A stretch of DNA of 64,000 nucleotides from the NCBI RefSeq assembly GCF_024498175.1, contig NZ_CP101823.1:1364001-1428000 (forward strand), given 5' to 3'. The notes under the pieces are model-generated. The model was not told the DNA's origin and searched no databases. It was given only the letters and a program-made list of their open reading frames with translations. Source of the stretch: Haloplanus salinarum (lineage in GTDB: Archaea > Halobacteriota > Halobacteria > Halobacteriales > Haloferacaceae). A program made the translations under genes and the position numbers. Of this stretch, positions 1-64,000 are shown piece after piece (position 1 is the first letter of the stretch; each line of letters begins with the position of its first letter).

Positions 1-573
1 GAGTACGGCCTCGGCGACTCGTTCGGTGATACACTCGAACGGCTGTGGACCGCCGATGGTGACCAACGTGAGAGTCTCCGCGATCTCGCGGATCGGTTCA
101 ATCGGCGGCTCCTCGAGACGAACCTGCAGGCCGCCGGCGCGTCGACCGTCGACGGGGAACTCGAAAACCTCTATCGCCTCCTCACCGACGACGACGTGAG
201 CAGCGGGATGCGGACGGAAGCACGTGCACGCCTCGAACGCGAGGGTGTCGAGATCGATCGGCTCGAGCGTGATTTCGTCACGTACCAAGCTATCCGGTCG
301 TACCTGACCGAGTATCGTGGTGCGGAGTACGAACGACCATCCGAGAGCGAACGAGCCGATTCCGTTATCGAAACGATCCAACGTCTTCAGTCCCGACTGC
401 GATCTATCGCCGAGGAAGGCTTGGAACGATTGCGCTCGACTGACAGACTCACGCTCGGTCGCTTCCGCTTGTTCGTCGACGTGGATGTCCTTTGTGAGGA
501 GTGTGGGGCCCAGTATGGCGTCGTCGAGTTGTTCGAACGGGGCGGCTGTGACTGTGACCCCGACGAAGAATAG
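1..573 (+). CDS. rdfA: Rod-determining factor RdfA family protein, 5' end outside window
   Basis: The reading frame is open from base 1, so the start lies to the left; 190 codons are visible. The C-terminal part has two cysteine pairs (CEECG and CDCD near the end), which suggests a small zinc-binding tail, after a helical, charge-rich region. Size, tail and the SMC-related neighbour match the haloarchaeal RdfA family, named for a Haloferax cell-shape (rod) determinant that acts in the cytoplasm. The stop codon ends at 573 and the neighbouring gene's stop begins at 574 on the other strand, so the two genes are convergent with no gap. The family call rests on remembered family features and context; a generic haloarchaeal zinc-tail protein is the alternative. 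Confidence 0.72.
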   Translation, partial: EYGLGDSFGDTLERLWTADGDQRESLRDLADRFNRRLLETNLQAAGASTVDGELENLYRLLTDDDVSSGMRTEARARLEREGVEIDRLERDFVTYQAIRSYLTEYRGAEYERPSESERADSVIETIQRLQSRLRSIAEEGLERLRSTDRLTLGRFRLFVDVDVLCEECGAQYGVVELFERGGCDCDPDEE

Positions 574-2505
574 CTAGATCTCCGTCACTTGCGTGTGGTT
601 GTCGTCGAGCGCCTGTGCGTCCTCGGGGAGCAAGGCGACGACGAGAAACTCCGCGTAATCGGCAACGTATTCGACTAGTGTGGCGATGCGCTCGGAGTCG
701 ATCGCCTCCAGCGAGTCCAACAGCATGAACGGCACCGTCTCGTACACTTCGTGGACGAGATAGCCCGCGAGTGCGAACACCAAACCAGTTACCTCGCGTT
801 CGCTCTCCGAGAGGTGATCGATCGTATCCTCGAACGTGGCGCCGCTGTCCGTACTCCGGACGATATGGAGTTCGAACATGGTTTTCTCGACGTTCCGACG
901 ACCCTCGCGAACGGTGCGTTCGACTCGCTCGATCCAGATTCGTTCGAGGTTCTCGTAACCGAGGATATCGAGCACGGTCTCCATATGATCGTTGAACTCC
1001 GTGACGGCGTTCTCCTCGATCCGATCGATCTGCGTCCGGAGCTCTCGAAGCTCCGTGTTGATCTCGTCGCGCTGGGAACGGAGTTGCTCTTCCTCGGTCA
1101 GTCGGTCTTCGATGCTGCTGATCCGTTCCGTCACATCCTCGAGGTCGGATTCGAGTCGACCGAGTTCGAATTCCAACTGGTTCGCTTCTTTGTGTAGTCC
1201 GAGGATATCGTCGAAGTCCTCGGTCTCCAAGGTCTCGATTTCCGCTTCGAGGTCCTCGATGTCGCCGTTAAGTTGGTCGCGTTGCTCCCGCAGCGTCTCG
1301 AGTTGTGTTTCGCGATCCTCGATTTCGACCTCGATGTCGTCGAGCGTTCGCTCGAGGGTTTCCTTGCGCTGCTGTTGTTCCCGGTACGTCTCGCGTTCCT
1401 CTTTCAGTTGACTCAGCTCGGATTCGAGCGTCCGGATCGTCTCGAGTTTCTCCTGTCGAATCTCCCGAAGTTGGTCGAGCGTGGTCGTGATTCGATCGGT
1501 CTCGACGGAGGTACCGCAGGTCCAGCAGACCACCGTCTCGTCGACGAGAGCGTCCGTCACGGCACCATCCTCGTCGTCCAAGTGTTCCGTGACGACCCCG
1601 GTCTCCTGGAGTTGATCCTCGTTGAACTGGATGACGTCTTGGAGATCACTCACCTCGCGTTCGAGTGTCCCGATTCGCTCCCGCAGTCGCTCGATCTCCT
1701 GGTCGAGTTCGGCGTGTTCACCCATCGGCTCGTCGGGGAGCTCCTCGAGGTCGGTCTCTATCTCCCGCTGCTCGGCCGTGAGCGACTCGATGCTGTCCTG
1801 CTGGAGATCGATATTCGAGCGAACCCGCTCTAGCTCCGATCGCTTCTCGCGCAGATCGTCGAGTCGTGATTCGAGTTCCTGTTTCTCCGCCCGTGTCTTG
1901 TCGATGTCGGCGTCCAGTGCTTCGATCTCCGCCTCTTTGTCCTCGAGCTCCGCACGCTTCGTCTCGATATCGTCTTCGAGACGGCTACGCTTCCTTTCGA
2001 GTTCCGGTAAGTCCCCCTTCAGATCGGCGAGGGAGTCGAGATCGTCGTCGATCCGGGATTTCTCGCGCTCGAGTTCGCGAATCTCGGTTCGAATTGCTTC
2101 GGTGTCGACCGGCCGCATGATCAATTCCCGCAGGTCATCTCCCCTCGCGACGAAACGGCGGGCCTCGTTAGATTCCAACAAAAAGGCAAAGAGGTCCGCG
2201 AATTCCGGATCGTCGAGAAACGGCTCGCCGCCGATCGTTACGGATCCGTTCGTCCGTGTGAACGTCCGTCGGTAGCGCTCGTCACCCACGGTGAATTCGA
2301 CCTGCCCCTCGTCGGCGTCAGCTTTGAGAGAGGCGTCGTCGCTCCCCATGACCGCCATGATCGATCGGAGCAGCGACGTCCGGTTCGTCGCGTTCCGCCC
2401 CGTCAGAACCGTGATCCCGGGTTCGAACTCGACGCTCGTCTCGTCGATCCCGCCGACGTTCCGGACTTCGATCCGGCCCGTCCGTCCCAGCAATTCCGTT
2501 TCCAT
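574..2505 (-). CDS. Archaea-specific SMC-related protein (Rad50/SMC-like coiled-coil ATPase)
   Basis: A 643-residue ABC-type ATPase with long coiled coils. Near the N-terminus is a Walker A-like TGRNATNRTS, which is atypical because the usual GKS/T is replaced. A long heptad region follows, broken in the middle by a CWTC zinc-hook-like motif. The C-terminus carries a signature-like LSESE and a Walker B-like FMLLDSLEAID. This order is that of SMC/Rad50 family proteins, and the N-variant Walker A is typical of the haloarchaeal SMC-related group found next to RdfA. An upstream extension to 2688 is open, but the start at 2505 fits the conserved beginning METELLGR and leaves room for a promoter and a 22-bp palindrome upstream. 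A role in chromosome organisation or cell shape is inferred. Confidence 0.85.
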   Translation of the reverse strand: METELLGRTGRIEVRNVGGIDETSVEFEPGITVLTGRNATNRTSLLRSIMAVMGSDDASLKADADEGQVEFTVGDERYRRTFTRTNGSVTIGGEPFLDDPEFADLFAFLLESNEARRFVARGDDLRELIMRPVDTEAIRTEIRELEREKSRIDDDLDSLADLKGDLPELERKRSRLEDDIETKRAELEDKEAEIEALDADIDKTRAEKQELESRLDDLREKRSELERVRSNIDLQQDSIESLTAEQREIETDLEELPDEPMGEHAELDQEIERLRERIGTLEREVSDLQDVIQFNEDQLQETGVVTEHLDDEDGAVTDALVDETVVCWTCGTSVETDRITTTLDQLREIRQEKLETIRTLESELSQLKEERETYREQQQRKETLERTLDDIEVEIEDRETQLETLREQRDQLNGDIEDLEAEIETLETEDFDDILGLHKEANQLEFELGRLESDLEDVTERISSIEDRLTEEEQLRSQRDEINTELRELRTQIDRIEENAVTEFNDHMETVLDILGYENLERIWIERVERTVREGRRNVEKTMFELHIVRSTDSGATFEDTIDHLSESEREVTGLVFALAGYLVHEVYETVPFMLLDSLEAIDSERIATLVEYVADYAEFLVVALLPEDAQALDDNHTQVTEI

Positions 2506-2566
2506 CACCGTCAACGTAGAACTGACAGGGTAAAAGCGTTGTCGTGAACGACGAGGCCAGACTTCC

Positions 2567-2588
2567 ATAACAAACATAATATTGTTAC
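2567..2588. promoter_or_regulatory. 22-bp operator-like palindrome, copy 1 of 3
   Basis: Half-sites ATAACAA and TTGTTAC are separated by the 8-bp spacer ACATAATA. The same structure recurs at 24142-24163 and 28764-28785. This copy lies about 60 bp upstream of the SMC-related gene start at 2505 and about 220 bp upstream of the divergent IclR-type regulator. It is the clearest feature of the 301-bp intergenic stretch 2506-2806. A repressor or activator binding site is inferred; the protein that binds it is unknown. Confidence 0.6.
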
Positions 2589-2806
2589 ATCGGCCATCGG
2601 TGAGGCACCCGTTCGCGTTTGTATTTCGAAAACACTTCGGCGTGAAACGCGGTGCCGTCACGGGGGATTGCGGATCTATGCAGAACACGACGATCGGGCG
2701 GCGTGGACGTGTTCACGCGTGAACGAACGGACGTGTCGTCCCGAGTCGTTGCTCGACCGTTTTCGAGAGGTGAACGATTAAGTGACGTCCCATTCTACAC
2801 GGAGCT

Positions 2807-3619
2807 ATGCCACCTGATTCGAATCCCGAGGCGTCACCGCGAACGCTGAAAACGGTGGAGCGAACGACCCGGATCATCGAGGCCCTCGAGACGCTGGACG
2901 GCGCTGGAGTCACGGAGTTGGCCGATCACCTCGGTATGTCGAAGAGTTCGGCGTACCACTACCTGACCACCCTCAGACAGGAGGAGTTCGTGGTCAAGAA
3001 AGGCGACCAGTACGAACTCGGCCTCCAGTTGTTGCTCTCCGGGGAGTACGTCCGAAACCGCAACCTCCTGTACCGGTACGGGAGGGAAGAGGTCGAGGAA
3101 CTGGCCGAGTCGACCGGCGAGTACGCGAACCTCTTTACCGAAGAGCACGGCAAAGGGATCAATCTCTACAAGGTCCGCGGCAGCGACGCCGTCGGAAGCG
3201 GCTACCAGACCGAGAAACTCCAGCGGCCCGATCAGCTCCACTGCACGGCGACGGGGAAGGCGATTTTGGCGTTCCTGCCCGAGGACGAGCGTGAGGACAT
3301 CCTGGATCTGCACGGACTCCCGGAACGGACGGCCAACACGATTACTGACCGGGACGAACTCCTCGAGGAACTGACCACGGTCCGCGACCGGGGCTACGCG
3401 TACAACGACGAGGAGGAAGTAGAAGGTCTCCGTGCCGTCGGGGCGCCGGTCATCGACCGCGACGACAACGTTCTCGGTTCGTTGAGCGTCGCTGGGCCGA
3501 CTAGCCGGTTGAAAGGCGAGGCGTTCGACGAGGAACTCCCCGAGGAGGTCCAGCGCGCGGCCAACGTCATCGAGGTGAACATCAACATGGCGACCCACGG
3601 GACCGATTCGCGGGGCTGA
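2807..3619 (+). CDS. IclR family transcriptional regulator
   Basis: A 270-residue regulator. The N-terminal winged helix (about residues 15-75) includes GVTELADHLGMSKSSAYHYLTTL, given here as two adjoining parts: GVTELADHLGMS and KSSAYHYLTTL. The C-terminal IclR effector domain has the family features CTATGKAILAFLP, the TANTITDRDEL segment, and RGYAYNDEEEVEGLRAVGAPV. Length is normal for the family. The gene stands at the edge of the ureide and purine catabolism block and reads toward the allantoate amidohydrolase gene on the other strand, so it is a candidate regulator of that block, perhaps sensing a ureide or glyoxylate. That role is inferred from position only. Confidence 0.9.
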   Translation: MPPDSNPEASPRTLKTVERTTRIIEALETLDGAGVTELADHLGMSKSSAYHYLTTLRQEEFVVKKGDQYELGLQLLLSGEYVRNRNLLYRYGREEVEELAESTGEYANLFTEEHGKGINLYKVRGSDAVGSGYQTEKLQRPDQLHCTATGKAILAFLPEDEREDILDLHGLPERTANTITDRDELLEELTTVRDRGYAYNDEEEVEGLRAVGAPVIDRDDNVLGSLSVAGPTSRLKGEAFDEELPEEVQRAANVIEVNINMATHGTDSRG

Positions 3620-3688
3620 CCGGCACGCGGGGCCGGCCTGCGTGGGCGTTTTCATGCGACAAACGCGTGCGTCGCTCGGTGTCGGTCC

Positions 3689-4963
3689 TCATTCGCGCGC
3701 CAGTCGCGCCAATCCGGCCGTCAGCACCCGTGTCGCCGTCGCACAACTGCTCCAGTCCGTCCACTCGCGGGGGCTGTGGGAGAACCCGCCCCGTGACGGC
3801 GCGAACAGCAGTCCCGCGTCGGTGACGCTCGCGACGTGCATCGTGTCGTGACCCGCACCCGAGTGGAGGGTCAAGGCATCGACGTCCGTCGCGGCCGCCG
3901 CGTCCCGAAGCGCAGCCGTACACCGGTCGCTCATCGCACTCGGTGCGATGTCGTACGGCCGTTCGAGCGTCGTCTCGACGCCGCGCTCGGCTTCGAGCGT
4001 CGAGAGGCAGCGCCGGACGCGTTCGACGATTCGCTCCATCGACCCGTACTCGACGTCCCGGACGTCAATCCCCAGTTCCGCGCGACCCGGGACGACGTTG
4101 ATGGCGTTGGGCCAGACGTCGAGGCTCCCGACCGTTCCGACGACGGTCTCGCCCTCCTCGGCGACGACGTCGTTCGTCGCTCGCTCCACCTCGAGGACGA
4201 GTTCGCTCGCGGCGGTCAGGGCGTCCGTCCGCTCGGCCATGGTCGTCGATCCCGAGTGGTTCGCCTCGCCCTCGATCTCGACCGCACACCGGATGGTGCC
4301 CGTTATCGCCGAGACGATGCCGACGGCCGTGCCCGCGTCCCGGAGGCGCTCCCCCTGTTCGACGTGGAGTTCGAGCCACGAATCCCACGCGCTCGCGTCG
4401 AGGCGGCCGGTCCCCCGAAAGCCGATGTCGGACAGTGCCGCTTCGAGGCTCACGCCGGCGTCGTCTTCGAGAGCGAGGGCGTCTTCGACGCTCCGCTTGC
4501 CGCTCGCCACCGACGAACCGAGGACGCCGTTGGAGAACCGCGCGCCCTCTTCCTCGGTGAAGCAGACGACTTCGATCGGTCGATCGAGGTCGGCGTCGGC
4601 CCCCTGCAGCGCTCGCACGGCCTCCAGTCCGCTGTAGACGCCGAGGACGCCGTCGAAGATGCCGCCCTCGGGGACCGAGTCGAGATGGCTTCCACACGCC
4701 ACCGCCCGCACCGTCGGATCGACGCCCTCGGGCACCCACCGTCCCGTGACGTTGCCGACGGCGTCGACGCGAACGTCGAGGCCGGCGGCGTCGAGTCGGT
4801 CGACCAGGTACTCCCGGGCCAGCCGGTTCGCGTCCGTGCCGGTCAGGACGGTTCGACCGTGACCCTGGTCCGTCGGAACGGCGCCGAACTCCGCGTTCGC
4901 CGTGATATCCTCGCGGAGGCGCTCCTCGCTTACACGCTGGTGTACGGACTTCATGCTGCCCAT
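3689..4963 (-). CDS. allC: M20-family amidase/carbamoylase, probable allantoate amidohydrolase
   Basis: A 424-residue Zn-dependent hydrolase of the M20 (hydantoinase/carbamoylase) family. Visible metal-site motifs are GSHLDSVPEGGIFDGVLG and CFTEEEGARF, with ELHVEQG and a C-terminal SGAGHDTMHVA. The TDQGHGRT and FSHSPREWT segments are also typical. The enzyme would hydrolyse allantoate to ureidoglycolate with release of ammonia and CO2. N-carbamoyl-amino-acid hydrolases and beta-ureidopropionases share these motifs, so the substrate is inferred from the allantoinase and uricase genes next to it. A start at 4954 is also possible. A TATA-like stretch near 4995-5003 on the minus strand fits a start close to 4963. 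Confidence 0.82.
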   Translation of the reverse strand: MGSMKSVHQRVSEERLREDITANAEFGAVPTDQGHGRTVLTGTDANRLAREYLVDRLDAAGLDVRVDAVGNVTGRWVPEGVDPTVRAVACGSHLDSVPEGGIFDGVLGVYSGLEAVRALQGADADLDRPIEVVCFTEEEGARFSNGVLGSSVASGKRSVEDALALEDDAGVSLEAALSDIGFRGTGRLDASAWDSWLELHVEQGERLRDAGTAVGIVSAITGTIRCAVEIEGEANHSGSTTMAERTDALTAASELVLEVERATNDVVAEEGETVVGTVGSLDVWPNAINVVPGRAELGIDVRDVEYGSMERIVERVRRCLSTLEAERGVETTLERPYDIAPSAMSDRCTAALRDAAAATDVDALTLHSGAGHDTMHVASVTDAGLLFAPSRGGFSHSPREWTDWSSCATATRVLTAGLARLARE

Positions 4964-5077
4964 GCTCTATCGCCCCTTGCTGACGCTCCAATGTTAATAT
5001 ACCGGCGCGTCGTCCGTTCCACGGCCGCACACGCCGCTCTCGCCGTCACGCACCGAGTGGTTCGGGGAGTCACCGGC

Positions 5078-5494
5078 CTACCGCTCTCGGACGACGATGT
5101 CCTTCGCGCCGGTCCGTAGCGTCTCCTCTTCGAGTTCGCGGAGTTCCTCCCGCGACGCGTCGAGGCGTGCGACGTGGTTGCCGGCGAGTTCGCCCGCGGG
5201 GCTCTTGAAACACGTCGGACCACAGGGGACGAGGATCTCCTGTTCGTTTCGATAGCCCGGATAGAGCAGGATGTCACCCCGCGACGGGTAGACCGTGTGG
5301 TTCTCGCGTGGGATCTCCGGGAGGTCGATTTCGTCGATGTTGATCCACGTCGCGTGACCACTCCAGCGGACGTGCATCAGTTCCGATTCGAGCGGGAGGA
5401 AATCCCGGAGTGCTTCGACCGATCGAGGCGCTTCGTCCTCGAGCAGGTCGGCTACGAACACTTGGCCGTCGACGTCGAACTCTAACTGCGTCAC
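5078..5494 (-). CDS. DUF3830 family protein
   Basis: A 138-residue protein with a GTG start. The family, recognised from features such as GDILLYPG and a GPTCFKSPAGELAGNHVARL-type segment, is thought to have a cyclophilin-like beta-barrel fold, and no enzymatic role is established. It lies between the allantoinase and allantoate amidohydrolase genes on the same strand, about 45 bp downstream of allantoinase, so the three probably form one transcription unit. This position suggests an accessory or isomerase step in ureide or hydantoin breakdown, but nothing in the sequence proves it. Confidence 0.78.
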   Translation of the reverse strand: MTQLEFDVDGQVFVADLLEDEAPRSVEALRDFLPLESELMHVRWSGHATWINIDEIDLPEIPRENHTVYPSRGDILLYPGYRNEQEILVPCGPTCFKSPAGELAGNHVARLDASREELRELEEETLRTGAKDIVVRER

Positions 5495-5538
5495 GTCCGC
5501 CGCAACGACGGCGTTCGGAATAAAAGTTCCGTCGCCCC

Positions 5539-6912
5539 CTACCCCCAGTCCGGCACTTCACGCCGCAGGAACGTGCCGTGCCCGGGATCGGCGACGATAT
5601 CCCCGTCGTCGGCGACGAGCGTCCCCCGCACGAAGGTCCGTTTCACTCGGCCCGTCAGCGTCCGTCCCTCGTACACCGAGTAGTCCGCGTTCGAGTGGTT
5701 CCGATCCGCCGTGATGGTGTACGTCTCGTCCGGATCGAAGACGACGAGGTCGGCGTCGGCACCGGGTTCGATCCGCCCCTTCCGCGGGAGGCCGAACGTC
5801 CGCGCCGGATTGCGACACATGAGTCGGACGAGATGGGAGTACGAGAGACCACGCTCGTTGACGGCCACGTCGTGGAACACGGGAAGACTCGTCTGGAGGC
5901 TGTTGATCCCGAACGCGCTCTCCCACCACGGTCCGCCCTCCTTCCGTTCGCGGGGCAGGGGGACGTGGTCGGTCGAGACGACCGAGAGCGTCCCGTCGTG
6001 GAGCCGGTCGAAGAGGGCGTCGACGTCCCGGGAGGTGCGGAGCGGCGGGGCCATGATCGCCCGGTTCCCGAGCCGTTCGTACGCGTCCTCCGTGAGCGCG
6101 GTGTAGTGTGTACACGTCTCCGCACGGACGTTCGAACCGTCGGCTCGCACCGCGGCGATGGCCTCTGCCGCCGCTTCGGACGTGGTGTGGACGCCGTAGT
6201 ACTTCGCGTCGGCCGCGACGGCGAGGCGGGCGACGGACCCGGCCGACATCGCTTCCGCGTAGTCCGGGCGTGACCGCGGGTAGGCCGCCGTCGACTCCCC
6301 ACCCGGTTCGGCTTTCACCGCCGCCGTCCGTCGCTCGCAGACGGAGTAATCCTCGGTGTGGACCATCCCGACTGCCCCGAGGTCGGCGAGTCGACGGAAC
6401 ACCTCCCCGATAAATCCGTTCGAGAGTCGGATGTCGTCGGTGGTGAAGAGTTTGAACGAGGTGACGCCCGCGTCGACGAGTGCCGGCAGTTCCTCGAACA
6501 CCGCCGGGGACTCCCGTGTGATGACCGGGTGGACGCCACAGTCGACGAGCGGTGCCGCCCCGTCGCGGTGCCGTTCGACGGCGCCGGCGAGTGTCCCCTC
6601 GTCGTTCCACTCGCCGTCGTCCCAGCCCTGCCACGCGAAGGTCAGGAGGCTGGTGACGCCGCCGGCTGCGGCCGCCGCCGTGCCGGTCTCGTAGGAGTCG
6701 ACCGAGTTGTAGCCCGCGAGGTGGGTGTGTGGGTCGACCACGCCCGGCAAAACGAGGTTCCCGTCCACGTCGATCCGTTCCTCGGCGTCCGGAAACGCGC
6801 CCTCGTCGCCCACGCCGACGATGGTTCCGTCGTCGATGGCGACCGAACCCTCGAACGTCGACTCGGCGGTGACGACCGTCCCACCGACGAGGACGGTATC
6901 GATCACAGCCAC
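5539..6912 (-). CDS. allB: Cyclic amidohydrolase, probable allantoinase
   Basis: A 457-residue dihydroorotase/allantoinase-type enzyme with a GTG start. Metal ligands are visible: DPHTHLAG near residue 60, the lysine of TSFKLFTT that would be carbamylated, the histidines of MVHTEDY and YGVHTTSE, and the aspartate of VVSTDHVPL. The C-terminus has the usual amidohydrolase barrel closure PARTFGLPRKGRIEPGADAD, then the beta-sandwich domain. It would open the hydantoin ring of allantoin to allantoate. Hydantoinase or dihydropyrimidinase are alternatives. The neighbouring uricase, OHCU decarboxylase and allantoate amidohydrolase genes favour allantoin. It is divergent from the OHCU decarboxylase gene. 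Confidence 0.85.
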   Translation of the reverse strand: MAVIDTVLVGGTVVTAESTFEGSVAIDDGTIVGVGDEGAFPDAEERIDVDGNLVLPGVVDPHTHLAGYNSVDSYETGTAAAAAGGVTSLLTFAWQGWDDGEWNDEGTLAGAVERHRDGAAPLVDCGVHPVITRESPAVFEELPALVDAGVTSFKLFTTDDIRLSNGFIGEVFRRLADLGAVGMVHTEDYSVCERRTAAVKAEPGGESTAAYPRSRPDYAEAMSAGSVARLAVAADAKYYGVHTTSEAAAEAIAAVRADGSNVRAETCTHYTALTEDAYERLGNRAIMAPPLRTSRDVDALFDRLHDGTLSVVSTDHVPLPRERKEGGPWWESAFGINSLQTSLPVFHDVAVNERGLSYSHLVRLMCRNPARTFGLPRKGRIEPGADADLVVFDPDETYTITADRNHSNADYSVYEGRTLTGRVKRTFVRGTLVADDGDIVADPGHGTFLRREVPDWG

Positions 6913-7145
6913 CGTTGTTCACCCCGCCCCTCGACGCCGGTCGAGTGCCACCCGCGAGGGGCGGGAACCGTCGTCGGCCCGGCGACCCATCTCGGTCCGT
7001 TCGCTGTACCGATCATGACCCCGACTACTCGACACCCGCTCTTAAGGATTGTTCCGCTCCCGTCGACGCCACCACGTCGTCGGGAGAGCCGTTCCCGGAC
7101 GCGAACGAGAATTTAAGTGGGGAGCGATCCGACCCGAGAACGACG

Positions 7146-7649
7146 ATGAGCGAACGTACGATCGAGGAATTGAACCGGGCGGACAGGGGGACGTTCGTCG
7201 ACCTCCTGGGCAGCGTGTACGAACACTCCCCGTGGGTGGCCGAGCGGTCGTGGTCCGACCGGCCCTTCGAATCGATCGACGACCTCCACGGGACGATGAA
7301 GCGGGTCGTCGAGGACGCCGACAGGGAGCGCCGACTCGAACTCCTGCGGGCACATCCGGACCTCGGAGAGCGAACCGAGATGACGGACGCCTCAGTCGAG
7401 GAACAGGCCTCCGCCGGACTCGATCGGTTGACTCCGGAACAGTACGAGGCGTTCCAGCGGCTGAACGAGCGGTATCGGGACGAGTTCGGCTTCCCGTTCA
7501 TCATGGCCGTGCGGGACGAGACCCCCGACGCCATCAGGGCGGCGATGGAGGAACGGGTCGAACACTCCCGACCCGAGGAGTTCCGGACCGCCATCGACGA
7601 GGTTCACACCATCGCCCGCCTACGTCTCGACGAACGCTTGGAACCGTAG
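7146..7649 (+). CDS. uraD: 2-oxo-4-hydroxy-4-carboxy-5-ureidoimidazoline (OHCU) decarboxylase
   Basis: A 167-residue all-helical protein with the family's active-site segments: LRAHPDLGER (catalytic His), EEQASAGLDRLT, ERYRDEFGFPFIMAVR and a final EVHTIARLRLDERL. It carries out the last step of urate breakdown to S-allantoin. It is followed by uricase and hydroxyisourate hydrolase on the same strand, so the three urate-to-allantoin activities lie together. The start at 7146 is chosen because the upstream in-frame extension reads as low-complexity noncoding sequence and the N-terminus MSERTIEELNRA is family-like. Confidence 0.93.
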   Translation: MSERTIEELNRADRGTFVDLLGSVYEHSPWVAERSWSDRPFESIDDLHGTMKRVVEDADRERRLELLRAHPDLGERTEMTDASVEEQASAGLDRLTPEQYEAFQRLNERYRDEFGFPFIMAVRDETPDAIRAAMEERVEHSRPEEFRTAIDEVHTIARLRLDERLEP

Positions 7650-7827
7650 CGATGGGGCCGCTCACGACGGGAAATGACAACCAAACTCCAAAAAGAATTT
7701 AACCGAGCGTATGAACCTGGGTGGTAGACGGTGACAGTCGCACTACGCCGAGGCAGGTTTTGCGGTCCGGAGCATAGCGATCGCTGCACGCAGCAGGGAT
7801 GACCGACGGCGACACGACCGACAACCC

Positions 7828-8799
7828 ATGACCGACGACCCACGAGACACCGACGACCGGACGATGAGCTACGGAAAGAAACACGTCAACGTCTACCGGA
7901 CGTACGCGACCCCGTTGACGGGGCTTCGCGAGATTCCCGAGTCGACGTTCACCGGCAAACCGAACACGCTCTTCGGGATGGAAGTGCGCGCCCAGGTCGA
8001 GGGCGAGGAGTTCCTCCCCTCGTTCCGGGACGGCGACAACACGAAGGTCGTGGCGACGGACTCGATGAAGAACTTCATCCTGCACCACGCCGGTGATTAC
8101 GAGGGTGCGACCGTCGAGGGCTTCCTCCATTACGTCGGCTCGGAGTTCCTCGACACCTACGACCAGATGGAGGCGGTCCGGATGTCCGCCGACGAACTCC
8201 AGTTCGACGAGCGACCCGTTCCGGACGGTGAGGGTGGCTTCGAGCCGAGCGATCTGGTCTTCCGCGTGTCCGACAACGAATCGGCGTACGGCGAGTACTA
8301 CCTCAGACGCGAGGACGGCGACGTCGTCATCGAGGACCAGCAAAGCGGCGTCACCGGCATCGAACTCGTGAAGGTGAAGGACAACTCCTTCGTCGGCTAC
8401 GTTCAGGACGAGTACACCACGCTCCCGGAGCGGGAGAACCGGACGCTGTACATCGGCCTCGACATCTTCTGGACGTACGACGACCCCGAGGCCGCGTTCG
8501 GAGACGACCCCGAGGAGTACGTACCGGCCGAACAGGTCCGGGACATCGCTCAGGTGGTCTTCGACGAGAAGGACGTCAACTCGATCCAGGATCTCGTCTA
8601 TCAGATCGGGCTCCGGATCCTCGAACGCTTCCCGCAGCTGGCCGAGGTGAACTTCGAGTCTAGGAACCAGACGTGGCTGGGCGTGCGAAAAGACGACCTG
8701 GAGGGTGACGCGAAAGTGCTCCGGGAACCGCCCCGCCCGACCGGCTTCCAGCGGTTTTCGATGGACCACAGCGACCTCGAGGAGGAACGGACGACATGA
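7828..8799 (+). CDS. pucL: Urate oxidase (cofactor-independent uricase)
   Basis: A 323-residue protein of the T-fold uricase family. Visible elements are YGKKHVNVYRTY with the catalytic lysine, the NTKVVATDSMKN segment with the threonine of the catalytic dyad, the RNRTLYIGLDIFWTY-like region and the C-terminal QTWLGVR and FQRFSMD parts. It oxidises urate to 5-hydroxyisourate with O2, giving H2O2. The downstream hydroxyisourate hydrolase gene overlaps its stop by 4 bp, so the two are translationally coupled. A tiny reading frame (7799-7831) overlaps the start codon. A TATA-like AAAAAGAATTTAA lies near 7690. Confidence 0.94.
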   Translation: MTDDPRDTDDRTMSYGKKHVNVYRTYATPLTGLREIPESTFTGKPNTLFGMEVRAQVEGEEFLPSFRDGDNTKVVATDSMKNFILHHAGDYEGATVEGFLHYVGSEFLDTYDQMEAVRMSADELQFDERPVPDGEGGFEPSDLVFRVSDNESAYGEYYLRREDGDVVIEDQQSGVTGIELVKVKDNSFVGYVQDEYTTLPERENRTLYIGLDIFWTYDDPEAAFGDDPEEYVPAEQVRDIAQVVFDEKDVNSIQDLVYQIGLRILERFPQLAEVNFESRNQTWLGVRKDDLEGDAKVLREPPRPTGFQRFSMDHSDLEEERTT

Positions 8800-9143
8800 C
8801 CGCCGGATTGACCACTCACGTACTCGATACGAACCGCGAGGGACCGGCGGAGGGCGTCGGAGTGACGCTGTACCGACTCGACGACGGTGACCGCGAGCAG
8901 GTCGCGTCGGCGACGACGAACCACGACGGCCGGGTCGACGAGCCGTTGCTCGACGCCGACGAAATCGAGGCCGGAACGTTCGAACTCGTCTTCGGCGTCG
9001 GGGCGTACTACCGTGAGGGTCCCACGACCTCGACGTTTCTCGACGAGGTGCCGGTGCGGTTCCTGATCGACGACCCGACCGAACATTACCACGTACCCTT
9101 GCTGCTCTCCCCCGGTAGTTACACGACGTACCGGGGGAGTTGA
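8796..9143 (+). CDS. pucM: 5-hydroxyisourate hydrolase (transthyretin-like)
   Basis: A 115-residue protein with the family marks: an N-terminal LTTHVLDTNREGPAEGV with the active-site histidine, an arginine-rich middle, HYHVPLLLSPGSY, and the diagnostic C-terminal YRGS. It converts hydroxyisourate to OHCU between the uricase and OHCU decarboxylase steps. Its ATG overlaps the uricase stop (ATGA). Length matches the prokaryotic family. Confidence 0.95.
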   Translation: MTAGLTTHVLDTNREGPAEGVGVTLYRLDDGDREQVASATTNHDGRVDEPLLDADEIEAGTFELVFGVGAYYREGPTTSTFLDEVPVRFLIDDPTEHYHVPLLLSPGSYTTYRGS

Positions 9144-9283
9144 ACGGCGACCTGGACCGTCGCCGTCCGTCCACCGACCCCGGAACGAGTCGACGACTCG
9201 ACGCCGTCCGGTCGGCGGTGACCGCCTCGGAGCCGTTTTCGAACGGGACCACGGGGCGACGTCCCCGAGAAGTCGAGCCGACG

Positions 9284-10435
9284 CTACGTCCGTTCGGTCC
9301 CGAGTCGCCCGTGGATCGGACCCTCCCTGCGTTTCAGTCGCGTGCCATCGCGGCCGTTGCTCACCGCGAGGGCCTCGCTCACGATACTGAGTGCGATCTC
9401 GATGGGTTCCCCGCCACCGAGGTCGAGACCGACCGGCGTCGCGAGACGGTCGAGTTCCTCGCCGACGATCGCGTCGGCGTCGTCCCGCAGTCGGTCGAAC
9501 CGGTCGCGCGGTCCCATCAACCCCACGTACGGAACGGTCGTCTCGGACAGGAGTGTCTCGACGGCGATCCGGTCGTCGACGAGGTTGTGGGTCATCACGA
9601 CCGCATACGTGGACGCGGGGGTCCCGACGCTCTCACCGACCGTCGATGGATGACCGGTTTCGACGCGATCGGCGTTCGGAAACGCCGCCGGTCCCCGCGC
9701 TCCGCGCGGCGAGTGTACGATCACCTCGAATCCGGCGTCCGAGCCGACGCGCGCGACCGGATGGATATCCGGCTGACTGCCGACCAACAGCAGTTTCGGG
9801 ACGGGTTCGAGCCCGTCGACGAGTACCGACGCCGTTCCCCGCTCCGTCTCGACGTCGACCGTCGCCGCCCGCTCTCGGCCATGAACCGACGAGACGGTGG
9901 GATCCACGCCGTCGAGGACCGCTTCCGGGATCGGCTCGCGATCCGCGACCGCACGAGCGGAACCGTCCTCGCCCACGTAGGCGCGTGCACCCACGGGGAG
10001 GTCGGGTATCGTCGAGTCGATGACCGTCAGTACCGTCACCGGCGTTCCGGCCTCGAGGTGGTCGAGCGGGGCTCGCCAGCTCGCGTCGAGTGGTTCGACC
10101 AGCACGTCGATCAGTCCGTTACAGCCGAGGCCGATGCCCCAGGTGTCGTCGTCGTCCTCCAGCAGGTCGAACGTCTCCCGTCGCGGTTCGCCGGCATCGA
10201 GTACCGCCATCGATAGCTCCGTGATCGGCTCCTCGAGACAGCCGGCGGTGACCGCACCGGCCGGCGTTCCGTCGTCACCGACGAGCATCTTCGCGCCGGG
10301 ACGGCGGTACGCGGAGCCCTCGACGTCCGCCACGGTGACGACCACGCTACGGGCGTCGCGTTCCAACTCGCGTCGTAGCTGTCCCCGTAGCTCACCGGAC
10401 GTCACGCTCCACGGGTGTTCGCTTGTGTCGGCCAT
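9284..10435 (-). CDS. xdhC: XdhC/CoxI family protein (xanthine dehydrogenase maturation)
   Basis: A 383-residue protein with the XdhC-type N-terminal region (VADVEGSAYRRPGAKMLV, TAGCLEEPI, GIGLGCNGLIDVLVEPL) and the C-terminal Rossmann-like XdhC_C domain (DRVETGHPSTVG, YVGLMGPRDRFDRL, PVGLDLGGGEPIEIALSI). In characterised systems XdhC binds molybdenum cofactor, helps its sulfuration and inserts it into xanthine dehydrogenase. The window holds that enzyme at 18373-21359 and a MocA-like cytidylyltransferase at 25276. A longer start at 10495 is open, but MADTSEHPW at 10435 gives a family-like N-terminus. The tail faces the hydroxyisourate hydrolase gene. Confidence 0.88.
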   Translation of the reverse strand: MADTSEHPWSVTSGELRGQLRRELERDARSVVVTVADVEGSAYRRPGAKMLVGDDGTPAGAVTAGCLEEPITELSMAVLDAGEPRRETFDLLEDDDDTWGIGLGCNGLIDVLVEPLDASWRAPLDHLEAGTPVTVLTVIDSTIPDLPVGARAYVGEDGSARAVADREPIPEAVLDGVDPTVSSVHGRERAATVDVETERGTASVLVDGLEPVPKLLLVGSQPDIHPVARVGSDAGFEVIVHSPRGARGPAAFPNADRVETGHPSTVGESVGTPASTYAVVMTHNLVDDRIAVETLLSETTVPYVGLMGPRDRFDRLRDDADAIVGEELDRLATPVGLDLGGGEPIEIALSIVSEALAVSNGRDGTRLKRREGPIHGRLGTERT

Positions 10436-10665
10436 ACCGTCGGGTTGCACGGCGGCGGGTTTATAGATACTCCCGTTCGGTGTCGGGGGCCCCACGCCGA
10501 CCCGACGTCGCCGAGCACGCCGACGGTGTCGAAGTCACGACTACCGGTCCCTCACCCGGACGGTCCGTCGGCCGTGTGGATCGAAAATTCGTTCCAAGAT
10601 AGGATGAAAAATAGTGTCTTGATAGAAGATTTTAATTATTAGAAGTCGCATTGGTATGTCGAGAC

Positions 10666-12033
10666 ATGCCTGGAAGCACAGACGAGGGAATAGACCTCGC
10701 ATACGGTCTCGAAGAGAAGCCGCCGTTAGCGAAGTCGTTCCTGCTTGCTCTCCAACACGTATCGGTCATGATCGTCCCGTCGACCGCCGTCGCGTTCATC
10801 GTCGCGGGATCCGCGGGATTGGGCTCCGGGGACACGACGTTCCTGGTTCAGATGGTGATCCTCTTTGCCGGGGTGGCGACCGTCGTTCAGGCCTACACCG
10901 TCGGCCCGGTCGGCGCGAAACTCCCGATCGTCATGGGCACGAGTTTCGCCTTCGTCGGTGCGATGTCGTCGATCGGCGCCAACTCGGGCCTCGACGTCGT
11001 GTTCGGCTCGATCGTGGCGGCGGCGGTCGTCGTTCCGTTCCTGTTGGGCTGGCAGTTCAAACGGCTCCAATCGTTCTTCCCGCCGCTCGTTACGGGACTC
11101 ATCGTCGTCATCATCGGGCTCTACCTCGTCCCGGTCGGCATCCAGTACGCCGCCGGCGGCGTCGGTGCCGAGAACTTCGGCTCGATGCAGAACCTCGGGC
11201 TCGCCGGACTGGTCCTGTCGATCGCCGTCCTGTTCAACCTGCTCTTGAAGGGAGTCTGGCGGATGTTGAGCGTCATCATCGGGATCAGCGTCGGCTACGT
11301 CGTCGCCATCGCGTTCGGCGTCGTCGACTTCACGCCCTTCTACGAGGCGGCGTGGATCGCGGTCCCCACGCCCGGTCGGTTCGGGTTCAGCTTCGAGTTC
11401 ATCCCGCTTTTGACCTTCGCGTTCCTGTTTCTGGTTTCGGGGATGGAGACCATCGGCGACATGTCCGGAATCACCGCCGCCGAGGGGCGCAACCCGACCG
11501 AGAAAGAGTTCCGCGGCGGCATCTTCGCCGACGGGTTCATCAGCGCCCTCGGAGCGGTCTTCGGATCTTTCCCGCAGACGTCGTTCTCCCAGAACGTCGG
11601 GATCATCAACTTCACGGGCGTGATGAGCCGCCACATCGTCGGCATCGGCGGCGGGATCCTGATCGTGCTCGGACTCGTCCCGAAGATCGGCGCGATCGTG
11701 ACGACCATCCCCTCCGCCGTCTTCGGCGGTGCCGTCCTCATCATGGTCGGCATGGTGGCCGCCAGTGGCATGCGGCTGCTGTTTTTGAACATCGAGATGA
11801 ACCGTCGGAACATGGTCATCATCGCCACGGCGCTCGGACTCGGACTCGGCGTCGCGACGGTGCCGGACGCACTCTCCGGGCTGCCGGCCGGCGCACAGAC
11901 GTTCTTCGGCGAACCGGTCATCGTCACCGGCCTCGTGGCGCTCGCGCTGAACACGTTCGTCCCCGGCGAATCCAGTCCGCTGTTCGATCGGACGGACACC
12001 ATCCCACCCATCTCCGAACCCGTCGACGACTGA
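10666..12033 (+). CDS. NCS2 family nucleobase permease (uracil/xanthine/urate type)
   Basis: About 455 residues with 12-14 membrane segments. NCS2 marks are MGTSFAFVGAMSSIG, the QTSFSQNVGIINFTGVMSR signature, ETIGDMSGIT with a conserved acidic residue, and GGAVLIMVGMV. The PQTSFSQNVG form is typical of xanthine or urate carriers, here well placed to feed the uricase pathway. A TATA-like TTTAATTATT at 10631-10640 sits about 30 bp before the ATG at 10666, so the message is probably leaderless and the TTG at 10651 is not the start. Confidence 0.92.
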   Translation: MPGSTDEGIDLAYGLEEKPPLAKSFLLALQHVSVMIVPSTAVAFIVAGSAGLGSGDTTFLVQMVILFAGVATVVQAYTVGPVGAKLPIVMGTSFAFVGAMSSIGANSGLDVVFGSIVAAAVVVPFLLGWQFKRLQSFFPPLVTGLIVVIIGLYLVPVGIQYAAGGVGAENFGSMQNLGLAGLVLSIAVLFNLLLKGVWRMLSVIIGISVGYVVAIAFGVVDFTPFYEAAWIAVPTPGRFGFSFEFIPLLTFAFLFLVSGMETIGDMSGITAAEGRNPTEKEFRGGIFADGFISALGAVFGSFPQTSFSQNVGIINFTGVMSRHIVGIGGGILIVLGLVPKIGAIVTTIPSAVFGGAVLIMVGMVAASGMRLLFLNIEMNRRNMVIIATALGLGLGVATVPDALSGLPAGAQTFFGEPVIVTGLVALALNTFVPGESSPLFDRTDTIPPISEPVDD

Positions 12034-12211
12034 GTCCCGGCGGGGTGGACGGGGGTCCCCCTGCACGGCCTTCCACTCGGGGTTCCGTCCCCGTTTCGTG
12101 GGTGTCGACCGCTCGGCCCAACCGATTCGCGATCGGTCGCCCGGATGGCCGACCCGCCCACGCCGTCCGCCAGGAGAACGCTTTTGTTCCGTGACTGCTT
12201 TCGAGTTATGT

Positions 12212-13546
12212 ATGTTGCTGACTGGGACCGTAGTCGCGGACGCGAACACGGTGTTCCACGACGGGGCGGTCGTCGTTTCGGGGTCACGAATCGAGGCGGT
12301 CGGTGAGCGATCCGAGGTCGCGCCACGGTACGCCGACCACGAACGCCACTCCTACGACGTCCTGTTGCCGGGGCTCGTCGGCGGGCACATCCACTCCGTC
12401 CAGAGCCTCGGTCGGGGGATCGCCGACGATACCGAACTGTTGGACTGGCTGTTCGACTACGTCCTCCCGATGGAGGCCTCGCTCTCGGCGGCGGAGATGG
12501 AGATAGCGGCAAAGCTGGGATACCTGGAGATGATCGAGAGCGGAACGACGACCTGTGTCGATCACCTCTCGGTCGCTCACGCGGACGAGGCCTTCGAGGC
12601 GGCGGGCGAGATCGGTATTCGCGGCGTCCTCGGCAAGGTCTTGATGGACCAGCGCTCGCCCGACGACCTCCGCGAGGACACCCAAGAGGCCCTTGACGAG
12701 TCCGAACGGCTCATCCGGCAGTACCACGGCTCGTTCGACGACCGCATCCGCTACGCCGTGACGCCGCGCTTTGCCGTCTCCTGTTCCGAGGAGTGCCTTC
12801 GCGGCGCTCGCGAACTGGCCGACGCGTACGACGGGGTCCGGATCCACACCCACGCCAGCGAGAACCGGAGCGAAATCGAGACCGTGGAGGAGGACACCGG
12901 GATGCGAAACATCCACTGGCTCGACGAGGTCGGCCTCACCGGCGAGGACGTCGTGTTGGCACACTGCGTGTGGACCGACGAGAGCGAACGCGAGGTACTC
13001 GCGGAGACGGGCACGCACGTCACGCACTGTCCGTCCTCGAACATGAAACTCGCCAGCGGCATCGCCCCGATCTGGGACTACCTCGACCGCGGCATCAACG
13101 TCGCCCTCGGCAACGACGGCCCCCCGTGTAACAACACGCTCGACCCGTTCACGGAGATGCGCCAGGCGAGTCTCCTGCAGAAGGTCGACCAACTAGACCC
13201 GACCGCGACCCCCGCGAGCGAGATATTCGAGATGGCGACGATCAACGGGGCGAAAGCCGCCGGGTTCGACGAGCTCGGCGCGATTCGGGAGGGCTGGCGC
13301 GCCGACATCGTGGGCCTCAGTACGGATCTCACGCGGGCGACGCCGCTACACGACGTGCTCTCGCATCTGGTCTTTGCCGCCCACGGCGACGACGTCCAGT
13401 TCACGATGGTGGACGGCACTGTCCTGCAGGAAGATGGTGAGGTGACCGCCATCGACGCCGAGGCGGTCCGTCGGGACGCGTCGGAGGTCGGCCTCGACAT
13501 GGACTTGGAGGAGGCACGGCGATCCGCCCGGAAACGGAAACCCTGA
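12212..13546 (+). CDS. Amidohydrolase, probable guanine deaminase or related purine/triazine deaminase
   Basis: A 444-residue enzyme of the ATZ/TRZ/SsnA branch of the amidohydrolases. Metal ligands are visible: GLVGGHIHSVQSLGRGI, HTHASENRSEIE, LAHCVWTDESE and the ALGNDGPPCNNT aspartate motif, with HCPSSNMKLASG in between. Members deaminate guanine, 8-oxoguanine, 5'-deoxyadenosine or related amines. Here it sits between two nucleobase permeases, so guanine to xanthine is the best guess. The ATG at 12212 opens MLLTGTVVAD, the usual beta-strand start; the longer upstream frame is rejected. Confidence 0.78.
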   Translation: MLLTGTVVADANTVFHDGAVVVSGSRIEAVGERSEVAPRYADHERHSYDVLLPGLVGGHIHSVQSLGRGIADDTELLDWLFDYVLPMEASLSAAEMEIAAKLGYLEMIESGTTTCVDHLSVAHADEAFEAAGEIGIRGVLGKVLMDQRSPDDLREDTQEALDESERLIRQYHGSFDDRIRYAVTPRFAVSCSEECLRGARELADAYDGVRIHTHASENRSEIETVEEDTGMRNIHWLDEVGLTGEDVVLAHCVWTDESEREVLAETGTHVTHCPSSNMKLASGIAPIWDYLDRGINVALGNDGPPCNNTLDPFTEMRQASLLQKVDQLDPTATPASEIFEMATINGAKAAGFDELGAIREGWRADIVGLSTDLTRATPLHDVLSHLVFAAHGDDVQFTMVDGTVLQEDGEVTAIDAEAVRRDASEVGLDMDLEEARRSARKRKP

Positions 13547-13693
13547 GAGCGGTGCGACCGGCGCGTCTCGTGGCGTCAGGGAGGTGACCCCCCGCTTAAC
13601 CCCCGTGAGTCGTTGGTTCGGAACCGCTCGGCCGGGCGAGGGCGTTCATCCGAACCGAAAAATTTTTCCGGATAGTGGAAAACTGACCCATGG

Positions 13694-15085
13694 ATGACAG
13701 ACACTAGCAAGAGTCAGTCACGCGTAGCGTCGTTCTTCGAGTTCGAAGAACACGGCACGGACTTGAAAACCGAACTCGTCGCCGGACTCACGACGTTCCT
13801 GACGATGTCGTACATAATCGTCGTGAACCCCGCGATCCTGTCGGCGGCCATCTCGATCGAGGGATACTCCGACGGCCAGGTGTTCCAGATGCTCGCCATC
13901 ACGACCATCCTGGCCGCCGCCGTCGGGTCGATCGTCATGGCGCTGTACGCGAACCTACCGTTCGGTCTCGCACCCGGGATGGGGCTGAACGCATACTTCG
14001 CGTTCACCGTGGTGCTCGCGCTCGGAATCCCGTGGCAGACCGCGTTCGCCGCGGTGTTCGTCGAGGGGATCGTCTTCATCGCGATGTCGTCGATCGGGGC
14101 GAGACGGTATATCATCGAGTTCTTCCCCGATCCCGTGAAGTTCGCTATCGGCGCCGGGATCGGCCTGTTCCTGTTACTGCTCGGCCTCATCGAGATCAAC
14201 GTCGCCGTCGCGGACGAGGCGACGCTCGTTTCGCTCGGCAGCGTCGCCTCCGATCCGGTCGCCCTGCTTGCCCTGGCCGGGGTCGGGTTCACCATCTTCC
14301 TCTACGCCAAGGGGATCACCGGCTCGATAATCCTCGGCATTCTGACGACGGCGGCCGCCGGCTGGGGGTTGACCTTCGCCGGCGTCGTCGGCGGGGGCGT
14401 CCTCACGCCGGAGAGCATCCCGCCGCTCCAATACGACATCACGCCGCTGGTCGGGGCGTTCCTCGACGGCTTCCGGAACATCGAGCCGATCTCCTTTGCC
14501 ATCGTCGTGTTCACCTTCTTTTTCGTCGACTTCTTCGACACCGCCGGCACGCTGATCGGCGTCTCGCAGTTCGGCGACTTCCTCGACGAGGACGGGAACC
14601 TCCCCAACATGGAACGGCCCCTGATGGCCGACGCCATCGCGACCACGTTCGGCGCGATCGTCGGCACGACGACCGTGACCACCTACGTCGAGAGTTCGAC
14701 CGGCGTCGAAGAGGGTGGCCGGACCGGTCTGACCGCCCTCGTGGTGGCGCTGCTGTTTCTGGCGTCGCTCGTCGCCGTCCCGGTGGTCGCTGCGATCCCG
14801 ACGTACGCCTCGTATCTCGGACTCGTCCTGGTCGGCCTCATCATGCTCCAGGGCGTCACCGACATCCGGTGGGAGAGCGTCGACTGGCTCGTTCCGGCGG
14901 GGTTGACGATCGTCATGATGCCGCTCACGGCCTCGATCGCGAACGGTATCGCCGCGGGGATCATCAGCTACCCCATCGTCAAGGTTGCCCGGGGCGACTA
15001 CCGGTCCGTCCACGTCGCCCAGTGGATTCTGGCGGCGTCGTTCGTCCTCTACTTCTACGTCACCGCCGGCGGTGTGATGGGTTGA
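13694..15085 (+). CDS. AzgA-type NCS2 permease (adenine/guanine/hypoxanthine)
   Basis: A 463-residue membrane protein. The AzgA subfamily shows in KTELVAGLTTFLTMSYIIVVNP at the N-terminus (read in two parts: KTELVAGLTTF, LTMSYIIVVNP), ANLPFGLAPGMGLNAYFAFT, the VFTFFFVDFFDTAGTLIGV segment and ESSTGVEEGGRTGLTA. It imports adenine, guanine or hypoxanthine with protons. Neighbouring deaminases would act on these imports. An AT-rich AAAAATTTTTCC about 35 bp upstream is the likely promoter. Confidence 0.93.
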   Translation: MTDTSKSQSRVASFFEFEEHGTDLKTELVAGLTTFLTMSYIIVVNPAILSAAISIEGYSDGQVFQMLAITTILAAAVGSIVMALYANLPFGLAPGMGLNAYFAFTVVLALGIPWQTAFAAVFVEGIVFIAMSSIGARRYIIEFFPDPVKFAIGAGIGLFLLLLGLIEINVAVADEATLVSLGSVASDPVALLALAGVGFTIFLYAKGITGSIILGILTTAAAGWGLTFAGVVGGGVLTPESIPPLQYDITPLVGAFLDGFRNIEPISFAIVVFTFFFVDFFDTAGTLIGVSQFGDFLDEDGNLPNMERPLMADAIATTFGAIVGTTTVTTYVESSTGVEEGGRTGLTALVVALLFLASLVAVPVVAAIPTYASYLGLVLVGLIMLQGVTDIRWESVDWLVPAGLTIVMMPLTASIANGIAAGIISYPIVKVARGDYRSVHVAQWILAASFVLYFYVTAGGVMG

Positions 15086-15253
15086 GACGGGTCGTCGTCC
15101 CCCCCAGCGACGGCTCGCCGGCGCCGCCCGCAGGCAGCCACCCTCCGACCGCCCCGCTCCACCGTCCGTACGCCCCGATGTGACGGTGCCGGCGGCTCCA
15201 CGCCGGAAGTATAACGCACCTGATACGGGGGTTTTTGATCACGGCGCGGGACG

Positions 15254-16495
15254 ATGCGAGCGCGAATGTCTTCAGAGCAGCGCATCGAGATCCCGTGGTC
15301 GTCCGCCGCCTTCCAGACGGTGCTCGCCTGTTCGCTCATCGGCGTCATGGGCGTCCCGCTCATCAGTCCAATCCTGCCGGAACTCCGGGGCGTGTTCGGT
15401 ATCTCCGATACGCAGGCCGGCCTCATCATCACGGCCTACACCCTCCCCGGCGTGTTTCTGACGCCGTTCATCGGCCTCCTCTCGGATCACTTCGGTCGGC
15501 GACCCGTCGTCTTGCCGCTTCTCTTCCTGTTCGGCCTGGCCGGCGCGGCGATCGGCTTCGCCCCGCCCTTCGAGGTCGTGTTGCTCCTCCGCCTCCTGCA
15601 GGGGGTCGGTGCGAGCGGGCTGATGGTGCTGGCGATCACCCTCATCGGCGACCTGTACGACGGCGCACAGCGTCACGCGGTCATCGGCGTCAACGGGAGC
15701 GCGATCGGTATCGGCGCGGCGACGTACCCGTTGATCGGCGGTGCCCTCGCCTCTGTCGGCTGGAACGTCCCCTTTGCCTTCTTCGGAATCAGCCTCGTCG
15801 TCGGGGTCGTCGCCCTCTTTTCGCTGACCGAGCCGTCGATCGATACTCCACCGTCGTTCCGCACGTACGTCGAGCGCCTCGCGTCCGCGGCGCTCGTACC
15901 ACGGGCACTCGGGCTGTGGGTCGCCGCCTTCTTCACCTTCTTTCTCTTCTACGGCGGCATCCTCACGACGCTATCCTTGCTTCTGAGCGACGTCTACGGA
16001 CTCGCCGCCGGAGAGATCGGATTGCTGTTCAGCATGGTGTCACTGGCCAACGCCACCATGGCGTCACAGTACGGCCGGGTGTCGCAGGTACTCCCCGTCA
16101 AACAGCTCATCGCGCTTGGGTTCGTCGGTTTCGGGGTCAGCCTGCTCGGCGTCCGGATCGCCGGATCACCGGTCGCCATCGGCGCGATGCTCGTCTGTTT
16201 CGGCCTCGGATTCGGCGTCGTGATGCCCTCGCTCGACACCACGACGGCCGGACTCGTCTCGGGCCAACTCCGGGCAAGCATGCTCGGCGTGCTGACGAGC
16301 ATGCTCTGGCTGGGACAGACCGTCGGTCCCGTCGTGTTCACCGGCGTCGCCCAGAACGCGTTCGACAGTGCCGTCGCAGGCTACCGATTCCTGTTGTTGT
16401 TCTGGGGGGCGGGCGCGACGGTCGGCGGGCTGGGCGTCTTCGCCTATTTGACGCTAAGAACCGGGGCGGCGACGCCCCACACCGAGACGTCGTGA
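15254..16495 (+). CDS. Major facilitator superfamily transporter
   Basis: About 410 residues and 12 membrane segments. The MFS loop 2-3 motif is present as GLLSDHFGRRPVVL, and a motif-C-like GVGASGLMVLAITLIGDLY occurs in TM4-5. The second half begins near LRASMLGVLTSMLWLGQT. Substrate is not evident; the position between a nucleobase permease and adenine deaminase hints at a purine-related compound or an exporter. Starts at 15254 and 15266 (MSSEQ) are both possible. Confidence 0.88.
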   Translation: MRARMSSEQRIEIPWSSAAFQTVLACSLIGVMGVPLISPILPELRGVFGISDTQAGLIITAYTLPGVFLTPFIGLLSDHFGRRPVVLPLLFLFGLAGAAIGFAPPFEVVLLLRLLQGVGASGLMVLAITLIGDLYDGAQRHAVIGVNGSAIGIGAATYPLIGGALASVGWNVPFAFFGISLVVGVVALFSLTEPSIDTPPSFRTYVERLASAALVPRALGLWVAAFFTFFLFYGGILTTLSLLLSDVYGLAAGEIGLLFSMVSLANATMASQYGRVSQVLPVKQLIALGFVGFGVSLLGVRIAGSPVAIGAMLVCFGLGFGVVMPSLDTTTAGLVSGQLRASMLGVLTSMLWLGQTVGPVVFTGVAQNAFDSAVAGYRFLLLFWGAGATVGGLGVFAYLTLRTGAATPHTETS

Positions 16496-16664
16496 GGGCC
16501 GTCCCGGGCGGGGTCACCCGTATTCCCTGCGTCGGCCGCGAGAACATCCCGGGGCCGTCACCGAGCCGAACCACTTTTGATCGACGGCGACAGCCACTCA
16601 CTATGCGACGTCTTGACACGCGAGTCGAAGCGGCGGCCGCCACGCGTCCGGGGGACCGATACCG

Positions 16665-18330
16665 ATGACCGAACGGGTCGACACGCTCGTCCGCGGCACG
16701 CTGGTGAACGTCCACACGGGATCGCTCGAGGACGGCGCCGTCGCCGTCGACGACGGCGAAATCGTCGCGCTGGCGGAGCGTCCAGCCGAGCGCACCCTCG
16801 ACGCCGGCTACGTCGCCCCCGGACTCGTCGACGCCCACATGCACGTCGAGTCGAGCATGGTGACGCTGCCGGAGTACGGCGACGCGGTCCTGCCCCGTGG
16901 CGTGACCGGCGTCATCCACGACCCACACGAAATCGCGAACGTGTTGGGAGAGCCGGGGGTTCGCGCCGTCGTCGAGGACGCGGCGAACACGCCGCTGAAG
17001 GCCCGGTTCACCGTCCCGTCCAGCGTGCCGGCGTCCTCGCTCCAAGACGCCGGGGCGACGCTCCCCGCGGCGTCCGTGGCGTCGTTGCTCGACCTCGATC
17101 CCGTCGTCGCGCTGGGCGAGGTGATGGACGTTCCGGGACTGCTCGCCGGTGACGACGAGGTCCACGCCAAAATAGCGGCCGCCCGGGAGCGTGGGCTACC
17201 GGTCGACGGCCACATGCCCGGCATCGACGGCGCGGCCCTCCACGAGGCGGCCCGGTATCTCGACACCGACCACGAGAGCATCACGCTCGCCGAGGCGCGA
17301 GCGCGGGCGGATCTCGGGATCCGCGTCTACCTGCGCGAGGGCTCTTCGAGCCGGAACCTCGCCGACCTCCTACCGCTGGCCGACGCGGTCGACACCCGGC
17401 GGCTCTCGCTCTGTACCGACGACCGGGAGGTCGTCGACCTCGTCGATCGTGGGGGCGTCGACTTCGCGGTCCGGAAGGCGATCGAGGAGGGTGCCGACCC
17501 CGTCGAAGTCGTGCAGATGGCGACGCTCAACACCGCCGAGAGCTACGACCTGCCGTTCGGGCGGATCGAGCCCGGCGCGCCCGCCGACCTCGTGTTGCTC
17601 GACGACCTGGAGTCGTGGACGGTCGCCCACGTGATGGTCGACGGCGAACTCGATCCCACGACGACCGAGCGGACCGGGACCACGAACTTGGCGACGGACA
17701 CTGTCGAGTTCGACCCGGTCTCGGGTGCTGATCTTGCGATCGAGACACCGGCCGAACTCGGGAGCAGAGTTCGCGTCCGCGTCATCGACGCCGTCGGTGG
17801 GCTACAGACCGACGCCATGGACGCCACCGTTCCCGGTCGAGGCGGGCGTCGCGGTCCCCCCAGGCGACGAGGACGTCGTCTCGCTGGCCGTCATCGAGCG
17901 TCACGGTCGCGGCGGCGGTATCGGACGGGGTTTCGTCCACGGCCTCGGCCTGCGCCGCGGCGCCGTCGGCTCAACCGTCGCCCACGACGCCCACAACTGC
18001 GTGGTCGCGGGCGCGGACCGAGACGCCATGGCCCGCGTGGCCAACCACCTCCGCGATATCGGCGGCGGCATCGCCGCCGTCGATCCGGCGACCGATCGGA
18101 CGGCGACGCTCCCGCTTCCGGTCGCGGGACTCATGTCGGACGCCCCGATCGAGACGGTGTACGAGGGGTACGAGCGGGTCGAGGCGCTCGCGACCGACCT
18201 CGGACTGGTCGAGAGCGGTCTGATGGAACTGTCCTTCCTCGCGCTAGAGGTGATCCCGACCTATCGCCTGACGAACAACGGGCTGGTCGACGTCGAGGCG
18301 GGCGAGTACGTCGACGTCATCCGTTCCTGA
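16665..18330 (+). pseudogene. ade: Adenine deaminase, interrupted by one frameshift
   Basis: The first about 390 codons match adenine deaminase: GLVDAHMHVESSMVTLPEY, HDPHEIANVLGEPGV, VDGHMPGIDG, CTDDREVVDL and QMATLNTAESYDLP. The protein then becomes arginine-rich nonsense in this frame, while the next frame carries the missing C-terminal domain (AHDAHNCVVAGAD, GGGIAAVD, MELSFLALEVIPTYRLTNNG). One extra G in CCCGGTCGAGG at about 17835-17836 accounts for the break; removing it gives a 554-residue enzyme of normal length. It would deaminate adenine to hypoxanthine. The break may be a sequencing error or a recent mutation; nothing else in the gene looks decayed. Confidence 0.85.
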
Positions 18331-18372
18331 CCGGGGCATCACGACGGCAGAAACACGGGCGCGACGGGGCGC

Positions 18373-20814
18373 TCAGTCGTCGTCGAGTGCGGCCCTGATC
18401 TTCTCCGGGGTGATCGGCATGTCACCGATGCGGACGCCGACGGCGCGACGGACGGCGTTGCTCAGCGCCGGCGGAACCCCGTTGACCGGGATCTCGGCGA
18501 CCGACTTCGCGCCGAAGGGGCCGGTCGGCTCGTGTGTCTCGACGATGACGGAGGTCATCGGGGGCTGATCGGCCGTGGTGGGCATGTCGTAGTCGCGAAA
18601 GCCAAGCGTCTCCGGCTGGCCGTCCTCGTCGAATTCGATGCCGTCGCCGGTCGCCAGTTCGTAACTCATGTGCATCGCGCCCTCGATCTGTCCCTCGACG
18701 AGGTCGGGGTTGAGCGCCACGCCGCAGTCGACGGCGTACACCATGTCGTGAATCTCGAACTCGCCGGTCTCCTCGTTCACCGTCACGTCGACGAACTGCG
18801 CGCCGAAGGGTGGCGGCGACTCCTCCGTGCAGTGGCTCGCGTCGCCCATCACGTGGGCGCGCACCTCGTCGCCGTACATCGACTCGTACCCGATCTCTTC
18901 GAGCGAGACGGACTCGCCGGTGATCTCCGAGACGACCGAGCCGTCGTCGACGGTAAAGGCCGACTCTGGCTCGTCGAGCATCCGCGAGGCGAACTCGAAC
19001 AGCATCCCGCGGGCGTCCTCCGCGGCCTTCTTGACCGCCTGGCCGGTGATGTACGTCGTCGACGAGGCGTAGGCCCCGTGGTCGAACGGCGAGATGTCGG
19101 TGTCCGACGGCTGGACGAGCACGTCCTCCGGAGGCACGCCGAGCACCTCGGACGCGATCTGTGCCATCACGGTGTCGGCCCCCGGTCCGATGTCGACGGC
19201 GCCGGTCTGGAGGATGAAGGAGCCGTCCTCGTTCATCTTGATGTGTGCCGCGCCGAGTTCGTCCCCGGGGACGCCGCTGCTCTGGATGGTCAGTGCCATG
19301 CCGCAGGCCCGGTGGAGGTGGTCCGCGTCGGGTTGTTCGACGTCGTCCCACCCGATCGTCGCCCGTCCCTCGGCGATACACTCGTCCAGGCCACACGAGC
19401 GGATGCGGCGGCCGTACTCCTTGTCCTTGAGGATGCCGGAGGCGACGTCGAGGTCGCCCTCCGAGATCACGTTCCGCGAGCGAAGTTCGATCGGGTCGAG
19501 ATCGAGTTCGTGGGCGATCTCGTCCATGTGTCCTTCGACGGCGAGGTGGCCCTGCGGGGCGCCGTAGCCACGGAAGGCCCCCGCGATGGGCAGGTTGGTG
19601 TGGACGGCGGTCATCTCGAAGCGGATGTTCGGCGTGTGGGTGTACAGCGGCAGCGGCTTCTTGCCGACGGCACTGGCGACGGTCATGCCGTGGGGACCGT
19701 ACGCGCCCGAGTTGGTGACGGCCTCCATGTCCAGCGCTTTCAGGTCGCCGTCGTCGGTCACGACGCTCCGGAGTTCAACGCGGGCGGGCCGGCGGTTGCG
19801 GACCGCGTGGAACTGCTCGCGCCGCGTCGTCTCGACCATCACCGGCCGGTCGGCGGCGTCCGCGAGCGCCATCGCGAGTGGCTCGACGATCATCCCCTGT
19901 TTCGAACCGAATCCGGCGCCGATCCGCGGCTTCGACACCTGAATGTCCCGGATCGGCACGTCGAAGAGATGCGAGAGCTGTCGGCGCGTGTGGTAGGGCA
20001 CCTGCGTGCTGGAGATGAGGTGGTACCGGTTGTCCTCGTCGCGGTGGGCGATGGTCGTGTGCGGTTCGGGCACGCAGTGGGACTGGTAGGGCGTCTCCCA
20101 CTCCGTCTCGATCACCGTCAGGTCCTCGCGGTCCTCGGCCTCCGCGAAGGCGGCGTCCACGTCGCCGATTTCGCCCGACATGTTGGCCTCGACGTTCCGC
20201 TCGTAGTCCGCGCCCGGCTGGAGGTTCTCCACGTCGTCGGCGTCGTGGATCTGGGGCGCGTCGGGGGCCATCGCGTCGGCGGTGTCGAAGACGGCGTCGT
20301 GCTCCTCGTAGGTGACGTCGAGCTTTCGGGCGGCCCTGCTCGCGGTGTCCTTGTCCTCGGCGACGACGGCGGCGATGGGATCACCGACGAAGCGAACTTT
20401 CCGGCGGAGCACCCGGAGGTCCCAAGGGGAGGGCTCGGGGTACGACTGACCGGCGGAGGTGTAGGGTTTATCCGGGACCTCGGGGGAATCGGGCGTGACG
20501 ACCGCGTAGACGTCGTCCATCGCCTCGGCCGCGCTCGTGTCGATGTCCGTCACGACGCCGTGTGGGATGTCGGAGCGGACGACCTTCGCCTCGGCCAGAT
20601 CCGGGAACTCGCGGGCGTAGTCGGCCGCGTACTTCGCCTCCCCGGTGACGATCTTTTTGGCGTCGTCCTTCTCCTCGCGGTGGGAGACCGTCCGGCGCTC
20701 GTCCGGGGCCTTCCGGTTGTTCGGCGCCTCGTCCCACTCGACCGGGTTGGCGTCCGCTATCTCCGCGGTGTCGGCCGTCTCCTCGTCCGGCTTCGTCTCG
20801 TCGGTCCGGCTCAT
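18373..20814 (-). CDS. Xanthine dehydrogenase family, molybdopterin-binding subunit
   Basis: An 813-residue large subunit. Visible marks are VRFVGDPIAAVVAE, GAGFGSKQGM, the molybdopterin loop AGAFRGYGAPQGHLAVE, the long C-terminal molybdenum domain and the catalytic glutamate in GPFGAKSVAEIPVNG. The first 45 residues are a charged extension. It would hydroxylate hypoxanthine and xanthine to urate, the substrate of the uricase encoded upstream. Its start overlaps the stop of the [2Fe-2S] subunit gene (20811-20814). Other purine hydroxylases of the family cannot be excluded. No FAD-binding subunit gene is present in the window. Confidence 0.88.
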   Translation of the reverse strand: MSRTDETKPDEETADTAEIADANPVEWDEAPNNRKAPDERRTVSHREEKDDAKKIVTGEAKYAADYAREFPDLAEAKVVRSDIPHGVVTDIDTSAAEAMDDVYAVVTPDSPEVPDKPYTSAGQSYPEPSPWDLRVLRRKVRFVGDPIAAVVAEDKDTASRAARKLDVTYEEHDAVFDTADAMAPDAPQIHDADDVENLQPGADYERNVEANMSGEIGDVDAAFAEAEDREDLTVIETEWETPYQSHCVPEPHTTIAHRDEDNRYHLISSTQVPYHTRRQLSHLFDVPIRDIQVSKPRIGAGFGSKQGMIVEPLAMALADAADRPVMVETTRREQFHAVRNRRPARVELRSVVTDDGDLKALDMEAVTNSGAYGPHGMTVASAVGKKPLPLYTHTPNIRFEMTAVHTNLPIAGAFRGYGAPQGHLAVEGHMDEIAHELDLDPIELRSRNVISEGDLDVASGILKDKEYGRRIRSCGLDECIAEGRATIGWDDVEQPDADHLHRACGMALTIQSSGVPGDELGAAHIKMNEDGSFILQTGAVDIGPGADTVMAQIASEVLGVPPEDVLVQPSDTDISPFDHGAYASSTTYITGQAVKKAAEDARGMLFEFASRMLDEPESAFTVDDGSVVSEITGESVSLEEIGYESMYGDEVRAHVMGDASHCTEESPPPFGAQFVDVTVNEETGEFEIHDMVYAVDCGVALNPDLVEGQIEGAMHMSYELATGDGIEFDEDGQPETLGFRDYDMPTTADQPPMTSVIVETHEPTGPFGAKSVAEIPVNGVPPALSNAVRRAVGVRIGDMPITPEKIRAALDDD

Positions 20815-21359
20815 TCGTCGCTCCCCCCCTCGAAACAGTCACAGCCACCACAGGTGGCGTCGGTGGCGACGTGGCCGCCGTCGGCCGCGACGTCCGCCTC
20901 GCCGGCCATCCGGGTCGAAGCGTCCTGCACCGCGTCGATGATCTTCTCGTAGCCCGTACACCGACAGAGGTTCTCGGAGAGCGCGTCGCGAATCTCGGCC
21001 TCGTCGGGATGGGAGTTCTCCTCCAGCAACACTTTCGAGCGCATGATCATCCCCGGAATACAGAACCCACACTGGAGGGCGGCGTTGTCGACGAACGCCG
21101 ACTGTACGGGCCCCAGATCGTCCTGCGTGCCCAGGTTCTCGATGGTCTCGACCTCCGCGTCGTCGAGTTGGCTGACCGGTCGGATACAGGACTTGACCGG
21201 CTCGCCGTCGACGATCACGGTACAGAATCCGCAGTTTCCAGTGTCACAGCCGCGTTTCGCACCCGTGTACCCGTTGTCCCGGAGGACGTCGAGCAGCGTA
21301 TCCGAGCGCGCGGCCTCAAACGTTACGTCGTCGCCGTTCAGCGTGAACTCAATTTCCAT
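20811..21359 (-). CDS. Xanthine dehydrogenase family, [2Fe-2S] subunit
   Basis: A 182-residue ferredoxin-like small subunit with both cluster motifs: KRGCDTGNCGFCTVIVDGEPV plus SC for the plant-type cluster (read as GCDTGNCGFC and VDGEPVKSC) and QCGFCIPGMIM with ENLCRCTGYEKI for the second. An unusual C-terminal tail of about 20 residues adds CGGCDCFEGG, beyond the usual family length. The start at 21359 (MEIEFTLNGDD) matches the family; an upstream ATG at 21398 is possible. It passes electrons from the molybdenum subunit, but the usual FAD acceptor subunit is not encoded here. Confidence 0.9.
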   Translation of the reverse strand: MEIEFTLNGDDVTFEAARSDTLLDVLRDNGYTGAKRGCDTGNCGFCTVIVDGEPVKSCIRPVSQLDDAEVETIENLGTQDDLGPVQSAFVDNAALQCGFCIPGMIMRSKVLLEENSHPDEAEIRDALSENLCRCTGYEKIIDAVQDASTRMAGEADVAADGGHVATDATCGGCDCFEGGSDE

Positions 21360-21823
21360 GCGTATCTCCGTTGAATGTTGATCGCGGGGACGGTTCACGG
21401 ATCCCGGACGGGACGCCGGGCCGTCGATCCCCGTGAACGGGGTCCGGGCGGACGGTCGAATTCTGACTCCCGATGCCCGGCATGTTAATTCCTCGCAAGA
21501 GGTACAATCGGCGAGTCAGACTTAAAATTTTCCATCGGATATCCCGGTCCCGGGCGGACGTGTCCCCGTCTGTAACCGGACGCCTGCGGCGTGTCGGTAG
21601 CCACCTCGATCCGGTGGTGCCCTCTATACGCCCGCCACCGGTTCGGACGTGGCGACCGGCGGGATCACGGCTCCACAGTCGCGTCCCATGACCCGGGGAG
21701 GCGACATTTATGTCGCCACGGGGTCAACCCTGTCGTCGTGGAATCCGTACACTCGAACCGGCGGGGCGACGACGTACCGAGGGACGACGGTGACTGCGGG
21801 ACGAGTCGAGGGAGGCGGGACGG
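21360..21823. other. 464-bp intergenic region with a strong palindrome
   Basis: No convincing gene. The region divides the xanthine dehydrogenase operon (leftward) from an amidohydrolase (rightward). It holds the GGCGACAT-centred palindrome listed separately and AT-rich stretches near 21485 and 21520 that may be promoters for the leftward operon. Confidence 0.6.
21689..21726. promoter_or_regulatory. Palindromic operator candidate upstream of the amidohydrolase
   Basis: The core GGCGACAT-TT-ATGTCGCC at 21700-21717 is a perfect inverted repeat. Outer arms TGACCC (21689-21694) and GGGTCA (21721-21726) extend the symmetry. The centre CATTTATG could also be a TATA-like element, so a protein bound here would block the promoter. 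The start of the downstream gene is about 100 bp away. Confidence 0.5.
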
Positions 21824-23242
21824 ATGACCGACGTACTGGTCACCAACGGGACGGTCCTCACGCAGGACGCGGACCGTGATGTCATCGACGCCGGCGCCGT
21901 CGCCGTCGCGGACGACAGAATCTCTGCGGTCGGGTCGGCCGACCGACTCGAAGCCGAGACGGACCCGGACCGGATCATCGACGCCGACGGCGGCGCGGTG
22001 ATTCCCGGATTGATAAACGCACACACCCACGTCTCCGATATCCTTCTCCGCGGAGCGTTCGATGCCGACCGAGGGCTGTACGACTGGCTGTTCAACGTGA
22101 AACAGCCCGCCCTCTCGGTGATGGACGCCGACGAGCACGCACTCGCGGCGCGGCTGTACTGCGTCGAGGCCATCCGGTCAGGGACGACCACGTTCGTCGA
22201 GAACGCGACGGCCCTCGACTGGACCGACCTCGAGCCGACACGCCGGAAACTCGCTGTCTACGACCGACTCGGCGTTCGGAACGTCTACGGCGCCGGGCTC
22301 CGGGACCGCTCCCCGGACGAGGAGTTCGAACGTCTGTACGGTGTGATCACTGACGACGGCGGCGGCTCCGTCCACCCCGGCCCCGACGCCCTCGTCGTCG
22401 GGACCGAGGACGGCCTGGCGGACGCCGGTTCCCTCATCGAGACGTACCACGAGCCGGCGGGTCGGCAGTCGGTCTGGCCGGCCCCGGCGACGCTCGCAAC
22501 GACGACACCGGAACTGCTCCGCGGCGCGTACCGTCTCGCCGAGGAGTACGACGTGATGACGACGGCCCACGTCGCGGAGGCGGAAGCGGAGACGAGAGAA
22601 CGCGGAGCGATATCGAGCATCGAGTACCTCCGCAACGTCGGCTATCTGGGCGAGCGCGCACTGCTCGGCCACTGTGTCCAGACGAACGACCGTGACGTGC
22701 GACTGCTCGCGAAGACGAACACCCCGGTCGTACACAATTTCCGGGCGAACATGCGGCTCGCGACTGGGTTCGCGCCCGTCGTCGACATGCTCGGCCGCGG
22801 CGTCACCGTGTGTCTCGGGACGGACAACACGATCCTGAACGACACGGTCAATCCCCTCTCCGACGCCCGCGCCGTCGCGACCGCACACAAGGGGTACCAC
22901 CGCGACTCCGGGGTAGTCCCCGCGGGGACGGCGTTCGACTTGGTGACGCGGGACGCCGCCGAAGCGATCGGACGCGCCGACGACCTCGGGTCGCTGGAAC
23001 CCGGCAAGCAGGCCGACCTCGCGGTGATCGACCTCGACCGACCACACCTCACGCCCGCGCCCGATCCGGTACACGCACTCGTCTACGGCCTCCAGGGGGG
23101 CGAAGTCGAGACGGTCCTCTGTGCCGGCGAGGTCGTGATGGAGGATTGGGAGTTGCCAGCGCTGACCGACCCCCTCCCCGAACTCCTTTCGACGGCCGAA
23201 CGCACGGCCGCCGACGTCGTTCGCCGGGCCGACATCGAATGA
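21824..23242 (+). CDS. Amidohydrolase of the cytosine/guanine deaminase-like (ATZ/TRZ) group
   Basis: A 472-residue metal-dependent hydrolase. Ligand motifs are GLINAHTHVSDILLRG, TTAHVAEAEAE, LLGHCVQTND and CLGTDNTILNDTVNP. It resembles the other deaminase at 12212 in plan but is clearly divergent. Family members act on cytosine, guanine, S-adenosylhomocysteine, 5'-methylthioadenosine or N-heterocycles, so the substrate cannot be fixed. Its own palindromic promoter region suggests separate control from the rest of the purine block. Confidence 0.75.
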   Translation: MTDVLVTNGTVLTQDADRDVIDAGAVAVADDRISAVGSADRLEAETDPDRIIDADGGAVIPGLINAHTHVSDILLRGAFDADRGLYDWLFNVKQPALSVMDADEHALAARLYCVEAIRSGTTTFVENATALDWTDLEPTRRKLAVYDRLGVRNVYGAGLRDRSPDEEFERLYGVITDDGGGSVHPGPDALVVGTEDGLADAGSLIETYHEPAGRQSVWPAPATLATTTPELLRGAYRLAEEYDVMTTAHVAEAEAETRERGAISSIEYLRNVGYLGERALLGHCVQTNDRDVRLLAKTNTPVVHNFRANMRLATGFAPVVDMLGRGVTVCLGTDNTILNDTVNPLSDARAVATAHKGYHRDSGVVPAGTAFDLVTRDAAEAIGRADDLGSLEPGKQADLAVIDLDRPHLTPAPDPVHALVYGLQGGEVETVLCAGEVVMEDWELPALTDPLPELLSTAERTAADVVRRADIE

Positions 23243-23308
23243 GCGGAGCCGATCGCCGCCGAAGGTCGGGCGCAACCGCGTCGCTCAGGCCAACGCCGTC
23301 CACCGACC

Positions 23309-23758
23309 TCACCCGTCGACCGCGATGTCCTCGTCGACGAGGTCCTGCAGGACGTCGCGGGCGTGTCCCGTCGGCTCGACGTCGCGGTAGACGCGCTTCA
23401 CCTCGCCGTCGGCGAGGACGTACGTGACGCGGTCGGCGGTTCCGCCCGCGACCGTGACGCCGAAGGCGGCCGCGACCGTCCCGTCGGGGTCGGCCAGGAG
23501 GTCGATATCGAGACCGTGTTTCCGGCGGAACGCGGCGTGGCTCTCGGCGTCGTCGGTCGAGATCCCGTAGACGGCGACGCCGGCGTCGCGATACGCCGTC
23601 AGTTCTTCGTCGAACCCCTCGGCCTCGACGGTACAGCCCGGTGTGTCGTCGCGGGGGTAGAAGTAGAGCACCGTCGGTTCGACGAACGAGAGCGTCACCG
23701 GCGCTCCGCTGTGATCGGTCGCCCGTACCTTGGGTGTGTCGTCGCCGACTTGCAACAT
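23309..23758 (-). CDS. bcp: Peroxiredoxin, BCP/thioredoxin-dependent thiol peroxidase type
   Basis: A 149-residue protein with the peroxiredoxin core FYPRDDTPGCTVEAEGF containing the peroxidatic cysteine; the resolving cysteine expected in many BCPs five residues later is absent, so it looks like a 1-Cys form. YGISTDDAESHAAFRRKHG and LLADPDGTVAAAFGV complete the fold. It removes peroxide in the cytoplasm; uricase produces H2O2 as a by-product, so the location near the urate genes makes sense. The start at 23758 (MLQVGDDTPKV) is chosen over a longer frame. Confidence 0.9.
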   Translation of the reverse strand: MLQVGDDTPKVRATDHSGAPVTLSFVEPTVLYFYPRDDTPGCTVEAEGFDEELTAYRDAGVAVYGISTDDAESHAAFRRKHGLDIDLLADPDGTVAAAFGVTVAGGTADRVTYVLADGEVKRVYRDVEPTGHARDVLQDLVDEDIAVDG

Positions 23759-25275
23759 GCCTATGCGGGCGAACGGAACCCATTTAGAGGTTCGTGTTCC
23801 GCCTCTGCGGGTCCAAGGCGGCTCCGTCTCGCCGACGGAAGCGACAAAACGACCGGACGGCGGCAACGACCGCGGTTCGGAGTACCGCGACGAATGCGTC
23901 CGTTAAAAGTGAACACACTACCCGTCGATGGACTGTTCGGAAATCACATGTGAGACGCGCTTTACGGGTCCAGCGACCGATCCCCGTTCGGTCCGTGCGG
24001 TCGTCGGGTCGACGGAGGCCGGTGACTTCGACACACCGAAAGCGTTCGCATATCGAGAACGAAATCGCCGGCCGGTTCGCCGTCTCGATACGGCGCCAAA
24101 CCCGGATACGGTCGCCCGGCGGCGGCGACTCCCAGTTAGATATAACAAACATATTGTTGTTATTTGAGTGCGGTCCGTGACCGGACATCGATCCGGGCAG
24201 TCGCGTTCCGGACACGAGTTCGACGGTGGCCCGACGCCGTCACATCGGCCGTCGCTCGGATCCGCGAGTCCGCGTTCGGCCGAGGTACACCCGTCGACCC
24301 GACGTCGTGTCCGGGCCAGCCGACCACGGGCCGCCGACCGACCGGCGACACCGACGGTGCGATGGTCCGGAGCGTCGTTCACCGCTCCCCGTCGCACCGA
24401 CCGACCCTCCCTCCGATGCGCCCTCACCGAACCCATAGCCGGCGTTTTCGTTTCGCGTACGTTCGACGCCGGAAGATCGCGGCGTCCACCGGGCCCCCTG
24501 ACCGGTCGGCCGTCGAGGACCGTCCGATCGTGGTGTCGGGGCCGAAAGATAATTACGCGAAGGTGAGTCACTCGGAGTGTCCGGCGCGCAGCATAACGCG
24601 TATCGATCCACGACGTCCACGCGGATGTCTCCCCGTGGGATCAGACACCTGTCGCGATCCAGTGTTGCGTCGAACCGGACGTACCGTCGATCAATGGCCT
24701 GAGATCCGGGACGGCCATCGAAACGGCCGAACGCCGTTCCGATGGGGATTCCCCGTCCCGACGTCTCCGTCGCCGTCGTCCGCACGCGTCCGGCGACGGC
24801 TTCGGGGGATTCGAAGTACAGTTTGGATTTTAATTTGATCTAATGGCATTATCTCTGGTAGATACTCAGGATCGCATCGCTCGACCCGTCCGATGACACC
24901 ACAGCGTGCCTCGATAGGGTCCGATCGGGGTTTTCGGGTACGCCTTTCGGGATTCACTGTCAGTTGTCACTAATATTTCCGATTTCGGATGCGTTCGGTC
25001 CGGAAAGCCGTATCCGACACGTAAACGCCCAATTCGACTCGTGTTCGACAGTGCCCCGATCTATCAAGAATCCCGCGTATTGCGTATCGTATAATATTTG
25101 AAGGTATTGTGGATATCTTATAGTAACGGGGATTCGCACCGTAACTGATCGAACTCGCAACGCGCCAGTCCGTGGGCGCGTCCCCCGAGAGCCTGGCGCA
25201 CGGCCGAGACAACGGGGACCGGAACGGCTAAGTGAACTTCTCCGGTCTGTGGTACCGACGCTACGAGGTGATCAC
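23759..25275. other. 1.5-kb region without a convincing gene
   Basis: Open frames here are arginine- and serine-rich shadows with no recognisable domain. It contains copy 2 of the ATAACAA-N8-TTGTTAT palindrome and an AT-rich stretch around 24820-24850 and 25075-25130 that may hold promoters. No RNA gene was recognised. Confidence 0.55.
24142..24163. promoter_or_regulatory. 22-bp operator-like palindrome, copy 2 of 3
   Basis: ATAACAA and TTGTTAT half-sites around an 8-bp spacer ACATATTG. It shares its half-sites and the ACATA start of the spacer with copies 1 and 3, and the bases TTTGA that follow with copy 3. No gene start lies within 300 bp on either strand, so it may control an unrecognised small RNA or mark a lost promoter. 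Confidence 0.5.
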
Positions 25276-25926
25276 GTGAGCGAGTCGGGGCTCCCGCTGT
25301 ACGACCGAGAGGACGTCCGTGCGGCACTCGAGACCGGAAGCGCCGCTACCCCTCGCGTAGCCGGTGTGGTGCTCGCCGGGGGGCGGAGTTCCCGGTTCGG
25401 AGACGAGAACAAGTTACTCGCGAGCCTCGACGGTGAGCCAGTCGTTCGACACGCCGCCTCAACCTTAGTCGACGCTGACCTCGCGGACACCGTCGTCGTG
25501 TTGGGTCACGAGGCAGCGGCCGTTCGCTCGGCGGTCACGGATCTCGATGCCCGGTGTGTGATGAACTCGGCGTACGAACGGGGCATGTCGACGTCCGTGG
25601 TCCGCGGAGTGCGAGCCGTCGCGAACGCCGATGCGGTCGTGTTCCTCCCCGGCGATATGCCGCTGGTGGCGTCGGACACCGTGGGGCTACTCGTCAGCGG
25701 CTACCGGGCGGGAATCGGGACGGCACTGGCCGCCGCACACGACGGTCGTCGCGGCAATCCGGTACTGTTCGGCCACACCCACTTCGAGGACCTCCGCTCC
25801 CTGGACGGTGACACGGGTGGGCTGCCGGTGTTGCTCGACGGCACGGACAGCGCGCTCGTCGAAACGGGTGACCCCGGGACTCGACGGGACGTCGACACGG
25901 GGGCGGACCTGGATCGCTTGCGGTGA
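25276..25926 (+). CDS. MobA/MocA-like nucleotidyltransferase (molybdenum cofactor cytidylyltransferase candidate)
   Basis: A 216-residue NTP-transferase. The nucleotide-binding start is VVLAGGRSSRFGDENKLLASL, followed by VVRHAASTLVDA, VFLPGDMPLVASDTV and GRRGNPVLF. This pattern is that of MocA, which makes the cytosine-dinucleotide form of molybdenum cofactor used by xanthine dehydrogenase family enzymes, and two such subunits plus XdhC lie upstream. The GTG at 25276 is preferred because GAGGTGATC, a near-perfect Shine-Dalgarno match, lies 5 bases before it; a GTG at 25249 is the alternative. Confidence 0.82.
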   Translation: MSESGLPLYDREDVRAALETGSAATPRVAGVVLAGGRSSRFGDENKLLASLDGEPVVRHAASTLVDADLADTVVVLGHEAAAVRSAVTDLDARCVMNSAYERGMSTSVVRGVRAVANADAVVFLPGDMPLVASDTVGLLVSGYRAGIGTALAAAHDGRRGNPVLFGHTHFEDLRSLDGDTGGLPVLLDGTDSALVETGDPGTRRDVDTGADLDRLR

Positions 25927-26061
25927 GTGGTCCGGGCGTGCCCTGCCCCCGTATCAGAGTCCGCTGCGGCCCGTCGCTACCGCGGTCGGAATGCAACACC
26001 CAGCAACACGCGGTAATCCGGCGAATACTTTTGTCCCGTGGCGCCCTCGTCCGAAGGAGCC

Positions 26062-26104
26062 ATGGGATTTTTCAACGAACTCGGGCGAAAAGTCGAGGAG
26101 TTCA
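26062..26104 (+). pseudogene. 5' fragment of a split 59-codon zinc-ribbon gene
   Basis: The ATG follows a GGAG ribosome binding site and an AATACTTTTG promoter-like stretch. The frame reads MGFFNELGRKVEEF and is then cut at 26105 by the insertion sequence. The rest of the gene is found in the same frame and orientation at 60787-60936. Joined at the shared 13 bp GTCGAGGAGTTCA, the two pieces give a complete 59-residue zinc-ribbon protein of a haloarchaeal type. Confidence 0.75.
26092..26104 (+). repeat. 13-bp direct repeat, left copy (island boundary)
   Basis: GTCGAGGAGTTCA, identical to 60787-60799. It is the last part of the 5' zinc-ribbon fragment and abuts the insertion sequence. It is either the duplicated target or attachment core of the 34.7-kb island, or the microhomology used in its insertion. 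Confidence 0.6.
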
Positions 26105-28192
26105 CAGTACTGAACAATTTATTCACATTGGTTGAGAGTTATCAAATTGTTTTATTGTTGCCGGTCTTTCCCGTTTTAAAGTCGGCCTCGCGAATAGCGT
26201 GGAGCGCCTCAAGGCCGGTAATACGGAAGTCAGCAGGCTTGCCAAGCTGGTAAGGGAGTTCGTGTTTGAGAGCGACCCAGAAATTGAAGAACAGTTGTGC
26301 AGCGTCAAAATAGAGTGCTCGAACCTCTCGCCGGGAAGATCGACACTGTCCCTGGAAGGTATGTTTGAGCTGGCGGATCGAAGTCTCGATTTTCCAGCGG
26401 TTGCGGAACTGGTATGCCAGTCCGCGAAGGTCGCGGTCGTCGACATCCAGATCGGTTATCCAAGCGGTGTGGGTATCGGCGTTCCCGACTCCATATGATA
26501 CCTCACCACTACACTCGTTACTGGTCTGATCCTCAGCCGATTCTGGCGTTTCGAACCCATGATCCTCAAGACGACTTTGATTGTCTGAAAGGTCCTTCTG
26601 TGAACTGCTCTGAGTGCCAACGTAGCGCGTGAGCTCTGTCGCAGGCGTACTTATTCGTTCATCTCTCCCAACTTCTTCCTCGTGAATGCGGTGTACAAAG
26701 ACGTTGACCTGTTGATACTCATAGTCGAAGTCGCTAAACTCAACCCCCTTCTTATAGTCGAATTCCTCAGAGAGCGGCGTTTCCTTAGCGAGTTCTTTCG
26801 CTGCCCCCTTGTTCGGAGCCTGAATAAGCCAGTTGAGCCCGTGCTCACGGCACGTCTTGACGATATCACCTTGGTACATCTGGCGATCGAGGTAGATCCG
26901 TCCGAGGTCAAAGTCAAGTGTTGAGCGAACCTCGCGAAGCATCCGATCCAATGCCTCTGCCTTCTCGCTGCGCTCTTTGATTGGCGTCGCTCCGAGGATG
27001 TAGTTTCGTCCAGGAGTGACCACCGAGAGGACGGCCTAATGCCAGAATTCGTTCGTATTGTCTTTCGGCAGCGTCCCAGTGACCCAGTCGTGATCGTCCC
27101 CATACCATGAGGCGAGGGTCACATCGTAGGCCAACTGAACCGGTTCTGGCGGGGCAAGAATCAGTCGTTCCATCAGTTCGCAGGTAGCATTGATGAACAT
27201 CGCTTCGATTTCTTCAACCTCGTAGCTGGGGGTCTCATCACCGGAGGGAGAGATATATTCGTGGAGTGTAGAGTCAGAGGGGACATCGTGATCCGAGAGC
27301 CATCCGAATATCTCAGACCCGTTCTTCGCAGCGGACTTTTCCAGAGCGATGTGAGCTAAAAGACGGTAGATCTCTTCAACAGAGTACTTGAAATTCGGCG
27401 CGTGCTTGTCACGGTGTAACTTCAAATGGGGGTAGCTAGAGCCATATACTCGGCAACAATCGTGCTCGCTCGATCCATCTTCGTCTCCATGTCCACTTCC
27501 CACTCTTTCCCCGTGATCTCGTAGTAGGAGCGAGGTTTCGACGGATATGGAGGGAGTATATCAAAGGATCCACGTGGAAGGATACCGTGGAGACCAGCGT
27601 TGTAACTGTATTCTGCAGCCTCTTCGAGAAACGCCTCATCAGCTTCGAGTGCTCTGATCCCGCTTGCAAGTGTCGAGTGATCGGTTCCATCGTCTGCTGA
27701 GAATCCGACTTTGCGGGCGATCACACCGCCAGCGTCTAAGAGGTCCTCGAGTTCTCGATACCCACCGCCAAGGTAGTCCAGCAATTCCTTGAGCAGGGCT
27801 GCACGGTACAACCGTTGTGACCGATTGTCCAGACTATCCCAGTCCTCTATCTCATCACACTCTGGGACAATTCGGAATTCGAAATGCCAGAGTGAGTACA
27901 ACACAGACTCGATTTCTGGTTTATAGTCTCGGTGTTCGAAGTCAAGTTCAACGTTTTCCTCCTCCTCAGACCACCGATGTGGATTGTAAGGCGATTGTGG
28001 AGAGTACTTCCCAAGTGACGAAAGGTCGCTTCCTGAGGGGAGGGAATCATCTTGATCTCGTTTGCGGCCTATCAGCAGGAATATGTCATCCGTAGATGTT
28101 AGTCGGGTTGGGCCTGGAATGTTATGCCTTCACACGATATCTACAATTCTACTGATTGTTCTCCACCAAGGCAGCTAAACTGTTCAGTACTG
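26105..28192 (-). mobile_element. Insertion sequence with degenerate IS4-superfamily transposase, 2,088 bp
   Basis: Terminal inverted repeats begin CAGTACTGAACA at both ends (left 26105, continuing AATTTA; right end 28192, whose complement continues GTTTA). A 4-bp direct repeat TTCA flanks it (26101-26104 and 28193-28196). It is visibly richer in A+T than its neighbours. The single transposase gene on the minus strand is broken. The exact family name was not determined; a 4-bp target repeat is short for some IS4 groups. Confidence 0.82.
26142..28099 (-). pseudogene. Transposase (DDE, IS4-superfamily-like), frameshift plus amber stop
   Basis: Three pieces read as one transposase of about 650 residues. 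The N-terminal piece (ending at 27422) and the middle piece (27036-27503) are in different frames, with the break near 27450 in the segment STIVAEYM/SSYPHLKLHRD. The middle and C-terminal pieces share a frame but are divided by a TAG at 27036-27038. DDE residues fit AYDVTLASW, GRIYLDRQMY and WKIETSIRQLK; the last resembles the Y2R3E6K signature with F in place of Y. No normal start codon is seen at the N-terminus. It is almost certainly inactive. Confidence 0.8.
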
Positions 28193-28315
28193 TTCATCCA
28201 CCGTGACCGTCCCGACTGGGAGCCGAACCGTCAGTAAGTGACTGCACGACTCTCGATCGGCGCGGCGGAGTACCAACTGGGAGGATCGCTGTCGTTCATC
28301 GTTCGTATTTAACAA
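28193..28315 (-). pseudogene. Possible 5' fragment of a winged-helix regulator cut at the island edge
   Basis: An open minus-strand frame of about 40 codons runs into the insertion sequence and contains RRADRESCSHLL and GTVTVDE, which look like the first helices of a haloarchaeal winged-helix protein (VTVDEL is common there). If the insertion sequence is removed and this end is joined to the other island end, the frame continues as VTVDELLDILSEEALTATEV into the truncated regulator at 60367. The initiator would be TTG or is missing. Evidence is weak by itself. Confidence 0.35.
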
Positions 28316-29017
28316 ACGCTTTCATACTCCGTATAGAGGACGGTAGTTCCGCGAATAACCGTACTTTGCTCCATAGACCGTCGTCATCGACGACATGGCT
28401 GTTTGGACTTCGAAAACGCAGTGCGCGCCGCGTTCGATTCGAATCATCCCTTCGAATAACGAACGAATGCTTGGTATTCGATGTCGGCCACCGCAGCCAG
28501 ACTGATAGCTTGTGGTTCGTTCGTCCGAAATCCGTCAGTGACGACTTTTGATCCCGTTCGCCGTTATCGAATATGTGGACCCTGGAACTGTGCGGTGAGC
28601 GTTCCGTGGTGGGAGAGACGACAGACCACTAGTGGAGCCGTTCAGTCGAGAGCAACCACGGATCCCACGCGGAGAACGATCACTGGTGTCCGGATCGGGT
28701 GACGTGTCCACACTACGAGAGTGCGGGCACGATCAAGATACGAGACGTTTCTCCAACGACAAAATAACAAACATAATATTGTTATTTGATCTGCTACATA
28801 GCCCGTCTCCGGAGCGACTGGACCGTTGTTGGACACCGATCGGTCGCGGATTCGGATGTGGAACGATCCACATGCGGCAGATCACTGTTTGCGCCACCGA
28901 ACTCTACAGTAGCCGTTCCGTCGATATCGGACCGTAGCGAGTTGTGGGTTCGGCGGTGGATATCCGTAATCTCGAGGGCCGCGTGCCCGAGGGCGTTCGT
29001 TTTTGCACACCACGCAG
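28316..29017. other. Intergenic region without a convincing gene
   Basis: About 700 bp. No frame here encodes a recognisable protein. It holds copy 3 of the 22-bp palindrome at 28764-28785. The downstream boundary is the stop codon of an IclR-type regulator on the minus strand. Confidence 0.55.
28764..28785. promoter_or_regulatory. 22-bp operator-like palindrome, copy 3 of 3
   Basis: ATAACAA and TTGTTAT around the spacer ACATAATA, identical to copy 1 except in the last base. It lies about 230 bp past the end of the IclR-type gene and is not next to any recognised start codon. Confidence 0.5.
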
Positions 29018-29788
29018 TCAGGCGAATTTGATCTGCAATTCGAATTCGTTGACGATCTTAAGCATCTGTTCGGGGAGTTCGTCATTCATCGGTTCTCCCT
29101 GGAGGTGTTGCATTGGGGCACCGGTCGCGAGCGCTCCGACGACCGTCCCGTCCTGTCTCGTGACTGGTGCCGCGATCCCTCCGTACCCGGGGACGTGCTC
29201 CTCCCTGTTGTAAGCGTACCCCCGCTCGCGCACGCGATCGAGCGCGGCGGCCAGTTCGTCCCTGTCGGTGATGGTGTTCTCCGTGATCGCGGGCATTCCC
29301 CAGCGGTCAATAATCTCGTCGACCCGTTCCTGGTCGAGATGGGCGAGGATCGACTTCCCGGCGGCATTGGCGTGTAGATAGATACGTTTGCCCGGCCGCG
29401 TGTCGATGACGCTGTCCCGTCTTTGCGGGTACTGGTAGACGTGGTAGCCTCGACCGTTCTCCTCGACGATGAACCACATCGGCTCGCCGGTCTTTTCGTA
29501 CGCTTTTTCGACGATCGCCGCGGAGATGCGGTTGGCCTTCTTCCTGCGTCGGGCGTAACTGGCCACGTGGAGGAACTCGAGGCCGACGTAGTACTGTTTG
29601 CCCTCCTTGACGACGTACCCGTCCGTGGTGAGCGTGTTCAGGTGCTGGTGAACGGTACTGTTCGCCAGCCCGAGTTCGTCGGCGATCTCGTGGAGGCGAC
29701 TCCCGTCGGCTTCGTAGAGATGCTCTACGATTTCGAGAGTCGTGGCCGTCGCCTTCACCCCGCGGGCCGCGATGTCATCCGTTGTCAT
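29018..29788 (-). CDS. IclR family transcriptional regulator
   Basis: A 256-residue regulator. The winged helix (about residues 10-75) includes RLHEIADELGLANSTVHQHL and LTTDGYVVKEGKQYYVG. The effector domain has LHANAAGKSILAHL, ENTITDRDELAAAL and RGYAYNREEHVPGYGGIAAPV. A TATA-like AAGTATATG about 30 bp before the ATG suggests a leaderless message. It is divergent from the SAF-domain dehydrogenase and ABC transporter genes and so is the likely local regulator of sugar uptake. It differs clearly from the IclR protein at 2807. Confidence 0.9.
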   Translation of the reverse strand: MTTDDIAARGVKATATTLEIVEHLYEADGSRLHEIADELGLANSTVHQHLNTLTTDGYVVKEGKQYYVGLEFLHVASYARRRKKANRISAAIVEKAYEKTGEPMWFIVEENGRGYHVYQYPQRRDSVIDTRPGKRIYLHANAAGKSILAHLDQERVDEIIDRWGMPAITENTITDRDELAAALDRVRERGYAYNREEHVPGYGGIAAPVTRQDGTVVGALATGAPMQHLQGEPMNDELPEQMLKIVNEFELQIKFA

Positions 29789-30372
29789 GGGTGCGTATGC
29801 CTAACATAGCTACATATACTTAATTCGTCGTGCACGAGCGTTCGTTCGGCGATGTCGAACTATTGGGCCCCTCGACCCGGCAGATCCGGCGCGGTTCAGC
29901 CTATTCCGGGATTGACGAAAATGATAGATGACCGCCGAAGTAGTCAAACGTCTACGCGCCGGTCGGAGTTCGCTGAAATTCGAACCGATAGCTACGTTAA
30001 CATTCCTCGTTTGTTATCCGGTAGCAAGTTCAGCGAAGCGAACGCTATCTTCGCCAATAAAACACGATAGTTCGACATGACCGAAGAAACGACACGGGTG
30101 GTCGCGACAACTCCGCGAAACGTTCCACGGTCGAGGCCGAATTTGAGCATCGACCACCCCCCTGCTGCCGACAGGCGATTCGGTTTCAGCTAATATTCGC
30201 CGACAAAAAGGAGGGTACGTAACGGTTCCACGCGGCGGGGACGGGGAGGACCTCCACATCGACTATCCGTGGAACACCTGTCGAGCCACGGCGCGACGAG
30301 ACCGCATCCCCAGTCTTCGGACCCACACATTTATGTAAAATAAAATTCAAGCACGCCACTGACGCTAGACAA
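29789..30372. other. 584-bp divergent intergenic region
   Basis: No gene seen. It must hold the promoters of the IclR-type gene (AAGTATATG near 29815) and of the dehydrogenase at 30373 (TTTATGTAAAATAAAATTC near 30331-30350). Any operator for the IclR protein would be expected here. Confidence 0.6.
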
Positions 30373-31722
30373 ATGCTAAATATCCCATCAAAGTTAGCTG
30401 CACGCGAGGAACCAGTACAGGTCGGCGTCATCGGTTCCGGGCTGTTCGGAACGAACCTGATCGACCAGATCGAACCGGTCACTGGACTCGAGACCGCGGT
30501 CGTAGCCGATATCGATACCGACAAGGCGGTCCGAACGCTCCGAGAGACCGGCGTTCCGTCGGACGAGATCACCGTCGCGGAGAGTGCTACGGAAGCCGAG
30601 GCGGTACGGGCAGAGGGGGGCCGTGCCGTAGTCGAGGCCGGGATGGACCTGATCGAGACGGGTGTGGACGTCGTAGTCGAGGCGACAGGGATCCCCAACA
30701 TCGGGGCGAAATATGCGTACGAAGCGATCACGGAGAAAAAGCACGTCGTCATGGTGAACGTCGAGGCCGACACGGTCGTCGGTCCGATCCTCTCGTCGTA
30801 CGCCGACCAGAACGACGTGACGTACACGATGGCCTACGGCGACCAGCCGGCCTGCATCGTCGAGTTGTGTGACTGGGCGCGCACGGTCGGGATGGAGATC
30901 GTCGCCGTCGGGAAGGGTAATCCCTATCGGGACGAATACCGATTCGGGACGCCCGACGACGTGTTCGACCGGATCGGGTTCGAGGACGAGTTCGTCGAGG
31001 GCCACAACCTCAACCCCCGGATGTTCAACTCGTTTTTCGACGGCACCAAGGTCTCCGTCGAGATGTGCGCCGTCGCGAACGCGGTCGGACTGGAACCGGA
31101 CGTTCCCGGGATGCATATTCCGACTGCAGAGATTCCCGAGATTCCGGAGAAGCTCCGGCCGGAAGCGGAGGGAGGGCTGCTCCAGAACACCGGTGTCGTC
31201 GACACGATCAGCACGGTGTACGAGGACGGCTCCACGGTCGAGCAAGACATCAGTGCGGGAGTGTTCGCCGTGACATCGACCCCGACGGAACGCGTCCAGG
31301 AGTACTTGGCCCAGTACAGTGGCGCGGGATGGCACACCGCGAGCGACGGGAAGTACCAAGTGTTCTACCGGCCTCACCACCTCCCTGGTCTGGAGACGGG
31401 CGTCAGCGTCGCCAACGCCGCGCTGAACAACGAACCGACCGGCGCCACACGGAGCCAGCACACGGAGGTCGTCGGAGTGACCAAGCAGGCTCTCAGCTCC
31501 GGAACGGAACTCGACGGCGGCGGCGGGTACACCGTCTACGGTCGGATCGAAACGGCAGAGAGGGCCGAGGCGAACGGTCACGTCCCCTTCGAACTGCTTG
31601 ACGGTGCGGTCGTCGAAACCTCCCTCGACAGGAACCAGGTCGTCACGTACGACGACGTGAGCCTCGAGGAGGATACGTTCATCTACAACCTCCGACAGCT
31701 CCAAGACGAGACCGGATTATGA
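30373..31722 (+). CDS. NAD(P)-dependent dehydrogenase with C-terminal SAF domain (COG4091-like)
   Basis: A 449-residue protein. The Rossmann start is VGVIGSGLFGTNLIDQI, followed by VVVEATGIPNIGAKYAYEAI and HVVMVNVEADTVVG. The middle resembles homoserine-dehydrogenase-like oxidoreductases, and the end (EANGHVPFELLDGAVV, DRNQVVTYDDVSL) is a SAF domain. The family is annotated as predicted homoserine dehydrogenase but occurs with sugar and sugar-acid genes. Placement just before a carbohydrate ABC transporter suggests oxidation of the imported substrate or an early intermediate; the substrate is unknown. Confidence 0.8.
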   Translation: MLNIPSKLAAREEPVQVGVIGSGLFGTNLIDQIEPVTGLETAVVADIDTDKAVRTLRETGVPSDEITVAESATEAEAVRAEGGRAVVEAGMDLIETGVDVVVEATGIPNIGAKYAYEAITEKKHVVMVNVEADTVVGPILSSYADQNDVTYTMAYGDQPACIVELCDWARTVGMEIVAVGKGNPYRDEYRFGTPDDVFDRIGFEDEFVEGHNLNPRMFNSFFDGTKVSVEMCAVANAVGLEPDVPGMHIPTAEIPEIPEKLRPEAEGGLLQNTGVVDTISTVYEDGSTVEQDISAGVFAVTSTPTERVQEYLAQYSGAGWHTASDGKYQVFYRPHHLPGLETGVSVANAALNNEPTGATRSQHTEVVGVTKQALSSGTELDGGGGYTVYGRIETAERAEANGHVPFELLDGAVVETSLDRNQVVTYDDVSLEEDTFIYNLRQLQDETGL

Positions 31723-31849
31723 CCGCGTCACGGACGGTCGCCCACGGGCCTGTCGTGCCGCCCTGCGTGCTCCCGCTGGAACCCCGCTGATCTGGCTGCT
31801 CCGGCCGCCGGAGCTGACCGTCGACACACGGTTCGACGCTGAAGAGCAT

Positions 31850-31892
31850 AAAAATATACACAATTTTTAATATACATGAATATATACAGTTT
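31850..31892 (+). promoter_or_regulatory. AT-rich promoter and operator candidate of the ABC operon
   Basis: A run of AAAAATATACACA and TTTTTAATATACATG precedes the solute-binding protein gene by 60-100 bp. ATATACATGAATAT (31872-31885) is symmetric except for two positions, so it may be both TATA element and operator. Confidence 0.5.
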
Positions 31893-31951
31893 CGTCAGGG
31901 TTCGAGAAAGCGACCCTGAGCGAACGGCCCGGTGACCACAACCAGACAAAC

Positions 31952-33475
31952 ATGACAGAGAACAACTCACACGAAGAGCGGAGTCCAGCGGACGAACCGG
32001 ACGAGCCAGAACGGCGGAGTTTCCTGAAAGGAGTCGCGGCGGCAACCGTCTCGGGGTCGACACTCATGGCCGGTTGCAGCGGCGGCGGCGGTGACGGTGG
32101 TGGCGACAGCGGTGACGGTGGCGGTGGTGGGAGCGATGGCGGAGACGGAGGAGCCGAGTCGACGCCGACGCAAAGCGAGAACACGGTCACCGAAGGATCG
32201 GTCCACTACCTGTCGCTAGAACAGAGCCCGACGTTCAAGGAATACTGGCAGAAGACGGCCGAGATGTTCGAGGAGGAGACCGGCACGTCGGTCAGCGTCA
32301 CGTACGCGTTCGACGTCGGGTACAACAAGCGCATAGCGGAGCTGATTCAGGCCGGCGACCCGCCGGACGTAATAAACCTGGAGGACTTCAACGTCGCTCA
32401 GTACGTCCTCGACGACCTGCTCGCGCCAGTCACCGATATCACCAACCAGTTCCAAGAGCAGTTCCCGTTCCCGGACCAGTTCCGACTCACGAGCGGCGGC
32501 GAGGACATCTGGCACCCTTCGTTCGTCTCGTCGGGACTCTACTGGTACCGCGGCGACCTGATGCAACAGGAAGGATTCGAGGGAAGCGGACCGGAAATCG
32601 AGATTTCCGACGGTGAGACCGTCAGACCGCCCGCCAGTTACGACGAGTACCTGGAGTTCCTCGAAGCGACTGACCAAGTCGAGGACTCGTACGGGAACGA
32701 ACTCCGTGGCGGGTACGTCCCGGCCGCCGAGACCCTTGGGTCACAGAGCAACATCTACTGTGACGTTCTGGAGCGTGGCGTCGAACTCACCGAGCGATCC
32801 GGCGACAACATCAGTCTCAACCTCGAACCTCGCTCGAACCTCGAGTCGTACCTGGACGACCTCGAGGACGCGTATCAGTACGCGCCCTCGACCGGCAACT
32901 GGAGTTGGACGGAGATGATCAACGGGTTCGCCAACGCGGACGTCGCCTCGGCCTTCTACCTGGGTGCGCGCCACAAGACCCAGTCGGTCACGCGTGAAGG
33001 CGAGTACGGTCTGGACGTCGTCCCCGGCGAGGTCCCGCCCGTCCAAGATGAGGAGGAGCGCGGGTTCACGTTCCCCTCCGGATGGGGGGTCATGAAGGGC
33101 GGCGAGAAAACCGAACTGGGCAAGGAGTACGTGTCGATGATGATGACGGACGAGGACTTACACGTCGAGTTCCTCCAGAAGTCGCCGGTCCACAACGCCC
33201 CACTGCCCGAGTCGATGCGACAGACCGACCACCCGCTGTGGGACGTCGATATCGTCAACGATGGGTATACCGACGACCAGTTGCAGGTGTATCTCGACCA
33301 GATTCCAACCGGCAAGCCTATCGCGAGCGAGACGGACCCGACGAACTTCATCGCCGGGAACGTGTACATGACCTTCGGGCTGGGGAACATGGCCTTCCAG
33401 TACCTGGAGAACGGCGCCTCGAAGAGCGACGCCATCCAGTCGGGGATCAGCGTCATGCAGGAAGGACTGGACTAA
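31952..33475 (+). CDS. Carbohydrate ABC transporter, substrate-binding lipoprotein
   Basis: A 507-residue extracellular protein. The N-terminus has a twin-arginine motif RRSFLKGVAAATVSG and a lipobox LMAGC, then a Gly/Asp-rich linker, as usual for haloarchaeal Tat lipoproteins. The rest follows the type 1 sugar-binding fold: PTFKEYWQKTAEMFEEETG, AELIQAGDPPDVINLED, LYWYRGDLMQQEGFEG and a late FTFPSGWGVMKGGEK. The substrate cannot be read from the sequence. It leads an operon with two permeases and an ATPase. Confidence 0.9.
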   Translation: MTENNSHEERSPADEPDEPERRSFLKGVAAATVSGSTLMAGCSGGGGDGGGDSGDGGGGGSDGGDGGAESTPTQSENTVTEGSVHYLSLEQSPTFKEYWQKTAEMFEEETGTSVSVTYAFDVGYNKRIAELIQAGDPPDVINLEDFNVAQYVLDDLLAPVTDITNQFQEQFPFPDQFRLTSGGEDIWHPSFVSSGLYWYRGDLMQQEGFEGSGPEIEISDGETVRPPASYDEYLEFLEATDQVEDSYGNELRGGYVPAAETLGSQSNIYCDVLERGVELTERSGDNISLNLEPRSNLESYLDDLEDAYQYAPSTGNWSWTEMINGFANADVASAFYLGARHKTQSVTREGEYGLDVVPGEVPPVQDEEERGFTFPSGWGVMKGGEKTELGKEYVSMMMTDEDLHVEFLQKSPVHNAPLPESMRQTDHPLWDVDIVNDGYTDDQLQVYLDQIPTGKPIASETDPTNFIAGNVYMTFGLGNMAFQYLENGASKSDAIQSGISVMQEGLD

Positions 33476-33554
33476 CGCCAACAGGCGGTACATTTATGAT
33501 AGATCCGTATTTTCGATGAATTATGTTCGGCAAGATACACGAGGTGAGGCCCGT

Positions 33555-34511
33555 ATGAGCACTGTCAGAGACGCTCTCTGGAGTGGAGTCGACCAGACCC
33601 GTGAACGGTCGGAGAGCGTCCTCTCGCGTCTGTTCGAAGGCGATCGAATGCTGGTGGTCCTGACCGTCGGTCCCGCGGTGGCGCTGATGACCATCTCGGC
33701 CGCTATCCCGGTCGTCTGGGCGCTGTACCTGAGCATGCACGAGGCGGGGGCGCTCGACCCGAACTGGACGTGGATCGGCTTCGGGAACTATCTGAGCCTC
33801 TTCGGCAGCAGCATGTACTGGGAGGCCTTCCGTGCGAGTTTCGTGTTCGGGTTCGGCTCCGTCGGACTCCAGCTCGTCGTCGGCTTGGTGACGGCACTGC
33901 TCCTGACCCGGAAGTTCAGGGGCGTCATCCTGACCCGCGCACTGGTCTTTCTCCCCTACCTCATCCCGACGGTCGTCGTCGGGATGATATTCAGGCTGAT
34001 GATGAACGAACAGTTCGGGATCATCAACATCGTTGCGACGGACGTCGGGATCATAGACGAAGGGATCGCCTTCCTCGGTGAACCCTCGCTCGCTATGCCG
34101 TCGTTGATAGTGCTCAACAGCTGGAAGTTCTCCATCTTCATCACGATGATGGTACTCGCTCGGCTGCAGTCGATTCCGGACAGTTTCTACGAAGCCGCGA
34201 CGATGAACGGGGCCGGACCCCTCCGAAAGTTCAGGGACATCACCTATCCCCAGATCAGGGGCGTGTTGTTGCTCGTCGTCCTGCTCCGGGGCGTGTGGAT
34301 GTTCAACAAGTTCGACATCATCTGGATCGTGACCGGGGGTGGGCCGGGGCGGACGACTGAGACCCTCCCGGTCCGGATCTACCGGGTCGCGTTCATCAAC
34401 TTCGACCTCGGGATGGCAGGGGCAATCTCCGGCACGCTGTTCGCGTTCCTGGGGCTTGCCGCCATCGTGTATTTCGCCGGGTTCAAACCCGCCGAGGAGG
34501 TCCAGCGATGA
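33555..34511 (+). CDS. Carbohydrate ABC transporter permease (MalF/UgpA type)
   Basis: A 318-residue permease with six membrane segments and the EAA loop EAATMNGAGPLRKFRDITYPQIR. The GAGGTGAGG sequence five bases before the ATG at 33555 is a strong ribosome site, so this start is preferred over 33516. Its stop overlaps the start of the second permease. It forms the inner-membrane channel with its neighbour. Confidence 0.92.
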   Translation: MSTVRDALWSGVDQTRERSESVLSRLFEGDRMLVVLTVGPAVALMTISAAIPVVWALYLSMHEAGALDPNWTWIGFGNYLSLFGSSMYWEAFRASFVFGFGSVGLQLVVGLVTALLLTRKFRGVILTRALVFLPYLIPTVVVGMIFRLMMNEQFGIINIVATDVGIIDEGIAFLGEPSLAMPSLIVLNSWKFSIFITMMVLARLQSIPDSFYEAATMNGAGPLRKFRDITYPQIRGVLLLVVLLRGVWMFNKFDIIWIVTGGGPGRTTETLPVRIYRVAFINFDLGMAGAISGTLFAFLGLAAIVYFAGFKPAEEVQR

Positions 34512-35407
34512 CGCTGCTCGACCGCCTGGCGACCCGGGCCTCGGGACTGCTGGGCCCGGACCGGATAGGCTACCAGGAGAAGAAACGCCTCCAGCGCGTG
34601 TCGCTGTACGTCGTGGTCGGCGTCACCATCTTTGCGTTTTTCTTCCCAATCTATTGGATGCTGGTCGCCAGTCTGCAGTCGAACGACCTCATCATCAAGA
34701 GCCCGCTGTACTGGCCCTGGGAGATCCTGTCGGCCGCCACCGTCGAGTCGTGGGTGCGGGTGTTCACCGATCGAAACTTCTCGCGGTGGTATCTCAACAG
34801 CCTGCTCGTCGCGGGCATCTCGATCGTGGTGACCGTCGCCACTGCCACGCTGGCGGGATACGGTCTGACTCGCGTCAAGTTCCGCGGACGGAAGATGTTC
34901 GCGCGGCTCATCCTGTTCAGTTACATGTTCCCGCCGATCCTGCTGGCATTCCCGCAGTTCCAGATCTGGCAGGATATCGGCCTGCTGAACACCTACTGGG
35001 GGATCGCCATCGCACACATCGCGCTGGCGCTTCCCTTCTCCATCTGGGCCATGTGGAAGTTCTTCCAGACCGTCCCAATCGCCTACGAGGAGGCCGTCTG
35101 GATGAACGGGGGGACGCGGTTCCACTCGTTCAAAGACGTCGCGTTGCCGATGGCCTGGCCCGGGATGGTCGCGGTCGCGATCTTCACCTTCGCGGTCAGC
35201 TGGAACGACTTCACGATGGCCACGATACTCCTGCCCGAGCCCCGGATGCAGACGCTCCCGCCGGCCATCCAGACGTTCCAAGAGCAGAACTTCGTGTTCT
35301 GGGGCCAGATGATGGCCGCATCAGTTTTAATATCTATCCCGCCGTTCGTGCTCGTGTACAAACTTCAAGAAAGCATTCTGGAAGGATTCAAAACAGGAGG
35401 ACTCTGA
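34508..35407 (+). CDS. Carbohydrate ABC transporter permease (MalG/UgpE type)
   Basis: A 299-residue permease. The N-terminal cytoplasmic segment leads to VSLYVVVGVTIFAFFFPIYW, and the EAA loop is EEAVWMNGGTRFHSFKDVALP. The start overlaps the preceding stop by 4 bp (ATGA), and the ATPase gene follows after one base, so the three are translationally linked. Confidence 0.93.
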   Translation: MTLLDRLATRASGLLGPDRIGYQEKKRLQRVSLYVVVGVTIFAFFFPIYWMLVASLQSNDLIIKSPLYWPWEILSAATVESWVRVFTDRNFSRWYLNSLLVAGISIVVTVATATLAGYGLTRVKFRGRKMFARLILFSYMFPPILLAFPQFQIWQDIGLLNTYWGIAIAHIALALPFSIWAMWKFFQTVPIAYEEAVWMNGGTRFHSFKDVALPMAWPGMVAVAIFTFAVSWNDFTMATILLPEPRMQTLPPAIQTFQEQNFVFWGQMMAASVLISIPPFVLVYKLQESILEGFKTGGL

Positions 35408-35408
35408 T

Positions 35409-36578
35409 ATGGCAACCACACCGCGAGACCACATCTCGCTCCGAAATCTCCGCAAAGAGTTCGACGTAATGTCCGGCGTCGAGGTCGCCGTCGACGACAT
35501 CGACCTCGACATCGAAGAAGGGGAGTTCGTCACGCTTGTCGGCCCCAGCGGTTGCGGGAAGACGACGACGCTCCGGTGTATCGCCGGACTGGAGACGGCG
35601 ACCAGCGGCACCGTCAGTATCGAAGGGTCCGACGCGACGAACACGGCCCCCCAGGGTCGGGATCTGGCGATGGTGTTCCAGCGGGTCGCTCTCTACCCAC
35701 ACATGACCGTCAGGGAGAACATCGCGTACCCGCTCAAACTCGAAGGGATCGGGGCGTCCGAGCGGTACGAACAGGTGAGAGAGGCGGCCGAACTCGTCCA
35801 AGTGGCGGACATGCTCGACAAGTACCCCGGCGACATCTCCGGTGGTCAGCAACAGCGCGTCTCGATCGCCCGCGCGATCGTCCGAGACCCGGTCGCGTTC
35901 CTGATGGACGAGCCGATGAGCGACCTCGACGAGAAACTCAAACGGGAGATGCGCAAGGAACTCGGCCGCCTCCACAAGGAGCTCGGTGAGACGATTATCT
36001 ACGTGACACACGATCAGCGGGAGGCGATGACGATGTCGGACAAGATCGCGGTGATGAACGACGGGCACATCGAGCAGGTCGGCGCGCCCGAGGAGGTGTA
36101 CCGCAACCCCAACAACCTGTTCGTCGCCGGGTTCATTGGCTCGCCCGAGATCAACACACTCGATGGCTCGCTCGAGACGATCGACGACGATCGGGCCGTC
36201 GTGCGGACCGATGACGGGACACGGATCGAGTTCGAGGTCGAGGATTACGATCCGGAACGGGCGTCGGAGGACCTCGTTATCGGCTGTCGACCCCAGCACG
36301 TGACCATCGGCGAATCGAGCGAGGGGATCCCGGCGGACGTGTACCTGGTCGAACCGTTCGGCGACGACATCCACCTCTACATGAACGGGCCACAGGGAGA
36401 GATCCGGAGCGTCATGCCTGCCATGGAGGCGCCGTCCGAAGGCGACGAGATCAGCGTCCAGTTCCCGGAGTCGGCTCTCTACCTGTTCAACGCCGAGACC
36501 GGGGACCGGTTCGCGCGGGGCCGGCGGGAGAGTTCGGGTCTCTCGTGTATCGAACCGGCGTCCACTCCGATGGACTAA
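35409..36578 (+). CDS. Carbohydrate ABC transporter ATP-binding protein (MalK/UgpC type)
   Basis: A 389-residue ATPase. Walker A is GPSGCGKTTT, the signature is SGGQQQRVSIARAIV, Walker B is VAFLMDEPMSDLDEKL, and the H-loop is YVTHDQREAM. A C-terminal TOBE-like regulatory region (about 285-370) includes GCRPQHVTIGE. The Q-loop reads MVFQRVALYPHMTV. Both permeases lie directly upstream. It energises uptake through the two-permease channel. Confidence 0.94.
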   Translation: MATTPRDHISLRNLRKEFDVMSGVEVAVDDIDLDIEEGEFVTLVGPSGCGKTTTLRCIAGLETATSGTVSIEGSDATNTAPQGRDLAMVFQRVALYPHMTVRENIAYPLKLEGIGASERYEQVREAAELVQVADMLDKYPGDISGGQQQRVSIARAIVRDPVAFLMDEPMSDLDEKLKREMRKELGRLHKELGETIIYVTHDQREAMTMSDKIAVMNDGHIEQVGAPEEVYRNPNNLFVAGFIGSPEINTLDGSLETIDDDRAVVRTDDGTRIEFEVEDYDPERASEDLVIGCRPQHVTIGESSEGIPADVYLVEPFGDDIHLYMNGPQGEIRSVMPAMEAPSEGDEISVQFPESALYLFNAETGDRFARGRRESSGLSCIEPASTPMD

Positions 36579-36788
36579 CTCCGACCAGCCCGCCGGCCCG
36601 CGTCGAGGCGCGGCCGGCACCTCCGGTATTTATGTTCCAGCGGACCGATCAGATCCGACATGCACCGGAGCACGAGGCGGCAGGGATCGACCCATCGGAA
36701 CGGATGCAGCACCCCCACCGTTCCGAGCCGGCGGGCCGCGACAGGAAACATCGATACGAACCGGCGAGCCCGGCAGTCGTAGCCAACC

Positions 36789-37220
36789 ATGGATCCACCC
36801 ACCCGACCCGAGGCATCCTGGTGGCTGGGGATCGCCGCCCCGAGTGTTGCCTTCGTTGCGTTCGTCGGGTCGACGGCTCTCGCGTTCGCGTTCGGACTCG
36901 AACCGGTCGTGTTTGTACTGCTCGTGCCACTGCTCCTGTTCGTGGGTGTCGTCTCGCTGTACTGCTTCTACCGGGACACTCGACTGGTCGCGCTCGCGGA
37001 CACCGAGTGGAAGCCAGCCGTCTGGAAGTACATCGGCGCCGGCGCGGTCACCGCGTTCGCTCTCGTTCTGGCCCCAGCGATAGCCACCGGAACGCTCACG
37101 CTCGGCCTGCTCCCCGTGCTCGTTGCGGTCGCCGTCGCCCTCTCGGGAGTTTTTTTCGGACCGGTTTACTTGTGGCGCCGCTACAACCGGTTCGAAACGC
37201 TGACCGTCCAGCGGGAGTGA
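36789..37220 (+). CDS. Small membrane protein of unknown function
   Basis: 143 residues with four predicted membrane segments (about residues 12-34, 38-60, 75-98 and 102-122) and a charged end RRYNRFETLTVQRE. No family was recognised. It follows the ABC operon at a 210-bp distance and precedes a second tiny membrane protein. The composition is typical of haloarchaeal membrane proteins, supporting a real gene. Confidence 0.6.
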   Translation: MDPPTRPEASWWLGIAAPSVAFVAFVGSTALAFAFGLEPVVFVLLVPLLLFVGVVSLYCFYRDTRLVALADTEWKPAVWKYIGAGAVTAFALVLAPAIATGTLTLGLLPVLVAVAVALSGVFFGPVYLWRRYNRFETLTVQRE

Positions 37221-37289
37221 CTCGCTCCGGGAAGGGCCGGATCGTACTCACCCCGGCGTTTTATTATTGAGTGCCGACAAACCACGGGT

Positions 37290-37490
37290 ATGCCTCCCAA
37301 CATCCAAGAGGTGGACATCACGACCGTTGTCGCCGGCATCCTGTCGATTGCGTTCGCCTATGCGTCCGTCGTCGGGAACGCCCGGGCGTGGGTGTCCGGG
37401 TCGTTCGTCCTCTTCGGTATCGTCCTGATCCTGTGGGGCGTCCAGCGAGGGTACAGGTCCCGCCCGACGGCCAGCGAGGCACGGACGTAG
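37290..37490 (+). CDS. Small membrane protein of unknown function, 66 residues
   Basis: Two hydrophobic segments (DITTVVAGILSIAFAYASVV and WVSGSFVLFGIVLILWGV) and a basic tail. No family was recognised. A TTTTATTATTGAG stretch about 30 bp upstream is a good promoter, supporting independent expression. The gene ends 55 bp before the convergent thermosome-like gene. Confidence 0.6.
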   Translation: MPPNIQEVDITTVVAGILSIAFAYASVVGNARAWVSGSFVLFGIVLILWGVQRGYRSRPTASEART

Positions 37491-37544
37491 CCACGGACCG
37501 ACACCGACCGATTCCCGGCTGAACACATCCCGGGTCGTCCCGAG

Positions 37545-39185
37545 TCACCCGAGTCCGAGTCCGCCCTTGCTTCCCGACGAGAGGTCGGGCCGGTCCCCGG
37601 GGTCGGCGTCCGCTGCCTCCTTGGCTCCCAGGGTATCCATGACATCACCGCCAGTCATCGGGAGTATCCCGTCGATCCGGAGAAGTGTCGTCACGATGTC
37701 GGTGGCCCGGCGGATCGCTCGCCGTTTCGAGCGGACCGGTTCGATCACCCCCATCTCGTAAGCGCGCATCGTGCCCCCGGTCTCGACGTCGACCCCCGCG
37801 TCGACTGCGCCGTCGTCGTGGTGCGCTCGCAGCGTCGCGAGGACATCGATCGGGTCGTACCCTGCGTTCGCGGCCAGCGTGGCGACGGGGGCCGTCAGCG
37901 CGTCGGCGTAGGCTCGGACCGCCATCGATCCCACGCCGCCCTCGGCCTCCGCCTCGACCCGCCTAGCTGCCTCGAGCTCGGCGGCCCCCCCTCCGGGGAC
38001 AACTCGGGGGTCGGTGTACGTCGCGGCGACCGCGGCGACGCCCTGGGCGATGGTTCGTCGGGCTTCCGCGGTGACACGGGTCGTCCCGCCGTTGACGATG
38101 ACAGTGGCGATCTCGGTGGAGTCACAGTCGCCGAACACGACGGCCGGGCGCGTCCCGGAACCGATCTCGGAGACGGTGACCTGCCCCGCCCCCCCGAGAG
38201 CGGTCCCGGGAATCGCCGTGGAGACCGTCGTCTCCCCCCCGACCGCTCGCTGGATCCGATCGAGTTGCTCGTTCCGGAGCTCGTGGACCGCGAGCACGCC
38301 CGCCCTATTCAGGTGGTCGGTGGCGTATTCGTGGAGGTGTCCCGTGCTCACCACGACGTCGGCACCCAGATCGATGACCTGCTGGGCACGGTCGACGACC
38401 GTCTCGCGGTCGTACTCGAGGAACGCCTCGTAGTCGTCCGGGTCGTCGACGGTGAGTAGTCGTTCGTCGTCGCCCCTGTCGCGTACCGGCACCACTCCCT
38501 CCTCCAGAAGCAGCACCGATGCGTCGCGGACCGTGTCCGGGGCGGCCTCCCCGACGACCTCGCTGCGGACGACCGCGCCGCGGACGGTGCGGGAGCTGTC
38601 GATCCCGAGTCTGATATCTTCCTCGAAAGCCAGCGCTTCGGTCGAAACGTCTTCGGGCCGGAGCACGTCCACGACGTCGAGGACCACGCGCCGGAGGTGT
38701 TCCCTGTCGAGTTCCGTGAACCGCCCAGCCGTCGCCGTTTTGGCTATCGCGTATCGCTCCTCGCGTTCCGGCGAGACGTCCACCGACACCTCTTCGAGCG
38801 CGGCCGCTGCACGGTCCCTTGCCCGGACGTACCCGTCGGCGACCGTCACGGGAGAGACCCCCCGGTCGATAAGTTCCGTCGCCTCGTCGAGGAGTTCCAC
38901 CGCCAGCAGCACGCTGAACGTCGATCCGTCGCCACCCTCCCCGGACGGCGTGCACGCCTCCAGCACCATCCGGGCGACAGGGTCGGTGACCTCCACCATC
39001 TCGAGGATCCTGCTCCCGCTATTTGTCGCCGACATGTCGCCGACGGCGTCGACGAGTAACTTGTCCATCCCGTAGGGCCCGTACGTCGACTCAACGATGT
39101 GTCCGAGGTGTTGACCCGCGGCGAGTATTTCCTCGCGACCATCCGTCTCGACGGGTGACTCGCCCTGGTCGGCAGATAGCTCCAT
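37545..39185 (-). CDS. Divergent group II chaperonin (thermosome-like) subunit
   Basis: A 546-residue protein over the full length of the family. Recognisable segments are STYGPYGMDKLLVDAVGD, the GDGST phosphate loop (residues 85-89; usually GDGTT), VVPGGGAAELEAAR, LAANAGYDPIDVLATLR and a final RRATDIVTTLLRIDGIL. The usual NDGAT motif is NSGSR (55-59), so an aspartate needed for ATP hydrolysis in studied thermosomes is serine. The C-terminus lacks the Gly/Met-rich tail and ends in SKGGLGLG. It is probably a diverged paralogue with altered activity. It lies among sugar-metabolism genes; its substrate proteins are unknown. Confidence 0.85.
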   Translation of the reverse strand: MELSADQGESPVETDGREEILAAGQHLGHIVESTYGPYGMDKLLVDAVGDMSATNSGSRILEMVEVTDPVARMVLEACTPSGEGGDGSTFSVLLAVELLDEATELIDRGVSPVTVADGYVRARDRAAAALEEVSVDVSPEREERYAIAKTATAGRFTELDREHLRRVVLDVVDVLRPEDVSTEALAFEEDIRLGIDSSRTVRGAVVRSEVVGEAAPDTVRDASVLLLEEGVVPVRDRGDDERLLTVDDPDDYEAFLEYDRETVVDRAQQVIDLGADVVVSTGHLHEYATDHLNRAGVLAVHELRNEQLDRIQRAVGGETTVSTAIPGTALGGAGQVTVSEIGSGTRPAVVFGDCDSTEIATVIVNGGTTRVTAEARRTIAQGVAAVAATYTDPRVVPGGGAAELEAARRVEAEAEGGVGSMAVRAYADALTAPVATLAANAGYDPIDVLATLRAHHDDGAVDAGVDVETGGTMRAYEMGVIEPVRSKRRAIRRATDIVTTLLRIDGILPMTGGDVMDTLGAKEAADADPGDRPDLSSGSKGGLGLG

Positions 39186-39381
39186 CGTCAGGGGTAATTA
39201 TGCTGATAGATATAAATAATTTCGTCCGCCACCGCGGGGTGTCGGGTGAAGCGCGGTGCCGACACGGCACCGTCACGGACTCCCTCTCGCCTCCCGCGAC
39301 TCGGATTCCCAGGGCGAGCACCGCCAGGTCCGGAACCACAAACATCAAGCCGGTACCGACGAACACACCCCGTAACGGACG

Positions 39382-39804
39382 ATGATCGGGGAGTTACACC
39401 ACTACGGTGTTACTGTATCGGATATGGAGGAATCGCTCGACTTCTACCGGGACTCGCTCGGGTTGGCGGTGAGCGAGCGCCTCTCATTCGCGAGCGAGGA
39501 GTTCAGTACGTTCGTCGGCGTCGAGGGTGTCGACGTGGACATCGCGTTCCTCGACGCGGGCGGGGGGGCGGTCGAGTTGCTGGAGTACGCGGCCCCGCCA
39601 GGTGGCGACGCCAACGAGGGCGTCGAAAACAACGACGTCGGTGCGGCTCACGTCTGTCTTGAGGTCCCCGACATCGAGGCGGTACACGACGACCTGAACG
39701 GGACCGTCGAGTTCCTCAGCCCGCCACAGCGGCTCTCGAACGGAGCGAAGGTCGCCTACGTGTTCGACCCGGACGGCAACGTCGTGGAACTCCTCGAAGC
39801 GTAG
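39382..39804 (+). CDS. VOC family (glyoxalase-like) protein
   Basis: A 140-residue protein with two beta-alpha-beta-beta-beta modules: ELHHYGVTVSDMEESLDFYRD at the start (first metal histidine), then GAVELLEYAAPPGG, GAAHVCLEVPDIEAVHDDL and VAYVFDPDGNVVELLEA at the end. Members act as isomerases, dioxygenases, lyases or epimerases; methylmalonyl-CoA epimerase and lactoylglutathione lyase have this layout. Here it precedes a hydroxyacid dehydrogenase and may share its pathway. No closer assignment is possible. Confidence 0.85.
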   Translation: MIGELHHYGVTVSDMEESLDFYRDSLGLAVSERLSFASEEFSTFVGVEGVDVDIAFLDAGGGAVELLEYAAPPGGDANEGVENNDVGAAHVCLEVPDIEAVHDDLNGTVEFLSPPQRLSNGAKVAYVFDPDGNVVELLEA

Positions 39805-39905
39805 TTGGGTCGCCTGCCCGTGCCACTGCGACGCACCCGACGAGCGGTGACATCCGGGGTTGGGGAAAAAATAATAACGCGTCTGGTCGAACGCTTTTCC
39901 GACGG

Positions 39906-40850
39906 ATGACAGCACAACACACAGTCGCGGTTATCGGTGCCGGTGACATGGGCCACGGGTTCGCGACGTTGTTCGCGGTGAAAGGGCAGACGGTGACGCT
40001 AATCGACCACCGAGAGTCGAACCTGGACGACGCGACCGAACGGATCCACGAGGTGGTCTCCTTTCTCCGGGCCGAGGGCGAGACCGACCGCGACCCCGAC
40101 GCCGTGGTGGAGGGAATCGAGTTCACGACGGACGTGGCGACCGGGGTCGCTGACGCCGACCTGGTCCTAGAGTCGGTTCCGGAGGACCTGTCGATCAAAC
40201 AGGACACCTACCGGGAGGTCGCCGAACACGCCCCCGACACTGCGGTCCTGGCCTCGAACACGTCGGGCATCCCGATAACGGACATCGCGGACGCGATCCC
40301 TGAACACGCCGGGCGTGTCGTGGGGTGTCACTGGTGGTACCCGCCGTACCTGCTCCCGTCGGTGGAGGTCGTCCGGGGCGAGGAGACGACCGACGAGACG
40401 GTCGATCGTGTCAAGGACTTCCTCGACGCCGTCGACAGGAAACCCGTCATGGTCGAACGCGACGTCCCGGGATTCGTCTGGAACCGCATCCAGATGGCCA
40501 TCTTCCGCGAGAGCCTCCACCTCGTCGAGGAGGGTGTCACCTCCTTCGAGGACATCGACCGCGCCATCCGAGACGGCTACGCACTCCGGACCGCAGCGAT
40601 CGGTCCCTTCGAGACCATCGACATCGCGGGGCTCGACCTCGTCCGGACGGTGCTGGATAACCTGAGCCCGCACCTCGCCGACGACGACGAGGCGAGTCAC
40701 CTGTTCGATGAGTACCTCGACGAAGGACGGGGCGGTATCCACGACGGCGCCGGGTTCTACGACTACGACCGTAGCCCCGAGGAGGTCACCCACGACCGCG
40801 ATGAAACCGTCATGGCGCTGCGACGCGCCCGCGAGCAACTGGAGGACTGA
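39906..40850 (+). CDS. 3-hydroxyacyl-CoA dehydrogenase-type NAD-dependent hydroxyacid dehydrogenase
   Basis: 314 residues. Rossmann motif VAVIGAGDMGHGFATLF, DADLVLESVPEDLSIKQ, LASNTSGIPITDIA and a C-terminal domain beginning VPGFVWNRIQMAIFRE. Where acyl-CoA enzymes have HFFNPP, this protein has GCHWWYPPYLLPSVEVV, more like sugar-acid or carnitine dehydrogenases of the same fold. Given the sugar-acid kinase and RuBisCO-like genes nearby, oxidation of a hydroxy sugar acid is more likely than a fatty acid step. The gene is followed by a strong hairpin. Confidence 0.82.
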   Translation: MTAQHTVAVIGAGDMGHGFATLFAVKGQTVTLIDHRESNLDDATERIHEVVSFLRAEGETDRDPDAVVEGIEFTTDVATGVADADLVLESVPEDLSIKQDTYREVAEHAPDTAVLASNTSGIPITDIADAIPEHAGRVVGCHWWYPPYLLPSVEVVRGEETTDETVDRVKDFLDAVDRKPVMVERDVPGFVWNRIQMAIFRESLHLVEEGVTSFEDIDRAIRDGYALRTAAIGPFETIDIAGLDLVRTVLDNLSPHLADDDEASHLFDEYLDEGRGGIHDGAGFYDYDRSPEEVTHDRDETVMALRRAREQLED

Positions 40851-40851
40851 T

Positions 40852-40916
40852 ACTGTTCATTGGAAGTCAGTACCGGTGGTTCGCCGGACTGTCCTGGCGA
40901 ACCACCGGTGAACAGT
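40852..40916. repeat. Strong inverted repeat (hairpin) after the dehydrogenase gene
   Basis: ACCGGTGGTTCGCC (40872-40885) and its exact complement (40896-40909) flank a 10-base loop, and an outer pair ACTGTTCA (40852-40859) and TGAACAGT (40909-40916) extends the structure. The outer arms resemble the TGTTCAGTACTG end of the insertion sequence at 28192. It may be a terminator, an RNA processing site or a miniature inverted-repeat element. Confidence 0.6.
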
Positions 40917-41021
40917 TACAATAATCCGTATGACATCCGGTCGCCGTCGATCCTGGTGGCCGGACGTTCGGTCGAGGAGGTCCGCCTGTCGGCGTGAACC
41001 CATGGGTAACACCTATGTCTC

Positions 41022-41804
41022 ATGAGAACGTATCACACGGTGATGGCTCCGACACGGGAGCTACCCGGGCCGGTTAGCGCAATGCTCCGGGAGCACGTCT
41101 TGGAACCGCTCTCCAGGACCGGAGGGATCATCGAGGCGGAACGCGAAGAAGTCGAGGCCGAGCGGCGGGCGTTCGTCCGGTTTCGCGACCGCGTTGCCGA
41201 CGTCGAGACCGTCACACCGTCGCGCTGCTCAACGGGATCGACGCTCGTGGCCGCGCCGGAACAACGGTCCACGAAGTCACTCGACCGCGTACGCGTGGCC
41301 TTCCGCGAGACGGTCATGAGTGTCGACCACTACAGCGAGGTGTACGGCGAGGCCCTCGAGGAGTTCGCCGCGGCGGAGCTCTCCCCGGAGGTAGCCGTGG
41401 GGCTCGGGCCCGGGACGAGCCAGTCGTTCACCGACCTGTACAAGGCGACGCTCATGAATGCGGTCGATAGCGCGGCCGACCGACGCGAGACGATTCGTGA
41501 CCATCTCGATGGGGAACGGGACGCGGTCGCGACCCACCGGGCGACGCTGATCGAAATGCTCGATTCGCTTGACTGGCCGCCAAGGGCTCGACGCCAGAGT
41601 GATATCGAGGACCGACTTGAGGAAGTCACTCGGGCGCGTCAGACGGAGCTCCACCGGGGGTTCCCACTGTCCGGTGCCGACGGGCACGACCTCTGTCAGT
41701 ACCTCTATCAGGACCCCGAGTGGACCTACCCGGTGCTCACCGGTGTCACGCGGTTCTACGCCACCCTGGAGGCGCCATCGCCGGATGGACGGTCGACCCG
41801 GTGA
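41022..41804 (+). CDS. Haloarchaeal DUF7260-like protein
   Basis: 260 residues, mostly helical and charged. The middle has LDRVRVAFRETVMSVDHYSEVYGE and the end has DLCQYLYQDPEWTYPVLTGV (read separately), a pattern remembered from the haloarchaeal DUF7260 group. No catalytic motif, signal or membrane segment is seen. The role is unknown. The 3' end overlaps the remnant frame at 41756 on the other strand. Confidence 0.68.
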   Translation: MRTYHTVMAPTRELPGPVSAMLREHVLEPLSRTGGIIEAEREEVEAERRAFVRFRDRVADVETVTPSRCSTGSTLVAAPEQRSTKSLDRVRVAFRETVMSVDHYSEVYGEALEEFAAAELSPEVAVGLGPGTSQSFTDLYKATLMNAVDSAADRRETIRDHLDGERDAVATHRATLIEMLDSLDWPPRARRQSDIEDRLEEVTRARQTELHRGFPLSGADGHDLCQYLYQDPEWTYPVLTGVTRFYATLEAPSPDGRSTR

Positions 41805-42191
41805 GTGGGCTCCTCGGCGGTGTTGGTCGCCGCGATATCGCCGGTCTCGCTCAGCGCCCGGAGGTGGGAATCGACGACCGTTATCCCCGCCCGGAGGTCG
41901 CCGCCGCCGACGTACTCGGCCGTTCACGATTGGAGAGAGCACGACGTCGGAGTCGCCGGTCGCGCCGCTGACGAGGCCGATCACGATGTCGGGGTGTGTC
42001 GAGTTGCCCGCGACGAACCCGTACCCCTCGCGTTTCGCGTCCCCGTAGCCGTCGGCGAGTTCCGCTACTCCAAAATATGGTACGATGCCCTGTTCGGCAC
42101 GACTGGTAGAAGGGGTGTCGCGCAGCGGCACGCGGACCTGAGACTCCCGGCTGGCGGGGTCACTCGCTACGAGACGGAGGCCTTTTTTCAC
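41756..42191 (-). pseudogene. Possible decayed gene, one frameshift
   Basis: A minus-strand frame reads GIVPYFGVAELADGYGDAKRE, GYGFVAGNSTHPDIVIGLVS and DSDVVLSPIVN with protein-like composition, then turns into an arginine run. Dropping one G in AACGGCCGAG near 41920 returns a protein-like frame: AEYVGGGDLRAGITVVDSHL, ALSETGDIAATNTAEE, ending at 41756. The family was not recognised. It lies tail to tail with the DUF7260-like gene, overlapping it by about 50 bp. It may be a short intact gene with a sequencing error. Confidence 0.35.
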
Positions 42192-42215
42192 CTTCCGGCT
42201 GTTGGTCGATATCGG

Positions 42216-43388
42216 ATGCGTTGGCGTTACTCGGAGACGGTGCTGACGCTTTGTACGGCAGCCTTTTTTATCACGATGACCGGGAGACTAGCACTAAGTC
42301 CGATCATCCCGGATATCTCGGCGGACCTGGGTATCTCGAACGCCGCGATCGGTGGGGCGCTGACGGCCATGTGGGTTACCTACGCGCTCGTCCAGTTTCC
42401 CAGTGGTGTGCTTGCCGACCGGTTCGGCGAACCCGTCGTCATCCTCGTGTCGGTCGTCGGGACTGGGGCCACCGTGCTCCTGATTGGGGCTGCGCCGGTG
42501 TTTGGCGTTTTCGTCCTCGGGACGGTGTTCCTCGGGGCGGCTGCGGGCCTCCACTACAGCGTCGCGACGGGACTCATCACCCGGACCTACGACGACATCG
42601 GCACGGCGATCGGGCTGCACAACGCCGGCGGACCGGCCGCGGGGCTCGTGACCCCGCTGGCCATCACGTGGGTCGCTGGGGCCCACGGGTGGCGGGGGGC
42701 CCTCGGTCTGTTCGCGGGTCCCGCCGCGCTCGTCGGCGGGCTGTTCTGGTGGCGAGTCCGCTCGGTCCAACCGCGACGTCCCGACCAGCCGATGCGCGAG
42801 CGGTTTGCCCTCGGTCCGATCGTTTCGCTACTGTCCCGACCCACGGTCGCGTTCACCGCGATCATCGCCGCCATCTCGGATTTCACGTGGCAGGCGCTGG
42901 CATCGTTTCTCCCGACGTTTTTCGTCCAGTACCACGGCTACTCCCGAACGACGGCGAGTACGCTGTTCGCCCTGTACTTCGTCGCCCACGGGATACTACA
43001 GGTCGGTGTCGGCAGCGTCGCGGATTACTTCGGTCGCGATATCGGGACGGCACTGTGTATGGTCACCGGTATCGCCGGTCTGACAACGCTCGTGTTCGGC
43101 ACGGGAATCGAACTCGTCGTCGCCGGTCTCCTGTCGCTCGGGATGGGAATGGGATGGTCGGCAGCCGTCTTCCCGCGATTCATGGATCACCTCTCCCAGT
43201 CGGAACAGAGCTCCGGGTTCGGGGTGATTCGGACGGCCTACATGCTCGTCGCGGCGTGGGGCTCGGTCGTCGTGGGCACCCTCGCCGACCTCTTCGGCTG
43301 GGCGGTGTCGTTCGGGGCGCTAGTCGCTCTGCTCGGTGTCGCTCTCGGACTACTTGTCGGGAACCGGGCCCTCGGGCTGGGGTACTGA
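42216..43388 (+). CDS. Major facilitator superfamily transporter
   Basis: 390 residues, 12 membrane segments. Family marks are GRLALSPIIPDISADLGISN at the start of TM1-2, FPSGVLADRFGEPVVIL (loop 2-3) and GVGSVADYFGRDIGTAL in the second half. It resembles carriers of organic or sugar acids such as the NarK/hexuronate groups only in general plan. The start MRWRYSETVL at 42216 is chosen; the upstream extension is noncoding. It may import the sugar acid used by adjacent enzymes. Confidence 0.85.
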   Translation: MRWRYSETVLTLCTAAFFITMTGRLALSPIIPDISADLGISNAAIGGALTAMWVTYALVQFPSGVLADRFGEPVVILVSVVGTGATVLLIGAAPVFGVFVLGTVFLGAAAGLHYSVATGLITRTYDDIGTAIGLHNAGGPAAGLVTPLAITWVAGAHGWRGALGLFAGPAALVGGLFWWRVRSVQPRRPDQPMRERFALGPIVSLLSRPTVAFTAIIAAISDFTWQALASFLPTFFVQYHGYSRTTASTLFALYFVAHGILQVGVGSVADYFGRDIGTALCMVTGIAGLTTLVFGTGIELVVAGLLSLGMGMGWSAAVFPRFMDHLSQSEQSSGFGVIRTAYMLVAAWGSVVVGTLADLFGWAVSFGALVALLGVALGLLVGNRALGLGY

Positions 43389-43475
43389 GTGTCCACCCAC
43401 GCCCCCCGTGGGCCGCCGGGAACGGACGTCGGGCCGTGCCGTTGGTGCGATAGGTCCCGGTCTGGACCTCAGCGT

Positions 43476-44258
43476 TCACTTCGTCGCCGTGACTCCGCCA
43501 TCGACGGTCAGCGAGTGCCCGGTCACGTACGATGCCATGTCACTCGCCAGATACACCGCGGCGTTCGCGACATCCTCGGGTCGCCCGGCCCGGTTCAACG
43601 GGATGTTCCGGTCGACGTACTCCTCGCCCGACTCCGTTCCCACCATACCGAGGTCCGTGGCCGCCATCTCCGTCTCGGTCAAATCCGGTAGAACGGCGTT
43701 GACGCGGATGTTGGGGGCCAGTGCGTCGGCCAACGCCATCGTCATCGTCGTCACACCGCCTTTCGCCGCGCAGTACGCAACCCCGTCACCGCGCCCGCGG
43801 ACTCCGGAGGTGCTCGATATATTGATTATCGACCCGGAACGGTCGCCCCTGACCATCGACGTCGCGGCCGCCTGCGACCCGAAAAAGACCCCTTTGAGGT
43901 TGACGTCGGTCAGGTGGTCGTATTCCGCCTCGGTCGTCTCGAGAAACGGTCTGCTCTCGGTTATCCCTGCGTTGTTCACCATGACGGTGACCCCGCCGAA
44001 ATCCTCGGCGGCGCCGACGGCGTCGGAGAGGTCGTCGACGTCGGTCACGTCACAGCGGACTGACAGCGCGTCGGAGTCAGTCTCCTCGCGGATCCGGCGA
44101 TGGGTGGGCTGTCCCCCGCCACGTGGCGTGTCGGTGATGTCGGCGACGACCACGTCTGCGCCACGCCGGGCGAACTCGAGGGCGACTGCTCTGCCGTTTC
44201 CGCTCGCTCCACCGGTGACTATCGCGACCTCGTCGCTCAGAAGGCGCTCCTCCGTCAT
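43476..44258 (-). CDS. Short-chain dehydrogenase/reductase
   Basis: 260 residues with the classical SDR pattern: TGGASGNGRAVALEFARRGA (cofactor loop), NNAGI, the catalytic serine in NISSTSG, YCAAKGG (YxxxK) and a C-terminal LASDMASYVTGHSLTVDGGV. ADVVVADI after the loop favours NAD over NADP. It probably interconverts a sugar alcohol or acid hydroxyl with a ketone. It is divergent from the zinc alcohol dehydrogenase. Confidence 0.9.
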   Translation of the reverse strand: MTEERLLSDEVAIVTGGASGNGRAVALEFARRGADVVVADITDTPRGGGQPTHRRIREETDSDALSVRCDVTDVDDLSDAVGAAEDFGGVTVMVNNAGITESRPFLETTEAEYDHLTDVNLKGVFFGSQAAATSMVRGDRSGSIINISSTSGVRGRGDGVAYCAAKGGVTTMTMALADALAPNIRVNAVLPDLTETEMAATDLGMVGTESGEEYVDRNIPLNRAGRPEDVANAAVYLASDMASYVTGHSLTVDGGVTATK

Positions 44259-44360
44259 GGGATAGACAACCGGGTGTGGGCAAGTATAAGTGATGGTGGC
44301 GACGGCCAGCGACTCCGGCGCACGCTGGATTTAATTTCCGAGCGTCGATATGACTATCGT

Positions 44361-45440
44361 ATGGCGCCATCGGACGCGACCACGTCGATGGTACTGGCCG
44401 GCGAGGGACGCCTGGAACCACGGGAGTTCCCGATACCTGATGTCGGTGACGGTGCCCTCCTCAGGGTCGAAGCGACGTCCGTCTGTGGAACGGACGTCGG
44501 CCTGTACCGCGGAGAAAGCCACTTCGAATCGCTACCGCTCGTACTCGGACACGAGGTCGCGGGTCGGATCGTCGACGGAGCCGGGGAGACGTTGGACCGC
44601 TGGGGCGTCGAGATCGGTGAGCGGGTGATGCCAGAACCATACATTCCGTGTTACGAGTGTCAGCACTGTCAGACAGGAAACTACCATATGTGTGACCGGG
44701 ACCGGTGTTATGGGGTGTCGATATCCGCTGACGAACCGCCACACCTCTGGGGCGGCTACGGCGAGTACATGTACCTTCATCCGAACACCCGAGTCCACAC
44801 CCTCCCCGATGGCGTATCGTCGAGGGCGGGATGTCTCGGGTCGGTCGTCGGGAACGGCGTCCGGTGGGCGCTCACGAAAGGTCGGCTCTCACCCGGCGAC
44901 AGCGTGGCGATCGTCGGCCCCGGTGCCCAGGGGTTGGCGACAACCGTTGTTGCGGACGAGGCGGGGGCCGACCCGGTCATCCTGCTGGGACTCCCGTCGG
45001 ACGACGACCGCCTCGAACTGGGAGCAGAGCTGGGTGCCACGAACACGCTGTACAGCGACGCGGAAGACACCCCGGAGCGCACGAGGGACCTGACTGGGGG
45101 TGGTCCCGACCTGGTGGTCGTGACCGCCCCAGCGGCGCCGGCCCTGTCGCTCGCCATCGACATCGTCCGACCACGGGGTCGTGTCGTTCTCCCCGGCCTC
45201 ATCGGCGACGAGGTCCCTATCGATACCGACCGCCTCGTCGTGGACGAGATCACGCTCCTCGGCGGCCGCGGACAGGCGCTGAACGTCGAGCGAGCGATGG
45301 CGATCCTGAAACGACGCTCCGACGACATCGAATCCATCAACACGCACTCGTACCCGGTCGCGAGAGCCGAGACCGCGATCCGCGAACAGATCCCCGGGGA
45401 GGAGTTCGACCCGGATGTCGTCCACGCGGTGCTTGAGTGA
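44361..45440 (+). CDS. Zinc-dependent medium-chain alcohol/polyol dehydrogenase
   Basis: 359 residues. Catalytic zinc ligands lie in SVCGTDVGLYRGE and LGHEVAGRI; the structural zinc lobe is CYECQHCQTGNYHMC. The Rossmann domain begins VAIVGPGAQGLATTVVADEAG. Sorbitol, threonine and related sugar alcohol dehydrogenases share this plan. The ATG at 44361 lies just after the AT-rich ATTTAATTTCC promoter region. A sugar or polyol substrate is likely from context. Confidence 0.9.
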   Translation: MAPSDATTSMVLAGEGRLEPREFPIPDVGDGALLRVEATSVCGTDVGLYRGESHFESLPLVLGHEVAGRIVDGAGETLDRWGVEIGERVMPEPYIPCYECQHCQTGNYHMCDRDRCYGVSISADEPPHLWGGYGEYMYLHPNTRVHTLPDGVSSRAGCLGSVVGNGVRWALTKGRLSPGDSVAIVGPGAQGLATTVVADEAGADPVILLGLPSDDDRLELGAELGATNTLYSDAEDTPERTRDLTGGGPDLVVVTAPAAPALSLAIDIVRPRGRVVLPGLIGDEVPIDTDRLVVDEITLLGGRGQALNVERAMAILKRRSDDIESINTHSYPVARAETAIREQIPGEEFDPDVVHAVLE

Positions 45441-45548
45441 GGCCCGACTCCTCGAGCCGCCGAGGACGACGTGATGGCGCGCCGCGCTCGCCCTCCCCGG
45501 CGTATTCCGTCCTGCATCCATCGGGAACAGCCGGGTGACGACCGTAGA

Positions 45549-46931
45549 TCAATCGAGGGGGACACCACCGGATTTGACGACGCCGAAGTAGTCGTCCCCT
45601 CCGGTCTGACCGCCCTTGAACGCGATCTCCAGCCCGTCCGCGAAGGACCTGTCGGCGACCGCGCGACAGATCGGGGCCCCCGGAGCCGCGACCGCGATCG
45701 CTTCGAGCGCCGTGATATCGAGCGCCGAGATGACCGCGCCGCTCGTGTCACCGCCCGCCACACAGGCACGTTCCAGACCGACTTTCCGGAGGATCTCCCT
45801 GACGATGAGCCCCTGCTGGTGACCGAGACGGTCGCCGAGGGCGCCCGGGGGGCCGAGTTCTTCGAACCGACGACGGGTTCGCTCGATCGCCGGGTCGTCC
45901 GGCCCCTTCGCCGTATAGAGGACGACGTCGGTCCCCGATTCCAGGACTGAGACCGTATCGTGGACGACAGCCCGCCGTTCGGCGTCCCGTTCGGCCGGGT
46001 CGATCAGCCGGGGCGTATCGAGCCGTATCGTCTCGAATCCCTCCGCCGCTGCGCGCTCCACCTGGGACGCGGTGGTCGGTGCTACGCTCCCCGACACGAC
46101 GAGGATCGGATCAGCTGGGGGTCGATGTTTCAAACATTCGTCGTCCGTGTCAATCTCGCCGGTTCTCTCCCAGTGTGCCGGCAGCGCGTGGTGTTCCAGG
46201 CCGGAGGAGCCCACACAGAATAGGACGCCCTGTCGTTCGGTTGCCGCCGACCAGAGTACGCTGCCGATCGTTTCCAAGTGGCCCGTATCGAGGGCGTCGA
46301 AGACGACTATCTCGTCCCCCTGGCTGACGGTTCGCTCGAGCGACGAGGCGACATCCTCGTGGCTATCGACGTACCGGATGTCGACGAGGCCGACGGGACG
46401 CGAGGTCTGTTCGCCGAGGTGGCGGCGGATGTCGCTCTCGTGCATCGGGGTCCGCGGGTGCGCACGCATCGTCGGATGTCGGTCGAGGCGGTAGGGCTTC
46501 CCGCCCTGTTCAGCGAAGAGGTTCCCGAAGACGACGTACCGGCCATGTGGCGAAGTCGTCCCCTGTGAGACGGGCACGAACGGGGAGTCGTACACCGACT
46601 GACCGATATCGATCGCCTTCCCGATGCTTCCCACCTCCGGCGAGGAGTCGAACGTAGAACAGACCTTGTAATGGACCAGCGGGGGGTCGAGGTCGCCCAG
46701 CGCTTGGAACACCGACGGAAGTTCGTCTTCCATCTCGGCCGGTGACATCGCTCGACTCGTTCCGGCGACTCCGACGGCTCTCACGTCGTCGAACCGCTCC
46801 AGATCAGCCGGCGACGGCGGGGTAACGAACAGGACGCTCGGAATGCCGTTCCGCGCCAATCCCTCCAACGCGTCCGTCGATCCGGTGATATCGTCCCCGT
46901 AGAACGCCAGGAGCAGGTCCGGCTCAGCCAT
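45549..46931 (-). CDS. Four-carbon acid sugar kinase family protein (DUF1537)
   Basis: 460 residues in two domains. N-terminal: LLAFYGDDITGSTDALEGLA and VAGTSRAMSPAE with VHYKVCSTFDSSPEVGSIGKA. C-terminal nucleotide-binding: CVAGGDTSGAVISALDI and FKGGQTGGDDYFGVV. Characterised members phosphorylate D- or L-threonate, 3-oxo-tetronates or 3-oxo-isoapionate. The start is inside the RuBisCO-like gene (8-bp overlap), so the two proteins are made together. A kinase followed by a RuBisCO-like decarboxylase is the arrangement of the 3-oxo-isoapionate branch of apiose catabolism (OiaK and OiaX). Confidence 0.9.
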   Translation of the reverse strand: MAEPDLLLAFYGDDITGSTDALEGLARNGIPSVLFVTPPSPADLERFDDVRAVGVAGTSRAMSPAEMEDELPSVFQALGDLDPPLVHYKVCSTFDSSPEVGSIGKAIDIGQSVYDSPFVPVSQGTTSPHGRYVVFGNLFAEQGGKPYRLDRHPTMRAHPRTPMHESDIRRHLGEQTSRPVGLVDIRYVDSHEDVASSLERTVSQGDEIVVFDALDTGHLETIGSVLWSAATERQGVLFCVGSSGLEHHALPAHWERTGEIDTDDECLKHRPPADPILVVSGSVAPTTASQVERAAAEGFETIRLDTPRLIDPAERDAERRAVVHDTVSVLESGTDVVLYTAKGPDDPAIERTRRRFEELGPPGALGDRLGHQQGLIVREILRKVGLERACVAGGDTSGAVISALDITALEAIAVAAPGAPICRAVADRSFADGLEIAFKGGQTGGDDYFGVVKSGGVPLD

Positions 46932-48198
46932 CGGACCCTCCGTAGTGGTCGAGGGCGACGCGGAGTTCCTCGTGGTCCGCCGCGTATTCTTCGAGCGAGA
47001 CGCCCGCTATCGCGGCGTCCCATCCCTGTCTGAGATGAGCGACGCCGGCCGCCGGGCCGTCGGGGTGACCCAGTATGCCACCCCCGGCGAGATGCAACAG
47101 GTCGGTGTTTCCGAGCGCCCGATACGTCTCCGGTGCTTGGCCGGCCCACTGACCCGAAGAGAACACCGGCATCGCGATATCGTCCTCGCTAGCGATCGGG
47201 GACTGCACTGCCCGTGCGTTTTCGACGACTGACTCGTCGGATTCGGCGAACTTGTTCCGGATGCCGTTGACGTGGATGTGATCGGCCCCGGCGAGTCTGA
47301 AGAACTTGTGATAGGCACGATAGTCGAATCCGAGTTGCGGGCACCGAGAGAGGGCACCCCAGCCGTTCCGGTGGGCGTGGATCGGTAGGTCGACCTCCCG
47401 TCGTAGTTTCGTCAACCCCGAGAGACCGACGCTGTTCATGCTCACCATGAGACAGTTTCCGCCCGCTTCGGCTACGGTATCGGCCCGTTCCAGCATCTCA
47501 TCCACGTCGCCGGTGATATTGCAGGCGTACATCACCTCCTTCCCGGTCGTCGCCTCGTGCTCGTCGATGGCAGCCATAACCGCCGTGACCCTGTCGGCGA
47601 CTCGCGAGTACGGCGGGTCGCTGATCAACTCGTCGTCTTTGACGAAATCGATACCCGCATCGACGAGTTCCCGAACCAAGTCACCCGTTTCCTCGGGAGA
47701 CAGCCCGACACTGGGTTTCACGATCGTCCCGATGAGCGGCCGATCCCAGACGTCGACGACACGCCGCGTGCCCTCGACCCCAAACTGTGGACCGGGGTAC
47801 GCCGCCGCCAGGGGAGCAGGAACGTCGAGGTCGACCAACCGGATCCCCGAAAAATGGCGCAGTTCGAAAAGGTTCCCGCCGACGGCTGTCAGAAGGTTCT
47901 GGATGGAATGCCCGACGTTTTCGAGCGGGATAGAGACCGCTACTTCCGCTCGCGTGTACGTCCCCTTCTCGCCGCGGGGACTCGGCGTCACCGCGCCTGG
48001 GAGCGTCGCCCGGTCCGACTCCCCGAGTACGGTGACGTCCTCGACGGCCGCCGCGTGTCGCCTTCGGAGGGCTTCGGTTTCCAGCGGTACGTCCGTGAAC
48101 GTCCCCGTCGACTGTTCACTAACCATCGCTTCCGTCGCCTCGTCGAGAGAAACCGGAGTCTCGATTCTGTATCTCGCTACGATCCGGTCGGTCGGCAC
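46924..48198 (-). CDS. RuBisCO-like protein, probable sugar-acid-phosphate decarboxylase
   Basis: 424 residues of the RuBisCO large-chain fold. PLIGTIVKPSVGLSPEET matches the Lys-175 region but has S where true RuBisCO has its second lysine (K161 kept). KDDELISDPPYSR keeps the carbamylated lysine and acidic metal ligands (K187, D189, E190). LPIHAHRNGWGALSR keeps the active-site histidine. The altered residues rule out ordinary carbon fixation. Overlap with the sugar-acid kinase gene suggests action on the kinase product, as in OiaX or OiaT of the apionate pathways. Which of the two is not decided. Confidence 0.85.
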   Translation of the reverse strand: MPTDRIVARYRIETPVSLDEATEAMVSEQSTGTFTDVPLETEALRRRHAAAVEDVTVLGESDRATLPGAVTPSPRGEKGTYTRAEVAVSIPLENVGHSIQNLLTAVGGNLFELRHFSGIRLVDLDVPAPLAAAYPGPQFGVEGTRRVVDVWDRPLIGTIVKPSVGLSPEETGDLVRELVDAGIDFVKDDELISDPPYSRVADRVTAVMAAIDEHEATTGKEVMYACNITGDVDEMLERADTVAEAGGNCLMVSMNSVGLSGLTKLRREVDLPIHAHRNGWGALSRCPQLGFDYRAYHKFFRLAGADHIHVNGIRNKFAESDESVVENARAVQSPIASEDDIAMPVFSSGQWAGQAPETYRALGNTDLLHLAGGGILGHPDGPAAGVAHLRQGWDAAIAGVSLEEYAADHEELRVALDHYGGSDG

Positions 48199-48348
48199 AT
48201 ATACAGTGATCTTATGCGTTCATAAATAATTAACCTCACGATGCGTGGGGAAGAACGCCACCCCGTCGCGTCAACGGGGGCGCGAGTCGTGATCACCCAG
48301 CGGGACCCCGGAGGAGGTGTTTTGTCAGTCGCCCCCGTCGGTGGCAGT

Positions 48349-48609
48349 ATGACCGATGCCGACGGGATCCGGATCCGCTATTCGCCCGGGAGTGACGACG
48401 TCGGGGACGCGCTCCGTGCCGAGTCGTTCGAGCAGTTCCTTCGACGTTCGAAGGAGGGGCGCGTCGCAGTCGGCGACGAGTGGGAGGTCAATGTCAACGA
48501 CGGGTGCGGCCGGACCAAAGACGTCACACTCCACGTGGAGGCGGTCAACGGCGGTACCACTCTCGGGAACGGAACGAGATTCGAGTTCCGGGCCGACGCC
48601 GAGGAGTGA
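48349..48609 (+). CDS. Small hypothetical protein, 86 residues
   Basis: No domain recognised. The sequence is acidic and soluble, with IRIRYSPGSDDVGDALRAES, a GDEWEVNVNDG segment and an acidic end. Codon composition looks like a real gene. It lies alone between the RuBisCO-like gene and the FAH-family gene. A start at 48241 (longer) is possible, but the 48349 ATG gives the better N-terminus. Confidence 0.5.
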   Translation: MTDADGIRIRYSPGSDDVGDALRAESFEQFLRRSKEGRVAVGDEWEVNVNDGCGRTKDVTLHVEAVNGGTTLGNGTRFEFRADAEE

Positions 48610-48704
48610 CGTGGAGCGGGCCGGGAACGAGGACGCACGGCGGCAGGTTCGGTGTGTCCCGTCCGCCGTGCGCGTCCGAATCAGCTCCGCTGTCCGGCGG
48701 CCAG

Positions 48705-49571
48705 TCAGACTCTCGTGACCGTGTTCGAGAGGCGCCCGATTCCCTCGATGTCGATGTCGATCCGGTCACCGGGCTCGAGAGTGAAGCCTTCCTCCGGTAC
48801 CAGCGACGTCCCCGTCAACAACACTGCGGTCTCTGGGACGGTATTGTGCCTGGTGAGGAAGGAGACGAGTTCCTCGCAGGAGCGGACCATCTCGCTGGTG
48901 GCGGTTTCGCCCTCGTAACGCTGCTCGCCGTCCCGCTCGATCGTCATCCGCATCGCGAGGTCGTGGGGATCGTCCACGGACTCGGCGCTGACGACGCAGG
49001 GACCGAGCGAACAGGACCTGTCGTAGACCTTCGCTTGAGGGAGGTAGAGCGGGTTCGCGCCCTCTATCGACCGGCTGCTCACGTCGTTTCCGATGGTGTA
49101 GCCGGTGATGTCGCCATGGTGGAGGACGATCCCGAGTTCGGGTTCGGGGACGTTCCACTCCGAGTCCTCACGGACCCCGACCGCCTCACCGGGGCCGACG
49201 ACGCGGTCCCGCGTCGCCTTGAAGAACAGCTCCGGTCGGTCAGCATCGTAGACGTCTAGGTACATCTCCGGCATCCCGCTCTCCGCCTCGCGGGCCTTTT
49301 CGCTTATTTCGTACGTGACGCCAGCGGCCCACACCTCGTCGACGGCCACCGGAACGGCCGCGTTCGTCTCGTCCGGGATGTCGACCGGCTCCGCCTCGTC
49401 GACGAGGCGAGCGGCGACCTCGTCGACGGTTTCGGTGGCGATATCGGCGACGTGTGCGAGGTCGTCGAAGGAGGTCACACGCTCGCGGGCCGCAGTCAGG
49501 TCGTACGCTTCGTCCCCGTCACGAGCGATGAGCCGCGGCTCGCCGCCCTCGCTGACACAGTAGTACTGCAT
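48705..49571 (-). CDS. Fumarylacetoacetate hydrolase family protein, possible 2-keto-3-deoxy-sugar-acid dehydratase
   Basis: 288 residues. The C-terminal FAH domain carries WAAGVTYEISEKAREAESG, the metal glutamates in VPEPELGIVLHHGDITGYTIGND (read as PEPELGIVL and GYTIGNDVSSR) and LTGTSLVPEEGFTLEPGD. In haloarchaea and Sulfolobus, relatives dehydrate 2-keto-3-deoxy-pentonates to 2-oxoglutarate semialdehyde. The divergent aldehyde dehydrogenase next door would complete that route to 2-oxoglutarate. Other FAH activities remain possible. Confidence 0.82.
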   Translation of the reverse strand: MQYYCVSEGGEPRLIARDGDEAYDLTAARERVTSFDDLAHVADIATETVDEVAARLVDEAEPVDIPDETNAAVPVAVDEVWAAGVTYEISEKAREAESGMPEMYLDVYDADRPELFFKATRDRVVGPGEAVGVREDSEWNVPEPELGIVLHHGDITGYTIGNDVSSRSIEGANPLYLPQAKVYDRSCSLGPCVVSAESVDDPHDLAMRMTIERDGEQRYEGETATSEMVRSCEELVSFLTRHNTVPETAVLLTGTSLVPEEGFTLEPGDRIDIDIEGIGRLSNTVTRV

Positions 49572-49661
49572 ACATCGGCGTGGACACCGGAGGGTCTTGT
49601 TGGTTCCGGTGGAATCAGTACATCAAAAGCTTCTCTTATACGGATCGTCTTGGTCGGTTCG

Positions 49662-51104
49662 ATGAGCGAACAATATCGAAATTACATCGACGGCGAGTGG
49701 ACCGAATCGGAGACGGGCGAGACGTTCGAGAGCCGGAATCCGGCAGACCGCAACGACTTGGTGGGGGTGTTCCAACAGTCCGGCGAAACGGACGCCGAGC
49801 GCGCGGTGGAAGCTGCGGCAGCGGCAACCGAGACGTGGGCGGACACCCCCGCTCCGGAGCGCGGCGCAGTCCTGCGGGAGGTGGCGGGGAAGCTCGACGC
49901 TCGGAAGGACGAACTGACCGAAACGCTCGTTCGTGAGGAGGGGAAGGCACGCCCCGAAGCGGCCGGGGAGGTCCAGCGCGCTATCGACATCTTCGCGTAC
50001 TACGGTGCGAAGGCCAGCGACCTGGGTGGCGACGTCAAATCGTCCAGCAGCCGGGATACGACGCTCTACACGGTCGACGAACCGATCGGTGTTGCCGGGC
50101 TCATCACGCCGTGGAACTACCCCATCGCCATCCCGGCGTGGAAGATCGCCCCGGCGCTCGCGACCGGGACCACGGTCGTGTTCAAACCGGCGTCGCTCAC
50201 CCCGAACATCGCCCGGAAACTCGTCGAGTGCTTGGACGAGGCCGGTCTCGCGGACGGTGCCCTCAACCTCGTGACCGGTCCCGGGAGCACGGTCGGGAAG
50301 ACGCTCTCGACTCATGACGCCGTCGACGCCGTCTCCTTCACCGGGAGCGCGGCCGTCGGCGAAACCGTCGGTGACCAGGCCAAAGAGACCAACAAGCGCG
50401 TGCAACTGGAGATGGGGGGGAAGAACCCCGTCGTCGTGATGGACAGCGCCGACGTCGACGACGCGGTGGATATCGCCGCTGGAGGGGCGTTCGGCGTCAC
50501 GGGACAAGCGTGTACGGCCACCTCCCGCGCCATCGTCCACGAGGACTGCTACGACGAGTTCGTGGCGGGGGTCGTCGAAGCGGCCGAGTCGATCACGATC
50601 GGCCCGGGGCTGGACGGGGCCGACATGGGTCCACAGGCCAGCCAAAGCGAACTCGAAAGCACGCTTGAATACGTCGATGTCGGGATCGACGAGGGCGCGA
50701 CCCTGGAGACGGGCGGCGAGGAGGTCGACGCCGGGGACGGCTTCTTCGTCGAGCCGACGGTCTTCTCGGGCGTCGAGCAGGACATGCGAATCGCACAGGA
50801 GGAGATCTTCGGCCCGGTGCTTTCGGTCATTCCGGTGAGTAGCTACGGCGAGGCGGTATCCGTCGCGAACGGCGTCCCGTACGGCCTCTCGGCCAGTATC
50901 GTGACCCAGGACCTCTCGGAGGCGCACAGTTTCGTCGAGGACTCCGAATCCGGCGTGGTGAAAATCAACGAGAAGACGACCGGACTCGAACTCCACGTCC
51001 CGTTCGGTGGAATGAAAGACTCCTCCAGCGAGACGTACCGGGAGCAGGGCGACGCCGGACTCGACTTCTACACCATCTCCAAGACGGTGTATCTGAACTA
51101 CTGA
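49662..51104 (+). CDS. Aldehyde dehydrogenase, possible 2-oxoglutarate semialdehyde dehydrogenase
   Basis: 480 residues of the NAD(P)-dependent ALDH family. Marks are TPWNYPIAIPAWKIAPALATG, FTGSAAVGETV, LEMGGKNPVVVM (general base Glu), GQACTATSRAIV (catalytic Cys) and EEIFGPVLSVIPV. The start at 49662 (MSEQYRNYIDGEW) matches the family; the longer upstream frame is noncoding. It is divergent from the FAH-family gene and shares the 90-bp promoter region. Oxidation of 2-oxoglutarate semialdehyde is inferred from this pairing. Confidence 0.88.
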   Translation: MSEQYRNYIDGEWTESETGETFESRNPADRNDLVGVFQQSGETDAERAVEAAAAATETWADTPAPERGAVLREVAGKLDARKDELTETLVREEGKARPEAAGEVQRAIDIFAYYGAKASDLGGDVKSSSSRDTTLYTVDEPIGVAGLITPWNYPIAIPAWKIAPALATGTTVVFKPASLTPNIARKLVECLDEAGLADGALNLVTGPGSTVGKTLSTHDAVDAVSFTGSAAVGETVGDQAKETNKRVQLEMGGKNPVVVMDSADVDDAVDIAAGGAFGVTGQACTATSRAIVHEDCYDEFVAGVVEAAESITIGPGLDGADMGPQASQSELESTLEYVDVGIDEGATLETGGEEVDAGDGFFVEPTVFSGVEQDMRIAQEEIFGPVLSVIPVSSYGEAVSVANGVPYGLSASIVTQDLSEAHSFVEDSESGVVKINEKTTGLELHVPFGGMKDSSSETYREQGDAGLDFYTISKTVYLNY

Positions 51105-52119
51105 TCCAACTGTTCGCAGTATAACAGCGTCGTTCGTGTGTCGTGGTGGCGTTGCGATGCGGAACGAGGCGGTCAAAAGGTCGAGCGGTTCACGCTCTCG
51201 TTCGACCGCCTCAGCGACGATAGCAGCTGTTCGAATAAGGGTTTCTGGAGCGGGGGTCGACACCCGGGCCAGCGATGACGTTCGGTGTCCGTCCCCAACT
51301 TGCCAAACTACCACTTTCGAAAACAATATCTATTTTTTATAATTTGGGTATGGAGCACTGTCGATTCCGACGTCAATCGTCCCACCAGCTCCGCCGGTTT
51401 CCGACGAGAACGGAGGCATTGGCCGAGATGTTCCGCTTCGAACCCCGCGAGAACCGTCTCGTCGGCGACGCGAGCTATCTCGTCGATCGGGAATCCCGGT
51501 TTCAGGCGGCCTGCCACCGCTTCGGACGCCGATTCGAGTACGGACGCGACGAAGATTGGAGCGCGTCCGAACGTGTTCCTCATAGTCTAAAATATCAAAC
51601 TTGCTAGTTTCTAAATACTTTCAACGACGCCAAACCGAGCACCGACGAAAACTGGTTCCAAGCGTTCTTTGTCACCGCTCGGCTGGGATCGCACTGGGAT
51701 CCGACGAAAGACCACCGGAACTCGGGAGGCGCGCGTGGCCGTCCTCACCGAGATCGGCGAGTATTGACCGACGGTATCGAGGCAATACGAGTTTGTTGGT
51801 TAACTCGGAGTTCCCGGTCGAAGACTGTCCAGTCGCGGAGGCGACCGACGTGTTGCTGTCGGTGGTGGCGTCCCAAAACGGCACGCCACTGTGCCGCATC
51901 GCTTCCGGGGTAGTCCCGACTGTTGCCCTCGACTGGGATGGAGCGACGGTAGCCGGTTCACCGAACGAGGCAGTCTCCCGGGGGAGAAAGCAGAGCGGCC
52001 GACTCGTACCCCGGTCGATGCGGAAAACAGTCGTGTTCCCCCGATGGCGAGCGCCGTCAGCCAGCGAGTTCGCTACAGTCGGAGTAGTTCGGCGAGACAC
52101 GTCCGAGCAGGACCGGCAG
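51105..52119. other. 1-kb region with at most one doubtful gene
   Basis: No recognisable family. A hairpin GAGGCGGTC...GACCGCCTC lies at 51166-51212, soon after the aldehyde dehydrogenase stop, and may end its transcript. AT-rich stretches at 51320-51345 and 51590-51620 look like promoters. One weak minus-strand frame is listed separately. Confidence 0.5.
51308..51583 (-). CDS. Doubtful hypothetical protein, 91 residues
   Basis: The frame has a protein-like central composition (ASEAVAGRLKPGFPIDEIAR) and a good upstream TATA-like TATTTAGAA about 35 bp before the ATG, so a leaderless message is possible. The last 11 codons run through AT-rich noncoding-like DNA, as if the natural end has been lost. 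No family was recognised. Confidence 0.3.
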   Translation of the reverse strand: MRNTFGRAPIFVASVLESASEAVAGRLKPGFPIDEIARVADETVLAGFEAEHLGQCLRSRRKPAELVGRLTSESTVLHTQIIKNRYCFRKW

Positions 52120-52296
52120 TCACTCGCAGCGTCGCAGCACCGAATCCGAACGCAATCGAACTCGGGAGTATGACGAAACTCGCCCGTTCGTCCCTCCGAA
52201 AAGACGAGTCGACACCGTCAGAGACCCGGAGATGAGACAAACGACGACCCCGACGGACACACCGAGAACGGTGAAAACGGGGTCGTCGAAACTCAT
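52120..52296 (-). CDS. Tiny membrane protein, 58 residues, third-fourth gene of the GDH operon
   Basis: One membrane segment, DPVFTVLGVSVGVVVCLISG, followed by a basic tail. Its ATG overlaps the stop of the preceding tiny gene (ATGA), so it is translated with it. No family was recognised. The overlap and the operon with glutamate dehydrogenase argue for a real gene, but short frames can occur by chance. Confidence 0.5.
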   Translation of the reverse strand: MSFDDPVFTVLGVSVGVVVCLISGSLTVSTRLFGGTNGRVSSYSRVRLRSDSVLRRCE

Positions 52297-52472
52297 GACC
52301 CTAAATCCGGGGTCATAGACGTCCAGTGACAGACGGTGCCAAGGACGAGATATCCCAGGAACCCGGTGACGATCACGCGTCCGCCGAGCGACGACAGGCG
52401 AAACAGTCGTAAGGCCCCACGTTCGAGCGGCGTAGCCGGCTCTCGGGTCCGCTCGGTGGGGGGAAGGGTCAT
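52293..52472 (-). CDS. Tiny membrane protein, 59 residues, in the GDH operon
   Basis: It starts 2 bases after the glutamate dehydrogenase stop codon and ends with a 4-bp overlap with the next tiny gene. The sequence MTLPPTERTREPATPLERGA is a soluble N-terminus, followed by one membrane segment around GGRVIVTGFLGYLVLGTVC. No family was recognised. Tight spacing suggests co-translation with glutamate dehydrogenase. Confidence 0.55.
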   Translation of the reverse strand: MTLPPTERTREPATPLERGALRLFRLSSLGGRVIVTGFLGYLVLGTVCHWTSMTPDLGS

Positions 52473-52474
52473 GC

Positions 52475-53764
52475 CTATGGCCAAAGCCCCCGGGCGTCGT
52501 GAGCCTCGGCGATGCGCGAGAGTGCCACGATGTAGGCTGCATCCCGCCAGGTGACGTCGCGGCGTTCGAACTCCGTCTTGACGGCCCGCCACGCGGTCTG
52601 CATCTCCGTTTCGAGTTCGTCGTTCACCCGTTCGAGCGACCAGGCCCGCCGATTGATGTCCTGAAGCCACTCGAAATAGCTCACGGTGACACCGCCGGCG
52701 TTGGCGAGGATATCGGGAATTACGGCGACGTCCCGCTCTGCGAGGATCGAATCCGCCGGCGAGGTTATGGGGCCGTTCGCGCCTTCGACGACGAACTGCG
52801 CGGCGATCGAATCCGCGTTCCGCTCGGTGATCACATTACCCAGCGCTGCGGGAACGAGGACGTCGACGTCGAGCGTGAGCAACTCGTCGTTCGAAATCAC
52901 CGTGTTCGCATACGTGGTGACGGCTTCCGGTTCCTCGTCGTGTGACGGGACAGAGGCCGTATCGATTCCCGCCGGATCGTACATCGCCCCGTTCACGTCG
53001 CTGATCGCGACGACGGTCGCTCCCCAGTCGTCGAGCAACCGGGCAGCGTTCGCCCCGACGCTCCCGTAGCCCTGGACGGCGACCGTCGTCTCCGCGAGCT
53101 GACGGTCGTAGTACTCACAGACCAACCGCGTGACGATGGCGACACTCCGACCAGGGGCCTCTTCGCGCCCTTTACTGCCGCCGACGACCGGCGGCTTGCC
53201 GGTGACGACACCCGGCGTCGTCTCACCTTCCTGCATCGAGTACGCGTCCATCAGCCACGCCATCGTCTGTGGATCCGTTCCCATGTCGGGGGCGGGAATA
53301 TCCTGCTTGGGGCCGATGACGTCACGGAGTTCTTGCGCGAATCGGCGGGTGAGTCGTTCCTTTTCCGCCGAACTCAGTTCCTTCGGGTTGACAGCGACAC
53401 CGCCTTTGGCCCCGCCGAAGGGCAGATCCATGACGGCGCATTTCCAGGTCATCCACATGCCGAGGCCGACGCTCTCGTCCCTGGTCACGTCGGGGTGGTA
53501 CCGAAGCCCGCCTTTGTACGGCCCCCTGACACTGTCGTGTTGGGCCCGATAGCCCGTGAACACCTCGACCGTTCCGTCGTCCCGCTCGATGGGAATCGTT
53601 ACCTCGTGAACCTTCTTGGGGTGTTCGAGTCGTTCGACGACGTTCGGGTCGATATCGAGATGGTTGGCAGCGTGGTGCAGCTGGCGACGGGCCGTGTCGA
53701 GCGTCGATCCCGACTCGGTCGGCTCTTCGAGCTCGTCGTGGGCACTATCGGTTTGTGAGGCCAT
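52475..53764 (-). CDS. gdh: Glutamate dehydrogenase (Glu/Leu/Phe/Val dehydrogenase family)
   Basis: 429 residues. Substrate-binding segment [19 protein letters not shown], catalytic lysine in [34 protein letters not shown], and the dinucleotide fold starting [17 protein letters not shown]. It links 2-oxoglutarate and ammonia with glutamate. The start at 53764 is preferred over a longer frame that would overrun the small zinc-ribbon gene just upstream. In this window it could use 2-oxoglutarate made by the sugar-acid route and ammonia from purines, but that is inference. Confidence 0.94.
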
Positions 53765-53766
53765 AG

Positions 53767-53910
53767 TCACTCGATCGGGATTCGACGATTTCGCATCGGT
53801 CCGCCACAGTCGGGACACTGGCCGGGGCTGGTCTCCGCGACGATGATATTTCCACAGTCGAAGCACTCGTACGGGGTTTCCTCGTCGGATTTGGGGTCGA
53901 TGTCTGTCAT
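53767..53910 (-). CDS. Rubrerythrin-like zinc-ribbon protein, 47 residues
   Basis: A small gene two bases upstream of glutamate dehydrogenase and on the same strand. The product has two CxxC knuckles, [13 protein letters not shown] and [18 protein letters not shown], 12 residues apart, as in haloarchaeal rubrerythrin-like domain proteins. CTTATACACTTATTATCC (53955-53970 region) upstream is a strong TATA-like promoter for the whole operon. It probably binds one zinc or iron ion; its function is not known. Confidence 0.85.
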
Positions 53911-54022
53911 GTGAGTTCACGAGTGCCGACACGCGGACCGGGGCACTCTGGTTACGGATAATAAGTGTATAAGGGAATATTCGGCTGTTTGTTACCGAAC
54001 CGCTTTGAGAAAAAGGAGTTCG

Positions 54023-56962
54023 TTATTCAACCATCTCGGTCGAAGCGGCGACGGGCCGGTTGTGCTCTTCGAAGAGCGTCGCAAACAGTTTGCGCTGGAC
54101 GGTCCGAGCGTGCGTATAGAAGGCGGGGGGAGAGATCCCCAAGGTCGCGGCGACATCTTCACCGGTGTTCTCGCGCGGTGACTCGAAGTACCCGCTGTAG
54201 TAGGCGGTTTGGATCACCTCGAGCTGTCGCTCGGTGAGCTTGTCGAGGACCCGCGAATAGAGGTCGCGTGCAGCAGTCTGATCGAGCGTCCGTTTGGCAC
54301 GGATTTCGACGCCGGAGAACGTCTCCCGGACGAGTTGCGTGATCGTTCGGACGTCGATACTGTCCGGGATATCGACGACGAGCGTCGTCGTGGTCGGATC
54401 GGCGGTCGCTTCGCGGAACACGGCACCGTGATCGGCCAGCTCCAGGGCGAGAAACGGCTGTGTGAGCCGGAGTCGCAAAACACCGCCGTCGTCCCCGGGA
54501 CTGATCGTCTGGACGTCGTCGATAGCAACGAGCTGCGAGGCGGCTTCGACGACGTCCTCTAGCGGGGCGCCTTCGACGGTGACGAACACGTAGCTCCCCT
54601 CCGTCGATTGCTGGACCCCTCCCTGATACGAGAGCGTACATCCCGCGTCCCGCGCGAGCCGTGAGAGGACGAACGCCGGATCGTCGACGGCGAACTCGAC
54701 CCGCGTCATCGACGTCGTGAGCAGTGCGTTCTTTCGCTCGATGGCACTGAGCGCGGACGCGATCGTTTCGCCGAGTTCGGCCAGGACGGCCTCCGTCGTG
54801 TCGTCGAAGGCATCCTGGGTCGGCGCGTAGACCGTCAGCACACCGTGTGTGAGTTCGTTGTAGACGAGGGGAATGCTCAGTACGGAGAGGTAGTCACGAG
54901 CGAGCGCATCCTTGCGCCACTGGTTGTCACGGAGCCCGGCAGCGACGTTCGTCACCATCGTCACGTCGCCGGTGGCCGCGGTTTGGCCGGCCGGCTCCGC
55001 ATCCGCTCCGTCGACGGCAAACGACTGACTATCCAGATAGCCATCTTCGGCGCCAGCCCAGGCCCGTGGTTCGACGGTTTCGGTCGCCGGGTCGACCGTG
55101 CCGATCCAGGCGAACCCGAACCGGTCGTCGGCGGTCAACAGCTCACAGACCGTATGATCGATCTCCTCCCGGGTTTCGGCCTGGACGAGCGCCTGATCTA
55201 TCTCACGGATCGTCTCGTTGGTCCGATTCAGGGCGGTGAGCTGTTCGTTTTGCTGCTGGAGCGTTCGATCCTGTTCGCGAAGTTGGGACTCCCGTGTGAC
55301 GCGGTCGAGCGCGGCTTCGGCGGTTGCAGCCAGCAGATCGGCCAGCTCCCGGGTTACGTCGTCGAAGACGCCAACCCGGTTCGAGCCAGCGACGAACACG
55401 CCGTGGTTTCCCAGTGGAATGTAGGCTACACTACGAAGGTCGGTCGCCCGGTTTTCGAGCCGGTCCGATTCGTGGACATCGTCGAAGAATAACACTTCGT
55501 CCTCGACGAAACTGTAACTCGGAAGCGTTTCCCCGTCGGCAGGGACGGTCGGAAGCGGTCCGTTGAGTTCCCTCATCGTGGCCGAGTGTGCCGTCGGCCG
55601 GAGGTCGTTGGCATCGGCATCGAAGAGATAGACGGCACTCGCATCCAGATCGAGGACACCGGACGTGTCGTCGACGACATGTTGGGCGATCTCCGGATGG
55701 GTTTCAGCGTACAGGAAATCTCGGGCCGTCTCTTGGAGGGTCGCGAGCGCCTCTTCGCGTTGCTTGCGTTTCGTGATATCCCGGCAGCTAAACAGGAGCG
55801 TCCCGTCTTGAATCGAGACTTCGCGAACGTTGACTAGGAGCGTGTGCTCGCGACCCGCCTTGTCCGTCGCGGTCGTCTCGATGTTCTTGAGAACGCCATC
55901 CGTCGCGAGTTCGTCACGGTCGAAGAGGTCAGCTCCAAGGAGGTCGTCGATCGTCCCCTGTTCGTGAATTTCGTCGGCCGTGTAGCCGAAGATGAAGTGA
56001 ACGTTGGGACAGACGTAGGTGTACTCGCCGTCCTCGTTCGTGATGAGAACCGTATCGGTCATATTGTTCAGCGTCACACGATGGAGCTCCTCCGATCGAC
56101 GGAGGTCGCGTTCGAGGTCGACACGTTCGGTGATATCGACGCCTTCGACGACGATCGAAACGAGCGCTCCACATTCGTTCTCGACCGGGCGCACGGAGAG
56201 GTCGACGACGCGTGGGTCTGCGAGGTGTGGCGGCTGTGCGACGACCGCATTGCCGAATCTGCCATCGCGTGCGTTCGCCACCATCTGTTGGACGTCCGGG
56301 TTCGTTGCATCGGGCGCGGCCCACCACGGAAGCGTCCCGAAGGGTTCGCCAACGATCGATTCGACGTCTGCATCGATCATCTCCCGGGCTGTCTCGTTCA
56401 CGCGAACGAGTGCGCCCTCCGGATCGAGAACCCACGTCGCTGTCCGCGAATCGTCGAATATCGCGTCGAACTGCCTGGCCCGCTCCCGTTGGGTGGCCGA
56501 CCGCCGAGCGGAGCGGATGGCGCGCTCAGTTCGGTCGACGAGTTCGTCGATCATCCCCTCGACCGGTTCCGTGAGTGCGATATAATCGGTGACACCGGCT
56601 TCGATGGCCTCGCCCGCGATGGTCTCACTCCCGGCAGCGGTACCGAGTAGGACCGGTAGCGCGGTCGTTTCCTCGCGAACCGCCCGAAGGAGATCGAGGC
56701 CGGTCGAACCCTCGAGCGCGTACTCGGTGACGAGACAGTCCGTGGTCCCCTCTCGGACGATGTCGAGCGCCTCCGTCTCGGTCCCGACGGTATACACGGT
56801 CGCTTGCGTCCGTGTCTCGAGCCTGGCGGCGAATCGCCCGAGCCAGTCGTCCGATCCGACGAGCAACACCGTCGACGAATCGACGACGGCCGAGGAAGCG
56901 CCCATCATTCGACGACACGGAGACGGCGAGTGGTTCGCTGGGTGTCGGTTCGAGTTCGCCAC
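54023..56962 (-). CDS. PAS/GAF sensor with bacterio-opsin-activator HTH-10 domain
   Basis: 979 residues. N-terminal receiver-like domain (about 30-150: VLLVGSDDWLGRFAARL, CLVTEYALEGSTGLDLLRAV, with the acceptor Asp replaced by Glu in this alignment), two PAS domains (about 165-280 and 290-410), two GAF domains (about 420-560 and 590-745), a BAT-type domain and the C-terminal HTH-10 (KLTERQLEVIQTAYYSGYFE, DVAATLGISPPAFYTHART). It is a one-component regulator of the BAT type, likely sensing a small ligand, redox or light-linked signal. A start at 56908 is also possible. TTTTATGG near 57016 is the likely TATA box. Confidence 0.93.
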   Translation of the reverse strand: MANSNRHPANHSPSPCRRMMGASSAVVDSSTVLLVGSDDWLGRFAARLETRTQATVYTVGTETEALDIVREGTTDCLVTEYALEGSTGLDLLRAVREETTALPVLLGTAAGSETIAGEAIEAGVTDYIALTEPVEGMIDELVDRTERAIRSARRSATQRERARQFDAIFDDSRTATWVLDPEGALVRVNETAREMIDADVESIVGEPFGTLPWWAAPDATNPDVQQMVANARDGRFGNAVVAQPPHLADPRVVDLSVRPVENECGALVSIVVEGVDITERVDLERDLRRSEELHRVTLNNMTDTVLITNEDGEYTYVCPNVHFIFGYTADEIHEQGTIDDLLGADLFDRDELATDGVLKNIETTATDKAGREHTLLVNVREVSIQDGTLLFSCRDITKRKQREEALATLQETARDFLYAETHPEIAQHVVDDTSGVLDLDASAVYLFDADANDLRPTAHSATMRELNGPLPTVPADGETLPSYSFVEDEVLFFDDVHESDRLENRATDLRSVAYIPLGNHGVFVAGSNRVGVFDDVTRELADLLAATAEAALDRVTRESQLREQDRTLQQQNEQLTALNRTNETIREIDQALVQAETREEIDHTVCELLTADDRFGFAWIGTVDPATETVEPRAWAGAEDGYLDSQSFAVDGADAEPAGQTAATGDVTMVTNVAAGLRDNQWRKDALARDYLSVLSIPLVYNELTHGVLTVYAPTQDAFDDTTEAVLAELGETIASALSAIERKNALLTTSMTRVEFAVDDPAFVLSRLARDAGCTLSYQGGVQQSTEGSYVFVTVEGAPLEDVVEAASQLVAIDDVQTISPGDDGGVLRLRLTQPFLALELADHGAVFREATADPTTTTLVVDIPDSIDVRTITQLVRETFSGVEIRAKRTLDQTAARDLYSRVLDKLTERQLEVIQTAYYSGYFESPRENTGEDVAATLGISPPAFYTHARTVQRKLFATLFEEHNRPVAASTEMVE

Positions 56963-57286
56963 CGGTGCTGCCGGTGGCCCGCCGCGGAATACCGATGCAT
57001 AGGTTGTTTACCATAAAACCATCTCGGTACAAAGAGGTTTGCCACCGAATCCCCGGACGTGTGCGGGGCGGTATGTGAGGGGTGGATGGAGTATTCGGGA
57101 CTCGTGACGGTCGAGTGTCATCCCGGCGGGGTCGGGTGCGTACGATCTTCGTCGCGCTCGAGCGACGGGACGGTGACTCCGGGAGCGTGGCCGGACTCGA
57201 CCAACCGGACTATTCGACGACCGTACGACGATTCGATGGCTGGACGCGAACGGCCTTTACTACCGCCTGTCTCCGGTCGATCACGA
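56963..57286. other. 324-bp divergent intergenic region
   Basis: No gene seen. It carries the promoter of the BAT-like regulator (TTTTATGG near 57016 on the minus strand) and presumably that of the acidic secreted protein to the right. A target site for the regulator may lie here but none is obvious. Confidence 0.55.
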
Positions 57287-57697
57287 ATGCGTCTTCCCGT
57301 TCCGAACGACCGACTCGTCGCGTTCACCCTCGTCGGCGCACTGCTAACCACGCTCGTCGCTGGGGGACTCGCGTTCCCTGGCCTCGGGCTCGGACAGCCG
57401 TCCGAGCCGGTCGGCGACGACACGAGCGGATCACCACAGGCCGGTGCCGACGCTCCCACACCCAATCAGGGCTTTACGCCCGCTGTGCGGACACAGTCAG
57501 GGGACGTCGAGGACCACGAGAGCGAAGAGCACGAAGAGGAGGAGCACGAAGGCGAGGAGTACGAAGAGGATGAGCACGAAGAGGATGAGCACGAAGAGGA
57601 TGAGCACGAAGGCGAGGAGTACGAAGGCGAGGAGTACGAAGGCGGGGAGTACGGAGACGACGAAGAAGACGACGACGAAAAAGACGAGGCGGGGTGA
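57287..57697 (+). CDS. Secreted or anchored acidic repeat protein, 136 residues
   Basis: An N-terminal hydrophobic segment LVAFTLVGALLTTLVAGGLA after RLPVPNDR is a signal peptide or anchor. After a Pro/Gly linker, the last about 60 residues are built of EDEHE and GEEYE units, encoded by a 15-bp repeat (GAGGATGAGCACGAA and GGCGAGGAGTACGAA). Such a tail may bind cations or a haem/flavin partner at the surface. The ApbE gene begins one base after the stop, so it heads a probable ApbE operon. No domain was recognised. Confidence 0.7.
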   Translation: MRLPVPNDRLVAFTLVGALLTTLVAGGLAFPGLGLGQPSEPVGDDTSGSPQAGADAPTPNQGFTPAVRTQSGDVEDHESEEHEEEEHEGEEYEEDEHEEDEHEEDEHEGEEYEGEEYEGGEYGDDEEDDDEKDEAG

Positions 57698-58573
57698 GTG
57701 CGGATAATGGCGACGCTCGAAACAGCGTACGAACGAGTAGGAGCCACGCACCGTGAGTTCCGGAGTTGTGACACGTCGTTTCGCGTCGACGTGAAGGGGG
57801 TTCGCGCCGCCGCTGCGGCGGACGCCGCCCGGCGCACTGTCACGGCGCTCGAACACCAGTTGAACGCGTTCGACGCCGACAGCGCAGTCTGTCGACTCAA
57901 CAGCCACGGAGCAGTCGAGAACGAACACGTCGCTCGCCTCGTGCATCGGGGGCTCGAATACTACGACCGAACCGATCACGTCTTCGACATTCACCAGGGT
58001 CGCGTCGAGCAGTCCCTCAAGGCGTATCTACGAGGCGACGACGACACCGTCCCGGAAACGTTCGATACCGGGACGGTCAGTATCAGCGGCCACCACGTCA
58101 GCACCGACGTCCCCCTCGATCTCAACGGGCTCGCCAAGGGCTACATCGTGGATCGAGCGGCGGAGACGCTCGCCGGACTCGGCCGACGTGGGTTCGTCAG
58201 CGGCGGTGGCGATATGTCGCCCCCAGTCGGACCGGTCGCCGTCGAAAGTCCATACGGCGACGCGAAGCCGCTCAAGACCCTCGAGACGGAGTGGGCCGTT
58301 GCCACCTCCGGAACCTATCGTCGCGAGCGTGCCGGCACCGACCACATCTACGATCCCGCGACCGGACGGCTCGGTTCCCGACACGAATCGGTGACCGTCC
58401 TCGCCGAACGGGACTGTATGGAAGCGGACGCACTCGCGACGACGCTCGCCGCACTCCCGCTCGACGAGGCCAACGCACTCGCCGACGACTGGGATGGACT
58501 CGAGGCGCTCATCGTTCACGACGGGGTTTTCCACACGACCGACGGCTTCGACATCCATGTCCTGGACACGTAA
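57698..58573 (+). CDS. apbE: ApbE family FAD:protein FMN transferase
   Basis: 288-291 residues. Recognisable elements are HQLNAFDADSAVCRLN, DIHQGRVEQSLKAYL, LDLNGLAKGYIVDRAAE, AVATSGTYRRER and HIYDPATGR. It transfers FMN from FAD to a threonine or serine of a partner protein. No signal peptide is seen, unlike most secreted ApbE proteins, so it may work in the cytoplasm or rely on its partner. The GTG at 57698 and ATG at 57707 are both possible starts. It overlaps the next gene by 17 bp. Confidence 0.9.
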   Translation: MRIMATLETAYERVGATHREFRSCDTSFRVDVKGVRAAAAADAARRTVTALEHQLNAFDADSAVCRLNSHGAVENEHVARLVHRGLEYYDRTDHVFDIHQGRVEQSLKAYLRGDDDTVPETFDTGTVSISGHHVSTDVPLDLNGLAKGYIVDRAAETLAGLGRRGFVSGGGDMSPPVGPVAVESPYGDAKPLKTLETEWAVATSGTYRRERAGTDHIYDPATGRLGSRHESVTVLAERDCMEADALATTLAALPLDEANALADDWDGLEALIVHDGVFHTTDGFDIHVLDT

Positions 58574-58844
58574 ACAACGCATCACGGTCGCCGCACTCCT
58601 CGTGTTGCTCGTCTCCGTTCCCGTGCTCTGGCAGATCGGGGACGTCCGGGCGACAGGGGCGACCGAACAGAAACAGGCAACGCTCGTCGACCGGACGGTC
58701 GCGACGCGTCAGGCGCCCGACGACTACGACGGGGACGGCATCCCCGACGCCCGGGACCGGTGTCCGACGCGGCCCGAAACGGACAACGGCTTTCAGGACG
58801 CGGACGGCTGTCCGGACGTCGTCGCGACGACGGGGGCCTCCTGA
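58557..58844 (+). CDS. Membrane-anchored protein with thrombospondin type 3-like calcium repeat
   Basis: 95 residues. A basic start SWTRKQR leads into one membrane segment ITVAALLVLLVSVPVLW; the outside part ends in DDYDGDGIPDARDRCPTRPE and DNGFQDADGCPD, an Asp-rich calcium-binding repeat with a cysteine pair. The segment ATGATEQ just after the membrane has the TGAT core seen in some flavinylated proteins, though this is weak. It overlaps the ApbE gene by 17 bp and the following membrane gene by one base (TGATG). Confidence 0.75.
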   Translation: MSWTRKQRITVAALLVLLVSVPVLWQIGDVRATGATEQKQATLVDRTVATRQAPDDYDGDGIPDARDRCPTRPETDNGFQDADGCPDVVATTGAS

Positions 58845-59389
58845 TGTCCGAACTCGTCTGGCTCCTCGACCGCGGCGCTGCCCTGATCGCGTATCCGGCG
58901 CTGTATCTCGCGGTGCTCACCGGGATCCTCTACAGTATCGAACCGTTCGGGATTCTTCAGCGAGCGTCCCAACGCGTTCACGTCGAACTCTCGGTGTTTG
59001 CGATGCTCGTCACCCTCCTCCACGCCGGCGTGGGACTCCTCGACACCTTGTTCATCGTCACCGGGCAGGCTCCGGCGCCGGCGTACCCGCTGTCGTACTT
59101 CCTCGGAGGGGTGGCCGTCGGCGTCGGAGCACTCCTACTGCTCGTCGTCGCCGTTCGTGGATTCACGGAGGCGACGCGGTTCGACCAGCCGTGGGGACCC
59201 CGAGTCGTTCACGCGTTCGCCTACGGCGGGTTCGTGTTCGCTACGGTTCATGCGGCCGCCGTCGGCACCGACCTGGCGGGTCTCGTCGTCCCGCTCCTCG
59301 GGCCGACGATCATGTTTCTCGTGTACGTGCTCCTGTTGCGGCTGGTCGTGCTCCGTGGAACGGTCACGGTCGGGCGGTCCGCTCAGTAA
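58844..59389 (+). CDS. Ferric-reductase-like bis-heme membrane protein
   Basis: 181 residues with five membrane segments. Histidines occur in pairs 13-14 residues apart in two helices: H46 and H60 (VHVELSVFAMLVTLLH) and H123 and H136 (VHAFAYGGFVFATVH). That spacing is the sign of two stacked hemes in the ferric reductase/MsrQ group. With ApbE, the calcium-repeat protein and the acidic protein, it would carry electrons across the membrane to a flavinylated partner. No separate flavin domain is fused to it. Confidence 0.8.
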   Translation: MSELVWLLDRGAALIAYPALYLAVLTGILYSIEPFGILQRASQRVHVELSVFAMLVTLLHAGVGLLDTLFIVTGQAPAPAYPLSYFLGGVAVGVGALLLLVVAVRGFTEATRFDQPWGPRVVHAFAYGGFVFATVHAAAVGTDLAGLVVPLLGPTIMFLVYVLLLRLVVLRGTVTVGRSAQ

Positions 59390-59904
59390 CCCTCCCAGAG
59401 ATCCAACAGCCGGTCGACGACGCGGTCCGTGAACGACTGCCGGTGTATCGTGTAGAGGTACGTGACGCGGTCCGCATCGATGACTTCGTAGATGACGCAC
59501 CGACCGTCCCGCTCTTTCGTGACGAGCCCGGCATCGAAGAGCTTCGACAGATGCCACGAGACGGTCGACCGGGCTTTGTCCAGCCGCTCGCTCAGTTCGC
59601 TCGTCGTGAGCGGCCCGTCCGCGAGGAGATGGGCGAGGATCCGACGGCTGTACTCGCGCCGGAGGGCGTTCATTACGGTCCGGTCGGCCTCGTCGAACTC
59701 GGCGGCCGGGTAGTAGCGGGTGTACTGGCCGTCGTCGGACACCTCTACGAGCCCTTCGTCGACGAGCCACCGGAGCTGGTACTGGAGCGTCCCCTGCGCG
59801 TACTCGAGTTCGTCGAGGAGCCGGCGGAAGTGAACACCCGGATTGTTGGCGACGTACTGGTAGATCGCCCGGCGGGACGCCAGCTCCAGATCAGGCTCCG
59901 ACAT
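59383..59904 (-). CDS. Double winged-helix transcriptional regulator
   Basis: 173 residues with two wHTH domains: GVHFRRLLDELEYAQGTLQY with LVDEGLVEVSDDGQYTRYY, and GPLTTSELSERLDKARSTVS with LFDAGLVTKERDGRCVIYEV. This double winged-helix form is common in haloarchaea next to membrane or redox genes. Its stop overlaps the stop of the bis-heme protein gene by 7 bp. It probably regulates the cassette or the DUF7521 protein upstream; no ligand site is evident. Confidence 0.85.
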   Translation of the reverse strand: MSEPDLELASRRAIYQYVANNPGVHFRRLLDELEYAQGTLQYQLRWLVDEGLVEVSDDGQYTRYYPAAEFDEADRTVMNALRREYSRRILAHLLADGPLTTSELSERLDKARSTVSWHLSKLFDAGLVTKERDGRCVIYEVIDADRVTYLYTIHRQSFTDRVVDRLLDLWEGY

Positions 59905-59907
59905 CGC

Positions 59908-60213
59908 TCACCGTTTGCCGAGGGCGACGAAGAACGTCAGCAGGCCGCCTAGTATGAGTAGCGCACTGGCGTGTTCGAGCAGTTCGAGGGTCGCGTAGGG
60001 GAAGTACGGGAGCAGGAGGTATTCGAGGAACACGACGAGCCCGTAGAGGCCGAAGAGGCCGTACCCCACTGCAACGATCCGCATTCGCGGGTCACGTTCG
60101 CGGCGCCACGCGCGATAGCTGACCGCGCCGAGGGCAGCCGCAACCAGGAAGACGCCGAGGCTGACGTACTGTTCGAGAAGCCGGGCGAGCTCGAGGAGTT
60201 GTGCCGATTGCAT
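59908..60213 (-). CDS. DUF7521-like small membrane protein
   Basis: 101 residues with three membrane segments (YVSLGVFLVAAALGAVSY, IVAVGYGLFGLYGLVVFLEY and ALLILGGLLTFFVALGKR). It is followed after 3 bases by the double winged-helix regulator on the same strand, a pairing common in haloarchaea. The start at 60213 is preferred over 60309 because the upstream part is basic and noncoding-like. Function unknown. Confidence 0.75.
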   Translation of the reverse strand: MQSAQLLELARLLEQYVSLGVFLVAAALGAVSYRAWRRERDPRMRIVAVGYGLFGLYGLVVFLEYLLLPYFPYATLELLEHASALLILGGLLTFFVALGKR

Positions 60214-60366
60214 GGAGTTCCCACCGGACCGGCGGACACGATGTCGTGGTCCCGTTCCCTGAGTCGGGAAGAGCGGGGAAAACGGTTGGCGTCCGATCGT
60301 CGAATCCACGTCCCTTCGGTCGGTTTCCGCCGGATGGATCGCCAGGGGGCAGTAGTTGGTGAGTTC

Positions 60367-60799
60367 TCAGCGTCGGTGCGAACGGACGAACGCACGCCGC
60401 AGGATAGTCAGGAGGACGTACGTCTCGTATTTCTGGGTCCGGCAGTGCTCACAGGGTTGCATGTCCGCGACGACCCCCTCGATCGCATCGTCGTACTCGT
60501 CCGTGAGCGTGGTGAGTGCGTCCGTGATCCGGGGCTGGATAGCGTCGGTCATCTCCTCGACGGCGGCGTCGGCCGAATCGGGGAGCGAGTACGAGAGGAC
60601 GATCGTGTTCGCGTGGTAGTACTTCGTGGTGCCACCGCGCCCTTCCTCGAAGCGAACGACGTCGACGAGGCCAGCGTCCCGGAGCTCGTTGATGTGATGG
60701 CGGACCGTGTTCTCCGTCCGGTCGACGCCGCGGTCCTCGAGGCGCCCGTGGACCTCGGTCGCCGTCAGGGCCTCCTCGGATAGAATGTCGAGGAGTTCA
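60367..60799 (-). pseudogene. Winged-helix (ArsR-like) regulator truncated at the island edge
   Basis: The frame reads LELLDILSEEALTATEVHGR, then ENTVRHHINELRDAGLVDVV, GGTTKYYHANTIVLSYSL and a C-terminal CEHCRTQKYETY cysteine pair. The family normally has more residues before LLDILSEE, but here the upstream sequence is antisense to the zinc-ribbon 3' fragment, so the start has been lost or replaced. An in-frame extension to 60990 exists and may still allow expression. The break lies in the 13-bp repeat. Confidence 0.6.
60787..60799 (+). repeat. 13-bp direct repeat, right copy (island boundary)
   Basis: GTCGAGGAGTTCA, identical to 26092-26104. It is at once the start of the zinc-ribbon 3' fragment (reading right) and codons ELLD of the truncated regulator (reading left). 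Confidence 0.6.
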
Positions 60800-60936
60800 A
60801 GCGGACGGCGACGAACGCGGCGAGTCGTACCGAGAGGTACCGGTGTTCCGAGCGTGACGAGCCGTTCGACAGCGAACACGAGCACTGCCCGGCGTGTGGG
60901 GAACCGACGGTCGAGTCGACGGGGCCGAAGGAGTAG
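60787..60936 (+). pseudogene. 3' fragment of the split zinc-ribbon gene
   Basis: In frame with the 5' fragment at 26062 it reads VEEFKRTATNAASRTERYRC, SERDEPFDSEHEHCPACGEP, TVESTGPKE and stops at 60936. The zinc ribbon has CPAC at the end, but the first knuckle is CSER, one base from CSEC, so zinc binding is probably lost. It was not listed among long frames because it has no start of its own. The joined gene would lie between the MocA-like gene and the replication origin. Confidence 0.75.
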
Positions 60937-61686
60937 TTGCCCGCCTCCAACGACGTGATACGGCGGACGAACGGAACGGGGACCGTCCACGAGACACCGC
61001 TATCGATGTGTATCCGTGCGGGAAGCCGAGACGCGGGGGGAGTCGATACGGAGCGTCACGATATCGATCGGAGACGACGATGTGGGGACACACCCCTCTA
61101 TCGATGTGTTCGATGCTCCGAAGGGGGAGGGGGGAGCGGACGATCGACGCGTCGGCGAGCACGGAGAGACGTCGTCAAACACGGGATATCACGAAGTAGA
61201 GACGCCAGACCGCCGAAGACGACTCCGACGATCCCGGTCGGATTCTCCTTCTTCTTCTAGCTTTCTAGAACGAACACTCACACACCCCTCTATCGATGTG
61301 TTCGATGTGTTCCGACCCGCCGTGTTCTGCTCTCGTCGTCCCGTCCGGACGTGTGCGTGATCCGCTGTCTCCGATCCCACCGATTTCGACTGTCTGAAGC
61401 TTCGAAACGGTTGTCCGTGCTCGATGCCAACGCGCCCCTCCGGTTTCTCCGTTCGTATTCCCCTCCCCTCGATGTCCGGAACACATCGATAGAGGGGTGT
61501 GTCTCCAACGGGGGACCGAACACGGCGCCGGACACTGCGCCAAACACTTCGTCGCTCGCTACCCTGGTAGGACGCTATTCACGATCTGAATCTCCGTATC
61601 TCCGACTTTGGGCGACTAACTCGACGGATCACACTTCGATAGAGGTGGGAGAACTTTTTTTAATGCCGGGCGGTCTGTTGTCCGGC
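60937..61686. other. Replication origin, left part
   Basis: No protein gene recognised. It contains five copies of the 20-bp origin repeat (60994-61011, 61090-61109, 61282-61301 on the plus strand; 61481-61500 and 61631-61650 on the minus strand) and the leaderless promoter TTTTTTTAA at 61655-61662 of the orc1/cdc6 gene. Repeats 3 and 4 face each other, the layout expected around an unwinding site. Confidence 0.75.
60994..61650. repeat. Origin recognition repeats, left array (5 copies)
   Basis: Consensus ACACCCCTCTATCGATGTGT. The copy at 60994 has ACACCGC in place of the C-run, those at 61090, 61282 and 61481 (reverse) are full matches, and that at 61631 (reverse) is degenerate (ACACTTCGATAGAGGTGGGA). 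Such repeats bind the Orc1/Cdc6 protein encoded beside them. Confidence 0.85.
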
Positions 61687-63156
61687 ATGGGTTCCGACGA
61701 CTCCGACGAGTCCCGAACCGACCCGAGGGCTCCGGAGGACGAGCCGACGACGCAGGCCGATCTCCCGTCGAGTTCCGCCGGCGGGCCTTCGGAGGACGAC
61801 GGGTCGACGGACGGCGCCACCGACGGCCACCCGCAGTCCGAGCAGGCCGATTCCGAACAGGCATCCCGTTCCATCGAGGAGATGCTGCTCGAATTCGACG
61901 AGCAGGAGGGCCTGATCCGGGACCGATCGCTGCTCGATCCGAACTACGTGGTCGAGGAGGACCGGATCGTCGGCCGCGACGAACAGCTCCAGGAGGTGAC
62001 GAAGATGCTCCGGGTCGCCCTGGGCGACAACCGACCGCCGAACCTCTTTCTGTACGGGCCGTCGGGGACCGGGAAGTCGCTCATCACCAAGGCCGTCTGT
62101 AACAACATCAGCCGGACCTGTGAGACGCATGACATTAAATTCGGCACGATCGAAGTCAACTGCCAGGATCTCGACACCCTCGGCGTCGCCGTCTACGAAC
62201 TCGCGAGTCAGGCCGCGGACGAGGCGGGCGTCGACGTCGACGTCCCGAAACACGGCGTCGCGACGAAGGAGAAGTGGGACGAACTCTACCGCATCGTCAA
62301 CGAGAACTTCGACTCCGTCGTGTTCGTCCTCGACGAACTCGACATGCTCGTGGGGCGTCGGGACAAACAGGATCCCGCGTTTTCGCGGTTGCTGTACCAA
62401 CTCTCGCGGGCGGGTGCCAACGACGAACTCGCCGCGTACATCTCCGTCGTCGCCATCTCCAACGACGCGCGGATGATGGAGTCCGTCGGGAGTCGAGCCC
62501 TGAGTTCGTTCACGCCGGAGGACGTCCACTTCGACGACTACGACGCGAACCAACTCCAGGCGATACTCCGGCGCCGACGGGACGCGTTTCACGAGAACGT
62601 CTTGGACGACGACGTGATTCCACTCGCCGCGGCGTTCGCGGCCCAGACCCACGGCGACGCTCGGAAGGCGATCGATCTGATGCGCGTCGCCGGCGAACTC
62701 GCCGAACGCGAGGGCGACGAACGCGTTCGCGAGGAACACGTGCGCCAAGCCCAGGACAAGGTCGAAAAGAACCGCGTCCTCGAGGTGGTCCGCGGCATCA
62801 GCACCCAGAAGGAACTCTGTCTGTACGCGACGGCCGCCGTCGCCGCCGAAACCGCGGACGGCTCCGCCAGGAGCACGACCGGCTACCGCGTCTATCAGTT
62901 CCTCACCGAATCCATCGACGCCGATCAGTACTACCAGGAGACCTACGTCAACAAGATGAAAGAACTGACGACGTACTCGCTCGTCGATTTCGAACGGCGG
63001 AGTCACGGTCCGAGTTCGGGCATGTTCCTCGAGTTTCAGTTCGGGGAACGCCCGGAGACGATCCTCGAAACGCTTCGCGAAGATTCCCGGATCGATATGG
63101 TCTCGTCCGAGGAAGTCGAATCGGTCGTGAACGCACAGATCCGAAGCGAAACCTGA
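61687..63156 (+). CDS. orc: Orc1/Cdc6 family replication initiator
   Basis: 489 residues. The first about 60 are acidic and low in complexity. The AAA+ domain has Walker A LYGPSGTGKSLITKAV (residues 124-131 core), Walker B VVFVLDELDML and sensor ISNDARMM, followed by lid GDARKAIDLMRVAGELAERE and a C-terminal winged helix (EETYVNKMKELTTYSLVDF-like region: YVNKMKELTTYSLVDF). The ATG at 61687 lies about 27 bp after TTTTTTTAA, fitting a leaderless message; 61663 is the alternative. It binds the flanking repeats and starts replication here. Confidence 0.94.
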   Translation: MGSDDSDESRTDPRAPEDEPTTQADLPSSSAGGPSEDDGSTDGATDGHPQSEQADSEQASRSIEEMLLEFDEQEGLIRDRSLLDPNYVVEEDRIVGRDEQLQEVTKMLRVALGDNRPPNLFLYGPSGTGKSLITKAVCNNISRTCETHDIKFGTIEVNCQDLDTLGVAVYELASQAADEAGVDVDVPKHGVATKEKWDELYRIVNENFDSVVFVLDELDMLVGRRDKQDPAFSRLLYQLSRAGANDELAAYISVVAISNDARMMESVGSRALSSFTPEDVHFDDYDANQLQAILRRRRDAFHENVLDDDVIPLAAAFAAQTHGDARKAIDLMRVAGELAEREGDERVREEHVRQAQDKVEKNRVLEVVRGISTQKELCLYATAAVAAETADGSARSTTGYRVYQFLTESIDADQYYQETYVNKMKELTTYSLVDFERRSHGPSSGMFLEFQFGERPETILETLREDSRIDMVSSEEVESVVNAQIRSET

Positions 63157-63189
63157 GTGCGGACTCCCACTCGGTTGCGCAACGGGGGG

Positions 63190-63576
63190 ACACCCCTCTA
63201 TCGATGTGTATCGGATGAGTGGTACCAACTCACACTCCGATACCGAGGTCGACTCACGACGGGACGACGCTCCTCCGCGTCGGACGCACGTCACACACCT
63301 CTATCGATGTGTTTTCGACGCCACGGACCCGCCATCGACGGAACCCGGCGACGTCGGATTCCGATCGCGTTGGGGGCTGAATCACGGTGGTGGGCCTGCC
63401 CTCCGACCGACTAGAGACGGTCGCTCGTGTCGATCCGTCCTGACCACGGTCGGTCCACCCCCGTTCGCGCTGCAGGACACACACCGCTATCGATGTGTTC
63501 ACGCGGTGGCTATCCGTACACCCTCGTATCGATGTGTTCACGCGGTGGCTATCCGTACACCCTCCTATCGATGTGT
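63190..63576 (+). repeat. Origin recognition repeats, right array (5 copies)
   Basis: Copies on the plus strand at 63190-63209 (full match), 63293-63312, 63481-63498, 63518-63537 and 63557-63576. The last three are carried by a 39-bp tandem repeat that also includes TTCACGCGGTGGCTATCCGT. The stretch 63157-63605 holds no gene besides these. The array flanks the orc1/cdc6 gene on its 3' side. Confidence 0.85.
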
Positions 63577-63605
63577 ATCGTCGGCCGTCGTGACGTGGGC
63601 GAAAG

Positions 63606-63953
63606 CTATTCGTCCGGATCGACCGGCGCTTTGTATTTGGAGGTCACCGTCTCGCCGTCCCGCCACTGCCAGTAGTAGTAGCGGTTGTCGTTGATCTCCT
63701 TGACAGTGATCGTCGCCTTCGACGGGACGTCCTCGGGCCGGTCGTCGAGACGTTCGTCGTTCCCGTCACCGTCCGATTCCGTCTCGCCATTCTCGTCCGA
63801 TTCCGCCTCGAGACGGGTCGCTCGGGCCTTGTGCTCCGCCAACGATTCGGCGTAGCGGGCAACGGATCGGAGCTGGTCCGGCGTCCGTTCGTCGAGCGTC
63901 TCGGCGAACTCCGTCGGGAGCGCCGCCGGCGGTGTCGGTGGTTCGCGGGGCAT
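63606..63953 (-). CDS. Haloarchaeal conserved protein next to orc1/cdc6
   Basis: 115 residues. An N-terminal part PAALPTEFAETLDERTPDQL is followed by a helix and an acidic low-complexity stretch, and a C-terminal beta segment ATITVKEINDNRYYYWQWRD with GETVTSKYKAPVD. The end resembles small haloarchaeal proteins often found near origin genes; a specific family (DUF6788-like) is remembered but uncertain. A start at 63977 is possible. Function unknown. Confidence 0.7.
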   Translation of the reverse strand: MPREPPTPPAALPTEFAETLDERTPDQLRSVARYAESLAEHKARATRLEAESDENGETESDGDGNDERLDDRPEDVPSKATITVKEINDNRYYYWQWRDGETVTSKYKAPVDPDE

Positions 63954-64000
63954 CGGTTGTCGCCTCGTATTAACCAACGTACCGCGACGGTCATAGATTT

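Follow-up and report, generated by a model that had tools for sequence, protein, structure and literature searches.

The 64,000-nucleotide stretch of Haloplanus salinarum DNA analysed here (the window; all coordinates refer to it) encodes a RuBisCO-like protein (RLP) side by side with a DUF1537 kinase, as does the bacterial system of the kinase OiaK with either OiaX or OiaT. This raises the question of whether a haloarchaeon degrades an apionate-like branched sugar acid, and if so with which of the reactions available to such RLPs. Two activities, decarboxylation and transcarboxylation/hydrolysis, are reported for RLPs of Agrobacterium and Xanthobacter (PMC6302742). In the limited collection of literature that we searched, we found no description of an RLP of the OiaX/OiaT group, or of apiose or apionate use, in archaea.

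The RLP, the kinase and their neighbours

Both open reading frames of the pair are intact and overlap by 8 bases, and their Pfam domains agree with the original prediction of an RLP overlapping a DUF1537 kinase (Table 1). The fold of the RLP is certain enough from close solved relatives: the nearest PDB structure, 3nwr (E 2e-118), is an RLP of the same group, although it belongs to a different subclade in our tree. The highest-scoring NCBIfam model for the RLP was OiaX (NF042437), with 494.6 bits against a cut-off of 700, whereas a bona fide OiaX reaches 777 bits. For the kinase it was OiaK (NF042436), with 456.7 bits against a cut-off of 700; this cut-off is uninformative here because the kinase neighbouring that true OiaX also falls short of it, with merely 472 bits. 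The OtnK/OtnC pathway for 3-oxo-tetronate likewise uses a kinase of this family and phosphorylates a 3-oxo acid before C–C cleavage, but its cleavage enzyme is a class II aldolase where an RLP is found here, and our kinase scored only 178.7 of 350 bits on the OtnK model. On the form III RuBisCO model, two haloarchaeal RLPs scored 283–300 bits and five bacterial members of the group 222–246 bits.

Table 1. Features of the window around the RLP–kinase pair.
Feature	Coordinates	Strand	Remarks
IclR-family regulator	29018..29788	-	divergent from DLO and ABC genes
DLO, DXR-II-like oxidoreductase	30373..31722	+	Pfam DRL_cat; Brucella DRL 3upy E=3e-66
ABC importer substrate-binding protein	31952..33475	+	upstream of permeases; relative in G233
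ABC importer permease 1	33516..34511	+	
ABC importer permease 2	34508..35407	+	
ABC importer ATPase, UgpC/MalK type	35409..36578	+	
VOC (glyoxalase/epimerase-like) protein	39382..39804	+	Pfam Glyoxalase; relative in G233
3-hydroxyacyl-CoA-dehydrogenase-family (3HCDH) enzyme	39906..40850	+	accompanies DLO in most DLO-type clusters
MFS transporter	42273..43388	+	start uncertain; relative in G278 cluster
SDR dehydrogenase	43476..44258	-	glucose 1-dehydrogenase subfamily, 260.7 bits
Zn-dependent alcohol dehydrogenase (Zn-ADH)	44358..45440	+	relatives in clusters of G278, G233, G323, Halomarina
DUF1537 acid-sugar kinase, OiaK-like	45549..46931	-	460 aa; Pfam SBD_N and NBD_C
RLP, OiaX/OiaT-type group	46924..48198	-	424 aa; Pfam RuBisCO_large (2.6e-74) and RuBisCO_large_N
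FAH-family dehydratase/hydrolase	48705..49571	-	no curated cut-off reached
2,5-dioxovalerate (alpha-ketoglutaric semialdehyde) dehydrogenase (ALDH)	49668..51104	+	NF052305, 820.7 bits (cut-off 750)

The other genes ascribed to the island beforehand are all there: the ABC importer (31952–36578), dehydrogenases of the SDR, Zn-ADH and 3HCDH types, and the FAH and ALDH genes. The last two, though present, probably belong to the last steps of the oxidative pentose pathway of haloarchaea, apart from the RLP branch, judging by the ALDH score (Table 1) and by the absence of this gene pair from other RLP clusters. The SDR is a possible upstream sugar dehydrogenase; relatives with 54–57% identity lie next to the RLP in genomes G192, G197, G106 and G278, and members of the same family (54–65%) lie next to the RLP in clusters that encode a PGDH_C protein (see below) and next to DLO in G303. 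Relatives of the 3HCDH-family enzyme (54–62%) occur in the DLO clusters of G323, G303 and Halomarina, with one more in G278, and IclR regulators recur near the RLP in haloarchaeal clusters.

Several further features of these clusters were recorded. A divergent thermosome (group II chaperonin) gene lies within the sugar-acid cluster of the window (37545–39185), and the cluster of G233, from the same genus, has a thermosome gene too. Remnants of an ISH3-type transposase at 26142–27904, where G+C falls to 0.52, may mark an edge of the island, and a long near-perfect inverted repeat between the 3HCDH-family and DUF7260 genes (40870–40911) may be either a terminator or a small mobile element. Directly upstream of the RLP, many haloarchaeal clusters encode an orphan protein of about 267 aa whose two halves resemble each other and which matches no Pfam family (loci L185:11137-11940 and L183:19103-19948; clusters of G106, G192, G197 and G278).

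Distribution, phylogeny and active site of the RLP

We surveyed 391 haloarchaeal genomes, the window's own among them. The RLP was found in 10 (63–72% identity, window's genome counted), while about 123 others carry form III RuBisCO alone (~37% identity). All 10 RLP genomes are among the 13 that have the kinase; this pairing is beyond chance (Fisher p ~1e-17 over the 391 genomes), and kinase and RLP genes lie next to each other in 9 of the 10. The kinase is also present in most bacterial RLP loci. Several of the haloarchaeal RLP copies are plasmid-borne. In the kinase tree, the window's kinase groups with other RLP-linked haloarchaeal kinases, and the close haloarchaeal groupings of the RLP tree recur with the exception of G264. 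In that genome a distance of about 8 kb separates the RLP from the sole kinase found, which is next to a class II aldolase and groups with kinases of RLP-free clusters, which counts against our preferred explanation. Loci L171 and L172 (G100 and G056), which lack an RLP of the group, combine an OiaK-like kinase with an OtnC-like class II aldolase and an Asp/Glu-racemase-family protein, an apparent swap of the cleavage enzyme. L170 (G122), also without a group RLP, has kinase, PGDH_C protein, DeoC-family aldolase, TIM-family protein and transporter in a row and reads as a further variant of the route.

In the main tree, the 11 haloarchaeal RLPs form a single clade (SH-aLRT 99) outside bacterial OiaX, with sequences from Chloroflexi, Bacteroidota and Opitutales branching nearby. 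Grouping the haloarchaeal RLPs with Chloroflexi was not rejected (AU p 0.34), a single clade with OiaX was mildly rejected (AU p 0.024) and one with Xanthobacteraceae and Microvirga was rejected (AU p 0.001). The Xanthobacteraceae RLPs, presumably OiaT by synteny and taxonomy, served in this tree as the proxy for the assayed Xanthobacter OiaT. The phylogeny called for in the original prediction thus upheld grouping with neither OiaX nor the OiaT proxy.

We then compared active-site residues in RuBisCO numbering. K175, K201, D203 and E204 are kept in the window's RLP (as K161, K187, D189 and E190) and K177 is replaced by serine (S163), exactly as had been claimed from the sequence. The 11 haloarchaeal RLPs examined share with the Xanthobacteraceae RLPs, and with nearly every other member of the group, the residues E60, T65, N123, K175, K201, D203, E204, H294, R295, H327, K334 and S379; in these proteins K177 has become S or N, H298 has become W and G380 has become S. 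By contrast, two named OiaX carry E60D, N123G, H327Q and S379G/C, four positions that are intact in 11 of 11 haloarchaeal RLPs. In RuBisCO, E60, N123, H327 and S379 act in carboxylation and hydrolysis; going by that chemistry, a pure decarboxylase could dispense with them, whereas a transcarboxylase/hydrolase should keep them. The residue set that we would expect of OiaT, drawn from our own inference of what its reaction needs (E60, N123, K175, K201, D203, E204, H327, K334 and S379), is present in full in the window's RLP. Its active site thus resembles that of the putative OiaT group and not that of a decarboxylase, which lends moderate support to an OiaT-type outcome. The contrast between OiaX and the rest also provides a simple testable rule separating decarboxylation from RuBisCO-like transcarboxylation plus hydrolysis.

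Direct membership of the RLP in OiaX was rejected on score, tree and residues. The match to the 3-oxo-isoapionate branch as originally predicted holds in that no other family model comes close to the scores of OiaX and OiaK and that bacterial homologues have ApnO-, ApsD- and ApnL-like neighbours, and fails in that the haloarchaeal RLPs are a separate clade with an active site of OiaT rather than OiaX type.

ApnO-like proteins and DLO in RLP clusters

Three further proteins (PGDH_C, a Gfo/Idh dehydrogenase and a hypothetical protein of about 620 aa) accompany the pair in Rhizobium beringeri and Paracoccus TOH, where the RLP carries an OiaX annotation; the same three companions are found beside the pair in Microvirga and Roseibium, and also where the RLP exceeds the OiaX cut-off. 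In the apiose pathway as published we take them to correspond to ApnO, ApsD and ApnL, the PGDH_C oxidoreductase being the probable D-apionate oxidoisomerase ApnO, as judged from synteny. Among 87 loci from bacteria, plasmids and contigs, the pair mostly occurs with either a PGDH_C or an Asp/Glu-racemase-family protein, and with both in few. Loci of the racemase type (L070, L083, L130 and other bacterial ones) often lie near alpha-L-rhamnosidase-like genes and possibly represent another route, one that degrades a sugar acid from pectin.

The haloarchaeal PGDH_C protein is a relative of 5t57 (E 1e-76) and occurs in 7 of the 391 genomes, 6 of which have the RLP. As in the bacterial apiose system, it is thus present in most RLP haloarchaea. 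The system here differs in its archaeal host and in the separate RLP clade; a search for the lactonase ApnL, run without a positive control, gave no match in the 10 RLP genomes. The window differs further: the ApnO-like protein was not found in its genome, which has DLO instead, the most telling companion of the pair and one that the original prediction had omitted. This protein shares its Pfam catalytic domain with DXR-II (DRL) and with the related oxidoreductases DLO1 and DLO2, and keeps Arg320. Unlike DXR-II, it sits in a sugar-acid cluster and has Val in place of Thr229, the residue that is the criterion for DXR-II, so that by this criterion it is not a DXR-II (PMC3847144).

DLO was found at ~60% identity in 6 of the 391 genomes, 4 of them with the RLP; it is present in 4 of 10 RLP genomes vs. 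2 of 381 others (p 3e-6). The 10 RLP genomes split into 6 with the PGDH_C protein and 4 with DLO, with no overlap, an exact division whose chance is 1/210 if relatedness is ignored. When we added 6 haloarchaea represented by plasmids or contigs, reading near the RLP only and again ignoring relatedness, 11 of 16 had the PGDH_C protein and 5 had DLO near the RLP, none having both and none neither. The state switched at least 3 times on the RLP tree, and hence does not reflect one inherited event. In Halalkalicoccus FCH27, the genes for RLP, kinase, PGDH_C protein and a GntP permease lie next to one another, apparently as a minimal cassette. We know of no function assigned to the DLO family.

This complementary distribution led us to propose an archaeal apionate-type pathway with DLO in place of ApnO, a replacement that the sequence data support suggestively. 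Since most DLO-type clusters also hold the 3HCDH-family enzyme, it may need two proteins. Several observations count against it: G323 and G303 have DLO at ~60% identity but neither RLP nor kinase, two bacterial loci hold the PGDH_C protein together with a distant DLO (37–38%), and in the window DLO lies 15 kb from the RLP. We looked for an operator motif common to the promoters of DLO and the RLP and found none.

A proposed route and its alternatives

Gene identities, linkage, retained residues and the complementary occurrence of the ApnO-like protein and DLO are read directly from sequence; the substrate, the type of reaction and the role of DLO we infer as follows. A branched sugar acid would be imported into the cell, where DLO, possibly with the 3HCDH-family enzyme, would oxidise it and shift the carbon branch to yield 3-oxo-isoapionate, as ApnO does in bacteria. 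Phosphorylation at C4 by the kinase would follow, and the RLP, whose predicted substrate is a branched 3-oxo sugar acid bearing a phosphate, would receive a 2-carboxy-3-keto phosphate similar to RuBisCO's own carboxylated intermediate. The retention of RuBisCO residues that are missing from OiaX leads us to favour OiaT-type transcarboxylation and hydrolysis to 3-phosphoglycerate and glycolate over plain decarboxylation. A glycolate-oxidase-type gene (FAD/Fe-S, ~1010 aa) near the RLP in G026 and G344 was considered as support for a glycolate product and set aside, as it proves nothing, being multi-copy in all 10 RLP genomes.

In our estimate it is probable, if by no means assured, that kinase and RLP carry out the lower steps in the breakdown of a D-apionate-type branched sugar acid. 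The fuller reading, in which a haloarchaeal apionate-type pathway ends in an OiaT-type RuBisCO step and DLO has repeatedly replaced bacterial ApnO, is plausible but tentative. The earlier suggestion of an archaeal apionate or branched sugar-acid pathway is well supported at the level of gene families and linkage; support for the exchange of ApnO for DLO, which we add to it, is suggestive.

It is somewhat unlikely, though a serious contender, that the pair degrades some other sugar acid (a branched acid of rhamnogalacturonan II or a tetronate) while DLO serves a separate neighbouring pathway. Many bacterial RLP–kinase pairs do occur with the Asp/Glu-racemase-family protein, without PGDH_C and near alpha-L-rhamnosidase-like genes, and the DLO genes of G323 and G303, which lack RLP and kinase, are again found by 3HCDH-family, SDR or Zn-ADH genes. 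Against such independence stand the exact complementarity of DLO and PGDH_C in the 16 RLP haloarchaea and the SDRs of one family (54–65%) that lie by the RLP in PGDH_C-type clusters and by DLO in G303.

Alternatively, the same kinase and RLP chemistry could end as in OiaX, with CO2 removed to give erythrulose phosphate, which isomerases would pass to central metabolism. We regard this as unlikely: we noted neither a TIM nor an RpiB gene next to the RLP, the joint clade with OiaX was mildly rejected, and the four RuBisCO residues lost in the two named OiaX are kept, even though OiaX is the highest-scoring named model for the RLP and G122 has, together with kinase and PGDH_C protein, the DeoC aldolase and the TIM-family protein that a route through erythrulose phosphate might require. 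Far less probable still is that the RLP is an MtnW enolase of methionine salvage or a true carbon-fixing RuBisCO, with which it has only fold and family in common. It scored 165 bits against a cut-off of 513.6 on the MtnW model (TIGR03332) and 283 against 497 on the form III model, K177 is replaced, no methionine-salvage genes were seen nearby, and the haloarchaeal form III enzymes are a separate group (~37%). Model scores and distribution led us to reject both identities, and the placement in methionine salvage that was to count against the original prediction was not seen.

If the apionate-type pathway with DLO in place of ApnO is correct, it would provide the first role for a DLO. The complementarity of PGDH_C protein and DLO amounts to a specific prediction for this orphan family, whose predicted chemistry, oxidation or reduction combined with a carbon shift, would be that of its relative DXR-II in isoprenoid synthesis.
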